Positions 1 to 64,000 of a stretch of DNA of 64,000 nt are shown here, one piece after another (position 1 is the first letter of the stretch; each line of letters begins with the position of its first letter). This DNA is from Arenicola marina (lineage: Eukaryota > Annelida > Polychaeta > Arenicolidae), in assembly GCA_964019135.1 (NCBI GenBank), contig OZ025263.1:38341638-38405637 (forward strand), read 5' to 3'. The notes under the pieces were generated by a model that had not been told where the DNA came from, made no database searches, and was given only the letters and a program-made list of their open reading frames with translations. A program made the position numbers and the translations under genes.

Positions 1-565
1 AGTATCCTTCACCACACAGTGAGGTACTATTATGGCAAAGCAAGTTGCAAGACAAACACGGCGATCGCAATAATATTTTTCTTTTCCATGGCAACGAAGC
101 AATTGGCCTAATGATGAGCATACAGATTCTTGCCATTTAAAAAAAATCGTCTAAAATCAGCAACAAATGCTAAAAGTGCAATCTTTGAAGAGGTGTGTGC
201 GTCAACATTACGTCGAAATTGTTATCGTAACTGGAGCAATTAGTGCAATTGGTTTTCACCGCTAGTGCAGTTGGTTTTCACCGCTACCATTGCTATGACA
301 AAAGTAGATGTAATAAAACGGGAAGGATCAATGGACATGGCATATGCAATGGTCAAGCTACTGGAATCAAGAAACAGTCCTAGTTTCCATTAATAATCAT
401 CGTAGAACGTCGCCATATTTAGATTGACATGTTCAGAAAGACACGTTCTATGACCCAAAATGGATTTTCGTCATCATCAGTGTCCCACCGAGTTCTTGTT
501 TTATTTATTTATTATATTGTTGCTATATATTATATTGCAACAGCTGTCTCATATGGAATTATTAC

Positions 566-880
566 CCCAGTGATATGTTATGTGAAACAACTCTGGCACT
601 CATCGGATATCTCACACACGTGAAATCTTATGTTATACAGCTTAGACACTCATCTAATACCCCACGCAAGTGAAATCTTATGTTATAGAACCCAGATACT
701 CATAGAATACCCCACGCAAGTGAAATGTTATGTTATACAACTCAGGCACTCCTCTAATACCCCACGCAAGTGAAATGTTATGTTAGACAACTCTGGCATT
801 CCTCTAATACGCCGCGCAAGTGAAATGTTATGTTATGCAACTCAGGCACTCCTCTAATATCCCATGCAAGTGTTGTCTTT
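566..880. repeat. 50-bp tandem repeat in STRAD intron
   Basis: About six imperfect units of 50 bp carry the core CCCACGCAAGTGAAAT followed by TTATGTTATA. The cores recur at 661, 711 and 761. The array lies in the intron that precedes the first visible STRAD exon. No coding potential is seen. Confidence 0.8.
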
Positions 881-1498
881 ATGTTTAAAGATGTATGATA
901 TAGTTTTCTTGGAGTTTTCTTTTTTTCCTAGATTTGTTTATAATGTTTACACCATTTGAAGAGCATTCTATACTGAGCTCGGATATTAGAAACAAAGTGT
1001 TAGGAGACCTACATGTCAGCAATTTGTATACAATTGGTAGGCATATGCGTAAAGATCAAAATAATTTGTACAAAATAGGGTTACCATGCTTATTTTTATT
1101 TCACAGCGGTGTCAACATTACGTGTAATGAAAATCCAATTGAAGTACATGTTAAAAATATAGCGAAAACTGATAATGGGGCCTTTCGCGAAGTACTCTGC
1201 CTGCAAGCCGTCGCGGCCGGGGTCCCCGTCCAACATTCTAATGTATATTTGTACAAGTTAAAAGCTTTTTCTTCATTCTTCTATACACTTCCTTTAGTGT
1301 AAACAGTGGCTGAAGCGGGCCTTGCCATGGGTACAAATACGTTCTCTCTAGGTAGTAAACTACTGTTTTACCGAAAATCATATGACATGTGGTCTTAAAT
1401 GTTGGTGTATATTGTACTGTGAGAGTGCATTGTTGACTGCTGCGCATTGGCCGTGTTGGCGGGTCCTAGTCATATAGGTCTGACGTCCATTGGTACAG

Positions 1499-1577
1499 AT
1501 GCTGTTGGAAAAGATTGAAGGTTCCATGCCGAGACTTCTAGACAGTCGCACAATTCCGGAGCTCAATCTAGACCAAG
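1499..1577 (+). CDS. STRAD: STRAD exon a
   Basis: The acceptor is TTGGTACAG and the donor is G|GTAAGT. The translation starts MLLEKIEGSMPRLLD and continues SRTIPELNLDQ, matching the human [20 protein letters not shown] stretch of the kinase C-lobe. The exon ends one base into a codon. Confidence 0.9.
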
Positions 1578-3586
1578 GTAAGTTACGTACGAAATGATTT
1601 CATTTGAGCTCACTCGTATTTTTCATGGATTGAAGCTCCAGCTGGTACATCTCATTGATTTATGATTAGTTTGCACATATTGTTGTCAACTCCTTTCTAT
1701 CAGTACTTTATAGTTCATATATAACTATTTTGAGATTTCAATGAAGTATGTGTGTGATCTGTCGTAATTGAGTTAATATGAAAATTATTATTATACTTTC
1801 CAGCAATGGACTTAGAGGAGACCCAGAACCCAAGTGATCCGGCTGAAGAAGGAACGTCCCAGCACGCTTCAAGCGTTATTCCATACCACAGAACTTTCTC
1901 CCATCATTTCCATAACTTGGTGGAATTGTGCCTCCAGACTGACCCCGCGCACAGGTAACAGGTCATCTACTGATACGTGGCACACATTGCACATAGCTAG
2001 CAAGTCATCTACTGGTACGTGGCACACATTGCACATAGCTAGCAAGTCATCTTCTGATGCGCGGCACACATTGCACATAGCTAGCAAGTCATCCTCTGAT
2101 ACGTGGCACACATTGCGCGCAGGTACAATATCATCTTATGAAGTCATGACATGGTTTTGTCTTATGACATTGTACTGACCGTCATGACATGGTTTTGTCT
2201 GATGACATTGTACTGACCGTCACGACATGGTTTTGTCTTATGACATTGTACTGACCGTCATGACATGGTTTTGTCTTATGACATTGTACTGACCGTCATG
2301 ACATGGTTTTGTCTGATGACATTGTACTGACCGTCATGACATGGTTTTGTCTGATGACATTGTACTGAGCGTCATGACATGGTTTTGTCTTATGACATTG
2401 TACTGACCGTCATGACATGGTTTTGTCTGATGACATTGTACTGACCGTCACGACATGGTTTTGTCTTATGACATTGTACTGACCGTCATGACATGGTTTT
2501 GTCTTATGACATTGTACTCACCGTCATGACATGGTTTTGTCTGATCACATTGTACTGACCGTCATGACATGGTTTTGTCTGATGACATTGTACTGACCGT
2601 CATGACATGGTTTTGTCTTATGACATTGTACGGACCGTCATGACATGGTTTTGTCTGATGATATTGTACTCACCGTCATGACATGGTTTTGTCTGATCAC
2701 ATTGTACTGACCGTCATGACATGGTTTTGTCTTATGACATTGTACTGACCGTCATGACATGGTTTTGTCTGATGACATTGTACTGACCGTCATGACATGG
2801 TTTTGTCTTATGACATTGTACTGACCGTCATGACATGGTTTTGTCTGATGACATTGTACTGACCGTCATGACATGGTTTTGTCTGATGACATTGTACTGA
2901 CCGTCATGACATGGTTTTGTCTGATGACATTGTACTGACCGTCATGACATGGTTTTGTCTGATGACATTGTACTGACCGTCATGACATGGTTTTGTCTTA
3001 TGATATTGTACTGACCGTCATGACATGGTTTTGTCTTATGACATTGTACTGACCGTCATGACATGGTTTTGTCTGATGACATTGTACTGACCGTCATGAC
3101 ATGGTTTTGTCTTATGATACGGTTTGCCGTTATGCAGGCCGTCGGCAACATCCCTACTGCAGCACAGCTTCTTCAAACAGCTGAAACGAAAAGGGCCAGC
3201 ACCGCGCCTACCAGATTTGTTGAAACCAGTACAACCGTTGACCAGCATCGATTTGCCTGAGGGTAAGCCACATATGTATCGACAAGAGAAAGTTTGACAA
3301 CTATAACGACATATGACGTTTGTTTCCTAGAGACTTCCTGATCATTGTGATCCAAACCTTGAAGCCCCTGACGTAAACGTAATGCGTAAATAACATTAGG
3401 GACCCTCTTTCGCGTCTTAGACGATTTGTATACAGTACATAAATAGCACTGAAAATCTGTATGTAGACCATTTCCTTCTGTACTTTGAAATGTGGTATTT
3501 TTTCTCTAGATGCAGCTGAAGTAGAAGATCTCACGGAAGGGTTGCAGAGTGTCGATATTGCCGATATAAACAAGTGGGACTTTTGA
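1499..3586 (+). CDS. STRAD: STRAD-like pseudokinase, 3' end (four exons)
   Basis: The exons are 1499-1577, 1804-1954, 3138-3262 and 3510-3586. Together they encode the last 143 residues and a stop. All introns are GT-AG and the phases agree throughout. The order of conserved pieces follows human STRADA/STRADB: QMLLEK-like start, YHRTFS..FH..VE.CLQ.dP..RPSA, LLQHSFFKQLKR, LLKPVQP, and a terminal acidic stretch ending WDF. STRAD is a catalytically dead kinase that binds MO25 (CAB39) through a C-terminal Trp-Glu-Phe tail and activates LKB1/STK11 in the cytoplasm. Here the tail is Trp-Asp-Phe, a conservative change. The catalytic-fold exons lie upstream of the window. Whether this is a single pre-duplication STRAD or an A- or B-type copy cannot be decided here. 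Identity comes from remembered family motifs, not from a search. Confidence 0.9.
1804..1954 (+). CDS. STRAD: STRAD exon b
   Basis: The exon enters in phase (G|CA = Ala) and encodes an acidic linker followed by YHRTFSHHFHNLVELCLQ and TDPAHR. It ends two bases into the Arg codon with donor CACAG|GTAACA. The linker is shorter than in vertebrate STRADs. The 42-bp repeat array begins directly at this donor. Confidence 0.92.
1942..2130. repeat. 42-bp minisatellite starting on the exon b donor
   Basis: There are four to five units of 42 bp (TCATCTACTGGTACGTGGCA, then CACATTGCACATAGCTAGCA). The outer units resemble the exon-intron junction: GCGCACAG|GTAACAGGTCATC at the exon, and GCGCGCAG|GTACAATATCATC in the last unit (donor-like GT at 2123). 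Central units have lost the GT. Confidence 0.85.
2143..3137. repeat. 38-bp minisatellite ending at the exon c acceptor
   Basis: About 26 units of exactly 38 bp, core GACATGGTTTTGTCTTATGA then CATTGTACTGACCGTCAT. They vary at few positions, mainly CTTATGA/CTGATGA. The array fills the rest of this intron. The last, diverged unit runs into the acceptor (CCGTTATGCAG|G against CCGTCATGACATGG in the repeat). Confidence 0.93.
3138..3262 (+). CDS. STRAD: STRAD exon c
   Basis: The exon completes the split Arg codon and encodes PSATSLLQHSFFKQLKRKG, then a Pro/Leu-rich LPDLLKPVQPLTSIDLPE. This matches human RPSASTLLNHSFFKQIKR and LPELLRPVTPI. The donor is G|GTAAGC. Confidence 0.93.
3510..3586 (+). CDS. 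STRAD: STRAD terminal exon with WDF tail
   Basis: The acceptor TTTTTTCTCTAG is strong. The exon encodes DAAEVEDLTEGLQSVDIAD, then INKWDF and a TGA stop at 3584-3586. The human counterpart ends in WEF, the residues known to contact MO25. The first coding ATG-like triplet is created by the splice junction and is not a start. Confidence 0.92.
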
Positions 3587-3644
3587 CAACAGTACATGTA
3601 TGTCAACCACAAGTGGAGTCTGTGGTCTGTCGCTTTCAGTGTTA

Positions 3645-4790
3645 AGGGCCTGTCACCTTGACATCAACGGCCCGTCACCGTGACGTCAATGGCCTGTGAC
3701 GTCAATGGCCTATCACCATGACGTTATTATCCTGTCACCATGACGTCAATGACCTGTCACCGTGATGTCAGTGGCCCGTCACCCTGATGTCAATGGCCTG
3801 TCACCATGACGTCAATGACTTGTCACCGTGATGTTAGTGGCCCGTCACCCTGATGTCAATGGCCCGTCACCCTGACGTCAATGGCCTGTCACTCTGATGT
3901 CAATGGCCCGTTACCATGACGTCAATGGCCTGTCACCCTGAAGTCAATGGCCCATCACCGTAATGTCAATGGCCCGTCACCCTGACGTCAATGGCCTGTC
4001 ACTCTGATGTCAATGGCCCGTTACTTTGACATCAATGTCCTGTCACCCTGATGTCAATGGCCCATCACCGTGGTGCCAGTGGCCTGTCACCGTGATGTCA
4101 ATGGCCTGTTACCATGACGTCAATGGCCCGTCACCGTGATACCAGTGGCCTGTCACTCTGATGTCAATGGCCCGTTACCATGACGTCAATGGCCAGTCAC
4201 CCTGACGTCAATGGCCTGTCACCCTGATGTCAATGGCCCGTCAACATGACACCAATGGCCTGTCACCCTGACGTCAATGGCCCGTCACCGCGGTGCCAGT
4301 GGCCTGTCACCGTGATGTCAATGGCCCGTTACCATGACGTCAATGGCCTGTCACCCTGAAGTCAATGGCCCGTCAACATGACATCAATGGCCTGTCACCC
4401 TGACGTCAATGGCCCGTCACCGTGATGCCAGTAGCCTGTCACCGTGATGCCAGTGGCCCGTTACCATGACGTCAATGGCCTGTCACCCTGAAGTCAATGG
4501 CCCGTCAACATGACATCAATGGCCTGTCACCCTGACGTCAATGGCCCGTCACCGTAATGCCAGTAGCCTGTCACCGTGATGCCTGTGGCCTGTCACCATG
4601 ACGTCAATGGACTGTCTCCCTGACGTCAATGGCCCGTCACCGTGATGCCAGGTGCCTGTCACCCTGATGTCAATGGCCCGTCACCGCGGTGCCAGTGGCC
4701 TGTCACCGTGATGCCAATGGCCCGTTACCATGACGTCAATGGCCCGTCACCCTGATGTCAATGGTCCGTCAACATGATGTTGATTGCCTT
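3645..4790. repeat. 22-bp minisatellite rich in TGACGTCA
   Basis: About 52 units of 22 bp (GGCCTGTCACCCTGACGTCA plus AT) begin about 60 bp after the STRAD stop. Units alternate between CTGTCACC and CCGTCACC variants. Many contain the palindrome TGACGTCA, the CREB/ATF consensus. The array probably lies in or beyond the 3' UTR. No AATAAA was noticed nearby. Confidence 0.93.
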
Positions 4791-5295
4791 TCGACATGGT
4801 GTTGATGCTGTATTATTAGTGATGTAGCTCAGAGAGGGAGCAAGTTGACTGGAATGCAGACAATCTGAAAGCCCTGTTAGACTGAGCCGCCGGATCCTTG
4901 TCGAATACAGGCCACACTGCTCGTACGAACACTCTGGGCTACCAAGATATACTCGTATTTACCGATTGGATTAGCAACACAATGTCCCGATCAGTAAATA
5001 TCTCTACAATGTTCGGTGAACATTTAGCCTAATATCAAGTTATTAGGCTGTAATGTATAGCTTATTGTTATCGCTGGAAGAACAGGCAGGCTAATAAGAA
5101 AAGCAACGACAGCACGCATTCCATGCACACTGGCAAGACTATCGTGAAGGTGTGAATTGACGCTCCCTGCTATGCTACATGTGGCTTATGTACGTACCTC
5201 TGCTTATACACGTTGTCGATATGTACATTGTAAGGATTGGAATAATACTACTTAGCAGTCTTACTTGTTTATTTACTTTATTCTACCCTACAGTG
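4791..5295. other. Unannotated intergenic stretch
   Basis: This stretch separates the 22-bp array from the LINE insertion site. No ORF, repeat or RNA gene was recognised in it. Confidence 0.6.
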
Positions 5296-5303
5296 ATAAC
5301 TGG

Positions 5304-5340
<37 letters not shown>

Positions 5341-5648
5341 GGATTTTATTCACCAAAGCATATAAAATCAGTTGACAAAGGTTCGAATTAAAACATGATC
5401 GTGCCTTTAAAACGAAGAATACTTCCAACATCGGTCCAATTTAACAAAATATACACATTTGCTTTTGTCATTAATTCACGCTTGAGAAATGCCTTTGACT
5501 TAGTACTCTCTCGGCTAGCACCGTCTTTAGTGTGGAGAAGCCAGTCTTTGTATAAAAGAAATGATAGCACCGATATTACAAAGTTGATCGATTTATTCTG
5601 AACGCCGAGAATAATTTCCTTTAAACTAATTTTAACGCTCAGCAGCTC

Positions 5649-6767
5649 TTATGTCAGTTTCCAAATTTCTTTCGAGAAATAACAATCATGTAGCAAATGC
5701 ATAGTATTTTCTGGGAGTCCACATCGGTCACACAAGTCAGATTCAATTTTTCCCCATTTCACAAGGTTTCTTTTGCAGGGTAAGATTTGATTAATTACTT
5801 TACAGTTAAAGGCAGCTATTTTTCTGTCTGGAATATCCTGAATTTTCCTCTTATATACATCAGCAAAATTAATATCGAGGCGGTTTAAAAGATTTGATAA
5901 TTTTACTTCTGTGTTCGGTACTTCACTTTTCTTCGCAATAAATATTTCATAATATGCGCGAGTCGAGACGTCGGCGATCGGGGCGGCTAGAGGGGCAGTT
6001 GCATATGGACATGAGGCGTATGACGTCTCCGAGTTTATAACGTCTTTATATGGTTTAAGAGCCTGCCGTAGCAGAGATATCTCAGCAAAAATATTCCTCA
6101 TGTCTTTCACTTTTCGTGTATTGAGAGCTCACATAGTTTCCCCATTGAGAAATCCAAATCCCTTATACGTATGATCCCTACTTCTATGAAGGACTTGAAA
6201 AGCAGGCAACAGTTTTCCCGCATATTTTCTTGTACGAAATAAAATAATTTCCCCAGAGTGTTTCGTCACGCAGGTTTTCAAATACAATAGGTCGCGTTTC
6301 TTCTTTGCTTTGGCTATAGGATTCGCATACTTCTTGGTAGAATTTAGGCAGAAGTTTAATTTGTGGTAGGTTTTGCTTATTGATATTTTTAAATTTCAGA
6401 AAAAGGAAGTCGTCTCCAAGACTATTCAGGTGCGATCGGGCTAGAAAGTTCAAATTTTCGTCAACGTTGACGATCCTTTTAACCCATGATGCTTTTATGG
6501 CTTGAAAGTGGGATCTTATGTCAATCATTGCTATGCCGCCTTGTTCTATTTTACGTATTAATTGCTTTCGTTTCAGTCTATCGCTTTTTCCCCAAATGAA
6601 ATTATATAGGATTTTGTCGATCTGCGAGATCGTTTGGTCCTTTGGTATAGCTGTATGTGTCGCTACGAATGTTACTTTAGGAACAAGAAGTGTTTTGATA
6701 ATGGTTACCTTTCCAACTATGGTAAGTTCTCGAGTTTGCCAGTTTTCAATCTCATCTTCTATTTGTT
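5649..6767 (-). pseudogene. LINE ORF2, C-terminal part
   Basis: Read on the - strand this runs from NWQTRELTIVGKVTIIK through WVKRIVNV to a terminal C-x2-C-x8-H-x4-C segment (CDRCGLPENTMHLLHDC), the usual LINE C-terminal cysteine motif. It then ends after EIWKLT at the 5649 stop. The frame changes once at about 6110-6190. Before the nested insertion it continued directly from the RT segment, as KIKQ followed by IEDEIENW. Confidence 0.85.
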
Positions 6768-9017
6768 ACTGACAGAAGTCTAAAGACTTCTGTCAGTATA
6801 CTGCTCAGCTCGGTTTGTAAATTTATTTATTTGTTTGTTAATATGTTTGTCAGTTGGATACAGGGCGCACGGTAACAGTTACGGCTGTCATACTTAACCA
6901 AGTGATAGATATATAAAATATCTCGGCTAAGTTCGTTATTGGCATATGTAGGTCAAACGTCAAGGTCAGCGATTTTTTGAAAAAAAGGTTAAGAATGCGC
7001 TTATCTTCGTTAATATTAGACCTAGAGAAATGCGGTTAATTTTAGAATGTGCTACCGTTTAGACCGCATCTTTCAGCCATTGACCACTTTTTGATGCGTC
7101 ATACTCATTTTCGAGCTACATGACGTTTTATGTTTTCTGAAAAACGCAAAAGATGACCTTGAACCGTTTTTCTTCGGTTTGACCTATTTAGGTTGATGGT
7201 ATCGCTTTGGTGTTCCGGGCTCTCATAGAAATATGAATGGCAATAATCTCTGCGAAATCTGAGATTTTTCAGATCCGTCATATGACGTCACGATGACGCC
7301 ACTTACGGTACATTGAAAAAATCGTCAAAAATCGTCAAAAAATTAAAAAAAATCGTGAGTTGCGTTATTTTGTAGGAAATAGGCTCCGATGTTTGCCTGC
7401 ATCATAAAAATAGTATGTTCCTATCTTACTTCCGGTTCCAGGGGTGACGGCAATTCCCTATGGGACCTCCAATGTTAAAGCCCTCAATCTCTCAGGCTGG
7501 GGAAATTTGTTTGCCCCGTATTTCATCGGTGCCTGCATCAAACAGTTGCGGGGGGCCTCCCTGGTGTAGTGGTTAGCGCACTAGACCGCAGATCAATAGG
7601 TCCTGGGTTCGAATCCGGGCTCGGGCACCTAATCTGGGGCATGTTTCATTCCTTCATCCTTCATCGTCTCGGGAGGTTCCTTGGCCCAATTTAGCCTGTA
7701 TGTGCACAAAAGTGGCCTAAAACAACAACATTCCATTCAAACAGTTGCGGGATTTTTTCTTTGGTTAAACATGGTACCCAGTAGCCATGGTGTTTATTAG
7801 ATGGAATTCAGACAAGAACTGACGTCACAGAATTTTTTTGAAATTTTCCCCATTGTGAAAGATTTTTTTTGGGGCTTGCAGAGGCTCCCACGAGCGTCCT
7901 ATTGAAGCCATCGCCCTATGCTTGCAGTTGTAGTAGGATAGCAGTAGGATGGACCATTAACTATAAACACGGCGACATAGCCCTGTAACTTTTTTGGTAT
8001 ATAGTCGAACGCGTTTAACATGGGACCCTATAGAGATAATCAAACTTCCTTCAATATGACGTACTTCCGTTTGAGCCACTTCACTTCGCTTTACCACGGT
8101 GCGAGATGTGGACGAGTGCAAGAGGTCTACGGTATACCCATGGCGAACGCGCGTCTCAGTTTCGTTTCCATGGCAACCGAAGATTTGCTCAATGATAAAG
8201 TATACAAATTGGGTCTAACTTAAAAAAATCCTCAAAAATCGGCAAAACAAGCTAGAGCTTAGATCTTTGCGGATGGTGGTAGGGAACATATGTATCCAGA
8301 TCACTATTGGCAGCTAATCATTATTATTATTTTTATCATGGCTGCAGAGTCCTTTCTTCGTCTGTTTTTTTTCATTTATCCGTAATGATGAAGAATAGCA
8401 ATTTTCGGTAATTATGTCAAGCCATATCAGAAGAGCTGACAATCCTACCGCCGTTCTAGTCAACGTTTTTGATTGATAGTACAAAGGTTTGTGTTTTGGT
8501 ATTTGGACGTGGTCGTGCGTCATGCCATGACGTCAGCATGACGTGATGACGTCATAATTTGGTAAATGTCATTACTCGCCTATTATACGTAGCGACTTCC
8601 GGTTTGTTTGAGGTTAAACCTTATACCAAGAGACAACTGGTGGTATGCGTAACTTTTTTGGTGGTACGGAAGCGTGTGCGTCAAAAATGACGTCCAAGTT
8701 TACGTTACCCGACTTAATCGCGAGATCGTCTAAGTTTCAACTACATAGGCACTAGCTGAAATCACTAGGTACATAAGCAGGTAAAGTGAAAAACATTGAA
8801 GCTAAATTGTTCATTTTTGTAAGCGTCAGTGACGTCATGTGACGTCACGTTGACGTTTCCATGGCAACGGAACTAAGCCCAAAGTTAAAGTATAGAGAGT
8901 CTGGCCAAATTGGAAAATTCAATAAAAATCAGGTGAAGAGAGAGAGAGAGAGGAGCTGTACGACATGGGTGTAAGTTACTTCTGTCAGTCCCATTCAGCC
9001 TACGGCTGATTATGGTC
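6768..9017. mobile_element. Hairpin-ended non-coding element nested in the LINE
   Basis: The insertion is flanked by TTGTT (6763-6767 and 9018-9022), and removing it restores the LINE reading frame. The left end is a perfect 12-bp-arm hairpin, CTGACAGAAGTC-TAAA-GACTTCTGTCAG (6769-6796). The same arm recurs at the right end as ACTTCTGTCAG (about 8980), followed by a small palindrome CAGCC-TAC-GGCTG. There is no long ORF. Internal sequence is shared with copies at about 29060, 38820 and 43270. It contains several TGACGTCA palindromes and two GTTTCCATGGCAAC boxes. The hairpin plus asymmetric terminal repeat and T-rich target recall non-autonomous Helentron-type elements, but this classification is tentative. 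Confidence 0.6.
7538..7751 (+). mobile_element. tRNA-derived SINE inside the nested element
   Basis: The SINE body is about 7553-7736, flanked by a 15-bp duplication TCAAACAGTTGCGGG (7538-7552 and 7737-7751). The head contains pol III boxes: A-like TGGTGTAGTGGTTAGCGC and B-like GGTTCGAATCC. The tail runs through CTGGGGCATGTTTCATTCC and ends in AAAACAACAACA. It is the third layer of nesting: LINE, then hairpin element, then SINE. Confidence 0.88.
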
Positions 9018-10631
9018 TTGTTTTATCTTTTTTTCCCAGTTTAGTTCATTGCATTTGGCTAGATTTTGTCCAATGTATATTCCATGGTATCTTATGGGAG
9101 TGCTCACAACTTTTATATCATTAATAGTAATATCTTTGTGCTTGCCTTTGCCTAAGTACATTCCAATTGTTTTGCTTTTGTTTAACAGAGGTCCAGCCCT
9201 TTTTGAGAAAGCATCAATTTCTTCTAATACAAATTTTATTTGATCTGCATCTTGCAGTAGCAGTGTGCCATCGTCGGCATATTGAGACAGTTTCACTGTT
9301 TTTTCTTTACCATGTTGTTTAATGCGGTAGCCTTTTATTTTTTCATTACTTTTTATTTTAATAGATAAGATTTCGACTACGATGATAAAAAGTAGAGCTG
9401 AGAGGAGGCATCCTTGTTTGACACCTCGGTTTACTTGAAAGCTTTCTGACATATGCCCATTATTTTTTACGTACAGATAAGAATTGTTGTATAAAGTCTG
9501 GACCCATTTAATGAATTCATTTCCAAAACTGAACTTTTTGAGTACTTTTTCTATAAACAGCCACTCTACCGAATCGAAAGCTTTCTCAAAATCGAGAAAT
9601 AATAGCAGACCTTTTTTGTCTTTTGTGTCTGCATGTTGTGTCAGATCTTGAATGAGTCTGATATTTGTTCCAATGAAGCGCTTTTTAATATATGCTGTTT
9701 GGTCCTTGCTGATAATTTTATCTAACACTTTTTGTAAACGATTTGAAAGTATAAACGCTAATATCTTGTAGTCGGTATTCGCTAGGCTGATAGGTCGGTA
9801 GTTTGCAATATTTTCTCTTGGTCCCTTTTTATGAATTAATGATAGTAGAGAGCCTCGTTGGGAGTAGTTCAATTCACCTTGCAGATATGATTTATTGTAC
9901 ACATTAACAAGGATTGGCTTGATTTGATTTGAAAACGTCTTATAAAACTCAGAACCGAGGCCGTCATTTCCTGGGCTTTTGTTGCACTTAAGCCCACTGA
10001 CTGCCTCGTCAATTTCACTTGCCGTGACGGGACCTTCACATTTGGATTTTGATATATCGTCAAGGACTGCATGCTTATCTGTATTCTTTAGATATTTGTC
10101 TATCTCTTGCTCTTCGGGATTTCGACTTGGATACAGTTTTTTGTAGAACGTTACCGTTTCAGACAATATTTCATTATCGGATGTTAGGCATTTGCCGTTT
10201 TCTGAAATAAGACAGTCAATTCTGTTTCTAGATTGGCGTTGTTTTTCTAGGCGCATGAAATAAGCTGTGTTACGCTCACCCTTTTCCACCCATTCAGCTC
10301 GAGAGCGAATTTGGGCACCTTGCGCTTTGGTGATCGTTATGTTGTCTAAGTTTGATTTCAGCTGTTTACGTTCAACTTGTAAATCTGTATTGAAATGTTT
10401 CGCTATCGCGTTATCAATTTCGATTATTTTGTTCTCTAAATTTTGGATCTCGTTGGTTGCTTGTCTTTTTGCTCTTATTCCAAACATGATAGAGTATTCT
10501 TTTATTTTTATTTTGCAGATGTCCCAGAGGGTCTTATGCGATACGATATCCTCGTATTCATTAAGCGTTTCCGATATGATTTCGGAAACGCTTTTGGTGT
10601 ACTCCTTTTTTTCCAGATATGAATTGTTCAA
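9000..10631 (-). pseudogene. LINE ORF2, reverse transcriptase segment
   Basis: An open stretch of 543 codons. RT motifs appear in order: NYRPISLANTDYKILAFILS (finger region), LFLDFEKAFDSVEW (motif A), RGVKQGCLLSALLF (motif B) and YADD (9270-9281, motif C). The catalytic aspartates are present. The N-terminal part is a Lys/Glu-rich linker typical of the region between endonuclease and RT. The last few codons at 9000-9017 are read-through into the nested insertion. The segment is otherwise uninterrupted, consistent with a young element. Confidence 0.92.
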
Positions 10632-10669
10632 TTTCCAGTAACCCTTTCCCCGATTTCGCTTGTTTTCAG

Positions 10670-11392
10670 CTAGGGTTGCTGTACAGATAACGGTTTGTGA
10701 TCGGGTATGGGTGCCGGCTTGATTTCAGCCTTGCTTACATTGACATTTACTGAGCGGGAAGCTAATACATAGTCAATACGTGACATCGTTCCATTTATCG
10801 ACGGATGTACATATGTGAATTTTTGGTCATTGGGATGCATACATCGCCAAACATCTTTTAAGTCTGATGCAGATTTAAATTTAGAAAATTGGGAAGAACT
10901 TTGGTCGAGATTACCTGATGTCCTATCAATAGTGTTGTCGACCGTGTTCAGGTCTGCTCCTATGATTAGATTATCTAGATTACAAGCATGGCGCTTAATC
11001 CAGATCGATAGTTTCTTAAGGAATATCGCTCTACCTTTATCAGGGGCATAAGCTACAACCAAGGTATATAGATCGTTTTCATGTTCAATGTTTAACAGGA
11101 GCTTTCTCCCTTCATTGCTTCTGTGACACGACTTAATTTTTGGCTTATATTTGTTATGGAACAGAATGGACACACCTCTACTATGACTTGAGTCGCTCAC
11201 ACAGTGAAAAGCTTCTCCGTCCCAGTCGGCGTTAAATTTCTCAGTTATGTCATCAGTAATAAAAGTTTCCTGAAGGAAAGAGATATGGGCGTTTTGGTCC
11301 TTTAGAAACTGTAGTACTGCAGATCTTTTTATCGGGTTTCGAAGTCCCCTGCAGTTTAAAGAAACTACCGTTAATTTATCAGATTTGCTCAT
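10670..11392 (-). pseudogene. LINE ORF2, APE-type endonuclease segment
   Basis: Starting at MSKSDKLTVVSLNCRG the segment shows the exonuclease-endonuclease-phosphatase fold motifs: SLNCRGL, FLQETF, GADLNT (Asn/Asp pair), SRIDYVLAS and PDHKPL near the end. The start at 11392 is chosen because it sits just before the conserved LNCRG strand. The reading frame is lost about 35 bp before the RT segment. Confidence 0.9.
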
Positions 11393-11759
11393 TGTATTTT
11401 CGCACAACTGTTTGGTATAAAATACGTTGTCCCTTTGTAGCAAGGAGCTGTTGATATTTATACCCACGCGGTCTTGAGATACCGTGCTTGCAACTGTCAG
11501 CTCTCACATGCTGACGTGTAGTTTTCACATGTATAAGCTTTACATTTGCATACTCACGATTGGCTTCCGACATTTTTCGTTTCATTTTACGAGGTGAAAA
11601 TATACTCATAATATTAATGCTTTAAGCGCATTGGTGACAGCCACTCGTTAATACGAATAACTGGTATATGGTGTATTGAGCTCATGTCTCGATAGGTTCG
11701 TAGCGTGATTTTGGCACGAGCGGTACGGTAAGCGGACCATTATTTTCGTGACTTGTCAC

Positions 11760-13440
11760 GCAGACCACTCCTTTCGTTTCCCTTGACATTTTACATCGAC
11801 GTGATACGACTGAATAAGGGTGGGGGAGGGGGGAGGGGGGTCGCACGGAGACAACTCCTTTCGTCCCAATGGACATTTTACATCGACGTGATACGACTGA
11901 ATAAGGGTGGGGGAGGGGGGAGGGGGGTCGCACGGAGACAACTCCTTTCGTCCCAATGGACATTTTACATCGACGTGATACGACTGAATAAGGGTGGGGG
12001 AGGGGGGAGGGGGGTCGCACGGAGACAACTCCTTTCGTCCCAATTGACATTTTACATCGACGTGATACGACTGAATAAGGGTGGGGGAGGGGGGAGGGGG
12101 GTCGCACGGAGACAACTCCTTTCGTCCCAATGGACATTTTACATCGACGTGATACGACTGAATAAGGGTGGGGGAGGGGGGAGGGGGGTCGCACGGAGAC
12201 AACTCCTTTCGTCCCAATTGACATTTTACATCGACGTGATACGACTGAATAAGGGTGGGGGAGGGGGGAGGGGGGTCGCACGGAGACAACTCCTTTCGTC
12301 CCAATTGACATTTTACATCGACGTGATACGACTGAATAAGGGTGGGGGAGGGGGGAGGGGGGTCGCACGGAGACAACTCCTTTCGTCCCAATTGACATTT
12401 TACATCGACGTGATATGATTGAATAAGGGTGTGTGTGGGGGGGGGGGTCGCACGGAGACAACTCCTTTCGTCCCAATTGACATTTTACATCGACGTGATA
12501 CGACTGAATAAGGGTGGGGGAGGGGGGAGGGGGGTCGCACGGAGACCACTCCTTTCGTCCCAATTGACATTTTACATCGACGTGATACGACTGAATAAGG
12601 GTGGGGGAGGGGGGAGGGGGGTCGCACGGAGACCACTCCTTTCGTCCCAATTGACATTTTACATCGACGTGATATGATTGAATAAGGGTGTGTGTGGGGG
12701 GGGGGGGGAGCGCACGGAGACCACTCCTTTCGTCCCAATGGACCTTTTACATCGACGTGATATGATTGAATAAGGGTGTGTGTGGGGGGGGGGGGGGGGT
12801 CGCACGGAGACAACTCCTTTCGTCCCAATTGACATTTTACATCGACGTGATACGACTGAATAAGGGTGGGGAAGGGGGGAGGGGGGTCGCACGGAGACCA
12901 CTCCTTTCGTCCCAATTGACATTTTACATCGACGTGATATGATTGAATAAGGGTGTGTGTGGGGGTGGGGGGGGGGGGTCGCACGGAGACCACTCCTTTC
13001 GTCCCAATTGACATTTTACATAGACGTGATATGATTGAATACGGGTGTGTGGGGGGGGGGGTCGCACGGAGACCACTCCTTTCGTCCCAATTGACATTTT
13101 ACATCGACGTGATATGATTGAATAAGGGTGTGTGTGTGGGGGGGGTCGCACGGAGACCACTCCTTTCGTCCCAATGGACATTTTACATCGACGTGATATG
13201 ATTGAATAAGGGTGTGTGTGGGGGGGGGGGGGGGTCGCACGGAGACCACTCCTTTCGTCCCAATGGACATTTTACATCGACGTGATATGATTTAATAAGG
13301 GGGTGTGTGTGGGGGGGGGGGGGTCGCACGGAGACCACTCCTTTCGTCCCAATTGACATTTTACATCGACGTGATATGATTGAATAAGGGTGTGTGTGGG
13401 GGGGGGGGGGGCGCACGGAGACCACTCCTTTCGTTCCCCT
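11760..13440. repeat. 87-bp G-rich satellite, about 19 copies
   Basis: Unit: TCGCACGGAGACAACTCCTT then TCGTCCCAATTGACATTTTA, then CATCGACGTGATACGACTGA, then ATAAGGGTGGGGGA and a run of G. The spacing 11841 to 11928 gives 87 bp. Two subfamilies alternate in blocks, GGGTGGGGGAGGGGGG (proximal) and GGGTGTGTGTGGGGGGG (distal). Each unit has four or more G-runs on the + strand, able in principle to form a G-quadruplex. Long open frames across it on both strands are by-products of the repeat. The array begins about 90 bp beyond the LINE. Confidence 0.93.
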
Positions 13441-13735
13441 TGACGCGGGGAGGGGTTGCATGACAGAAGAGGGTGGTCGTCGGGGAAGGGGTTCATGAAG
13501 GAGGGTGATTGTGGGGAAGGGGTGGATGGCAGAGGGAGGTCGTTGTGGGGAGGGGGGGCGTGACGGAGGAGGACGGTTGGGGGGGGGGGTGCATGACGGA
13601 GGTGGGTGGTTGTAGGGTGGGGTGCGTGACGGAGCAGGATGATTGGGAGGAAGGGTGCATGAAGGGAGGGGGTGTTTGACGCAGGAAGGGGTTTGTTGGG
13701 ACGGGGTGCATGGTGGAGGTGGGTGGTTGTGGGGG
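13441..13735. repeat. About 33-bp G-rich minisatellite
   Basis: About nine imperfect units resemble GGAGGTGGGTGGTTGTGGGG then AGGGGTGCATGAC. It abuts the 87-bp satellite, from which it may be separately derived. Confidence 0.75.
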
Positions 13736-15355
13736 GCGTAGGACCCAATAACACATAATGTTGAGATTTTTTTATTTCGATTCTTCGCAGTCAAGCATGG
13801 ATCCGGTGCGTAGGATATTCTCATTATGCCATTTGTAACTTTACTTCGGGTATCACATTCAAGGCTTCCATGTATCACAAAATGCGACTATACTGCAATG
13901 CTGTTGCCATAGCCATTTGATTGGTTCGGTTTTGTGCAGGATTGGTCAACTATTATTTCCAATGCAATGTTGGCTGCAATTTTCAACCGCTTACTTGTGG
14001 GCGTATCATCCGTGCTCAGACAGCGTTTGTTTCTGCAGAAGTACGTTACAGCATTGTAATAGGACGCCTCATCCTGCTGTGGCGTCCGATTCATATAACT
14101 AAGTTAGCAGGAGGTAGCGAGTTGTATCATTAGGCGTGTACGTCAGGAATACGGGCAGATCCAGCCCGGAAATGCTATGTCAAAAGACCTTTCATCTGCT
14201 GTAGGTATCTGTGAATAAAAAAAAAAGTGGAACATTTTCATTGAAAAACTATGTCGAAGCAATACTCAATATTTCTACTGCCGGATTAATGCAGCAAAGC
14301 ATTACAGTATATAATTAATTATAGTGATGTTTTCATGTGTCAGGAATAGCCATAGATGCGATAATAACAAATAACCATCAGTTTCCATACGTCTTATGAC
14401 TGTAGGGCGTGTTCTATGGTCTTATGTATACGACATCGCCGTTCGACTAGCTAGGTTATGGTTACGGTAAGTGATTATGGAAAGAGGCTGGAGTTATGTG
14501 CTGGCAATGGGTTATGGGTTATGGGTTCGAGTTATGGGGTAAGGAGGTGATGGATTATGGTTAGGGTTAAGAGAAAAGGGTCAAATGTTAGGGTACGCAG
14601 AACGTAGTCACTTAGCATATAGAACGGCGATGAGAAAAAATGAGACCCTGACATAAGTCTGCTCTGAACTTGCCCACAATATTAAGGAATCCTTATCCTA
14701 TTCGGTTCCGAACTTTACCGGCAACTGTCAACAACCAGAAGCGTAAAATGTTGCTTTACAGTGATTCCGAATGAGTGATATCAATTAATATCTAGTCGAT
14801 AGATATGAGACTACACATGATATATTACTTTCTCACCCGAACTCGTATTTAAAACTTGTGTTCGAAGACGAGGTACGAAATTTCAGTTAGACGATACTCC
14901 CCTTTTAGTGCGTCCAGCTCCAGAAGCCCGCAGTTTCTGGTCGTTAGCACCTGCAAAACTAAAGGCATACCATGAATATAAGTGACACTCGTCAGGCCTT
15001 TTACCGAGACATTCCTTCACTGTCGCGTTATGAGGATCGTACCATTAACATTTAGCGAGCTCGTGACCCATGGCATGATCCATTACTCTGTGCCATATGT
15101 ATAGAACATTACAGTATGATCTAATACTTCATCCCGTATATCTGAGACTATAGCAGGATATTTTTTACTGTCATGATGTGTCTCATTTAAAAATGGTTAA
15201 CGAGCTCTATTTACTGCAATGTTGTAAAGGATTCCTTGTAGTTCCTACCACCGCCGCAAAGTCCCCAAGTCCTGGTCGTCTTTGGCCGCTAGCCTCTGCA
15301 ATGCTGAATGAATAACACGATCATTAGATTAACTTTACTGGTCTTTTATCGAAAC
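13736..15355. other. Intergenic stretch with a GGTTA-rich patch and a diverged duplication
   Basis: No gene is recognised. At 14495-14600 there is an irregular GGGTTATGGGTTATGGG / GGTTAGGGTT patch, weakly telomere-like. Two diverged copies of one segment occur at about 14915-15030 and 15240-15375 (shared CTGGTCGT, then CCTTTTACCGAGACATT against TCTTTTATCGAAACATT). The second copy runs into the 28-bp array. Confidence 0.5.
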
Positions 15356-18300
15356 ATTTCTTCACTGATCCACTGTCCTTCTGGATACCTACCTGATTCG
15401 CTTTCTTTCTGGATGCCCACCTTATTCACTCTCCATCTGGATACCCACCTGATCCACTCTCCTTCTGGATACCCACCTGATCCACTGTCCTTCTAGATAC
15501 CCTCCTTATTCACTCTCCTTCTGGATACCCACCTGATTCACTGTCCTTCTGGATACCCACTTCATCCACTGTCCTTCTGGATATCCACCTGATTTACTTT
15601 TTTTTCTGGATACCCACCTCATCCACTGTCCTGGATACCCACATCATCCACTGTCCTTCAGGATACCCACATCATTCACTGTCCTTCTTGATACCCACCT
15701 GATTCACTTTTCTTCTTGATACTCACCTGATCCACTCTCCTTCTGGATACCCACCTGATTCACTGTCCTTCTGGATACCCACCTAATTGACTTTCTTTCT
15801 GGATACCCACCTGATCCACTGTCCTTCTGGATACCCACCTGATTCACTTTTCTTCTGGATAGCCATCTCATCCACTGTCCTTCTGGATACCCACCTGATT
15901 CACTTTTCTTCTTGATACTCACCTGATCCACCTTCCTTCTGGATACCCACCTGATTCACTTTCTTTCTGGATACCCACCTGATCCACTGTCCTTCTAGAT
16001 ACCCTCCTTATTTACTCTCCTTCTGGATACCCACCTCATCCACTGTCCTTCTGGATACCCGCCTTATCCAATGTCCTTCTGGATACCCACCTGATTCACT
16101 GTCCTTCTGGATACCCACCTCATTCCCTGTCCTTCTGGATACCCACCTGATTCACTATCCTTCTAGATACCCACCTGATTCACTTTTCTTCTTGATACTC
16201 ACCTGATCCACTCTCCTTCTGGATACCCACCTGATTCACTTTCTTTCTGGATACCCACCTCATCCACTCTCCTTCTGGATGCCCACCTGATTCGCTTTCC
16301 TTCTGGATGCCCACTTGATATACTTTCCTTCTCGATACCCACCTGATCCAATCTCCTCGATACCCACCTGATTCACTGTTCTTCTGGATAGCCACCTGAT
16401 CCATTGTCCTTCTAGATACCCACCTGATTCACTCTCCTTCTTGATACCCGCCTGATCCACTGTCCTTCTGGATACCCACCTGATTCACTGTCCTTCTTCA
16501 CACCCACTTGATCCACTGTCCTTCTGGATACCCACCTGATTCACTGTCCTTCAGGATGATCACCTGATCCACTATCCTTCTGGATACCCACCTGATTCAC
16601 TGTCCTTCTGGATACCTACCTGATTCGCTTTCTTTCTGGATGCCCACCTTATTCACTCTCCATCTGGATACCCACCTGATCCACTCTCCTTCTGGATACC
16701 CACCTGATCCACTGTCCTTCTAGGTACCCTCCTTATTCACTCTCCTTCTGGATACCCACCTGATTCACTGTCCTTCTGGATACCCACCTCATCCACTGTC
16801 CTTCTGGATACCCACCAGATTTACTTTTTTTTCTGGATACCCACCTCATCCACTGTCCTGGATACCCACATCATCCACTGTCCTTCAGGATACCCACATC
16901 ATTCACTGTCCTTCTTGATACCCACCTGATTCACTTTTCTTCTTGATACTCACCTGATCCACTCTCCTTCTGGATACCCACCTGATTCACTGTCCTTCTG
17001 GATACCCACCTAATTGACTTTCTTTCTGGATACCCACCTGATCCACTGTCCTTCTGGATACCCACCTGATTCACTTTTCTTCTGGATAGCCATCTCATCC
17101 ACTGTCCTTCTGGATACCCACCTGATTCACTTTTCTTCTTGATACTCACCTGATCCACCCTCCTTCTGGATACCCACCTGATTCACTTTCTTTCTGGATA
17201 CCCACCTGATCCACTGTCCTTCTAGATACCCTCCTTATTCACTCTCCTTCTGGATACCCACCTCATTCACTGTCCTTCTGGATACCCGCCTGATTCACTG
17301 TCCTTCTGGATACCCACCTTATCCACTGTCCTTCTGGATACCCACCTGATTCACTGTCCTTCTGGATACCCACCTCATTCACTGTCCTTCTGGATACCCA
17401 CCTGATTCACTGTCCTTCTAGATACCCACCTGATTCACTTTTCTTCTTGATACTCACCTGATCCACTCTCCTTCTGGATACCCACCTGATTCACTTTCTT
17501 TCTGGATACCCACCTCATCCACTCTCCTTCTGGATGCCCACCTGATTCACTTTCCTTCTGGATGCCCACTTGATTTACTTTCCTTCTCGATACCCACCTG
17601 ATCCAATCTCCTCGATACCCACCTGATTCACTGTTCTTCTGGATAGCCACCTGATCCATTGTCCTTCTAGATACCCACCTGATTCACTGTCCTTCTTGAT
17701 ACCCGCCTGATCCACTGTCCTTCTGGATACCCACCTGATTCACTGTCCTTCTTCACACCCACTTGATCCACTGTCGTTCCGGGTGCCCACCTGATCCACT
17801 GTCCTTCTGGATACCCACCTGATTCACTGTCCTTCTGGATACCCACCTGATTCACTGTCCTTCAGGATGATCACCTGATCCACTATCCTTCTGGATACCA
17901 ACCTGATTCACTGTCCTTCTGGATACCTACCTGATTCGCTTTCTTTCTGGATGCCCACCTCCCCCACTGTCCGTCTGGATACCCACCTGATTCGCTGTCC
18001 TTCTTGATACCCACCTGATCCACTGTCTTTCTGGATACCCACCTGATTCAGAAGATCTTTCTTGATACCCACCTCATCCACTCTCCTTCTGGATTTCACC
18101 TGATCCACTGTCCTTCTGGATACTCACCTGATCCACTTTTCTTCTGGATAGCCACCTGATCCACTGTCCTTCTGGATACCCACCTGATCGACCCTCCTTC
18201 TGGATACCCACCTGATCCACTGTCCTTCTGGATACCCACCTTATCCACTGTTCTTCTGGATACCCACCTCATCCACTGTCCTTCTGGATACCCACCTCAT

Positions 18301-20035
18301 CCACTGTCCTTCTGGATACCCACCTGATTCACTGTTCTTCTTGATACCCACCTGATCCACTGTCCTTCTGGGTACCCACCTGATTTACTTTTTTTCTGGA
18401 TACCCACCTCATCCACTATCCTGGATACCCACATCATCCACTGTCCTTCAAGATACCCACATCATCCACTGTCCTTCAGGATACCCACCTGATCCACTGT
18501 CCTTCTGGATACCCACCTGATCCACTCCCCTTCTGGATACCCACCTGATTCACTTTCCGTCTGGATACCCACCTGATTCACTGTCTTTCTGGATACCCAC
18601 CTGATCCACTTTTCTTCTTGATACCCACCTGATTCACTGTCATTCTGGATACCCACCTGATTCACTGTCCTTCTTGACACCCACCTGATCCACTGTTCTT
18701 CTGGATACCCACCTGATTCACTGTCCTTCTTGATAGCCACCTGATCCACTGTCCTTCTGGATACCCACCTGGTTCACTTTCCTTCTTGATACCCACCTCA
18801 TCCACTGATCTTCTGGATACCTACCTGATTCACTGTCCTTCTGGATACCCACCTGATTCACTGTTCTTCTTGATACCCACCTGATCGACTGTCCTTCTGG
18901 ATAACCACCTTATCCACTGTCCTGGATACCCACATCACCCACTGTCCTTCAGGGTACCCACATACCCCACTGTCCTTCATTATACCCACCTGATCCACTG
19001 TCCTTCTGGATACCCACCTGATACACTCCCCTTCTGGATACCCACCTGATTCACTGTCCTTCTGGATACCCACCTGATCCACTGTCCTTTTTGGTACCCA
19101 CCTGATCCACTTTTTTTCTTGATACCCACCTGATTCACTGTCCTTCTTGACACCCACCTGATCCACGGTTCTTCTGGATGCCCACCTGATCCACTGTCCT
19201 TCTGGATACCCGGCTAATTTACTGTCCTTCTGGATACCCACCTGATTGACTGTCTTTCTTGATACCCACCTAATCCACAGTCTTTCTGGATACCCACCTG
19301 ATTCACTTCTCCTTGTTGATACCCACCTGATCCACTGTCCTTCTGGATACCCACCTGATTCACTGTCCTTCTGGATACCCATCTGATTCACTTTCTTTCT
19401 GGATACCCACATCATCCACTGTTCTTCTGGATACCCACCTGATTCACTCTCCTTCTAGATACCCACCTGATCCACTGCCCTTCTCGACACCCGCCTGATT
19501 CACTGTCATTCTGGATACCCACCTAATTCACTGTCCCTCTGGATACCTACCTGATTCACTGTCATTCTGGATACCCTCCTGATCCACTGTCCTTCTGGAT
19601 ACCCACCTGATCCACTGTCCTTTTTGGTACCCACCTGATCCACTTTTCTTCTTGATACCCACCTGATTCACTGTCTTTCTTGACACCCACCTGATCCACG
19701 GGTCTTCTGGATGCCCACCTGATCCACTGTCCTTCTGGATACCCGGCTAATTTACTGTCCTTCTGGATACCCACCTGATTGACTGTCTTTCTTGATACCC
19801 ACCTGATTCACAGTCTTTCTGGATACCCACCTGATTCACTTCTCCTTCTTGATACCCACCTGATCCACTGTCCTTCTGGATACCCACCTGCTTCATAGTC
19901 CTTCTGGATACCCATCTGATTCACTTTCTGCATACCCACCTGATCCACTGTTCTTCTGGATACTCTCCTGATTCACTGTCTTTCTTGATACCCACCTGAT
20001 CCACAGTCTTGCTGGATACCCACCTGATCCATTTC
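15356..20035. repeat. 28-bp minisatellite, about 165 copies
   Basis: Consensus CTGATTCACTGTCCTTCTGG then ATACCCAC, repeated for 4.7 kb with substitutions and small indels. The unit has no stop codon in any - strand frame, so open frames of up to 185 codons appear. These are not supported as genes. Segments about 1.23-1.25 kb apart are nearly identical (15704-15931 against 16931-17158; 16180-16404 against 17435-17659), showing a large internal duplication that has since differed by one unit. Confidence 0.95.
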
Positions 20036-20284
20036 TCCTTCATCATACGACCCAAGTTACGCAATGAGAAGACTTGAAACAAAGAGTAAACCTGTGCGTT
20101 ATCAACAAGATGGGCCATTTAATCTTAAATCTTCACATTGGCCTACAACCGAAATAACGGTATTTTAGATTGAATGTTCATTTGCCACTATATTTCGTTT
20201 GTATGACGATCTCTTTTCAAATTTCAAACAAAGGAATTACGTTCCATTTGGCCCCCATTGTTACAATATAGACAATTTTTCTTG

Positions 20285-20878
20285 CTACATTGCTGACACT
20301 TGTTGCTTGCATATACACGCATTACGTCATATGCTACTGGGCCAGCCAGTGGCTATATGTGGGTCGATATTACACACATATGGTGCAATTTTTCTTCATT
20401 ATTTTAGAATAAACAAAATACTTTAGCGTGTTTTAGCGGACTTCGACTTCATATATATATATACTTTTTTTTGTTAGGCCAGCGCGCGGTTAGTTTTCCA
20501 AAATATATATAGAGGCGCGGCTGGTATAATAAATCGCCAGACTCGGTTGAGACCGACAATCATTTCTTAATTACTAGTCATTGCCGACTGTTCTTGATTG
20601 CATACACGCATTAAACCATGCTACGAGACCATGCAGCGCATGTAGTGGCTGCTATATATATATATATGTGGGTCGATATTACACTTATGGTGCATTCACT
20701 TTATTATTTTAAGATCAACAAAATACTACAGCGTGTTTTATCGGGCTTCTACTTCCGATGATATATATCTATGTATATGTATATATTTATATAAAAAGGT
20801 GTTTTGTTTTATACACCGGCGCGCAGTTTTCCAAATATATAGACGTGCGACTGACGTAATAAATCACCAGACTAAAGA
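20285..20878. repeat. Diverged tandem duplication, about 300 bp
   Basis: Copies at about 20285-20550 and 20582-20878 share GTGGGTCGATATTACAC, TAGCGTGTTTTAGCGG-like and AATAAATCRCCAGACT blocks, with AT dinucleotide runs between. Nothing coding was recognised in 20036-21290. Confidence 0.75.
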
Positions 20879-21297
20879 CTAATCTGATGTTTTGGAAGTT
20901 AAATGAAAATTAAATTAGCAATGTCGTGAAGAACCGCTATATCGTATTTGGCTTTATTTTATTATAATGCAGTTTTTAGTTTAAATCGGATGTCCGGAAT
21001 TACAGGTACAGATCTGTAAATTTAATTCATGAACGCATTCAAGTAAATACCAGCAATATAGCTAGCTTATATATGGTATGTGCGGCAGCAACGAATGCGT
21101 TTGCACCAACCTGATTCTAGCCGATCTGAAAGATATTGTTTATTTTTAAGGAAAAAATAAATATCCTGAAATTTGTGTTCCCACTTTTCCCACTTGTCGC
21201 TTTCTTCCATCTTAAGGCAATTGTAAATCTATGTCGGTAGTCTGGTTGTACGTGCCACGCGCGCTCCTGATACTGCAAATGATCCACTGATCAGGGG

Positions 21298-21975
21298 GTG
21301 CAAAATCTCATGGGAACTGGGAACGGATGGTATTGCGCATGCGCGAAGCGCTACTGCGCACGCGCTGTGGTAGGGGGTGCATCTTTCCACGGGATGCATT
21401 ATCCCACGTCACACCGGCCGGACACATTTTCATGGCAAGTGTGGCATGAAATAGTGTCCGGCTATGAAATCGTGTCCGGCCGGACCAAATTTCATAGCAC
21501 GGTAACATGAAATTTTGGCCACCGTGAGAAAGTGTCCGCGTATTTTTTATAATATATATGAATAGCAGGAGAAAAAACAGGACAAAAAACGGGACAAAAA
21601 ACAAACAAACGGGACCTTAGTGCAGTAATGAGAGGGGGCAAGGGGCAAGAGGTAGTCGTGTTTATTTTGCGGGTCGGACACATTTTCATGGCTGTGATCG
21701 GCTCCATGACAATCGGTCCGCCCCTATCAGAAAACCCATACATCATCAGAAAGAGTCATTTGGCGGATCGGAGACCTTTTCATGGCTGTGATCGACTCTA
21801 TGAAAAATACGCATGCGCACTACGGCCCGGACACAATTTCATGGCGGACGCGTTTTCATATCACACCGGATCCGGCGACCAGTGCAGCGGGAACGGCGCG
21901 TCACCTATCGGACAAGTTTAAAATACCGATGACCTTGACCTAAGCGCTTGCGTGGAAAATACCTAGCACCAGGGG
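21298..21975. repeat. Degenerate repeats with GGACACATTTTCATGGC
   Basis: The motif GGACACATTTTCATGGC or close variants, in both orientations, recurs at about 21420, 21460, 21520, 21690, 21770 and 21828. This looks like the remains of an inverted-repeat mobile element. The 3' part (GCGTCACCTATCGG and CGATGACCTTGACCTA) is shared with 24468-24520. Confidence 0.55.
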
Positions 21976-22262
21976 CTGCGTACCGGAGCACGATCGACGG
22001 CAGCGAACATTTTTGGTCACTTCGAACTTGCTACGGTACGACATTGGTCACATCGAACTATTTCCATTTGCTGCGGGGATAACCACCAAATATCCTTACT
22101 TTGGAAATACCCGCACAATCTAAATGGTGTAAAATATTGATAAATAAAAGATAATTATAAAGCATCGATATTTACGGGTTATCCCCACTTATCTGAGAAG
22201 AATCGTCGTTCAGAGTTTAAAGTTATCATGCGGTTCGCGGCGGTCGATCGTGCTCTGGTACG
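21975..22262. mobile_element. MITE-like element with GGAGCACGATCGAC inverted termini, copy 1
   Basis: Left terminus CCGGAGCACGATCGACGGC and right terminus GCGGCGGTCGATCGTGCTC are inverted repeats. The similarity continues outward (GGCTGCGTACC / GGTACGTAGCC). There is no ORF. The interior includes GATAATTATAAAGCATCGAT and GGGTTATCCCC. A second, inverted copy lies at 25064-25315. Confidence 0.75.
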
Positions 22263-22304
22263 TAGCCAAGACTCTTGCTGTGCGAGCGAAGCACTCTCTG
22301 CTGT

Positions 22305-23040
22305 AATCCTGTAATCAGTTGACACAGCCCCACAAGAAAATTATTAGCACTCCCCTCTCTGACATATTTCATTAATGGCGGTGCATGAAATTGGTGGGAA
22401 TGCCACTTAGTAATGCTGCACAGTTCTTAATATTTAATATAGATGCATAATATTTTGCACAATTGAGGTTCAATACACTAGGTTTCTAAAACATTCTCTG
22501 TAATCAGTTGACACAGCCCCACAAGAAAATTATTAGCACTCCCCTCTCTGACATATTTCATTAATGGCGGTGCATGAAATGGGTGGGAATGCCACTTAGA
22601 AATGCTGCAGAGTTCTTAATATTTAATATAGATGCATAATATTTTGCACAATTGAAGTTCAATACACTAGGTTTCCACAACATTCCCTGTAATCAGTTGA
22701 CACAGCCCCACAAGAAAATTATTAGCACTCCCCTCTCTGACATATTTCACTAATGGCGGTGCATGAAATGGGTGGGAATGCCACTTAGAAATGCTGCAGA
22801 GTTCTTAATATTTAATATAGATGCATAATATTTTGCACAACTGAAGTTCAATACACTAGGTTTCTATAACAGCCCCTGTAATTGGTTGACACAGCCCCAC
22901 AAGAAAATTATTAGCACTCCCCTCTCTGACATATTTCATTAATGGCCTTGCATGAAATGGTTGGGAATGCCACTTAGAATTGCTGCAGAGTTCTTAATAT
23001 TTAATATAGGTTGACACAGCCCCACAAGAAAATTATTCAG
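22305..23040. repeat. 189-bp satellite, four copies
   Basis: Units start GTAATCAGTTGACACAGCCC at 22311, 22500, 22689 and 22878, exactly 189 bp apart and about 95% alike by eye. A truncated fifth copy follows, and further degenerate copies extend to about 23480. Confidence 0.92.
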
Positions 23041-23479
23041 TGGATAGAACCTTTGAGGAAAATAAGTAACACTCCCCTCTTTGACACATTTTCCTTATGG
23101 CAGTGTATGACAGGGGCTGAGAATTACCCCTCCCCCAGAGAGACATCCTGGACATTGTTTAGGTGGGCATGAAACAATTTTAAGATGCTGCTGAATTTTT
23201 ATTGTTTAATATAGGTGCATAATATCTGACGCAAATGAAGATCCTTCACAATTTTGTTTATAACACTTTCCTGTCTCACACATTTCAGTAATGCTGGTGC
23301 ATGAAAATGGTGCGCAATGCCATTTAGAAATGCTCAGATAGACACTCAGATTGGTTGACAGAGCCTCCCCAAAAAATAAATAAATCTCTGACAAATTTTT
23401 ATTTTATTTTTATTTTTAGCAATGCAAATGCCACTTAGACAACCTGCATGTACCAGCACATGATATTATGCACTGTATA

Positions 23480-24525
23480 ATATCAATATTCTATTGAGGA
23501 TTCCCCTCCCCTCCCCAAGAAAATGATACCCCAGCCCTTGCAATTACTTGTACCATCTTTAATATTTAGTTCATGTACTGAACTGTATGTGTTAAATTTA
23601 TCAATCTATAAACACTTGCTACACTATGCTACATCGTGACAAACTATACTTACACTACATTGTAAAAAAAAACTATGCTTACACTAAAATTTATAATCCT
23701 ATTATCCTAAGATATATTTTGGACCAGTTCAGTTTATGCTTGCACACAATTAAGTAGTCTAATTAAAAAACCAATCCATCTATCCATAGGGCTTGAGGAA
23801 TACCTGCTTGATCATGCAGTAACAATATTTGGTGTTCCATGAGATTATGCCCAGGGTCCAGTTCATCGCTGATGCAGCACTTTAGTACCAAAGATGATGT
23901 GAAAATTGAAGATGTGTAAGTTCTACCGGTACTTATTGATATGGAAAATATTTTTTGGTAAATCATTTAAATATAAATATAAATGAAATGTAATGTATGG
24001 AAAGGAAAACAGTGTATTAATTTTATTTATATAATACAGCAAAGCATTCTTGGGCTTGCAAATATTCAATGCCTAATCTATGTAATGAAATATTGAAAAT
24101 TCTTAATTATAGATTTGATACATATGATATATTAAATTACATATCTCTTCTCAATTGTCTGATACATATTTGCTCAATCCATCATAATTACTTCATATTT
24201 GACAGCTACTCCAAAAAAAAGGATAAACGGTTTGAGAGTTGAGTGGTCTCCCTTTGAGGCCTCCGAAATGGCCCGCAACTGCTTTGGTCTCAAGTGGTTG
24301 TACTCCTTTTCTGATTCTATGTTCAGTTTCACGAGAGCCTTTCGCACATTCACGTACTTGCCGTACAAAAGATCTAAATTCTGGATTCGCTCGTTCATGT
24401 TAACACTGAGTAGAGTAGTGAAAAGAGTATCTTGTATCTCCGCACAGGGGAACCAGTTACGTGGGAGTAGTGCGTCACCTATCGGGCAAGATAGAAATGC
24501 CGTGACCTTGACCTACGCGCAATAC
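23480..24525. other. AT-rich intergenic stretch
   Basis: No gene recognised. A short segment at about 24430-24525 is shared with 21885-21960 and contains TGACCTTGACCTA. Confidence 0.45.
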
Positions 24526-24527
24526 CT

Positions 24528-25026
24528 AACACCCGCTCTTACTTGTATGAGTTTGAGCGGCGGTACCAGCTTACTCTGTTGTCGCCTAAATGTATTTTCA
24601 CACTCATTCGCCAGGGCGGCGCTGCGCAAATCAATAGGAAAAATGCGGCGCGCATTTCTACAAATTGGTTCTGGGACCCAGCCTAAGCCTAATAACACAT
24701 GAAATGAGGTGATAAAAAGAAAGAGTTCTGTCACAATTATAACTTTTTCGAAGGGTACAAGATGTTTTTTGCTGTATTAATTACCAAAGCTCGTTATTTT
24801 TATGTTTTATTCTTGAAAATTATATCATTGCAATACATTACAGCTGATTTGACCGTTTTATAAGAATCTTGAAATTTGTCCCCGGCCGACAGCAGCGGTA
24901 AAAGCTAGCTTGCGAAGCGCCACTGCGCGGGGAACTTGCGAGCAAAGTTGGGGCCGCGGAACCAGGCTAGAGTAGGACCAGCAGGTAAGCTGGTACCGCC
25001 GCTCAAACTCATACAAGTAAGAGCGA
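24528..25026. mobile_element. Inverted-repeat element with 40-bp termini
   Basis: CGCTCTTACTTGTATGAGTT then TGAGCGGCGGTACCAGCTTAC (from about 24533) is repeated in reverse complement at 24985-25024, a near-perfect pair of about 40 bp enclosing about 450 bp. There is no coding capacity. It looks like a non-autonomous DNA transposon. Confidence 0.75.
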
Positions 25027-25063
25027 GCGAAGTTGGGACCGCGGAACCAGGGTTGAGTTACGG

Positions 25064-25315
25064 AGCACGATCAACCGCGATCGACCGCCTCAGCGACAGT
25101 AGTCCCGCATCATAATATTCAACTCTGGACGGCGATTCTTTTGAAATACGCGGGGCTAACCCGTAAATATCGATGCATACTAATTATCCTTTATTTATCA
25201 ATATTTTACACTATTTAGAGTGGGCTGTTATTTCCAAATTAGGGTTAATTATTTAGTGGATATGACTGCAACGAATAGTTCGCGGCGGTCGATCGTGCTC
25301 CGCAACTCAACCCAG
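25064..25315. mobile_element. MITE-like element, copy 2 (inverted relative to copy 1)
   Basis: Termini GGGTTGAGTTACGGAGCACG and CGTGCTCCGCAACTCAACCC are near-perfect inverted repeats. The interior (GGCTAACCCGTAAATATCGATG, TTTATTTATCAATATTTTACAC) aligns to the reverse complement of 21975-22262. It ends about 250 bp before the dehydrogenase start codon. Confidence 0.8.
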
Positions 25316-25369
25316 GCTAGACCAGCAGGCAGCGGAGGTGCTGCCATCTGCCTGCGCAGATTGTTCACT

Positions 25370-25565
25370 CATTCTTAAATCATGTGACCGCCAGCTTTCA
25401 GCTAAAACAACTTTGCCCCGAAAAGCTGACCGTTGCATGTAACTTTATTAAGCGTTACAAAGGTACACTGATCTGGGTGATCAGTCACAAATCGGAAGCA
25501 ACCATTTAATTCAAAGTAACGATTGTTGACAGTGTTGTGTCCTCTTAACTGAAGACTGAAGAAGC
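25370..25565 (+). promoter_or_regulatory. Probable promoter / 5' UTR of the acyl-CoA dehydrogenase gene
   Basis: This is the unique sequence between the MITE and the start codon. It contains ATCATGTGACC, an E-box of USF/TFE type (25380-25390), and a perfect 7-bp-arm inverted repeat ACTGATC-TGGGT-GATCAGT (25467-25485). No TATA box is evident. The exact start of transcription cannot be placed. Confidence 0.45.
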
Positions 25566-25769
25566 ATGTCGATAGTGACAGCTGTGACCAATGTGGGCCT
25601 GGCGGCGCGCCGAGCTGGGGTTCGACTCTTCTCGATCTACGGCTCCGTTTCAGGCACAGATCCCTCAGGGCCGTTGTATCAAAAAGCGTCTACGCCAGGA
25701 TATACTGAACCCAACACAGCCTGCCTCTTTAATGAGGATCATAAGCGGCTTAGAGCCTCATTACACAAG
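25566..25769 (+). CDS. Dehydrogenase exon 1 (leader and N-terminus)
   Basis: Codons 1-68. MSIVTAVTNVGLAARRAGVR is followed by LFSIYGS, an amphipathic, acid-free leader. Residues 53-68 (CLFNEDHKRLRASLHK) are the usual start of the ACAD N-terminal helical domain (f-E-eh..lR.s..k). The start is chosen because it gives this leader and the sequence upstream looks like UTR. The donor is AAG|GTAATG, phase 0. Confidence 0.88.
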
Positions 25770-28700
25770 GTAATGTGTACCTCTTCTCTTGATCACTTAC
25801 CTTAAAAGGCCTACCTCCACATTGCGGAATGCAATGTAGTAGGGTTTTTAAGGTAACTTTATCACCTGTTACCAGGCCTGTCTCTAACTTATCACAGGGT
25901 GCCATTAGAGCCAGGCAGCATTTGCTGTCTGTACAGTGTTGTAGCGCATATTGACATGACTGACGATGATCAAATAAATTTGGCCAGAAAAAGTTTTGAC
26001 ATTGCAAGTTAAGATGATAAATCTTAAGATAATATATCTAAGTACTTTCTTTCCGGATCAGTAAATTGCATTTATATAAGGATTTTGGAATGAAGCATAT
26101 TTTGTCACATCGTTAAAAACTGTGCGCCTTATATGTGATAATATGCGCTGCAACCGTACACAGACAGTAAATGCAGCCTGGCTTTGATGGCACACATGTA
26201 GTATTTCTGGTCCCAGGCCCGAATGGATCCCGAAAGTTCTACCCCCGCCTCTGGCAGGATTCGAACCATCAACTTCCGCATAGCGAGCAAGCACCTTACA
26301 CATTAGGCCAAAGGGAACTTCCCATTTGGCCCGAGGGGCTTGGTGTCTTTCATCCACCGGGCCTGGGCCGAGATATCACACTCCACCCTTTCCCCAATCG
26401 ACTGCGACCTCGCAGTGACCGCCACCACCATGCACCAGCCGTCAAACCGGACGCTGGCCATATCCTGTGGCTCCTAGTGGGTCCGACAACCCAGGTTCGT
26501 CTCCATCAGCACCAAATGTAGTATTTCTGGTCCCAGGCCCGAATGGACCCCGAAAGTTCTACCCCCGCCCCTGGCGGGATTCGAACCATCAACTTCCGCA
26601 TAGCAAGCGAGCACCTTACGCATTAGGCCAAAGGGAACTTCCCATTTGGCCCGAGGGGCTTGGTGGCTTTCATCCACCGGGCCTGGGCCAAGGTATCACA
26701 CACATGCTGTTCAGAAGCAGGCCTGGCAAGATCAACTGTAGCCTGAAAGTAAGATATTACTGAATACTGTCGTAATTAGCCAGTTGGTAATGGACTACAA
26801 GTAACTTATCATCCATTACCATGGCTACTGTCTGATGACAGTAATGTCTTATTTTTAAGCTAGATTACCTGTTGACTGGACATCACATATTGAAGTATTT
26901 CACAAACATTCCTTTTAAGCTTGAAAATATTTTTGCTTTAGTAAAAAGAAATTACTCTGTCAGAAATTTAACAGGGATCTATTTCACCAAAATCTCCAAG
27001 TAAATTCTTAAGAAAATTCCTTAAGCATGATTTCTGTGAGATCGCAAGTTTGGCAAATATGTGTTGCTTTATAATAGCAATACACCTTGGAAATATCTCA
27101 TAGACTCTTTTACACAGAGAATTATTCTCTAATTATTTCTCCACAAGATCTGTATCTTTGAGATAAGCAAACGAACAATATAAGTTACCTGGTAATACAA
27201 AATGAGTGGGCCCATTCTTAAAACAGATTAAAATACTGATTCAAATATGTAATCCAGAGCATGTTTCCTAAAACTATTCATCAAACTTAAGTAAAGATAT
27301 ACTCTATATTATAGAATGTAGCTAATAAATCTATAGGCTATAAGGTCTATTCACATGACTGTATGTGCATTTCATATACATGAATACAAGGCTAGACTAT
27401 ACTTATATTTGCCGATTTTATCCGCATGATTTACTCCATCTCAGCAGGCTGGAAGGTGATAAAATGGGCAAGTCTAAGCAGATAAACATGTATGGACATG
27501 ACGAACCCACTGGGTCAGTTGGAATAACATTTTGTATGTGTAACAAAAGCCTATATTTAACCAAATAAAAGCTAAAAGCACACTGCTGACAGACTATAGT
27601 ATGCTCACCCGCCATGATCAGTGTGTGCATCCATGGCTATGACGTAAATAAAGAAATAAAAGATGCAATTTGTTTGCAGTGCACATCATGCACATCACTT
27701 GACTTTGTCAGCAAGAGGTGTGGGTGTCACTACCTATTTGATTGCTTTCAAATTTAGCCTGTCAATTCTTTCTAACAATCCATATAAAATGCATGACTTG
27801 CAAATAAAAAGGGTCAACTGTTGGCAAGAGCTCCCGTACCCTAATATAGCACCTATCCACAGCAATAACTCATTAACGCTATCCAAGATATTTATTACGG
27901 AAGTGAACCCTGCCCCAATGAAAGAAAATAAGCCTATAGTTGTTTTATTTGCCTCACTTTCTCCTCTGTGTAGATTTCTATGGGGTTTCCTCCAGTCCCT
28001 TGCAACTCTCCTGGCTTTCTCCTTGTCGAGTGTTACACTCACAGGGTAAATGGTTCCCCATTTTGTTTCATAATATTTTACTCAGGACACCTCCAACGCT
28101 GTCCTAGGAAATTGCAGACTTTTACTCAGGAAATGTTGAGAACTCAATATGAATTCTTTTGTAAAGTCAGGACTTTACTTAATCTATCTTAGTAATTCTG
28201 ACTAAAGAAACTGTTTGGTTTATACAAACAACATAGGCGCCAACTTAACAGGTTGTCATATTTGGAGCTTGCAATTGATAATTCAATAAGCAGCAGCAGT
28301 TCTCACTGTCATTTAAAATTGTGAGTGATTTCTTCTAGATATATAGTGACAAAAAATTTATGTCTGGGGTACTCCAATCCCGATTGCAAGGTAAGGTAAG
28401 GTCTTTTTGAAAACAATTCCTTTTAATCAACCAGGACTAGTTCAATTGTTAGGTCCATCATTTCACAAAAGCAGATTTATCTCCCAGCTCACCCCTAGGA
28501 GCCCGTGGCCTGGTACAGTCACTATATGTCAGGGCTTAAGCCAGTGATGAAATGTTGCATCAAACTAAATTAAGTACCGTAATTTTTGGGGTATAAGTTG
28601 CACTGGTGTATAAGTCGCACCCACTGATTTTGAGAAATATTTAGACTTAATTTTGAGCCATATATATGTCCCACCGGTGTATAATTAAATCAGCCTCGAC

Positions 28701-31700
28701 GAAACAATGACTTATTCATAAGAAATTATGGTACATGTTTCATGTTGCAGATAATTAGGCTATGTCTCCTCTCAGTGTCAAATTCCTATTTTATTCCTAT
28801 TTTTCTGGATCGAGTGCTCCTATATATTCCTATTTTCTTTAAAATTCCTATTGTTTCCTATTTTCTCAGGTTCATGCAGTAATTATTTTCACTTTTGTTT
28901 CAAATTATATCTCTGGAGTTATCAAGCAACTTATAACTTCTTTTACAAGGAAGGATAATACATTACATGGAAAACTGGTGCTAATAATTACCGTGGTATA
29001 TCAGAATTCCCCCTTCCACATGTTGTCATAGAGATGATGCACATATTGTTACTCGCAGAATTTGAAAACTTCTGTCCGTATGTTGCTATGTATGGTTTGT
29101 AAATTTGGTGACATATACGGATGTCATATTTCACCGATAGATGTGTGCTATTAAGAGATCAAGTTCGTAGATGGCTTATGTAGGTCAAAGGTCAAGGTCA
29201 CAGCGATTTTGAAAAATAAAGCGTAACACGCACCTGTCTCCGTTAATGTTGTGGTTAGAGACTTCGAGTAAGTTTTAGAAGGTGGTACTAAATACAACGC
29301 AACTTTCATATAATGTTTACTTTTTGACGCGTCATAACTCATTTTCGAGTAAAATGACGTGTTTGTTTTTTTGAAAAACGCGAAATATGACCTTGAACTA
29401 TTTTTTGTGGTTTGACCCATTTACTTTGAAGATATCGCTCTATGTCTTTAGGTCTTCATAAAAATATGAATGGTCATGAGTTTTATGAAATCTGAGATTT
29501 TGCGGATACGTCACGCTGACGTCACTTCTGGTACATTAAAAAAAAAAATCGGAACAAAATGTCAGAAATTCGCAAGTGCAGTGGCGCCATCTTGTGGCAA
29601 ATGGGTTCTTATGTTTGCCTGTAACATAAAAACAGTATGTTCCTATCTTACTTCCGGTTCCGGAGCTGGCGGAATATTCTCTATGGGACTTGCCATGTTA
29701 AAAACATAAATCCTTTATCATTACTGTCACATTTTGTCGCATAATTCAGAAGTGCCTTCCTCAAGCAGTACCAAAATAATTTACGTATTGTAAGATGGTA
29801 TCCAGCAGAAAGTGTTAATTGCCCGTGAAATTCGACCCGGAAATGACGTCACAGGATTCTAAAACATTATCTTTGTACCTACATCATAGGGGCCGGCGCG
29901 ATAGCTCAGTGGGCTAGAGCGCTCGCATTGAGTGCTCTGCATGGTCACCTGAGAGCCTAACAGCACGTGTGTCGATGGTTCGAGCCCTGCTGTGGCCATG
30001 TCTGTGTGGTCGCAGGATAAAGATCCCACGTCTTTCTTTGTAAAGAGTAGGGGGTTACCCCCGGAGACATGGCTCTACTCTCCCTTCCTTCTCCCATTGA
30101 CGCGATATGACCAAAAGTGGTTAAAGCGTCCTGAATAACCAACCAACCTCCATCATAAAAGCCGAAAAAAATACAGCTTTAGACAGGTAAATGTGCGCTG
30201 TGACACAACCAATCAGTATAAACCTGAAACAGTTTTAAGTTTGGGGGCAGATTGTTATGGAAAATGTTCGTTCAGATAGAGATTCTGACTGTGTTTCTTT
30301 GTATTCAGTCGAAATTTTATGGTTTTAATAAAACAGCGATGGCTGTAGGGGTGTTGGGAGGCCATCAGTTACTAAGGTGTTCTTATTTTTGTATTCAGAT
30401 ACTCCTATGTTCGTCCTATTCTTATGTAGATATTCCTATTTTCGTCCTATTTTTTAGCTCCTCTGTTTCCTATTTCCTAAGTAGCTTTATCAACTTGACA
30501 CCCTGTTGGTGGTAATAAAATCAGTCAAAAATGTGAAAGGGGAGACAAAATGTCATATGTGCTTAAGATGAATATAGGCTGTATGAGATTAGGGTACCAA
30601 ATATTGAATGATGGTCAATATTAATATCTATAGGCTGTTGGTAAAAAAAAATAGGGTATGTAGGGAAAAGGAATATAGGGTAGGCTATAAACACATGAGA
30701 TTGGGGATAAAAAATGGCTGCACAAATGCGGGAGGAGACAAAAAGAGATAGAAATGACTTTGCCCCATCCATTTGAGATAGAACCCCAGTAGTCCAGTCA
30801 TTCTAGCCACTTAAAGACAAAGGCAAAAGTTACACCTTCTACCTCTAGTCACAAGCTGCGTTCACAAAAGCCTAGGTTGGACTTCCAAGAACATTGCTTG
30901 TTTTGTAGTCAACCTGTGACATGCACAGGAAAGGAGAGGGCATATGATGACACAGCAGTGTTTCCAGTTCGAACTAGTGATTTTAAGAACTCGGTTGAAA
31001 CAGTGTGTGTTGAGCGTGGTGATGAGTGGGCTCATCAAGTCCAAAGCGGGATTGAATTTGCATAAGATCTACACACCAAAGATGCCGTTTACCACCAAGT
31101 CTGCAGCAGCAACTTTCGAACAGGGAAGCAGATCCCTCTGCCATACCAACCAACTAGTGAGACCAAGCAAGAGGTCAAAGGTCGTCCAGTAGATAATGAC
31201 CGAGAAGAGGCATTCTTGAAGGTGGCTGCATATCTACAGGAGAATGACAATGATGATGAGCCGGTCACAGTCAGTGACCTTGTCCTGATTATGATGGAGT
31301 ACTGTCAGGATGCGTATAGTGTGAAGTACATGAAGATGAAAATCAAGCAGTATTTTGGCAATGATATCCTCATAACCAACGTCAGTGGAATAGCTGACGT
31401 GGCAACATTCATGACCACGGCATCAACTATACTAAACAAGTTCTATCAAATTCCCAAGCTACATGACGCTGAGGCAGAAAAACTCTGAATAATTGAGACC
31501 GCAGCAAGTCTAATTAGAACTGATATAAAATCTGTACACACTGGGCGAGATACATACCCTGCACCCTGCCTGACGAACTCTCAAGCTTGAAACAAAACCT
31601 TAACTTTGTTCCCATGTCCCTCAGGCGGCTTCTCTGGAAGTTGTTCAGTGAGAAGAAGGCAAACCTGAAAATTGCCTCAGTGGGACAAGCAATCATGCAA

Positions 31701-34700
31701 GCTGCCAGACCGAGGGTTTTCATAGCATCCCTGCAGATCGGCCTGGCAGTCCAGATGCATCACCACTTTGCATCAAAGTTTCCAATTGAGTCCCTGACCA
31801 GCTATGGCTTTTGTGCATCTTACACAGAGGTTAAGAGGTTTGACATGTGTGCTGCAGCATCACAAGACATCGACATCCCTAGCATCATCCCAGGACACTT
31901 CGTCCAGTACGTGTCTGACAACGTTGATCACAATATCAGGACGCTGGAAACTACTGGAGGCCTGACTCGCGGTCGTGGAATGGATGAGTTCCAGTGCACA
32001 CAGTGGCTGTTCTCCATGCCAACCTGTTCCAGCATCATCCCAAGACACTTCGTCCAGTACGTGGCTGACAACGTTGATCACAATATCAGGACGCTGGACG
32101 GGTTCAATACCTTTCACGGCATGGGACTGATTGCTGCCGTAACACCTGGAACAAAGCAGCAGGAGCCAGCATCCAGGCAGGCTAAAACTTCAAAAGACAT
32201 AGTGGTGAAGGGAAAGATCAACATCCACTTCTATAAGTCAGACAACAATGCCATGTTGCGCCTTGCCTACGAGAAGCATGCTTCAATTGACTGCCCTGAC
32301 CAAACCGAAAAACTGGACCTTCTCTGGAAAGTAGCTTGGCCACTGCGCTCACCGAAGCCTGGGTGGTCAGGTATGATGCAGGCCGTCTGTCAAGGGAGAC
32401 ACACAGGAAAATCATCAATCACTTACATACCAATGATACACATGAATTCAAGCGACTTGAGCTGCGTATATTCAACCCTAAACTTTGTGTGTGCGGAAGC
32501 CAGGCGCCAGGATGTGACACCAGCCATCACTTTTGTCCAGCCCCTGTGGTTGAAAGCCCAGATCATCGTCGCCAGTGAACCACAAGAGAGCGACCTGCAG
32601 TCGGTGGTGTGACGTCTCGGTGCCTTCTATGCCGAAATGAGGTTTCTTGGCTGCATCGGCCACCTGATGACTAGATCCGGCCTCCAAGAGCTTCTAGAGG
32701 TCGTGTATGCTCACAAAACAGTGGTCCACGTGTTAACTGAAAAAGCCATAACAAGAGCAGTGAGAGGCCGCCTACTTGTGGATTCTACGCTGAATGCAAT
32801 GATTACATCAAAGGCCTTCAACGCACCATCAGCAGAGACTGGCATCGCACCTCATGCTGGGCAGGTACCAGATAGAACGGATCATCAGGAAATGCAGACT
32901 GAGGTATCTTCCTTGACCTTCCTGCAGTCATCTGGATCTGGGGAGATGAAAGTAGACCCCTTCGAAGGTTCTGGCTCCAGCGTAATGGATGAGGCTCTCC
33001 GGGTGTATGACAGACTCGCGGCTGGTGAACTCTCTGTACATGAGGTGTGTGCTTTAAATTGTCTTGGTGCAATCCAAGAGAAACTGGAGGGACGAATAGC
33101 AGAAATAACTACAATCCGGACCAGCAACCTTTGGCTACAGCACATGGATATGGTCAGTATTCTCCGTCTCTTCATCAAAGCCCAAAGAACAGGCAGCTGG
33201 AATCTTCATCTGAAGTCCCTCCAGGACATCCCGCCATATTTTGCTGCATCAGGGCACAGCCTGTAAACCAAGTCAGCCTACATCTACATACAGCAGATGC
33301 TTCGGCTGCCAGAGGAAGATGTGTTCATTCCTTATGGCAGGACTGGGCTCGTCTATCATCAGACATGGTTATAGAACAGACCCTCATGAGAACTACCAAA
33401 ACTACTGGAGGCCTGACTCGCGGTCGTGGAATGGATGAGTTCCAGTGCACACAGTGGCTGTTCTCCATGCCAACCTGTTCCAGCATCAATGGGGCCATGC
33501 AGACATTCGCTGATATGGTCTACGGGACCAGTGACCAACACAAGGATGTTTCTCCAGCCAGACAGACAAGAGATGACAAAGATATGAGGAGCCTGCTGAA
33601 CTACCTTCAAAACCGAAACCCCTTTGAACGGGATGCCTCACTGCAGAACATTGCAACAGCGCTGACAGCGCTGTAAATGCTGATAAGGCCAAGGATGTGG
33701 GCTGCAAGATCCTTCAGTCAATGGAAGGAAACAACGTCCACGAATACACATTCAAGACAAAAGGGAAGTTGGTCACAATGAACAGCAAATCATGTGCGAG
33801 TGTAGAGGGAGAGTTCATCAATGTCGATCCACAACTACTCTTCCAGCGCTTGCTCACAGCTGCACGCGATGCCACCGAGAACATAGCAGACATCTTCAAG
33901 TATGAGGTCTGCAACAGACCATCGGTTGTGTTTGATTTCTCTGGGTTACTTCCGGAAGCAAACAAACCAGCACTGGCTGATGCTATCTGGTCTGTATGCA
34001 GAGGGGTTGAAATGCCTACCCCACCCCCATCTCCAGCAGAAATGCAGTATGTGTTGGATGGTGGATCACTACTTGGTGGATTTACCTTTGAATCTGTCTG
34101 CAAGATGTACGTTGAGTATGTCTGTGGGATATTTCGCCAGCCTAATATTGTGTTTGATGGATATGAGGCAGGCCCGTCGACCAAAGATACCACTCACCTT
34201 CGACGCTGTAGAAGCTAAAGTTAATTTTGACGGTAGCATGCTTATCATGTCCACGAAAGAGCATTTGCTGGCTAACAAAACAAACAAACAGAGGTTTGTT
34301 GCCTTACTGTCTCAGAAGCTGCGTACAGCGGGATGCAAAACTGTCCATGCAGAAGGTGGCGCCGATACTCTAATTGTTCAGACAGCCGTGGCATGTGCGA
34401 CCGAAGGTCCAACCACTTTGATTGAAGAAGACACCGACCTGCTGGTTCTGCTATGCTTACATACAGATCTCGGGTCATTTCCTTTGTACCTGGAGTCTGA
34501 CAAGAAGCTGCCCACCAAGAAGCTGAGGATATGGGACATCCATTGGCTACAAAGGTCACTGGGCGAGGCGATATGCCTCTTGCTGCCATTTGTACATGCT
34601 GTTGCTGGATGTGACACTACATCTCGCCTGTTTTTGCATTGGAAAAGGAGTTCCTTTTTGAAAGCTGAAAGGTGACTAGCACTTCAGGAAACAAGCCCAA

Positions 34701-37700
34701 ATGTTATCCGGAATGGCAACGAAAGAGAGCATACTCCAGGCTGGCGAGGAAGCTCTCGCATGTTTGTATGGTGGTAAACACAATGAGAGCTTGGACACAC
34801 ATCGTTACCGAAAATTCTGTGAGTGAGAAGGTGGCCACAAGCAGCTCGCAAATGCAAGTGCACACTCTCCCACCCGCATCAGCAGCTGCCCGCCATCACA
34901 GTGCTAGAGAGTACTACCAAGTACAGGAGTGGATGGGCCAGCATGACAGCTTGGATCCAAAAGAGTAGGGATGGGTTCGTCGAGAAGATCGGCTGGAGCC
35001 TCAAACAACAGACTTGCCAGCCGCTCCCGACGCCCTTCTGAGGGTAATACGGTGCAACTGCAAAAACGACTGCACTTCAAGAAGGTGCACATGCAGAAAG
35101 CTGGGACTGGAGTGTTCTTTGGCGTGCGGAGAGTGCAGGGGAGAAAGCTGCACCAACGCCCCTGCACCCGCGGATGATAACGCAGACTATTAACCTAGAT
35201 ACCAGAGGGATGGTAACTGTATTCCACAGTACTATAAATGGATTAATATGGTTAGTACGATGCCATAATGAGAACATGACCTATTAAATTTGATAATTAT
35301 AGTTTCATACAAGTTCTACGCACATGCCAATTGGCAAAATAATTGACGCCGAGACAACTATGTTAGGAGTTTATTCTTAGACGAGCTCGAGTAATTGGGC
35401 TAGGTTAGAGAATGCGAACAGAGCCATACATGCACTGAAACTCACAGTATGCATACAACAGACGCTCATGAAATTGCTGGCAAGAAATTGAAAATATGCC
35501 AAATTCTCAAATAAAAATTTAAAAATGTTCCTCCACCTAGATTTCTTCAGATTTTATTTCTGTTGTACTAGATCATGGGTAGATAGTAGCCCCACAAAAA
35601 GAAATTATGGTGCAATTTGTTCTTGGTCCATGCACAGAATCACTAGACGACAGGGTTTGTTAACTACAGGTTAACTGTTGCCTGTAATTTCATTTAACCC
35701 TATATATGCAAATAGTTGTTGTTGGTATAGTTAGTTGAATGAAACCCTTCAGGGAGAGACATAACCGACTGCCCAGGACAGTTGAATTGCATGGTCGGAC
35801 GGCAAACAGCCTGCAGGCACTGATCAATGTGAACAATAACTGCACGGTAGCTTTCGTTTTTTGGCCCCGACAATGTAACATCGGAGAACTGTGCGCTCAG
35901 TCATTGGCGCTCACGTTTCGGAACATAAGGTTGCGGTTTCACAAATTTCACTAGCCTATGCAACATTATAATCATTAACGGTAACCCACAGCAGATTGAT
36001 CCCTAAGATTCATCACATTTGAATCGTCGAAATCCTGAAAAATGACACTGTCAATAAATAGTTTATTAGTTGTATCAACGTCGTTGTTTCTCCATTTGTT
36101 AGGACAGGCAGATTTCCAGAGGGGCAAGTGACCACGTGCCTGTTACAGTTGACAAAGTTAAGGTCCATCTCTTGGGGATGGTATTTGTTACTAAACCACT
36201 TTCAAATATACATTTCCCAGTGGTTGCTAAAGCCATTTATCAGATGCAATTATTTTACAAAGTCTCTTATGCCATATATATTAATATCTAAAGTTTCCAA
36301 AATAAATTCAAGCAGCGGACGATAGTAGAGTAGAGATATGTGTCACAAGACGACCCATTTTGAGTGCGCCTCGCTCGCTTCGACTGCCCGTGCTGTTTGA
36401 ATACGTGCGGCAGGGAAGCTCTAACTCAGATGTTTATTTCGGTTAAGATAAGCTACCCATAATAGCAAGGTAAAAGAACTCTGTATTTGTGATTATTTTA
36501 TGAATATATACCCAATTATACACCTTCTGGTGAATTTTTAGGATACTTTACCGTCCCGTTAAAAAAATATTCTCCTTTTCCCAAGTATATCCCCATTTCA
36601 CAAAATGGCCAAAACTTGACACCTACTGCTGTAATTTTGCTACAATTCATCTCAATATATATTAAGTCATTATCATCAGTAATAGCTTTTTGGAAAGCTT
36701 AGACCTAGTGCAATACATGGATGATATTCAAAAAAGTAGATAGTAGCCACAAAAATGAACAGAATGGTAATCATAAAGTGCAATTATGCAAAATCAGCAC
36801 AGTTTTTGCCAAAATTCGAATTCTCTACCTTCACAAAGTTGACTATAAACTCATCAAAAACGAAAATCTTGACACCAAATCACTTTTAAAAACTTATAGA
36901 AACATTGCTCTTGTAATAAAAATAAAGAAAAATATAGGTAGCCGTGCAAATGTCCCGAGAAACACTTCCTGAAGCTTGAAAATGTTATTTCACAAATATT
37001 TTTTGGCGCAGCTTATGTCACACCTATTATCAGTTATTTACGACTTGTGTTCACATTTGAATAAATCTGGTTACATATAATGGTCGCCGATGTTTGCCGA
37101 TGTTTAAGGAGGTCTTCTAAATCGCCGAAGCTTATTATACGATGCTCTATTCATTTTACCTATGTCACCACTTGTGTTTTGTTCGTGCTTGGTTTCATTA
37201 AGACTGCGTAAAATCTCAGGGCTACAGCCCGCCGATGTTTGCCGAGGTCTGCTCAAAATCGCCGAGGTTTATTATGTGTAGCTTACCTCACATTAACTCA
37301 TGATGAATATTTGCCACACGTAGATGTAGATATAGGCCTACCTGGATCTATGACATTAGAGGTGTGTTCTTGTTGGTTAGAGCAACATTCGTGACACTGA
37401 CACAAAACAAACAGCTGCAGTGGCCAGTGCCACTGCCAGTGTGTTGCTAATGCTAGCCCAGTAAACTTGACCCTTCTGACAACAAGCTTATAGGCATCCG
37501 TTAGGGCCCGTTAGGGTTGAGGTCGCGAGGGCTATGCATCAGGGCTACTTGCACCCCCGTTAGGGCCCGTTAGGGTTGAGGTCGTGAGGGCTGTGCATCA
37601 GGGCTAGTGTGTTGCCAACCTACTGGCTACCTTTCTTCCCAAAAATGAAAAGGGTGGGCTAGGCTACAGTAGTGGACGGGCCGTCGCGGGGATGGATGTC

Positions 37701-40700
37701 CGTCGAATCGTAGACATAGAATCTAGGTCCAAATGTATGAACTAGAAGAAGTTGTTCATGCATCGGCCTATCAGGAGGGAGGGAGGGCGGCATTTATCGG
37801 CCTAGCTTAAAAAGCATGCAGTGCACATCTCGTGTCACGTTTAATTACGTAGGTCTACTTTTTATAGTAATACAAGTTTGTGGACACCCGAACGTTATGG
37901 TGTCCGGTTGGGACAAACAACTAAGTAGCTTTCACCAATTTGTCTTAATACTTGAATTAATATGTTATATGATTAAAAGGCATATTTGCAGATTTTTTAT
38001 CTAGATCCCATGATGTAATAGGCCTCGCTTTTTTTTATGAAGCGTTCGGACTTCTTCCGAAAATACGGTTTTGCGAAGCTTTTCAACGTTTACAGTTCCG
38101 TATATATACAGTCTTCAATCGAGGTGGCTCGAAGCGATACGTACGGCGGCAGAATACATGCTCTGGTTGCCTGAATTCCTCCACTTCTTCTTCCTCACCC
38201 TCACTATCATTAATTACAAATAATCGTGCGCGCATCGCAGCATCCCGACAGCATGTGTTTTATTCTAGCCAGACATCACCGGTTTATATATTATTCCGAA
38301 TGAAAGAGTCATATAGCGCCAATAATTACCTGTCCCAGAGACCCTGTCTTGTCATTCCTTGGTGTCTCCATGGACTGAAATATCGTTATTTCACTACGAT
38401 TTCTATTTAAATTTATTACATAGATATTAGCGCATGTATGAACGGTGGTCTAATGTCAACTATGTCAACTGTATGCCTGTCCCATGATTTTCTGTCAGCG
38501 CTGTTACCTAGAACATTATGTGGCCTGAGAAGGAATTGCTCCATCCCTGTTGGTAACAAATTTGCCCAACAGATGGCGACACTGAGAAATACTTCGTGCC
38601 ACAGACACGTGGGCCCTCGCTGAGGGAGAAACGTTTTCTTTACGACATCGAAGGTCATTTATGATCAGGGTAAAGCATATGTGGTCAGCACTCTTACGCA
38701 GATATTTTATAGATGGTCCAATATTTTCCGCTGAACAAAAGTTGTGACCTATTGATAGCTTAACTAGACGATCCAGCAGAGCTTGAGAAGAAAGACGAAA
38801 ATTGTGGTTTTGCGTATGTTAAGACCCATTTCATGACGTTGGCATGGCACGCCGTCAGTCATTTGGCGTATCGAAGCTCTATAATGGGCTTGGCCATGTT
38901 AAATTGTGATTATTTGCTAGCGTCCAAACTACTGCTTTGATTTTGATGCAACTTGGCAAACAAGATTCCAGTACTATGGGTACATATTTCACCACAGATG
39001 AGTCATCTACCTGCATTTATGTATCGATTTTTTGGCACTTTCGGCAATGTCAAAATTGATTATCCAACAACTTGAAAACTATAAATGTGAGGTGAAATCT
39101 GAGGCCACATTGCTTTTGCGCCTGTCTCCGAAGAATACTATGAAACAAACCGCGAATATTTCAATATTAACGAAGTTACGCGGTAAAACAGGTTTTGTAA
39201 CCTTGACCTTGATGTGACCTTGACCTTGGAAGCATGACCTTGATTAATATAGTACTTTGCGCCTAAATACTAATGTCATGTCTCACGCAAGGTGTCGTTT
39301 GTCTGACATGTCCCCTTCATGGAGAAATTGAGGAGGCCATGTTCCCACCAAAATGCTCCCGTTGGGTCCCATGTTAAACTTTGCAAATTTTTAGCAGAAA
39401 AACTATCTGGGCGATTTGCACAAATGGAAGACTATTTAGAAAGTACCTATGGGCCCAATACGTGAAATAATTTTGAGCGTACATAAGTGAAAACTGTGAA
39501 CGCTATAGCGATTTTGCCATTGTTTGGTCCTGTCTTTCAATAGTTAAGCGAATTTCGAAAATTCCTGTGACCTTGACTTTGACCTACATGATCCATCTAC
39601 GAACTTAGCCTGACGATTGCCATTCCGCATCATTTCTTAAGGCATTCGACAGATAATGCGTCACGTGACAAACAGACAGAAAAACGAAACACAACGACAT
39701 CAGCCCTGTTACCGTCATGTCAGTGGTAACAGGACGGACAACTAGATAATGTAATAGCTGTTTCTGACATTACAGCTACGTTAGCCACCTTATTCCTATC
39801 CAATTGCTGAGAATGTCCAACAGAGGTGCCTTTTATCCATCCACCTTTTCCTGCTTTACGTCAGCGACAGTCATTCCTAATTTATAAATGACTAGCCGCC
39901 CCGCTCGCTCCGCTCGCGGGACGTCTAGCGTTCGTAGTAATAAGCGAAAGAAATAACAGTATTTGGTTTTATACGTTAAATAGTAGCAGGCAGAAGGTAG
40001 ACATTGGGCAGAAATAATATAGATAATAATATTGACATAAATTGAGACCGGGAGCTACTGAATAACGGGACATAAATGTTAAAGATATTTAAACACTTTC
40101 TGTGCAATTATTGTGCATCCAGTACAGAATACTCAAATTGCGGCTAAAGCACGCTAATAAACGAATATCAGTCCAGTAAAACTAAGGCCCAAGCTCATAG
40201 ATTGATTCAGTAAAAAAAAAAGGGTTGATGGAGTAAAAAATGGGGCTGTTTCCCGTCCGTTGTTCGTCATTTAACGTAGTACTACTACCTTCTGTGGTCA
40301 AAATCTGCCTGACGTCCTGGTTGGATCTATAGAATTGACGTGTAGTCCGCTTAACTATCCTGTAAAATTGGATACTGCTGTGACTGATGTTAAGAGCAGC
40401 GTGTTATCAGTGGTTATAGGCATGGTTCCCAGGGCAGAGTTCCCCGGTTAGAGTTCGTTCTCTTGCTACTGATGGGAAGTTGTGGGCGCGAGACAGTACG
40501 GGATTTGTTTGCTTTGATGACGGTTCGGGCGCTAATGCGTTGGGAAAAATATTACTGTTGGCACCAAGCCAGGTAGCCCGCCGCACCCGAAAGCGATATT
40601 ATGCGCGGGATAAGGTGATAATCACCCAATGGTTGTGTTGACACATGCGATAGCTTTGACACATCTAAGAGCGACGGTTGAATATATAGGTTCAATGCGG

Positions 40701-43700
40701 CTGCTGATGCTAATGCGCTCTTGCATGCCGCGGCATAGTGGGACAGACAGCTTTATTTTATTTGTATAGATGTGAACCGTCAACCATTTAGAATGGAACA
40801 TATGTATTGTAACAGAGCTGACATCTGGTAACTGGACATGCATACGCTGAAAAGGCCTAACAGAGATGGATAACATCCAGATCTGCGCGTGTTTAAAGTC
40901 GGTGACGGTGAATGGTGACGCGGGGAATGGTGACGCAGGAACTGGTGAGGCGGTGACTGGTGAGGCGGGGACCGGTGAGGAGGTGACTGGTGTGGCAGGG
41001 ACAGGTGAGGCGGGGACTGGTGATAAATTGGAACCTTATATTTAAAATTTCACTAAAATCGGACTAGCGGTTATGACGTAACGATTAATTTCAATTTGAC
41101 ATTTGCGAAATTCACGGTGCCCTCAATATTGACCTTTGAGACGTCAAAATTGTATAGAACGATGTGGAATTGTAATGCCCGTCAGGGACAATATGCGAAA
41201 AAATCGTCGTGTTAGCTTTCTTGCGCAATTTGACTAAAGGATCATGGAAATGGTAAACTATACGGCGCTACCGTTCTTCCCACCGCCCCCAGCTCCCCGC
41301 CAATACACACCCGCATGCAGACTTTGATCCGCTACTATGGCGCACACACCTCCCGTCGCGCACACCCACGTCATACCGCGCATCCATGCTCTATGTATTG
41401 CTGGCCGGCCCGCTGACGGTACGCTGCTTGCTGCATGGTACTTTTATCGTTAACCCCACCCAGCTTTTTTCCGCTTGAAGGGGTATCATTCTGTTTGCTA
41501 TTGACCCGCTCTATACGCCACATTTCCATGCACGTCCGCTGGGTTGCTTTTTTGCAGCGATCATGTTCTACAGCCATTGTTGTGTGTCCCTAGGATTACA
41601 CCAGAACTTTTCAGTTGGTGTTGGTTTTCATGTGAAACATCATTTCTGTGGGGTAACGTTATAAATATTTCAGGTCTGATTATCTTTCAGGTATCTGTTT
41701 TATATAAAAGATCCGCAATACAGAAAGGTGTATATGCATTTGGCAGTGCGCTCTCTCAGACATTGCTGGATGTCAAAGGGACCCCTGTTACACCGGTCTT
41801 CGTGGGTGTTGGTGTCGTTGAGTTGAGGAACTCGCTTGCAACCAAAGCACTCAAATTGGGCTTAATATCTCGTTTATTCCCGACTCGAATCGTGTGTCAG
41901 CTGTCTACCTGGGCAGAATATTATGTTATCAGAAACTCCGCCAGCCCCATATACAGACATGCACAAAACTAGGAAAACAACAGGAGCATGTTGTAAAGAA
42001 GGCGGGGGCGGGTGGGTGGGGGGGGGGGGGGGGTGCGGGGGTAAAATACCATCGGTCTCCTATTACTACCATCCTTAATCCCCTACCCAATGCATGTCTG
42101 GGGCAAGTGGTTATGAGCTTGACATATCTACTAAGTTTCTTTCACAACCCTGTTTCTTTGTTACCTTTACCAACATTTCCAGCTCTGTACCTGTTGAATA
42201 TCTAGCCCTACCATTACTACCATTCTGCAGTGACTAACTGCATGTTGTGTCAACCCATACGCGCAATGATCAGTGAGAATAATAACATATTTAATGTGAA
42301 ATTTCTTACTCCTGTTATTTCAGTTGATAGAGACTGAGATCAATCCCCATGTGGATGCTTGGGAGGCTGCAAAGGGGTTTCCAGCTCATGAGGTCTTCAA
42401 AAAACTGGGTGATGGTGGCTTTTTAGGAGCTAATAAACCCACAGGTGTGTGTAATAAGTATCATGACTCCGCTCTACCCTTCCTTCTCCCATTGACGCGA
42501 TGTGACTAGAAATGGTTAAAGCGTCCTGAATATACAAGTAATCAACCACTCTGATTTCAGATTTCTGCAAAGGAGAGAAAAATCCCTAAATGCGATGAAA
42601 TGCAAAATGTCACTGCTATACGTCAGGCAAATATTCGATTTCGCCCCGTCCCTGTATTTGGACCCCTTGATTTGCCCTAGTAAGTGTTGCTCAAGGTTGA
42701 TATCCAGTTTATACTGGCCAATATTGTGCATTTGTGCACAATGGGAAGACGTTTAGGATTCTTTATTGCTCAGCTGCAAGCCAACAGGTAATGGGTTCTG
42801 GCCTAGGCATCTGGGGCATGTTTGGTCCCACCAATGTCATTGTCCCGTGTGGTTTCTTCGCCGAATTGAGCCTTCATGAACACAAGATTCGGGTTGCCAG
42901 ATGGATGATAAATATGATTGGATATATAATCATTAAACATGACAGAAAAATATGTCATTTAGGGATGACTTCATAGTTAAGTTATATCTATAGCTATATA
43001 CCTGGAATATGTTTGTGTAGCCTGACGATAATGACGGGAAAGGAAAGTGTGTTTCGCATTTGATATCCAAATATAGCGTAAGGCATGCCTCCGTGACTAT
43101 CATCGGTTGTGCATATGAACGAATAAAATCTAGCTGAAACGTTTCCAGTAAGTGGACTTTTATTCATCTTTGTTGAAAGACATAGCAGAATAGAGTTTTT
43201 ATGACGAAAATCCTCACTGTCTTTTGACTATCTTGTTTGTCTTTGTGTGTACACATTTGTCTCTCCCTGCGATAACGCTCGAACACTTGCATCTGTCGTT
43301 GTCAAACGTCGTCAACAGAAGCCGGAAGTCTTATCTCCGGTCGGGTTTTTAAAAAAACGTACAACGCTTCCATCTCCGTTAATACTAGGGTTACAGACGT
43401 GCGGTAAGTTTTAGAATGTTACGCATCTTTCGGTTAATTATTCTGGGTTGGACCCATTTAAGTTGAAGATATCGCTCTGGGTCTCTAGGTGGTCATAAAA
43501 ATATGAATGACAAATAGCTCTGTGAAATTGGAAGTTTCTCGTATGGCGTCACGATGACGTCAGTTCCGGTACATTGCAAAAATCGGAAATAATTATAAAA
43601 GTGCGCAAATGGCGTCATTATGTGGCAAAGGAAGTTTCCTGTTTATCTATAACATAAAACTGTTATGTCCCTACCTTACTTCCGGTTCCAGAGTTTCCAT

Positions 43701-46700
43701 ATGGGACTCTCCATTGTAAAAACGTCATTCTTTCATCATTACGGCGACATCTTCTCGAATACTGCAGAAGTGGCTTCTTCAAACACACCCATCATAATTT
43801 GAGCACCAAACTTGTCCTGGTGGATAGAGGTCATTTAGCATCTACCGAATCTGGACCAACGTAGAGGTCATAGAAAGCCTGGAAGTTGGGGGTTCGAAAC
43901 GGACTTTTTCAATTTTAAAGCTGTACTGTAAAGAATTGTACTGTCCGTCATGGAAGATTTGCCCATATTAATACATGACGGAATCGGAAATAGCCTTAAT
44001 TTGCTTCAAAATTCACTCCCCACTGTTTATAAGTATACGTATAGGTTAATATTCAGTTGCTGCTTGGAAAGCTAAGAAGGACGTGACCAACGAAATGTAT
44101 GTAAGCGGCATAACATAATTCAGAGAGAACAAAATATGACAAAGACTCCTCGAAAATGCATTACTAAGATTGTACAGGGACCTTGGGAAAGACCCGCTGT
44201 ATCGGAAGGTGGTGAACATTTGTGGCACTGTGAAACACGGATTCGATACACATTTAACAGTCCTGTTTATGATTGCCTCTTCATCATCACAAAGCAAAAA
44301 TGAAAATACGGTAGACTGCTTGGTTGCCTTTTCTCCAGAGTACGGTGGACTGGGTCTGGACTACACTTACATGGCGGCTATAACAGAAGAGCTAGGCTAC
44401 ATCGACTGTGGAGGCATCCCCATGGCGATAGGGGTACAGACTGACATGGCTACCCCTGCTCTTACAAGGTTGGCTCCAGTCCGGATTACGAACTTTGAGA
44501 ACGTGGTAATAATGGAACGTATGTTTCGTAAAAAAGTAGGTATCCGTATATTTTGCCTTGGTGAAAACGCGACATTAAAACTGCATTATTCGCTGTGCAC
44601 TGAGAGTGCTTAGCTTGCAATTAAGGGCGCATGCGCGTGTGTATGGCTTCTGTTTAAAGTAGGGCGGTTAGTGGGCGGTGCACCGGAGGATAAACATTTT
44701 TGAGTAATAAGTGACTAACTGTTCTAACACATTGAGCGGTCTCCCCTGTGCATAGCAGGAATAAGTGACTAACTGTTCTAACTCATTGAGCCCACTCCCC
44801 TTGGCATAGCAGTAAGAAGTGCGGAACTGTTGTAACCCATTCAGCGCACTCTCCTAGACATGGCAGTAGTAAATGACGAAATGTCTTAACCCATTGAGCC
44901 TACTCCCCTGGGCATATCAGGAATAAGTGGCGAACTGTTCTACCCCATTGAGCGCTCTCCCCTGAGCATAGCAGTAATACGTGACTAACTGTTCTATCCC
45001 AATTGAGCGCTCTCCCCTGAGCATAGCAGTAATACGTGACTAACTGTTCTATCCCAATTGAGCGCTCTCCCCTGAGCATAGCAGTAATACGTGACTAACT
45101 GTTTTACCCCATTGAACGCTTTCTCCTGAGCATAGCAGTAATACGTGACTAACTGTTTTACCCCATTGAACGCTTTCTCCTGAGCATAGCAGTAATACGT
45201 GACTAACTGTTTTACCCCATTGAACGCTTTCTCCTGAGCATAGCAGTAATACGTGACTAACTGTTCTACCCCATTGAACGCTTTCTCCTGAGCATAGCAG
45301 TAATACGTGACTAACTGTTCTATCCCGTTGAGCGCTTTCTCCTGAGCATAGCAGTAATACGTGGCGAACTGTTCTAACATATTGAGCGTACTTCGCTCAC
45401 CGCAGCAGTAATAATTGACGAAATATCCAAATTTATTGAGCGTACTTCCCTGTCATATCGGCGATGCGTAGCGAAGTGTTCTAACCTATTGAGCATACTT
45501 CCCGTGGCATGGTAGTGATAAGTAGTTAACTGTTCTGACCAGCTAACTGCTATAACCAATTAGGCGTATTTCGTAGGCATGGCAGTGACAAGTTGAAGCG
45601 CGAGTACCTGGCGCCCTCTATCGCCGGAGACATGGTGTCATGTATCGGCGTGAGCGAAGCATCGGCGGGGTCTGACGTGGCAGGTAACGGCATGGAACTC
45701 CGCAGTTAACATTGTACTTCGACGGTGACAGCTTGTCGTCATAAGTATGTTACATTGCCACATACGTATGATGCCCTTTGTAACAAGATATGTTTGCAAA
45801 GTGTGTAATGCTGTACACTATCTATTGCATTGTACACCAGCTAGTACAGTGCACAATGGGCTGTGTACATTTGGTTTTATGCTCTACATTGGTTGAGCAC
45901 TGTACCTTGGTTGTACCATCTGTATTTGTTTGTACATTGAATATGAGGGCGTGCAAGCTGCGTTGGGTTGTACAATGTTAATTAGCTTGTAAATTTTTAA
46001 TTAGCTTTGGTAGGTTGTAAACTGCACGATGGGCCTTACACTGTGCATTGGGTTGTATAGTAAACAATGGATTGTAGATTGTACATAGGTTTGTACACCG
46101 TTCGCTGTGTTATGCACTGTACAATGGGCTGTACACTTATCGTTAGGTGATATACTATACAACGGGTTACGCGCGGTATCGTGGGGCTGTATGTTGCAGG
46201 GATCAAGACGACGGCCGTGAAGAAGGGCGGTGACTACGTAATTAACGGCAGCAAGCTGTGGATCACGAATGCCTACCAAGCGGATTGGATGTGCCTCCTG
46301 GCCAACACCGGGACCGGTCAGATACACGAGAATAAGACCCTCATCGTACTACCTATGAATACTCCAGGTAAGGACTACCAAGCTCATTATAGGTACCATT
46401 ATTAACGACTGCCAGGATAATACAGATGCGCAGTTATCATAGAAGACTATAGATATAGCTTTTTTTCACTTACAAGAATCCCCCAGTGTATGTTCACCAT
46501 GTTTGGTGTACCCCGCCATCTGCCGTTGGATTGGACAGCGGCCATACACAACGCCTATCACTTTTGGCGGAGCACATGATTGGGAGATCGAACCGGAAGG
46601 TGGCCATACTCGCGATCTTCCGTGGGATGAGACGGATGAGAAGGATGAGACGCGCCAGGTTAATCTCGACGTACTCTCCCTATACGAGCTCGACCATGCT

Positions 46701-49700
46701 CCCAGACGTCACACTCCCACATGTCCGAGGCTCGAGCCGTGGCAACCGTGCAAGCACTAGCGGTCAGGCGAAAAGCGTCCCCTAGACGCTTCCGCTGCCT
46801 CGCTCATATCTCGCAGCCTTCTGTCCACACCAAACCGCCCGTTTCGGCCTAACTGGTGTGCGGAGACGACATGGACCCCCACCCTTTGCCCTATGCAAGT
46901 CATGTCTTGGCGAATGAACCACATCACAGGACCTCAAAGCGACTCAAAGTCCGGACCATCTCAGGTTTCCACAGGTTTCCTTTGTGGGAGTGCAACTTCA
47001 CGACCGCAGTAGCTACTCCTACCCCTCGCCGGATCGACGCATTGTTATCGGCAATGCAACCTTTCAGCCGCCAATGGCAGGCGCGCTATTGGGACATATG
47101 GTAATCCCTGGAGAAACTGGTGGTATGGGGTATCCTCCATGTGCGACCTCTACAGCCCCATTTCAAGGCCTGTTGGAACAAGTCCTTCAAAGCGAGATAA
47201 CATTCAGTTCCAATCAGCAACTTCATTCCGTCCTGCTCTGATGGACATCGCGCAAAATGCTCAAACGGGAGTGCCCCCACGCCCTGCCTTCCACGCTAAT
47301 CCTGTTCGCAGATGCCTGGCCACCAGGGTTGGGGGGGGGGGGGGGTCATCTGATCAGTCCGCGCGTGGCCGGAACGTGGCGTGAATGGAAGCATCGCGTC
47401 ACATCAACATACTACAGGTTGTCGGGCTCGCGGCCAAAGCGTTCACGCCAGCAGTTGTAGGTTATCGGCGGTATCAGAACGGTATAGCTTTCCAGCTACT
47501 GCCACAGCTGACAAAGCAAAAACAATGTTTTGTTCCGCAGCCATATGCGTGGGAAGACAAACATTCTGGCTGATATATCGGGGTCAGTATGTCATCCATA
47601 CCGAGTGGTCCCAGGTAGCCTCATATCTACCCAGGCCTGGGAGTGTGGGGCAGGCCCACAGTATATCACTTTGATACATCACTGAACAAAAAAGCTGGTC
47701 ATTTACGTCACTCCAGTCTACGACCCGGCTGATAGGAAGGTTCACACTCATCTTGGATCGGCCTCTGGGCTTACGCGGTTGTCCCTATTCTCGTCTACTG
47801 CTTACCAGCGGTCTGGGGAAATCCATGCTTTCGTAATCATGCTTCACAAGTGAGATTCTTCGACACTCGTCGTCTTTCCTTCCTTTGACTCTTGACTATG
47901 GCCGCCCGGTTAAAAAAATCTTCACAAAGCGCACCAGGATAATGAGCGTTTAGTGTGCCCTTAAGAGCTCTATAATACTACCTTGAGCGGGCTAGACGAT
48001 GAGGACAGAGAGGGCGACAGAAGGCTGAAAAGGGGTGAACCATGGTGGCGTCTCCCGCTGATTTCTAGTGGAAAGGGGTGAACCATGGTGGCGTCTCCCA
48101 CTGATTTCTAGTGGAAAGGGGTGAACCATGGTCGCGCCTCCTACTCCTTCCCAGTGGAAAGGGGTGAACTATGGTGGCGCCTCCTACTGATTACCTGACC
48201 AGTAGAAAGGAGTGAAACATGGTGGCGTCTCCCACTGCTTTCTATTGGAAAGGGGTGAAACATGGTCGCGCCTCTTACTGTACGCCAGTAGAAATGGGTG
48301 AACCATGGTGGCGCCTCCTACTCCTTGCCAGTAGAAAGGCGTGAAGCATGGGGGCGCCTTCCACTCTTTCCCAGTAGAAAGGGGTTAACCAAGGTGGCGC
48401 CTCCCATTCCTTCCCAGTAGAAAGGCGTGAAGCATGGGGGCGCCTTCCACTCCTTTCCAGTAGAAAGAGGTTAACCATGGTGGCGCCTCCCACTCCTTCT
48501 CAGTGGAAAGGGGTTAACCATGGTGGCGCCTCCCACTCCTTCCCTGTAGAAAGGGGTTAACCATGGTGGCGGATTCTGTTATGACGCTCGGGCTCTACCC
48601 GAAGTCTTTCATGACGCTCGGGCTCTACCTCGAGTCTCTTATGACGATCGGGCTCTATACGGAGTCTCTTATGGCGCTCGGACTCTATCCAGAGTCTGTT
48701 ATGGCGATCGTGCTCTATCAGAAGTCTCTTATGGGGCTCGGGCTCTATCCGGAATCTCTTATGGGGCTCGGGCTCTATCTGGAGTCTGTTTTGGCGCTCG
48801 GGCTCTATCCGGAGTCTATTTTGGCGCTCGGGCTCTATCCGGAGTCTGTTTTGGCGCTCGGGCACTATCTGGAGTCTCTCATTTCGCTCGGGCTCTATCC
48901 GGAATCTGTTATGACGCTCGGGCTCTATTCGGAGTATCTTATGGCGCTCGGGCTCTATCCGCAGTCTGTTATGGGGCTCGGGCTCTATCCAGAATCTCAT
49001 GGACGTTTTTAAAATCTGCGTACCCGAACATTTGTGGATAGAAATAAAAACAACAGTTTTAACCTGCTAAGTTTCCAGTGGCATTGTCCGCCATTTTGAC
49101 AAAATCGCCGTCAGTGGTCAAATCGGACTTGGCACTATTATCTAAATTCGATCAGACATGCAGTTCGGACAAATTTGATGCTTTAATTCCTAGAAAATGC
49201 TTTATTTTGGGTTTCTCCGCTGGATTACTAGGCATTATCCTGAATCGGAAAATTGACAAGCTGGGAATGCATTGCTCTGACACGGCCGAAATCTTCTTCG
49301 AGGACGTGCACGTCCCTCTGACCCACGCCATTGGGCATGAGGGCCGGGGATTCATGTACCAAATGGAACAGTTCCAGTGGGAAAGGATCTTTGCTGGCCT
49401 CTCAGGTAAGCTGATAGCTGACTGATAGACCAAAACGTCGATACCTGTACTGCGTTGTGCCCTGTTTTGGCCGGAATAATAAGAGAGCAACAATGCCGGT
49501 ATCTCGGCAAGAAAAACGTGAGGCGTGTTTCTGCTCAGAGACCATATGTATGCAAGTCATACTTTTTTACTTAATTGTTATTTTAACATGTATACATTAG
49601 ATTTAATGTCTTCATTTAATATTTCGCAGGGAAAACCTAAAAGCGAGCGCATCTTTTGTGCGATGGATTAGAAGTTATACTGTTATAGGCAACAACACTA

Positions 49701-52700
49701 AAGCACCAAATTACCTGGTTAATCTAGGAAGAATGGCAAGTTTTCAGGTTTCATTTGCAGCCCATCTATAATAATCCCTGACTATCTCTGTGTGTTATCT
49801 CTAGAATATTAAAACATAAGGATATTACAGATCCCAAAGATGTTTAGAAAGAACAGGTGAACTTTATTTATAGTCTAGAACACTGAGGATTTTTCTTCGG
49901 TGGTAAGTACATGTATATTGGACCCGGGTAAGAGGACGTCACAAAGGATAATGATCTCACACATTGTGATCGGGTGGATGTTAAAATTATACGTTTCTAG
50001 AAATGTCAAATCATTTAATAAGCGATCGCGAAGTTCTGAGAAGGCTGAACATTGAACATTGTCCTCGGACTGAGATAAGCAGAACTCACAACTGTTATAC
50101 ATTTCCTGTCATTGGCTCTCCCCGACCTGAATAACGTAGCTTTCACCGCAGCCATCTTCATAAGTGCGTTATGAACCATCACTTATGTATTATCTGAACA
50201 AGGTCTTAACGGTTGCAGTTTTGATATTTTATTAGATGATATAATGTTAAAAGATTAATAATATTAATTAATTAATAATATCTGAACAACGTCTTAACGG
50301 TTGCAGTTTTGATATTTTATTAGATGATATAATGTTAAAATTAAGATTTTGCCGCAATGTTCTACTACAACAGTTCCTTGGCCAAATCATCACAGTAGAC
50401 CAGTCTAAAATCGCTTCTAATTTTCAGCGTTGACGCCGCTACAGAAGATACTTGACCAAACGGTAGAGTACACCAGTCAAAGACTTATCTACGGTAAGCC
50501 GCTGCTGGCCAACCAGACGGTCCACTTCCGCCTAGCCGAGTTGCAGACGGAGTTGGAGCTCCTGCGCTCCATTCTCTACCGGGCTATAGGTGTGTCCATT
50601 CTCTAATTTGGATATCTCTCTATATATCATTTTATTCACTGGCTAACATGTATTACCACGCGTTTTATATAATAAACACTGATAGTGGTGCTAGGCTTTT
50701 ATATCTATATCAGGCCTATAGAGATTGTATTATATTTGTTTTCTGTCTGATTATAAACATTTCCTGAAATAATTGCAAACTGTATCTGGGGAAAGTTCCA
50801 GTGCATTATACCGACTTATTGGGTTCCGTTTTCCAGCATTTAACCCTTGGCTCTCTAGCTTTTGTATAATTTAAAGTTTCAGAGTTATTTTGTGGCATTT
50901 GCGCTTATGACTGTAGACGAATCTGTGACCGGCAGAGCTTGCCGTAATCGCCAGTGACTAGTTTCCGAGCTTGCCTTTTTCAAGTGTAATTTCGTGAAGC
51001 AAGGTTCGTCGTGGTGGACTTCTATTTGTCGCAAAACGCGTCCACCTTCTCATAACGGCCACCCTCGCATTAAGTGTTTTGGTCACCTGAGAGCCTAACG
51101 GCACGTGGGTCGGTAGTTCGAGCCCTGCTGTGGCCATGTCTGTGTGGTCGCAGGATAAAGATCCCATGTCTTTCTTCGTAAAGAGTAGGGGGTTACCCTT
51201 GGGGAGATGGCTCCACTCTCCCTTCCTTCTCCCATTGACGCGTCCTGTAAAACCAACCAACAAACCATAACGGCCACCCCAAGAATTCGAATCTATGCAA
51301 AAAGCCTTCATGTCCCTTTTGCAAATATAGTATACACAATATCATATATTTTCATTATATACACAGTTTGGTTCCTAGCATGCAAAATATTACTTTCGTC
51401 ACGGTCAAATCCAAAGACAACAATTGTTTCCACGTAATATTTACAATAACAGATGTTTACATATTTCCGGCCTGGTGGTATCAATTAAACAACCTTTTCG
51501 GCCTGGCGGTATCACTTAGCCTTCTCGGCCTGGCGGTATCGCTTGGTCAGTTTTTCTCGGTATTACTTAGTCAGCCTTCTCGGCCTGGCGGTATCGCTTA
51601 TCCAGCCTTCTCGGCCTGGCGGTATCGCTTATCCAGCCTTCTCGGCCGGGCGGTATCGCTTATCCAGCCTTCACGGCCTGGTGGTATCGCTTATCCAGCC
51701 TTCTCGGCCTGGCGGTATCGCTTATCCAGGCTTCTCGGCCTGACGGTATCGCTTATCCAGCCTTCTCGGCCTGGCGGTATCGCTTATCCAGCCTTCTCGG
51801 CCGGACTGTATCGCTTATCCAGCCTTCTCGGCCTGGTGGTATCGTTTATCCAGCCTTCTCGGCCTGGGGGTATCGCTTAGTCAGCCTTCTCGGCCTGGCG
51901 GTACCGCTTATCCAGGCTTCTCGGCCTGACGGTACCGCTTATCCAGCCTTCTCGGCCTGGCGGTATCGCTTATCCAGCCTTCTCGCCCTGGAGGTATCGC
52001 TTGGTCAGCCTTCTCGGCCTGGCGGAATCGCTTATCCAGCCTTCTCGGCCTGGCGGTATCGCTTAGTCAGCCTTCTCGGTCTGGCGGTATCGCTTGGTCA
52101 GTCTTCTAGGCCTGGCGGTATCGCCTAGTCAGTCTTCACTGCCTGGCGGTATCGCTTAGTCAGCCTTCTCGGCCTGGCGGTATCGCTTAGTCAGCCTTCA
52201 CGGCCTGGCGGTATCGCTTGGTCAGTCTTCTAGGCCTGGCCGTATCGCTTAGTCAGTCTTCACGGCCTGGCGGTATCGCTTAGTCAGCCTTCTCGGCCTG
52301 GCGGTATCGCTTAGTCAGCCTTCTCGGCTTGGCGGTATCGCTTAGTCAGCCTTGTCGGCCTGGCGGTATGGCTTGGTTAGTCTTCTCTCCCTGGCGGTAT
52401 CGCTTAGTCAGCCTTCTCTCCCTGGCGGTATCGCCTAGTCAGCCTTCTCTCCCTGGCGGTATCGCTTAGTCAGCCTTCTCTCCCTGGCGGTATCGCTTAG
52501 TCAGCCTTCTCGGCCTGGCGGTGTCGCTTGGTCAGCCTTTATAGCCTGACGGTGTCGCTTAGTCAGTCTTCTAGGCCTTGCGGTATCGCTTAGTCAGCCT
52601 TCTGGGCCTGGCGGTATCGCTTAGTCAGCCTTTACGGCCTGGCGGTATCGCTTAGTCAGTCTTCTCGCCCTGGCGGTATCGCTTATCCAGCCTTCTCGGC

Positions 52701-55700
52701 CTGGCGGTATCGCTTAGTCAGCCTTTACGGCCTGGCGGTGTCGCTTAGTCAGTCTTCTCGGCCTTGCGGTATCGCTTAGTCAGCCTTCTCGGCCTGGCGG
52801 TATCGCTTAGTCAGCCTTTACGGCCTGGCGGTATCGCTTGGTCAGTCTTCGAGGCCTGGCGGTATCGCTTAGTCAGCCTTCATGGCCTGGCGGTGTCGCT
52901 TAGTTAGTCTTCTAAGCCTGGCGGTATTGCTTAGTCAGCCTTTACAGCCGGGCGATATCGCTTATCCAGCCTTCACGGCCTGGTGGTATCGCTTATCCAG
53001 CCTTCTCGGCCTGGCGGTATCGCTTATCCAGGCTTCTCGGCCTGACGGTATCGCTTATCCAGCCTTCTCGGCCTGGCGGTATCGCTTATCCAGCCTTCTC
53101 GGCCGGGCTGTATCGCTTATCCAGCCTTCTCGGCCTGGTGGTATCGCTTATCCAGCCTTCTCGGCCTGGGGGTATCGCTTAGTCACCCTTCTCGGCCTGG
53201 CGGTACCGCTTATCCAGGCTTCTCGGCCTGACGGTATCGCTTATCCAGCCTTCTCGGCCTGGCGGTATCGCTTATCCAGCCTTCTCGCCCTGGAGGTATC
53301 GCTTGGTCAGCCTTCTCGGCCTGGCGGTATCGCTTATCCAGCCTTCTTGGCCTGGCGGTATCGCTTATCCAGCCTTCTCGGCCTGGGGGTATCGCTTAGT
53401 CACCCTTCTCGGCCTGGCGGTACCGCTTATCCAGCCTTCTTGGCCTGGCGGTATCGCTTATCCAGCCTTCTCGGCCTGGGGGTATCGCTTAGTCACCCTT
53501 CTCGGCCTGGCGGTACCGCTTATCCAGGCTTCTCGGCCTGACGGTATCGCTTATCCAGCCTTCTCGGCCTGGCGGTATCGCTTATCCAGCCTTCTCGCCC
53601 TGGAGGTATCGCTTGGTCAGCCTTCTCGGCCTGGCGGTATCGCTTATCCAGCCTTCTTGGCCTGGCGGTATCGCTTACTCAGCCTTCTCGGCCTGGCGGT
53701 ATCGCTTGGTCAGTATTCTAGGCCTGGCGGTATCGCCTAGTCAGTCTTCACTGCCTGGCGGTATCGCTTAGTCAGCCTTCTCGGCCTGGCCGTATCGCTT
53801 AGTCAGTCTTCACGCCTGGCGGTATCGCTCAGTCAGCCTTCTCGGCCTGGCGGTATCGCTTAGTCAGCCTTCTCGGCTTGGCGGTATCGCTTAGTCAACC
53901 TTGTCGGCCTGGCGGTATGGCTTGGTTAGTCTTCTCTCCCAGGCGGTATCGCTTAGTCAGCCTTCTCTCCCTGGCGGTATCGCTTAGTTAGCCTTTATAG
54001 CCTGACGGTGTCGCTTAGTCAGTCTTCTAGGCCTTGCGGTATCGCTTAGTCAGCCTTCTGGGCCTGGCTTTATCGCTTAGTCAGCCTTTACGGCCTGGCG
54101 GTGTCGCTTAGTCAGTCTTCTAGGCCTTGCCGTATCGCTTAGTCAGCCTTCTCGGCTTGGCGGTATCGCTTAGTCAGCCTTGTCGGCCTGGCGGTATGGC
54201 TTGGTTAGTCTTCTCTCCCTGGCGGTATCGCTTAGTCAGCCTTCTCTCCCTGGCGGTATCGCTTAGTCAGCCTTCTCGGCCTGGCGGTGTCGCTTGGTCA
54301 ACCTTTATAGCCTGACGGTGTCGCTTAGTCAGTCTTCTAGGCCTTGCGGTATCGCTTAGTCAGCCTTCTGGGCCTGGCGGTATCGCTTAGTCAGCCTTTA
54401 CGGCCTGGCGGTATCGCTTGGTCAGTCTTCTCGCCCTGACGGTATCGCTTATCCAGCCTTCTCGGCCTGGCGGTATCGCTTAGTCAGCCTTTACGGCCTG
54501 GCGGTGTCGCTTAGTCAGTCTTCTAGGCCTTGCCGTATCGATTAGTCAGCCTTCTCGGCCTGGCGGTATCGCTTAGTCAGCCTTTACGGCCTGGCGGTAT
54601 CGCTTGGTCAGTCTTCGAGGCCTGGCGGTATCGCTTAGTCAGCCTTTACGGCCTGGCGGTGTCGCTTAGTCAGTCTTCTAGGCCTTGCCGTATCGATTAG
54701 TCAGCCTTCTCGGCCTGGCGGTATCGCTTAGTCAGCCTTTACGGCCTGGCGGTATCGCTTGGTCAGTCTTCGAGGCCTGGCGGTATCGCTTAGTCAGCCT
54801 TCATGGCCTGGCGGTGTGGCTTAGTCAGTCTTCTAAGCCTGGCGGTATTGCTTAGTCAGCCTTTACAGCCGGGCGATATCGCTTATCCAGCCTTGTCGGC
54901 TTGGCGGTGTCGCTTATCCAGTCTTCTCGGCCTGGCGGTATCGCTTAGTCAGCCTTCACGGTCTGGCGGTATCGCTTTTCCAGCCTTCTCGGCCTAGCTA
55001 AATCGCTTAGTCAATCTTCTACGCCTGGCGGTATCGCTTATCAAGCCTTCTCGGCCTAGCGTTATCGCTTAGTCAGTCTTCTCGGTCTGGCGGTATCGCT
55101 CAGTCAGCTTTTCTCGGTATCACTTAGTCAGCCTTCTCGGCCTGGCGGTGTCACTTAGTCAGCCTTTTCGGCCTGGCGGCATCACTTACCCAGCCTTCTC
55201 GGCCTGGCGGTATCACTTAGCCAGCCTTCTCGGCCTGGCGGTATCGCTTGGTCAGCCTTCTCAGCCTGGCGGTATCGCTTAGTGAGCTTGTCTCGGTATC
55301 ACTTAGTCAGCCTTCTCGGCCTGGTGGTATCACTTAATCAACCTTCTCGGCCTGGCGGTATCACTTAGCCTTCTCAGCCTGGTGGTATCGCTTAGTCAGC
55401 CTTCTCGGCCTGGCGGTATCGCTTGGTCAGTTTTTCTCGGTATCGCTTAGTCAGCCTTCTCGGCCTGGGGATATCGCTTAGTCAGCTTTCTCGGCCAGGC
55501 GCTATCGCTTAGTCAGCCTTCTCGGCCTGGCGGTATCGCTTAGTCAGCCTTCATGCCCTGGCGATATCGCTTGGTCAGTCTTCGAGGCCTGGCCGTATCG
55601 CTTAGTCAGCCTTCTCGGCCTGGCGGTATCGCTTAGTCAGCCTTCTCGGCCTGGCGGTATCGCTTAGTCAGCCTTCATGCCCTGGCGATATCGCTTGGTC

Positions 55701-58700
55701 AGTCTTCGAGGCCTGGCCGTATCGCTTAGTCAGCCTTCTCAGCCTGGCGGTGTCGCTTATCCCGCCTTCTCGGCCTGGCGGTATCGCTTAGTCAGCCTTC
55801 TCGGCCGGGCGGTATCGCTTATCCAGGCTTCTTGGCCTGGTGGTATCGCTTATCCAGGCTTCTCGGCCTGGTGGTATCGCTTATCCAGCCTTCTCGGCCT
55901 GGGGGTATCGCTTGGTCAGCCTTCTCGGCCTGGCGCTATCGCTTAGTCAGCCTTCTCGGCCTGGCGTATCGCTTGGTCAGTCTTCTCGCCTTGGTGGTAT
56001 CGCTTAGTCAGCCTTCACGGCCTGGCGGTGTCGCTTAGCCAGTCTTCTAGGCCTGGCGGTGTCGCTTGGTCAGTCTTCGAGGCCTGGCGGTATCGCTTAG
56101 TCAGCCTTCATGGCCTGGCGGGGTCGCTTAGTCAGTCTTCTAAGCCTGGCGGTACCGCTTAGTCAGCCTTTACGGCCTGGCGATATCGCTTATCCAGCCT
56201 TGTCGGCTTGGCGGTGTCGCTTGGTCAGCTTTCTATGCCTGGCGGTGTCGCTTAGTCTTCTCGGTCTGGCGGTATCGCTTAGTCAGCTTTTCTCGGTATC
56301 ACTTAGTCAGCCTTTTCGGCCTGTCGGCATCACTTAGCCAACCTTCTCGGCCTGGCGGTATTACTTAGCCAGCCTTCTCGGCCTGGCGGTATCGCTTAGT
56401 GAGCTTTCCTCGGTATCACTTAGTCAGCCTTCTCGGCCTGGTGGTATCACTTAATCAACCTTCTCGGCCTGGCGGTATCACTTAGCCTTCTCAGCCTGGT
56501 GGTATCGCTTAGTCAGCCTTCTCGGCCTGGTGGTATCACTTAATCAACCTTCTCGGCCTGGCGGTATCACTTAGCCTTCTCGGCCTGGTGGTATCGCTTA
56601 GTCAGCCTTCTCGGCCTGGTGGTATCGCTTGGTCAGTTTTTCTCGGTATCACTTAATCAGCCTTCTCGGCCTGGCGGTATCACTTAGTCAGCCTTCTGGG
56701 CCGGGCGGTATTGCTTATCCAGCCTTCTCGGCCTGGCGGTATCACTTAGTCAGCCTTCTCGGCCTGGCGGTATCACTTAGTCAGCCTTCTCGGCCTGGCG
56801 ATATCACTTAGTCAGCCTTCTCGGCCGGGCGGTATTGCTTATCCAGCCTTCTCGGCCTGGCGGTATCGCTGAGTCAGCCTTCGCGGCCTGGCGGTATCGC
56901 TTAGTCAACCTTCTCGGCCTGGCGGTATCGCTTAGTCAACCTTCTCAGCCTGGCGGTATCGCTTAGTCAACCTTTTCGGCCTGGCGGTATCGCTTAGTCA
57001 ACCTTCTCGGCCTGGCGGTATCGCTTAGTCAACTTTATCGGCCTGGCGGTATCACTTAGCCAGCCTTCTCGGCTTGGCGGTATCGCTTGATCAGCCTTCA
57101 CAGCCTGGCGGTGTCGCTTTGTCGGCCTTCTCGGCCTGGCGATATCGCTTAGCCAGGCTTCGGCCTCGGATTATCGCTTGGTCAGCCTTCTCGGCCCGAA
57201 ACGTCATACCACACGGCCTGCGCCATCTTGGAGCCAATGTACAGTTTCACACTGCCTTGTCTATTGCATTGCATTGTCTATTGACGGCGGATATGAATAT
57301 ATAACGCAGTAACTCTTTTCCGTTATATTTCAGATATATTAACATAAGTGCTTTCATAAACGATGGAATATCGGATATGCCCACCCCGGCGGTATCCCTT
57401 GGAACCTTCTACTCATGGAAACCTTAGATTTTCTTATTTTTCCTGCGAGTTTCGGCCTCAAAGAAGTCACTAATTTTCAATTGTGGGCGATAACCGGGAT
57501 GGTTGTAGTCAAACTTTAAACTGCGTAGTTCGTTCTACCAAGGTCTGAAGTTTTTGTCACTGTGACGTTTTGGGTACTAACAAACGTATACGTCGCCTTT
57601 CTAACGTTTTGCCCGTACGTATCACGGCCCAAATGGAATTTCTGCGAATGCATGTATCAGTTTTGGTAGTTATCGAGAGAGGATATTTCTCAGACGCTTA
57701 TACATTTTAGTGACTGCCTTTAGACAGGGAAAAAGCAAAGACATTGATCTAATGTAAGGGAAAATTTTTTCGGTCGTCTGCAGCTGGATAAGCAGTGGCC
57801 AATCACCCGAAACATACATGTCACGATGTGTGTTTACGTATATGATTAAGACCTGCACTATAGAAAGAGAGACAAAGGGACGAGGGAAGTTTCATATGAA
57901 CATTTTCCTCACAAGGAAGCATTACCAGACTGCACTAACCACTACTAACGTAACCTGCTAATTTATCCTGCAGAGTAGCATTCGAGGCACGTATAGGTCG
58001 CCAAAACACGGGCTTCAATATACCCTTAAATATATATGTATTTAGTTTCAACTTAGATAAAAAGAGAACATGATAAAGATACCTAGGACTTCGTCCTTAC
58101 ATGACGAGACCATATCCGGATTAGTGGTCATGTTAGAACCTATATGAAAAGTAATTGTTCAATGAAAATGTAAACTATTTATGTGGTTTCACGTTCACCA
58201 TGTAAGTGTTGTTTCAAAAATGTTTCAACCTTAAATCTGCTCTATTACATATTGTGTGTATTGTTGTTTGTTTAATGGTAACAGAGCGAAAGAAGTAATA
58301 TGAATATACATAAAACTGAAACAGATAATAACCCTTTTGAACAAAACTGTTTAAACTCTTTGTTCTAGTTGCATTTCATTCTGTTTCTGTCGTGATCGCC
58401 TTCTTAATTAAATTAATGTAGATTAATGTAGATTATGAACACAATTTGATAGTGCTGAATATTGTTTGTCGCAGAAAATTAGTTCAAGACAATATTTACT
58501 TCTATTATTTTAGTCCTCTTGGTTCCCATTTGTTACAGCTATGAGCCTCCTAGGTCAAGATGTAACCTACCTGGCTTCCATGGCTAAGTTGAAGGCTGGA
58601 AGGCTGTCTCGTGAGCTCACTGATGCTTGTCTGCAATACTGGGGCGGTATGGGCTACACCAGTGAAGTCCTGGTTAGTCGTATGTACAGGTAAGACTGGT

Positions 58701-61700
58701 ACACCAATACAACGAAGGGCTGGTTAGTCATATATAAATATAAGACTACACCATGAAGGTCTGGTTAGTCGTATGTACAGGTAAAGCTAGACTACACCAG
58801 GAAGGTTTGGTTAGTCGTATGTACAGGTAAAGTTAGACTACACCTGGAAGATCTGGTTAGTCGTATGTACAGGTAAAGGTAGACTACACCAGGAAGATCT
58901 GGTTAGTCGTATGTACAGGTAAAGCTAGACTACACCAGGAAGATCTGGTTAGTCGTATGTACAGGTAAAGCTAGACTACACCAGGAAGATCTGGTTAGTC
59001 GTATGTACAGGTAAAGCTAGACTACACCAGGAAGATCTGGTTAGTCGTATGTACAGGTAAAGTTAGATTGCACCAGAAAGGTCTGGTTTGATCGTTTACA
59101 TGTCAGACTGGACTACACCAGCAAGGTCCGGTTACACACTACACCGAGAATGTCTGGCTAGTGGCATGTACAGATAAGACTGGACTACACCAGTGAGGTC
59201 TGGTTAGTCGTTTTGTACAGGTAAGACTCAACGAAGGGCTCGTTAGTCATATATAAGTACAAGATTGGACTACACTAGGAAGGTCTGGTTGGTAGCATGT
59301 GCAGATAAGACTGGACTACACTAAGAAGGTCTGGTTGGTGGAATGTGTAGATAAGACTGGACTACACCAGGAAGGTCTTGTTAGTCGTATCACAGAGTAG
59401 ATATTATACAGATGGCCAAGCCGACCGCAGCGCCATCCGACGGTCAGCGTGTGGTTTTTGATTTTCGATTTTCTTGATTTTCTGCAGTGAACGGCTTGCA
59501 TGAATGTAATATTTTTAAAGGGAATATAGCAAGTGTCATGATTATACCCAATTATCCTTGAAAACTGGGTCACAACACCAATTTGATTTGATGTGCCAGA
59601 CTCTTGCATTATCGCTCACGCGCCCACTGACAAACAACGCTGAACAGACTGAGACTGTCACTCTCAGTGACACTGACACTGTGACAGTGTTGTGGCAGCT
59701 GTGAAACGGGCACTGGTTCAGCGCCTGAAAGTCAGAGAGGACAGTCAGTAACAGTGGTTGTGGAGCGCCCATTGCTATTAACTGTAAACAATAAATCGTA
59801 GTGACACTGTCACTGACACAAATGACAGCCTCACTGAGACTGACACACTCATCAGCTGATCTGCTGATACAGTGACACTGATAGTGATAACGACAGCCTC
59901 TGTCACAGCCTCTGTCACAGCCTCTGTCAAAGCCTCTGTCGCAGGCTCTGACTGTCACAGCCTCTATCGCAGGCTCTGACTGTCACAGCCACTGACAAAT
60001 TGACTGACACTGACAGCCCCAATCGACTCACGGTCACTTACACTGATACATTGATAGTGACCAAGTGACAACAAGATTTCAATTGGCACTATATCATGTC
60101 TAGTATAGATGATACTGACAGGATTTAATTTCACAATATTATTTTTTAGAAAGTACATTACAACACATGGCCTTTAGTGTAGGCCCTAATAAGCTGTCTA
60201 TGCTGGTACTTGCGCCAAGGTTAACCTGTCTTGTGTGGATGTGTAGCTGTAACATCTTGTTTTCAGGCTACAGCACTGGAGGTGTAAGGCAATGCTTGCA
60301 TGATGGGACTTTCATAATTATTTTTACATATACAATATCTAGGGAATCCTTTTGTACAGCCATAGACATAATTAAGAAGGGTAGTGAATTAGCAGTTTTA
60401 TTGGGATAGCTGGGCTACAACTAGCTCTGAAGTCAAGATAAATTCAAGCGTCGCTACCTATCAGCCAAGGGTAGCAAGGCCTTGGTTCTTCCGGGCTAGG
60501 CTACAACCTGACAAGAAAAATGCTAGGGTTGCAGTGGCAAGCGATAGGCATGCTGTTTTTGGACTATATCCTCCTAAATACGGGATAAGCCTATATTGGT
60601 TAGCTAGCGGTATATCCGATATACCTCAATGTTAATTGTATTATGACCAAATCATAATTGATACTGGAATACTAAATTGAGATATTCTATCAACCCCAGA
60701 AATAAAGTTGCCCCTGCTAAACATTATGTTTTGTAGACTTTGCAGAATATGACATTACTCCATACATTATTCTATTTTGGTTTTTATTATTATATTTAAA
60801 GTTGCATGTGGAGTTGTTTCGCTGTTTTTGAATGCCAAATTTGCGTATAAGAACACAGACCTAAGGCCTTAAGGTTCACAACAGACAATAAACACCTACC
60901 ATATCGCTCACCAATTATCTGCCAATGAGCAAAACATTTCAAATTCATGAATTGTCCGCCACAAAAATGAAAACTTGTGCTGATTTGAAACGTCATAAAC
61001 GTGTGTACACAAGTCGTTAACCGGTGCCACCAACAGGGGGGCCCAAGCGCTAAATTTTATAAGACAATAGAAGCGTCCGGAGCGCCACTTTTTCTTTGGC
61101 GGTGCCCGTTGACACTGCTTGTGGTCAAAGGTAACACTTCCTGTTTATGTTTATTTTGAAACAGCCGTTGCAACGGTCAGCTCCACATGTAACTTTAATG
61201 TTACATTTTTATGCTACTATGCATGGTGATAGATCTAAATAGGTATACATTAGTTGAGCTATCTGAATGATGATCACTATAATACATTATATGACTAGAT
61301 ATTCACAGTTTACCCATATGTGATGCACAATTCAGGCCAAGAGCATTCTGGTCTTTAATATTATATAGGGTATTATTATTATTGTACTTTGAATAAATAC
61401 TTGCATTGATTTACTAATGAGTAAAATACATGATTTCCATCTAAAATATTTTGTGAGGCATAACAAAAAAAGCTATGCACAGCCTATTTTGAAAGACATT
61501 TAATAAAATGTAATACCCTGGTAATATTTCACCATTCAGGAGATTTGATTTATTTGAAACAGAGACATTCAAACAATCAATTTAAAATAATATAATGGTT
61601 AGCAGCTGGAATATTGGTTAGCAAGAATCCTCTAGATCATGTTTCTAGGTCACAAGTTACAAGCCTGTGTTACCTGTATGCTCCTGTTACAGAGTATGTA

Positions 61701-63441
61701 TTTTGTGAAATATATTCTCTGTTAATAATTAGCATTCATTAAATCTGGTTCTATAAAACATTACCAATGTTCATACCACCCCAACATATATTAGAAAAAA
61801 ATTGGTACTACTACTGTAGAATGTTAGCATTAATAACCGTGTATTTTTCCATATTTCTTGATATCATATATCCTACCCTGGTACATACAATTTTTGGCAT
61901 AAACCAATCCAAAGATATTTTCTTACAATTCAGTATTATGCACAATTTTGTAGATACTGAGAAAAAAAAAATGTTTGATATGTTTTCCAAATTCAGCAAA
62001 ATGTTGAGAAACAGGCAAAGCTTAGATCTAAGCTAAATTCTTGGATCCATTTGACTATTATTAAGTCAGTTCATCACGTAATAATGCAATAGATATTCCA
62101 TTTATAATTTTATATAGATAGATCTACTTCCTAAATCAGCAATTAATGTGGTGCCTCGCACTCGTGGTAAATGTTGATTTTGCTGACATTTTCTGTTGTT
62201 GAAACATATTAATATCCGGTGTCGAGGTCATATTAAAAATGACAAGATTCAATGTGGTTCTAGAAGATATACCGGTAATCTGGTTGAGTTGCTGCTTCCG
62301 CATCCATAAATGTGGCTTGTCTGCTTGTGTATAAATTCTGCCTATCAATCCCCACGACAATATATATGGACTGAACAGGCATAGATGTAATCGTTTTTTC
62401 AACATCGTATTTCTTGACTCAACACTTTTGACAGTGAGGCTGATGCAGCGCTTTCTTGTTATTCCAAGATCCGTTATGAGTCATTTAGAAATGTTCTTGT
62501 GTGCTGAAAGAATATTTGAACTCGATACGTCAATATTGATCAAATCCATTCACCTCGCATGCGGTCGTGACTCACGAGTCATGAGTTATAGGCACCTATC
62601 GCGTTATGAGAGACTGTACCATATTTCTATACCCAATACAAAAGCAAACATTTAATGCTCCATATATCCATATGGCTTGACACCACATATAGCTGAATTC
62701 GTTTGGATTGAGCAAAACTGTATGGGCAGAGTTTGCTTATGTGCCAGATACCCCATGAACGTAGACCGGCAGTCGTCGTTCATTTAAATAAATGTTGAGT
62801 AAACTTTAGGGTATTATGCATTGACAAAAATGTTATCGTGAGTAAACAACATTCGAGTTCTTTTGGAAGCCGAAATAATGATTGGTCTGATCGTAGACCT
62901 CAGGCATTTATTGAAGTATCCCGCACTGCTGTTCTGCCTCGTTCGCCCCGTTTTTGACGAAGCGCGGCACAGACGAAACCATTATTCTATCCGACCACAC
63001 GCTCACCGCTTGGAGCGCCACCGTCGCTCGGCTGTGCGCGCGGTTACGTAGGAGCCAATGAGAGTGGGCCCTCTTTATAAATACCTATTCTGTGGTCGTA
63101 TGTACAGGTAAAGTTAGTCTGCACCAGAAAGGTCTGGTTACTGGCATGGACAAGTCAGACTGGACTACACCAGAAAGGTCTGATTAGTGGCATGGACAAG
63201 TCAGACTGGACTATACCAGAAAGGTCTGGTTAGTGGCATGTACAAGTCCGACTGAACTATACCAGAAAGGTCTGGTTGGTCTTGAATGTCATTCTGTGTT
63301 GTCACTTGTACAATACATGCTGTTTCTTGTGGCAGGGACATGCGGCTGGCGTCCATTGGAGGCGGAGCAGATGAGGTCATGCTGGGCATTATCTCCAAGT
63401 TAATGGGTACGATGCCAAAACTTCGGACAAAGAATGCGTGA
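25566..63441 (+). CDS. Mitochondrial acyl-CoA dehydrogenase (ACAD family, acdh-6-like), nine exons
   Basis: The exons are 25566-25769, 42324-42444, 44339-44468, 45577-45683, 46200-46367, 49232-49405, 50428-50589, 58539-58689 and 63336-63441. They total 1323 nt and encode 440 residues, the normal ACAD length. Every junction is GT-AG and phase-consistent. Residues 1-27 form an Arg-rich leader ending RLFS, typical of mitochondrial import. ACAD signature 1 is GVSEASAGSDVAG (176-188). Signature 2 is Q-x2-GG-x-GY..E..R..D, spanning the exon 8/9 junction. Glu294 (QWERIFAGL) aligns with the catalytic Glu of long-chain and isovaleryl-CoA dehydrogenases. The alternative MCAD-type position is Gly (IGGGADEV). 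The enzyme is expected to be FAD-dependent and to introduce a C2-C3 double bond in an acyl-CoA, passing electrons to ETF. Its chain-length preference is unknown. The closest family by recall is 'probable acyl-CoA dehydrogenase 6'. Confidence 0.93.
25770..26197. other. Start of intron 1, nothing recognised
   Basis: Intron 1 runs 25770-42323 (16.6 kb). This first part shows no repeat or exon-like segment that could be supported. Confidence 0.5.
26198..26382 (-). mobile_element. tRNA-derived SINE, copy A
   Basis: On the - strand the segment has an A-box-like GGCCTAATGTGTAAGGTGC and a B box GGTTCGAATCC, followed by a GC-rich tail ending GGGACCAGAAATAC. It is about 90% alike to copy B 320 bp downstream in the same orientation, so the pair may be a dimer or a local duplication. 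Confidence 0.8.
26518..26702 (-). mobile_element. tRNA-derived SINE, copy B
   Basis: Same family and orientation as copy A (B box GGTTCGAATCC, GGCCTAATGCGTAAGGTGC). The 135-bp spacer between the copies is not repeated. Confidence 0.8.
26703..28572. other. Intron 1, AT-rich, nothing recognised
   Basis: No exon-like segment consistent with the flanking dehydrogenase phases and no clear repeat were found. Confidence 0.5.
28573..28700. repeat. Terminal fragment of a dispersed DNA-transposon-like repeat
   Basis: GTAATTTTTGGGGTATAAGT and GGTGTATAAGTCGCACCCA resemble the ends of widespread 'tataagtcgcacc' MITEs of animal genomes. Only one end was recognised. Confidence 0.4.
29060..29860 (+). repeat. 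Copy of the dispersed hairpin-element family
   Basis: It aligns with the interior of 6768-9017. Shared stretches include TAGGTCAAAGGTCAAGGTCA, GAAGATATCGCTCT, AAAAATATGAATG, the CRE-like CGCTGACGTCACTTC and CAGTATGTTCCTATCTTACT then TCCGGTTCC. It has no long ORF. It lies within a possible larger interrupted element (28773-30505; CAGTGTCAA at the left, TTGACACCCTG at the right). Confidence 0.7.
29882..30157 (+). mobile_element. tRNA-derived SINE (second family), full copy
   Basis: The body is 29889-30150, flanked by CATCATA (29882-29888 and 30151-30157). A box GATAGCTCAGTGGGCTAGAG and B box GGTTCGAGCCC are present. The tail contains CTTCTCCCATTGACGCGA and ends AACCAACCAACC. Related copies lie at 42471-42535 and 51064-51265. 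Confidence 0.85.
30860..35190 (+). mobile_element. Decayed multi-domain repeated element of unassigned family
   Basis: Coding-like sequence for about 4.3 kb on the + strand, interrupted by several breaks. Conserved landmarks appear in order. A CLFC Cys pair comes near the start, then ADNVDHNIRTLDG followed by FNTFHGMG (about 32065-32125), then FLGCIGHLM (about 32640). A PIN/FEN1-like acidic region follows (EDTDLLVLL, about 34425) with HAVAGCDTT (about 34600). A C-terminal cysteine-rich CXC-type cluster closes it (about 35045-35190: RCNCKNDC, RRCTCRK, CGECRGESCTN). From memory, this combination recurs as multicopy hypothetical proteins in many invertebrates; the mobile-element interpretation and function are inference. 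It sits wholly inside intron 1 of the dehydrogenase. No terminal repeats were identified. Confidence 0.6.
35191..37480. other. Intron 1, nothing recognised
   Basis: AT-rich sequence. A short ORF at 35739-35954 has no recognised similarity. No exon of the host gene is expected here because exon 1 and exon 2 join without a gap in the protein. Confidence 0.45.
37490..37615. repeat. Two-copy tandem duplication of about 62 bp
   Basis: CCGTTAGGGCCCGTTAGGGT then TGAGGTCG.GAGGGCT.TGCATCAGGGCTA occurs twice in a row, differing at a few bases. Confidence 0.85.
38083..38235 (-). pseudogene. Short coding-like fragment, possible transposase N-terminus
   Basis: Fifty codons on the - strand: MRARLFVINDSEGEEEEVEE, then FRQPEHVFCRRTYRFEPPRL and a stop. 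The acidic patch followed by an Arg/Tyr-rich segment resembles the N-terminus of PIF/Harbinger-type nucleases, but no catalytic residue is present. This is a weak call. Confidence 0.25.
38820..39745 (-). repeat. Dispersed-family copy with terminal hairpin
   Basis: Read on the - strand it carries the same AGGTCAAAGTCAAGGTCACA block as 6955 and 29185. It ends (+ strand right side) in a perfect 9-bp-arm hairpin CCTGTTACC...GGTAACAGG (39705-39733), followed by ACGGACAACTAG. Repeated TGACCTTGACCT motifs lie at about 39200-39245. Confidence 0.55.
39746..40896. other. Intron 1, nothing firm
   Basis: A GC-rich patch CCGCCCCGCTCGCTCCGCTC followed by GCGGGACGTCTAGCG at about 39895 may be the end of a repeat. 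Nothing else was recognised. Confidence 0.4.
40897..41026. repeat. 15-bp minisatellite
   Basis: About eight units of TGGTGAGGCGGTGAC or a close variant. Confidence 0.85.
41027..42323. other. End of intron 1
   Basis: The stretch contains a G16-type run (42018-42034) and no supportable ORF. The acceptor of exon 2 is TTATTTCAG. Confidence 0.5.
42324..42444 (+). CDS. Dehydrogenase exon 2
   Basis: Residues 69-108 plus one base: LIETEINPHVDAWEAAKGFP, then AHEVFKKLGDGGFLG and ANKPT. This is the classic ACAD N-terminal helical region (..EI.P..d.WE..g.fP.......G..GfLG...P). The donor G|GTGTGT is less ideal than the others but fits the phase. Confidence 0.93.
42471..42535 (+). mobile_element. SINE fragment, 3' part of the second family
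   Basis: CCTTCTCCCATTGACGCGAT then GTGACTAGAAATGGTTAAAG and CGTCCTGAAT match the tail of 29889-30150. The head is missing. Confidence 0.75.
42798..42890 (+). mobile_element. SINE fragment, tail of the first family
   Basis: CTGGGGCATGTTT and the following GGTTTCTTCGCCGAATT...CACAAGA align with the 3' half of the SINE at 7553-7736. The tRNA-like head is absent. Confidence 0.5.
43270..43755 (+). repeat. Dispersed-family copy in intron 2
   Basis: Shared blocks with 6768-9017 and 29060-29860: GTAAGTTTTAGAATGT, GAAGATATCGCTCTG, AAAAATATGAATG, GTCACGATGACGTCA, CCTACCTTACTTCCGGTTCC. No ORF. The flanks 42891-43269 and 43756-44338 hold nothing recognised. Confidence 0.7.
44339..44468 (+). CDS. Dehydrogenase exon 3
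   Basis: The acceptor is CCTTTTCTCCAG. Residues 109-151: EYGGLGLDYTYMAAITEELG, then YIDCGGIPMAIGVQTDMATP, then ALT. It forms part of the helical domain leading to the FAD site. The donor AAG|GTTGGC is weak. It is preferred because it rebuilds TRHGSDKLK with exon 4, as the family requires. Confidence 0.9.
44690..45595. repeat. 55-bp minisatellite overlapping the exon 4 acceptor
   Basis: About 16 units: GTGACTAACTGTTCTATCCC, then AATTGAGCGCTCTCCCCTGA, then GCATAGCAGTAATAC. Seven central units are at an exact 55-bp spacing. The final, most diverged unit is the intron-exon boundary itself: CTGCTATAACCAATTAGGCG, then TATTTCGTAG|GCATGGCAGTGACAAGT. The unit therefore contains about 30 bp of intron end and about 17 bp of exon start. 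Confidence 0.9.
45577..45683 (+). CDS. Dehydrogenase exon 4 (FAD-site signature)
   Basis: Residues 152-187 plus one base: RHGSDKLKREYLAPSIAGDM, then VSCIGVSEASAGSDVA. ACAD signature 1 is intact. The start at 45577 (acceptor TTTCGTAG) is chosen over the AG at 45583-45584 because it supplies the conserved R-x-GS before the Lys-rich turn. The donor is G|GTAACG. Confidence 0.9.
45780..46185. repeat. Degenerate TTGTACA-rich repeats in intron 4
   Basis: Irregular recurrences of TTGTACA and GTACAATGGGCTGTACA-like strings, roughly every 22-26 bp, fill most of this 516-bp intron. It is an old, decayed minisatellite. Confidence 0.6.
46200..46367 (+). CDS. Dehydrogenase exon 5
   Basis: Residues 188-243: IKTTAVKKGGDYVINGSKLW, then ITNAYQADWMCLLANTGTGQ, then IHENKTLIVLPMNTP. 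WITN is the conserved strand next to the flavin. This exon begins the beta domain. The donor G|GTAAGG is strong. Confidence 0.95.
46480..47900 (+). mobile_element. Fossil retroelement, DIRS-like (tentative)
   Basis: Short frames recall the RT/RNase H part of DIRS-type retroelements, for example PMAGALLGHMV (about 47075) and SRHINILQVVGLAAKAFTP (about 47395-47450). The copy is clearly broken, with several interruptions, and looks old. No terminal repeats or recombinase were recognised. A G16 run lies at about 47329-47345. It lies inside intron 5. Confidence 0.3.
48026..48556. repeat. 43-bp minisatellite in intron 5
   Basis: About 12 units: GAAAGGGGTGAACCATGGTG, then GCGTCTCCCACTGATTTCTA, then GTG. 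The unit contains CCATGG and GGCGCC in many copies. Confidence 0.9.
48557..49005. repeat. 30-bp minisatellite open on both strands
   Basis: Fifteen units of TTATGGCGCTCGGGCTCTAT then CCGGAGTCTG. Because 30 is a multiple of three, a 10-residue repeat is open on the + strand (LGLYPESVMA type) and on the - strand (RIEPERHNRL type) for almost 150 codons each. No start context, splice link or homolog supports translation. Confidence 0.9.
49232..49405 (+). CDS. Dehydrogenase exon 6 (catalytic Glu)
   Basis: Residues 244-301: GIILNRKIDKLGMHCSDTAE, then IFFEDVHVPLTHAIGHEGRG, then FMYQMEQFQWERIFAGLS. KIDKLGM.cSDTAEifFeDV is the conserved ACAD middle stretch. Glu294 in QWERIF corresponds to the active-site base of long-chain (human precursor Glu291) and isovaleryl enzymes. 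Acceptor GGATTACTAG, donor G|GTAAGC. Confidence 0.95.
49406..50427. other. Intron 6 with a two-copy duplication
   Basis: A segment (ATCTGAACAAGGTCTTAACG, then GTTGCAGTTTTGATATTTTA) is duplicated at about 50193-50252 and 50279-50338, separated by an AT-rich linker. Nothing else was recognised. Confidence 0.7.
50428..50589 (+). CDS. Dehydrogenase exon 7
   Basis: Residues 302-355: ALTPLQKILDQTVEYTSQRL, then IYGKPLLANQTVHFRLAELQ, then TELELLRSILYRAI. It is the start of the C-terminal helical domain (Y...R..fGkpl...Q.v...lAel.t...). Acceptor AATTTTCAG, donor G|GTGTGT. Confidence 0.95.
51051..51278 (+). mobile_element. SINE (second family), 5'-truncated copy
   Basis: The body is 51064-51265, flanked by a perfect 13-bp duplication CATAACGGCCACC (51051-51063 and 51266-51278). 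It retains the B box region (GGTAGTTCGAGCCC) and the CCAACCAACAAAC tail but lacks the A box. Truncation with a target duplication is the mark of LINE-driven insertion. Confidence 0.87.
51465..57200. repeat. 31-bp minisatellite, about 185 copies, in intron 7
   Basis: Consensus GTCAGCCTTCTCGGCCTGGC then GGTATCGCTTA, for 5.7 kb. Variants include TATCCAGCC for TAGTCAGCC and shortened TTTTTCTCGGTATC units. Blocks of several hundred bp recur (for example around 51640-51990 and 52970-53310), showing higher-order duplications. It is open in long + frames because the unit lacks stops; this is not evidence of a gene. Confidence 0.95.
57201..58538. other. End of intron 7, nothing recognised
   Basis: Unique-looking AT-rich sequence up to the exon 8 acceptor CATTTGTTACAG. 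Confidence 0.5.
58539..58689 (+). CDS. Dehydrogenase exon 8
   Basis: Residues 356-405 plus two bases: AMSLLGQDVTYLASMAKLKA, then GRLSRELTDACLQYWGGMGY, then TSEVLVSRMY. ACAD signature 2 begins at QYWGGMGY. The donor CAG|GTAAGA is strong. The last 38 bases of this exon reappear as the core of the following minisatellite. Confidence 0.95.
58690..59395. repeat. 46-bp minisatellite seeded by the exon 8 donor
   Basis: Units: AGACTACACCAGGAAGATCT, then GGTTAGTCGTATGTACAGGT, then AAAGCT. CAG|GTAAAG or AGGTAAAGG recurs at 58781, 58827, 58873, 58919, 58965, 59011 and 59057, exactly 46 bp apart, with a further CAG|GTAAGA at 59221. The exon 8 end reads GGCTACACCAGTGAAGTCCT then GGTTAGTCGTATGTACAG|GTAAGA, so the unit is a copy of the exon-intron junction. 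Confidence 0.95.
59396..63096. other. Interior of intron 8, mostly unannotated
   Basis: 59600-60010 holds irregular CACTGACACTGTGACAGT and CACAGCCTCTGT repeats. The rest is AT-rich and without recognised genes. A GC-rich patch with AGCCAATGAG and TTTATAAATA lies at 63000-63090. Since matching 46-bp units sit on both sides, this interior may have been inserted into, or moved with, the array. Confidence 0.45.
63097..63282. repeat. Second block of the 46-bp minisatellite, before exon 9
   Basis: Four units like CTGGACTACACCAGAAAGGT then CTGGTTAGTGGCATG. The first still carries ATGTACAG|GTAAAG (GT at 63108) and aligns best with the unit at about 59047. Confidence 0.9.
63336..63441 (+). CDS. Dehydrogenase exon 9 (C-terminus)
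   Basis: Residues 406-440 and the TGA stop: RDMRLASIGGGADEVMLGII, then SKLMGTMPKLRTKNA. It completes signature 2 and carries GGGADEV, where medium-chain enzymes have the catalytic Glu and this protein has Gly. The acceptor is TTTCTTGTGGCAG. Confidence 0.94.
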
Positions 63442-64000
63442 CGGTGATGAATACCGGCGACCTCGGAGGTTAAAGATGGTGTCATCAGGCCTTGATGCAA
63501 TATGCCTAGATATAAATAGCCAAGTGTAGCGTTACAAATGACAATGAGATATTATGAAAAATGCTGCCCTCGAGTCATCAAGTGCATGACGGATTCTTGC
63601 ACATGGATCATTCATTCGCCAGGTTGAGTTCATGTGTGTTGTTTACGTGTCCAAAGATTTAACCTGCTATATTAATCAACGCATTTTGCCTACTTGGTAC
63701 AATGAATCATTGATTTCACCGCTGTTATGTCAATATAATGGGTTTTTTTTACTCGCCATCATGTACCAATTACAAGCTCCGATGTAATAACAACAAACCA
63801 ATCCGTGATCATGACTCATTGACTTGACCCACTGTGATGACAAACACCTCTTACTATCTGAGGGCTGCGGGGGACAGGTGGTTAGGTCGGCTCTCTGATC
63901 TCTGATTTTTGGTAGGCCAAAATATGGCCTTTCGGGCAAAGATGGCAAATCGAACCAATTTTCTCCCGCTTAATACTTAAATATGGTAGATTTGGCATAA
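63442..64000. other. 3' flank of the dehydrogenase gene
   Basis: This is probable 3' UTR and beyond. No AATAAA was seen and no other gene was recognised up to the window end. Confidence 0.5.

Follow-up and report, generated by a model that had tools for sequence, protein, structure and literature searches.

A minisatellite that spans the 3' edge of an acyl-CoA dehydrogenase exon in Arenicola marina and nearly fills the adjoining intron

To go by the title of a 1995 paper by Turri et al., the human 6-16/G1P3 gene reportedly holds a minisatellite with multiple splice donors. Another class is that of the mirages of amphioxus, a host group reported as Cephalochordata, in which tandem repeats lie over exon-intron boundaries of Adh3 and of the globin genes BflGb6 and BflGb9, with many of the repeats, not all, carrying AG/GT (PMC3087553). 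In excerpts of that account, mirage units measure 10-72 bp in Adh3 and 150-160 bp in the globins, mirage lengths differ between haplotypes and somatically, and Adh3 data together with RT-PCR of the globins suggest that regular splicing is undisturbed (PMC3087553); excerpts of a later paper add a troponin C mirage and similar repeats in PGBD5 (PMC3902484). As far as excerpts of the respective papers go, the human IFI6 minisatellite offers several donors that are reported as used (PMC4526556), human paralogues have been restructured by tandem repeats, some with new introns (PMC2812944), and introns have been gained through tandem genomic duplication of AGGT (PMC4974935). Among the papers listed in searches of the literature on such repeats, made without the name of the gene, none concerned an acyl-CoA dehydrogenase by its title.

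The stretch analysed here (the window) is the final 64 kb of contig C18, and the genome searched comprises 867 Mb in 762 contigs; positions are those of the window, and the features described lie on its plus strand. Ordered family matches identify a plus-strand gene encoding an acyl-CoA dehydrogenase: PF02771 at 44323-44469, PF02770 at 46184-46378, and PF00441 at 50424-50588 and 58550-58690. Its penultimate coding exon, numbered 8 as in an earlier note on this DNA, occupies 58539-58689 (151 nt; open reading frame, splice signals, PF00441 and acyl-CoA dehydrogenases in the PDB) and terminates in YTSEVLVSRMYR, in phase 2. Exon 9, the last, is coding at 63336-63441, where it completes an R and then encodes DMRLASIGGGADEVMLGIISKLMGTMPKLRTKNA and the stop. 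Joined, the two exons matched 48 distinct PDB sequences with E up to 0.001, and both of the displayed alignments extend through the exon 8 part as well as the exon 9 part. The residues Q-YW-GGMGY-TS-E-VLVS-R-MYR|D presumably fit acyl-CoA dehydrogenase signature 2, the final D being supplied by the last exon, in agreement with the earlier note. Intron 8 measures 4,646 bp in the assembly, in which genome searches found a single copy of the locus.

Within this intron lies a 46-bp array whose unit the earlier note had described as homologous to the last 38 bases of exon 8 and the first bases of the intron. The homology is upheld, although the exon's contribution is 36 bases: the unit consists of the final 36 bases of exon 8 (58654-58689) and about 10 intron bases, and so, like a mirage, takes sequence from both sides of the boundary. 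The founder copy, placed with the help of a wrap-around parse, is at 58654-58699, where TRF starts the array, and TRF follows the repeat to 59134 and then through a degenerate continuation at 59138-59385. Seven near-identical units at 58746-59067, delimited by motif positions, the parse and their identities, each contain CAG|GTAAAG, with the G at 58781, 58827, 58873, 58919, 58965, 59011 and 59057; these positions, read directly, confirm the reported run of seven successive units at exactly 46-bp spacing. Mean pairwise identity among the seven is 95.7% (3 of 21 pairs are identical), as against 74% between them and four older units and 81% among the older four, the fragmentary parse rows at 58650 and 59113 being excluded. 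The array is therefore homogenised inside and diverged at its edges, as mirages are, and AG/GT is kept in many units, namely the seven in succession and those at 63108 and 59221. The older, diverged units extend over 59068-59390 (TRF and parse), and at about 59185-59270 the exon end recurs together with the first stretch of the intron, including CAG|GTAAGA at 59221; the sequence that this second copy has in common with the exon edge is CAACGAAGGGCT.GTTAGTCATATATAA, and the presence of the copy suggests that duplication took place at least twice. The exon edge itself is the first unit, and from it the copies run in the direction of the intron only.

The earlier note had recognised the 46-bp array, which is confirmed, but had overlooked its second half, found at 63102-63277 by TRF, genome search and parse, beyond a DNA transposon of 3,704 bp (59391-63094). 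The latter has terminal inverted repeats beginning CACAGARTAG (CACAGAGTAGATA-TTATA against CACAGAATAGGTATTTATA) and is flanked by a 7-bp target-site duplication, GTCGTAT, read from the sequence at 59384-59390 and 63095-63101. Related copies exist on other contigs, and among the best matches listed those to the right end stop at 63094-63096. Four related copies were inspected by eye, three of which have 7-bp duplications (TCCCTAC, GTAGTAC and ATAGTAC), with none at the fourth (L059). The element sits within one 46-bp unit, and excising it with one copy of the duplication restores a gap-free unit and an intron 8 of 935 bp, nearly all of it repeat, the array reaching to 58 bp before the acceptor. 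TRF calls the 46-bp array anew at 63122-63277; that this is an independent repeat is ruled out by the intervening transposon, with its inverted ends and 7-bp duplication. The second half holds an eighth CAG|GTAAAG (G at 63108), and since the split unit has GTAAAG, the insertion probably postdates the rise of that type.

The array thus sets a ladder of candidate donors behind the authentic 5' splice site, CAG|GTAAGA at 58690-58695. Duplex energies were calculated with this genome's own U1 5' end, AUACUUACCUG (the U1 genes start ATACTTACCTG at the three loci read, with 42 U1 matches listed), and gave -11.0 kcal/mol for the true donor and -8.3 for the seven ladder sites and 63108. The description of the ladder sites as equally good donors does not hold for the seven GTAAAG sites, which lack +5G and are weaker by 2.7 kcal/mol, but is apt for CAG|GTAAGA at 59221, whose -11.0 kcal/mol equals that of the true donor. 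Exon 8 and intron 8, the transposon removed, contain 114 GT, the next-best of which reaches -6.6 kcal/mol; in a background of 1,395 GT (window 40001-58500 and the transposon), 4 reach -11.0 and 14 reach -8.3. Of 14 donors beside related exons, picked by eye, -8.3 equals or beats nine (eight weaker, one equal). U1 pairing is only one component of donor choice, and by this measure the ladder sites, 59221 excepted, are credible donors, though inferior to the true one. Because the ladder holds its own against nine of those 14 donors, and 59221 matches the true donor, some use of later donors in mRNA would be plausible. Regular spacing of CAG|GTAAAG is not restricted to this array, and such a ladder is by itself unremarkable in this genome: among the first 100 places listed, arrays of contig C1 carry the 9-mer in steps of 60 bp, of about 30 bp and of about 26 bp. 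Genome-wide it occurs 3886 times forward and 4782 times in reverse, and the reversed pattern 3924 and 3870 times.

As to the consequences, the earlier note was correct that every downstream CAG|GT junction would be followed at once by a stop: the message would read ATG TAC AGG TAA, right behind the exon 8 frame. Exon 9 would not be removed, as had been supposed, but would stay in the mRNA behind the new stop codon. That stop would lie between 88 nt (first competitor) and 528 nt (59221) before the last junction. Nonsense-mediated decay is expected for a stop about 50-55 nt or more before a junction, a distance that all of these values exceed.

Where the unit came from bears on how the whole arrangement is explained. 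Exon 8 aligned to the array with a score of 55, as against a mean of 17.8 and a maximum of 29 for 500 dinucleotide-shuffled versions of the exon, a result that answers the proposed check on a chance match in favour of homology. The stretch that contains YTSEVLVSRMYR is conserved in acyl-CoA dehydrogenases from distant organisms, and since the exon copy is coding and conserved, the exon is the older and the direction is from exon to array, with the indel-bearing, intronic units likewise indicating the exon as source. That the array was seeded from the edge of exon 8, as the earlier note had suggested, is on these comparisons well supported. It is hardly conceivable that the unit instead belongs to a dispersed satellite, or to a mobile repeat, that inserted next to exon 8 and resembles it by convergence. 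The genome is certainly rich in minisatellites, which take up 29% of the window when TRF arrays are merged by hand, yet genome matches to the unit are confined to this locus: exon 8 with its donor as query returned nine matches, itself and eight array copies (E 1.7e-7 to 4.6e-5), and a two-unit query also returned nine, each at the exon 8 edge or within intron 8. The search skips very common words and scores only the best candidates, so that absence elsewhere is strong rather than absolute evidence. In addition, seven other arrays of the 24 counted in the window showed no such similarity when set against five exons, each of the 35 comparisons being equalled by at least two of 40 shuffles, and none of the seven can be put forward as an exon copy. 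A different proposal, that intron 8 was itself born from tandem duplication under the AG|GT duplication model of intron gain, is very unlikely, even though almost all of the intron apart from the transposon is array and nine of the 26 PF00441 matches in the genome cross model position 126, the site of intron 8, without an intron; comparison of paralogues cannot separate gain from loss. Such a route was proposed for the globin introns in the excerpted amphioxus account (PMC3087553), and novel introns from internal tandem repeats are reported, again in excerpts, for human paralogues (PMC2812944). Duplication, within a gene, of a stretch that holds an AG|GT boundary is indeed a likeness to the AGGT cases, but a new intron is reported for those in the excerpts of that paper (PMC4974935), and the evidence here points to growth of an existing one. 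Neither the 3' splice-site side of the intron (63278-63336) nor exon 9 scored outside the range of shuffles against unit and array, and the unit has GTAAGACTGG rather than the exon 9 start GGACATGCGG, from which the intron seems to predate the array.

A further alternative grants the origin of the array and gives it a task: the ladder would be a working brake, with splicing leaking downstream, stop-containing mRNAs being degraded, and array length setting the amount of enzyme. Eight CAG|GTAAAG and one CAG|GTAAGA downstream, a TAA after the exon 8 frame at least 88 nt before the last junction, and a ladder pairing equal to or above nine of 14 donors inferred by eye speak for such a brake, and IFI6 (6-16/G1P3), where repeat units likewise add donors behind the true one, is reported in the excerpted source to use its downstream units as donors (PMC4526556), with the difference that the putative donors here would yield a stop codon. 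We nevertheless think the brake improbable, since the seven nearest competitors are without +5G and fall 2.7 kcal/mol below the true donor, since the mirages of amphioxus are reported, as excerpted, without disturbance of splicing (PMC3087553, PMC3902484), and since a donor in every recent unit is explained by recent copying and hence is no mark of selection. The reading that we favour, and consider probable, is that the array is a boundary-spanning minisatellite of the mirage kind, a tolerated by-product of tandem duplication at a site where the first donor is the one mostly used. Based on the order of events that a single genome suggests, the array would have started when about 46 bp astride the 3' end of exon 8 (36 bases of exon and 10 of intron) were duplicated in tandem, and copying outwards into intron 8, presumably by slippage or unequal exchange, would have left the intron almost wholly array. 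As the sequence shows, the GTAAAG-type sub-lineage expanded later, and the transposon split the array. Such an array may have been tolerated because the first donor, with its 8-base match to U1 and an exon of ordinary length behind it, probably serves most transcripts, and any leakage past it would produce mRNA that carries a stop and is prone to decay, without adding a protein of a new kind. The locus is an example of the class described in amphioxus, with boundary-spanning tandem repeats, AG/GT in many units, a homogenised interior and diverged edges, features taken from the excerpted description. As regards the host group, neither the GFP family nor molluscan haemocyanin families had a match in this genome, in searches that had no positive control. 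It differs in its unit of 46 bp, in its gene, and in the transposon that splits the array, and it is unusual in its completeness, in that the array nearly fills the intron.

Arrays at exon edges are not peculiar to this exon. The genome holds 61 matches to the acyl-CoA dehydrogenase families (26 to PF00441, 11 to PF02771 and 24 to PF02770), of which 33, with the last exon of the present gene, made up a sample of 34 exons (5 in the window, 12 and 17 elsewhere). Coding bases lay within arrays in nine of the 34 exons (nine of 68 edges), in seven distinct arrays that take in a donor, an acceptor or a stop codon, calls that are provisional, since frames and splice signals were inspected by eye to place the exon ends. 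A donor-side array at L023 is a larger ladder than the one described here: its 43-bp unit, GACTGTGTCCAG|GTCAGT, is present 18 times, with CAG|GTCAGT kept in 17 of the copies; at L027 and L028 the units cross the 3' splice site, on the acceptor side, and four arrays (L018 with L019, L020, L076, L075) contain final codons and the stop. A small array at L021 (18 bp, 2 copies), 7 bases past the match, was excluded from the count. As a rough comparison, the arrays' 29% of the window may be set beside nine of 34 exons and nine of 68 edges; with that coverage the share of exons need not exceed random placement, and an attraction of arrays to exon edges is not claimed.

What these arrays do offer is material for testing the notion that array growth is directed away from coding sequence, for which L023, L027/L028 and the stop-codon arrays are suited. 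There is a slight chance that exon edges in this genome recurrently found arrays that grow in this manner, and that the donor ladder of intron 8 would act as a switch between full-length and decayed mRNA, one that varies in length and differs from one individual or cell to another. The locus itself is a clean natural test of how the spliceosome settles on the first donor out of ten, and of how repeats seeded by an exon can take over an intron.

Tandem arrays made up 29% of the window, including a minisatellite of 31 bp x 187 at 51468-57196, between the exons that encode the PF00441 domain of the acyl-CoA dehydrogenase gene, and another of 28 bp x 167 at 15365-20028. Both are very large. The element in intron 8, at window 59391-63094, was a DNA transposon with inverted ends beginning CACAG and a 7-bp target duplication, and the target duplications of its family ended in TAC or TAT in all four cases seen.

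Elsewhere in the assembly, contig C12 carried a tandem array of U1 genes (556678-593202; at least 41 genes among the matches listed) that had equal scores and a spacing of mostly 616 bp. Protein kinase matches on contigs C443, C465, C504, C330, C652, C497 and C232, all of them high-numbered, read across in-frame TAG and TAA, which suggests that the assembly has an admixture of contigs from another organism, one whose genetic code resembles that of ciliates.

On contig C19, a cluster at 845428-1296080, on both strands, held ten acyl-CoA dehydrogenase matches for each domain inside 0.45 Mb. Arrays lay at several kinds of exon edge in this family, with exon ends provisionally placed by eye. At the exon matches L018 with L019, L020, L075 and L076, they took in the stop codon with the codons just before it and reached into the 3' side; at L027 and L028, on C19, units of 83 and 77 bp covered a 3' splice site and roughly the first dozen bases of the exon. 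At the match L023 (C19:843928-847110, minus strand), a 43-bp unit in 18 copies contained another acyl-CoA dehydrogenase exon's end plus its donor, GACTGTGTCCAG before the junction and GTCAGT after it, and the donor was kept in 17 of them. Six further copies in the cluster, L024-L029, were examined, and none of them had this ladder. The L023 array is a second donor ladder, larger than the one at exon 8 in the window.
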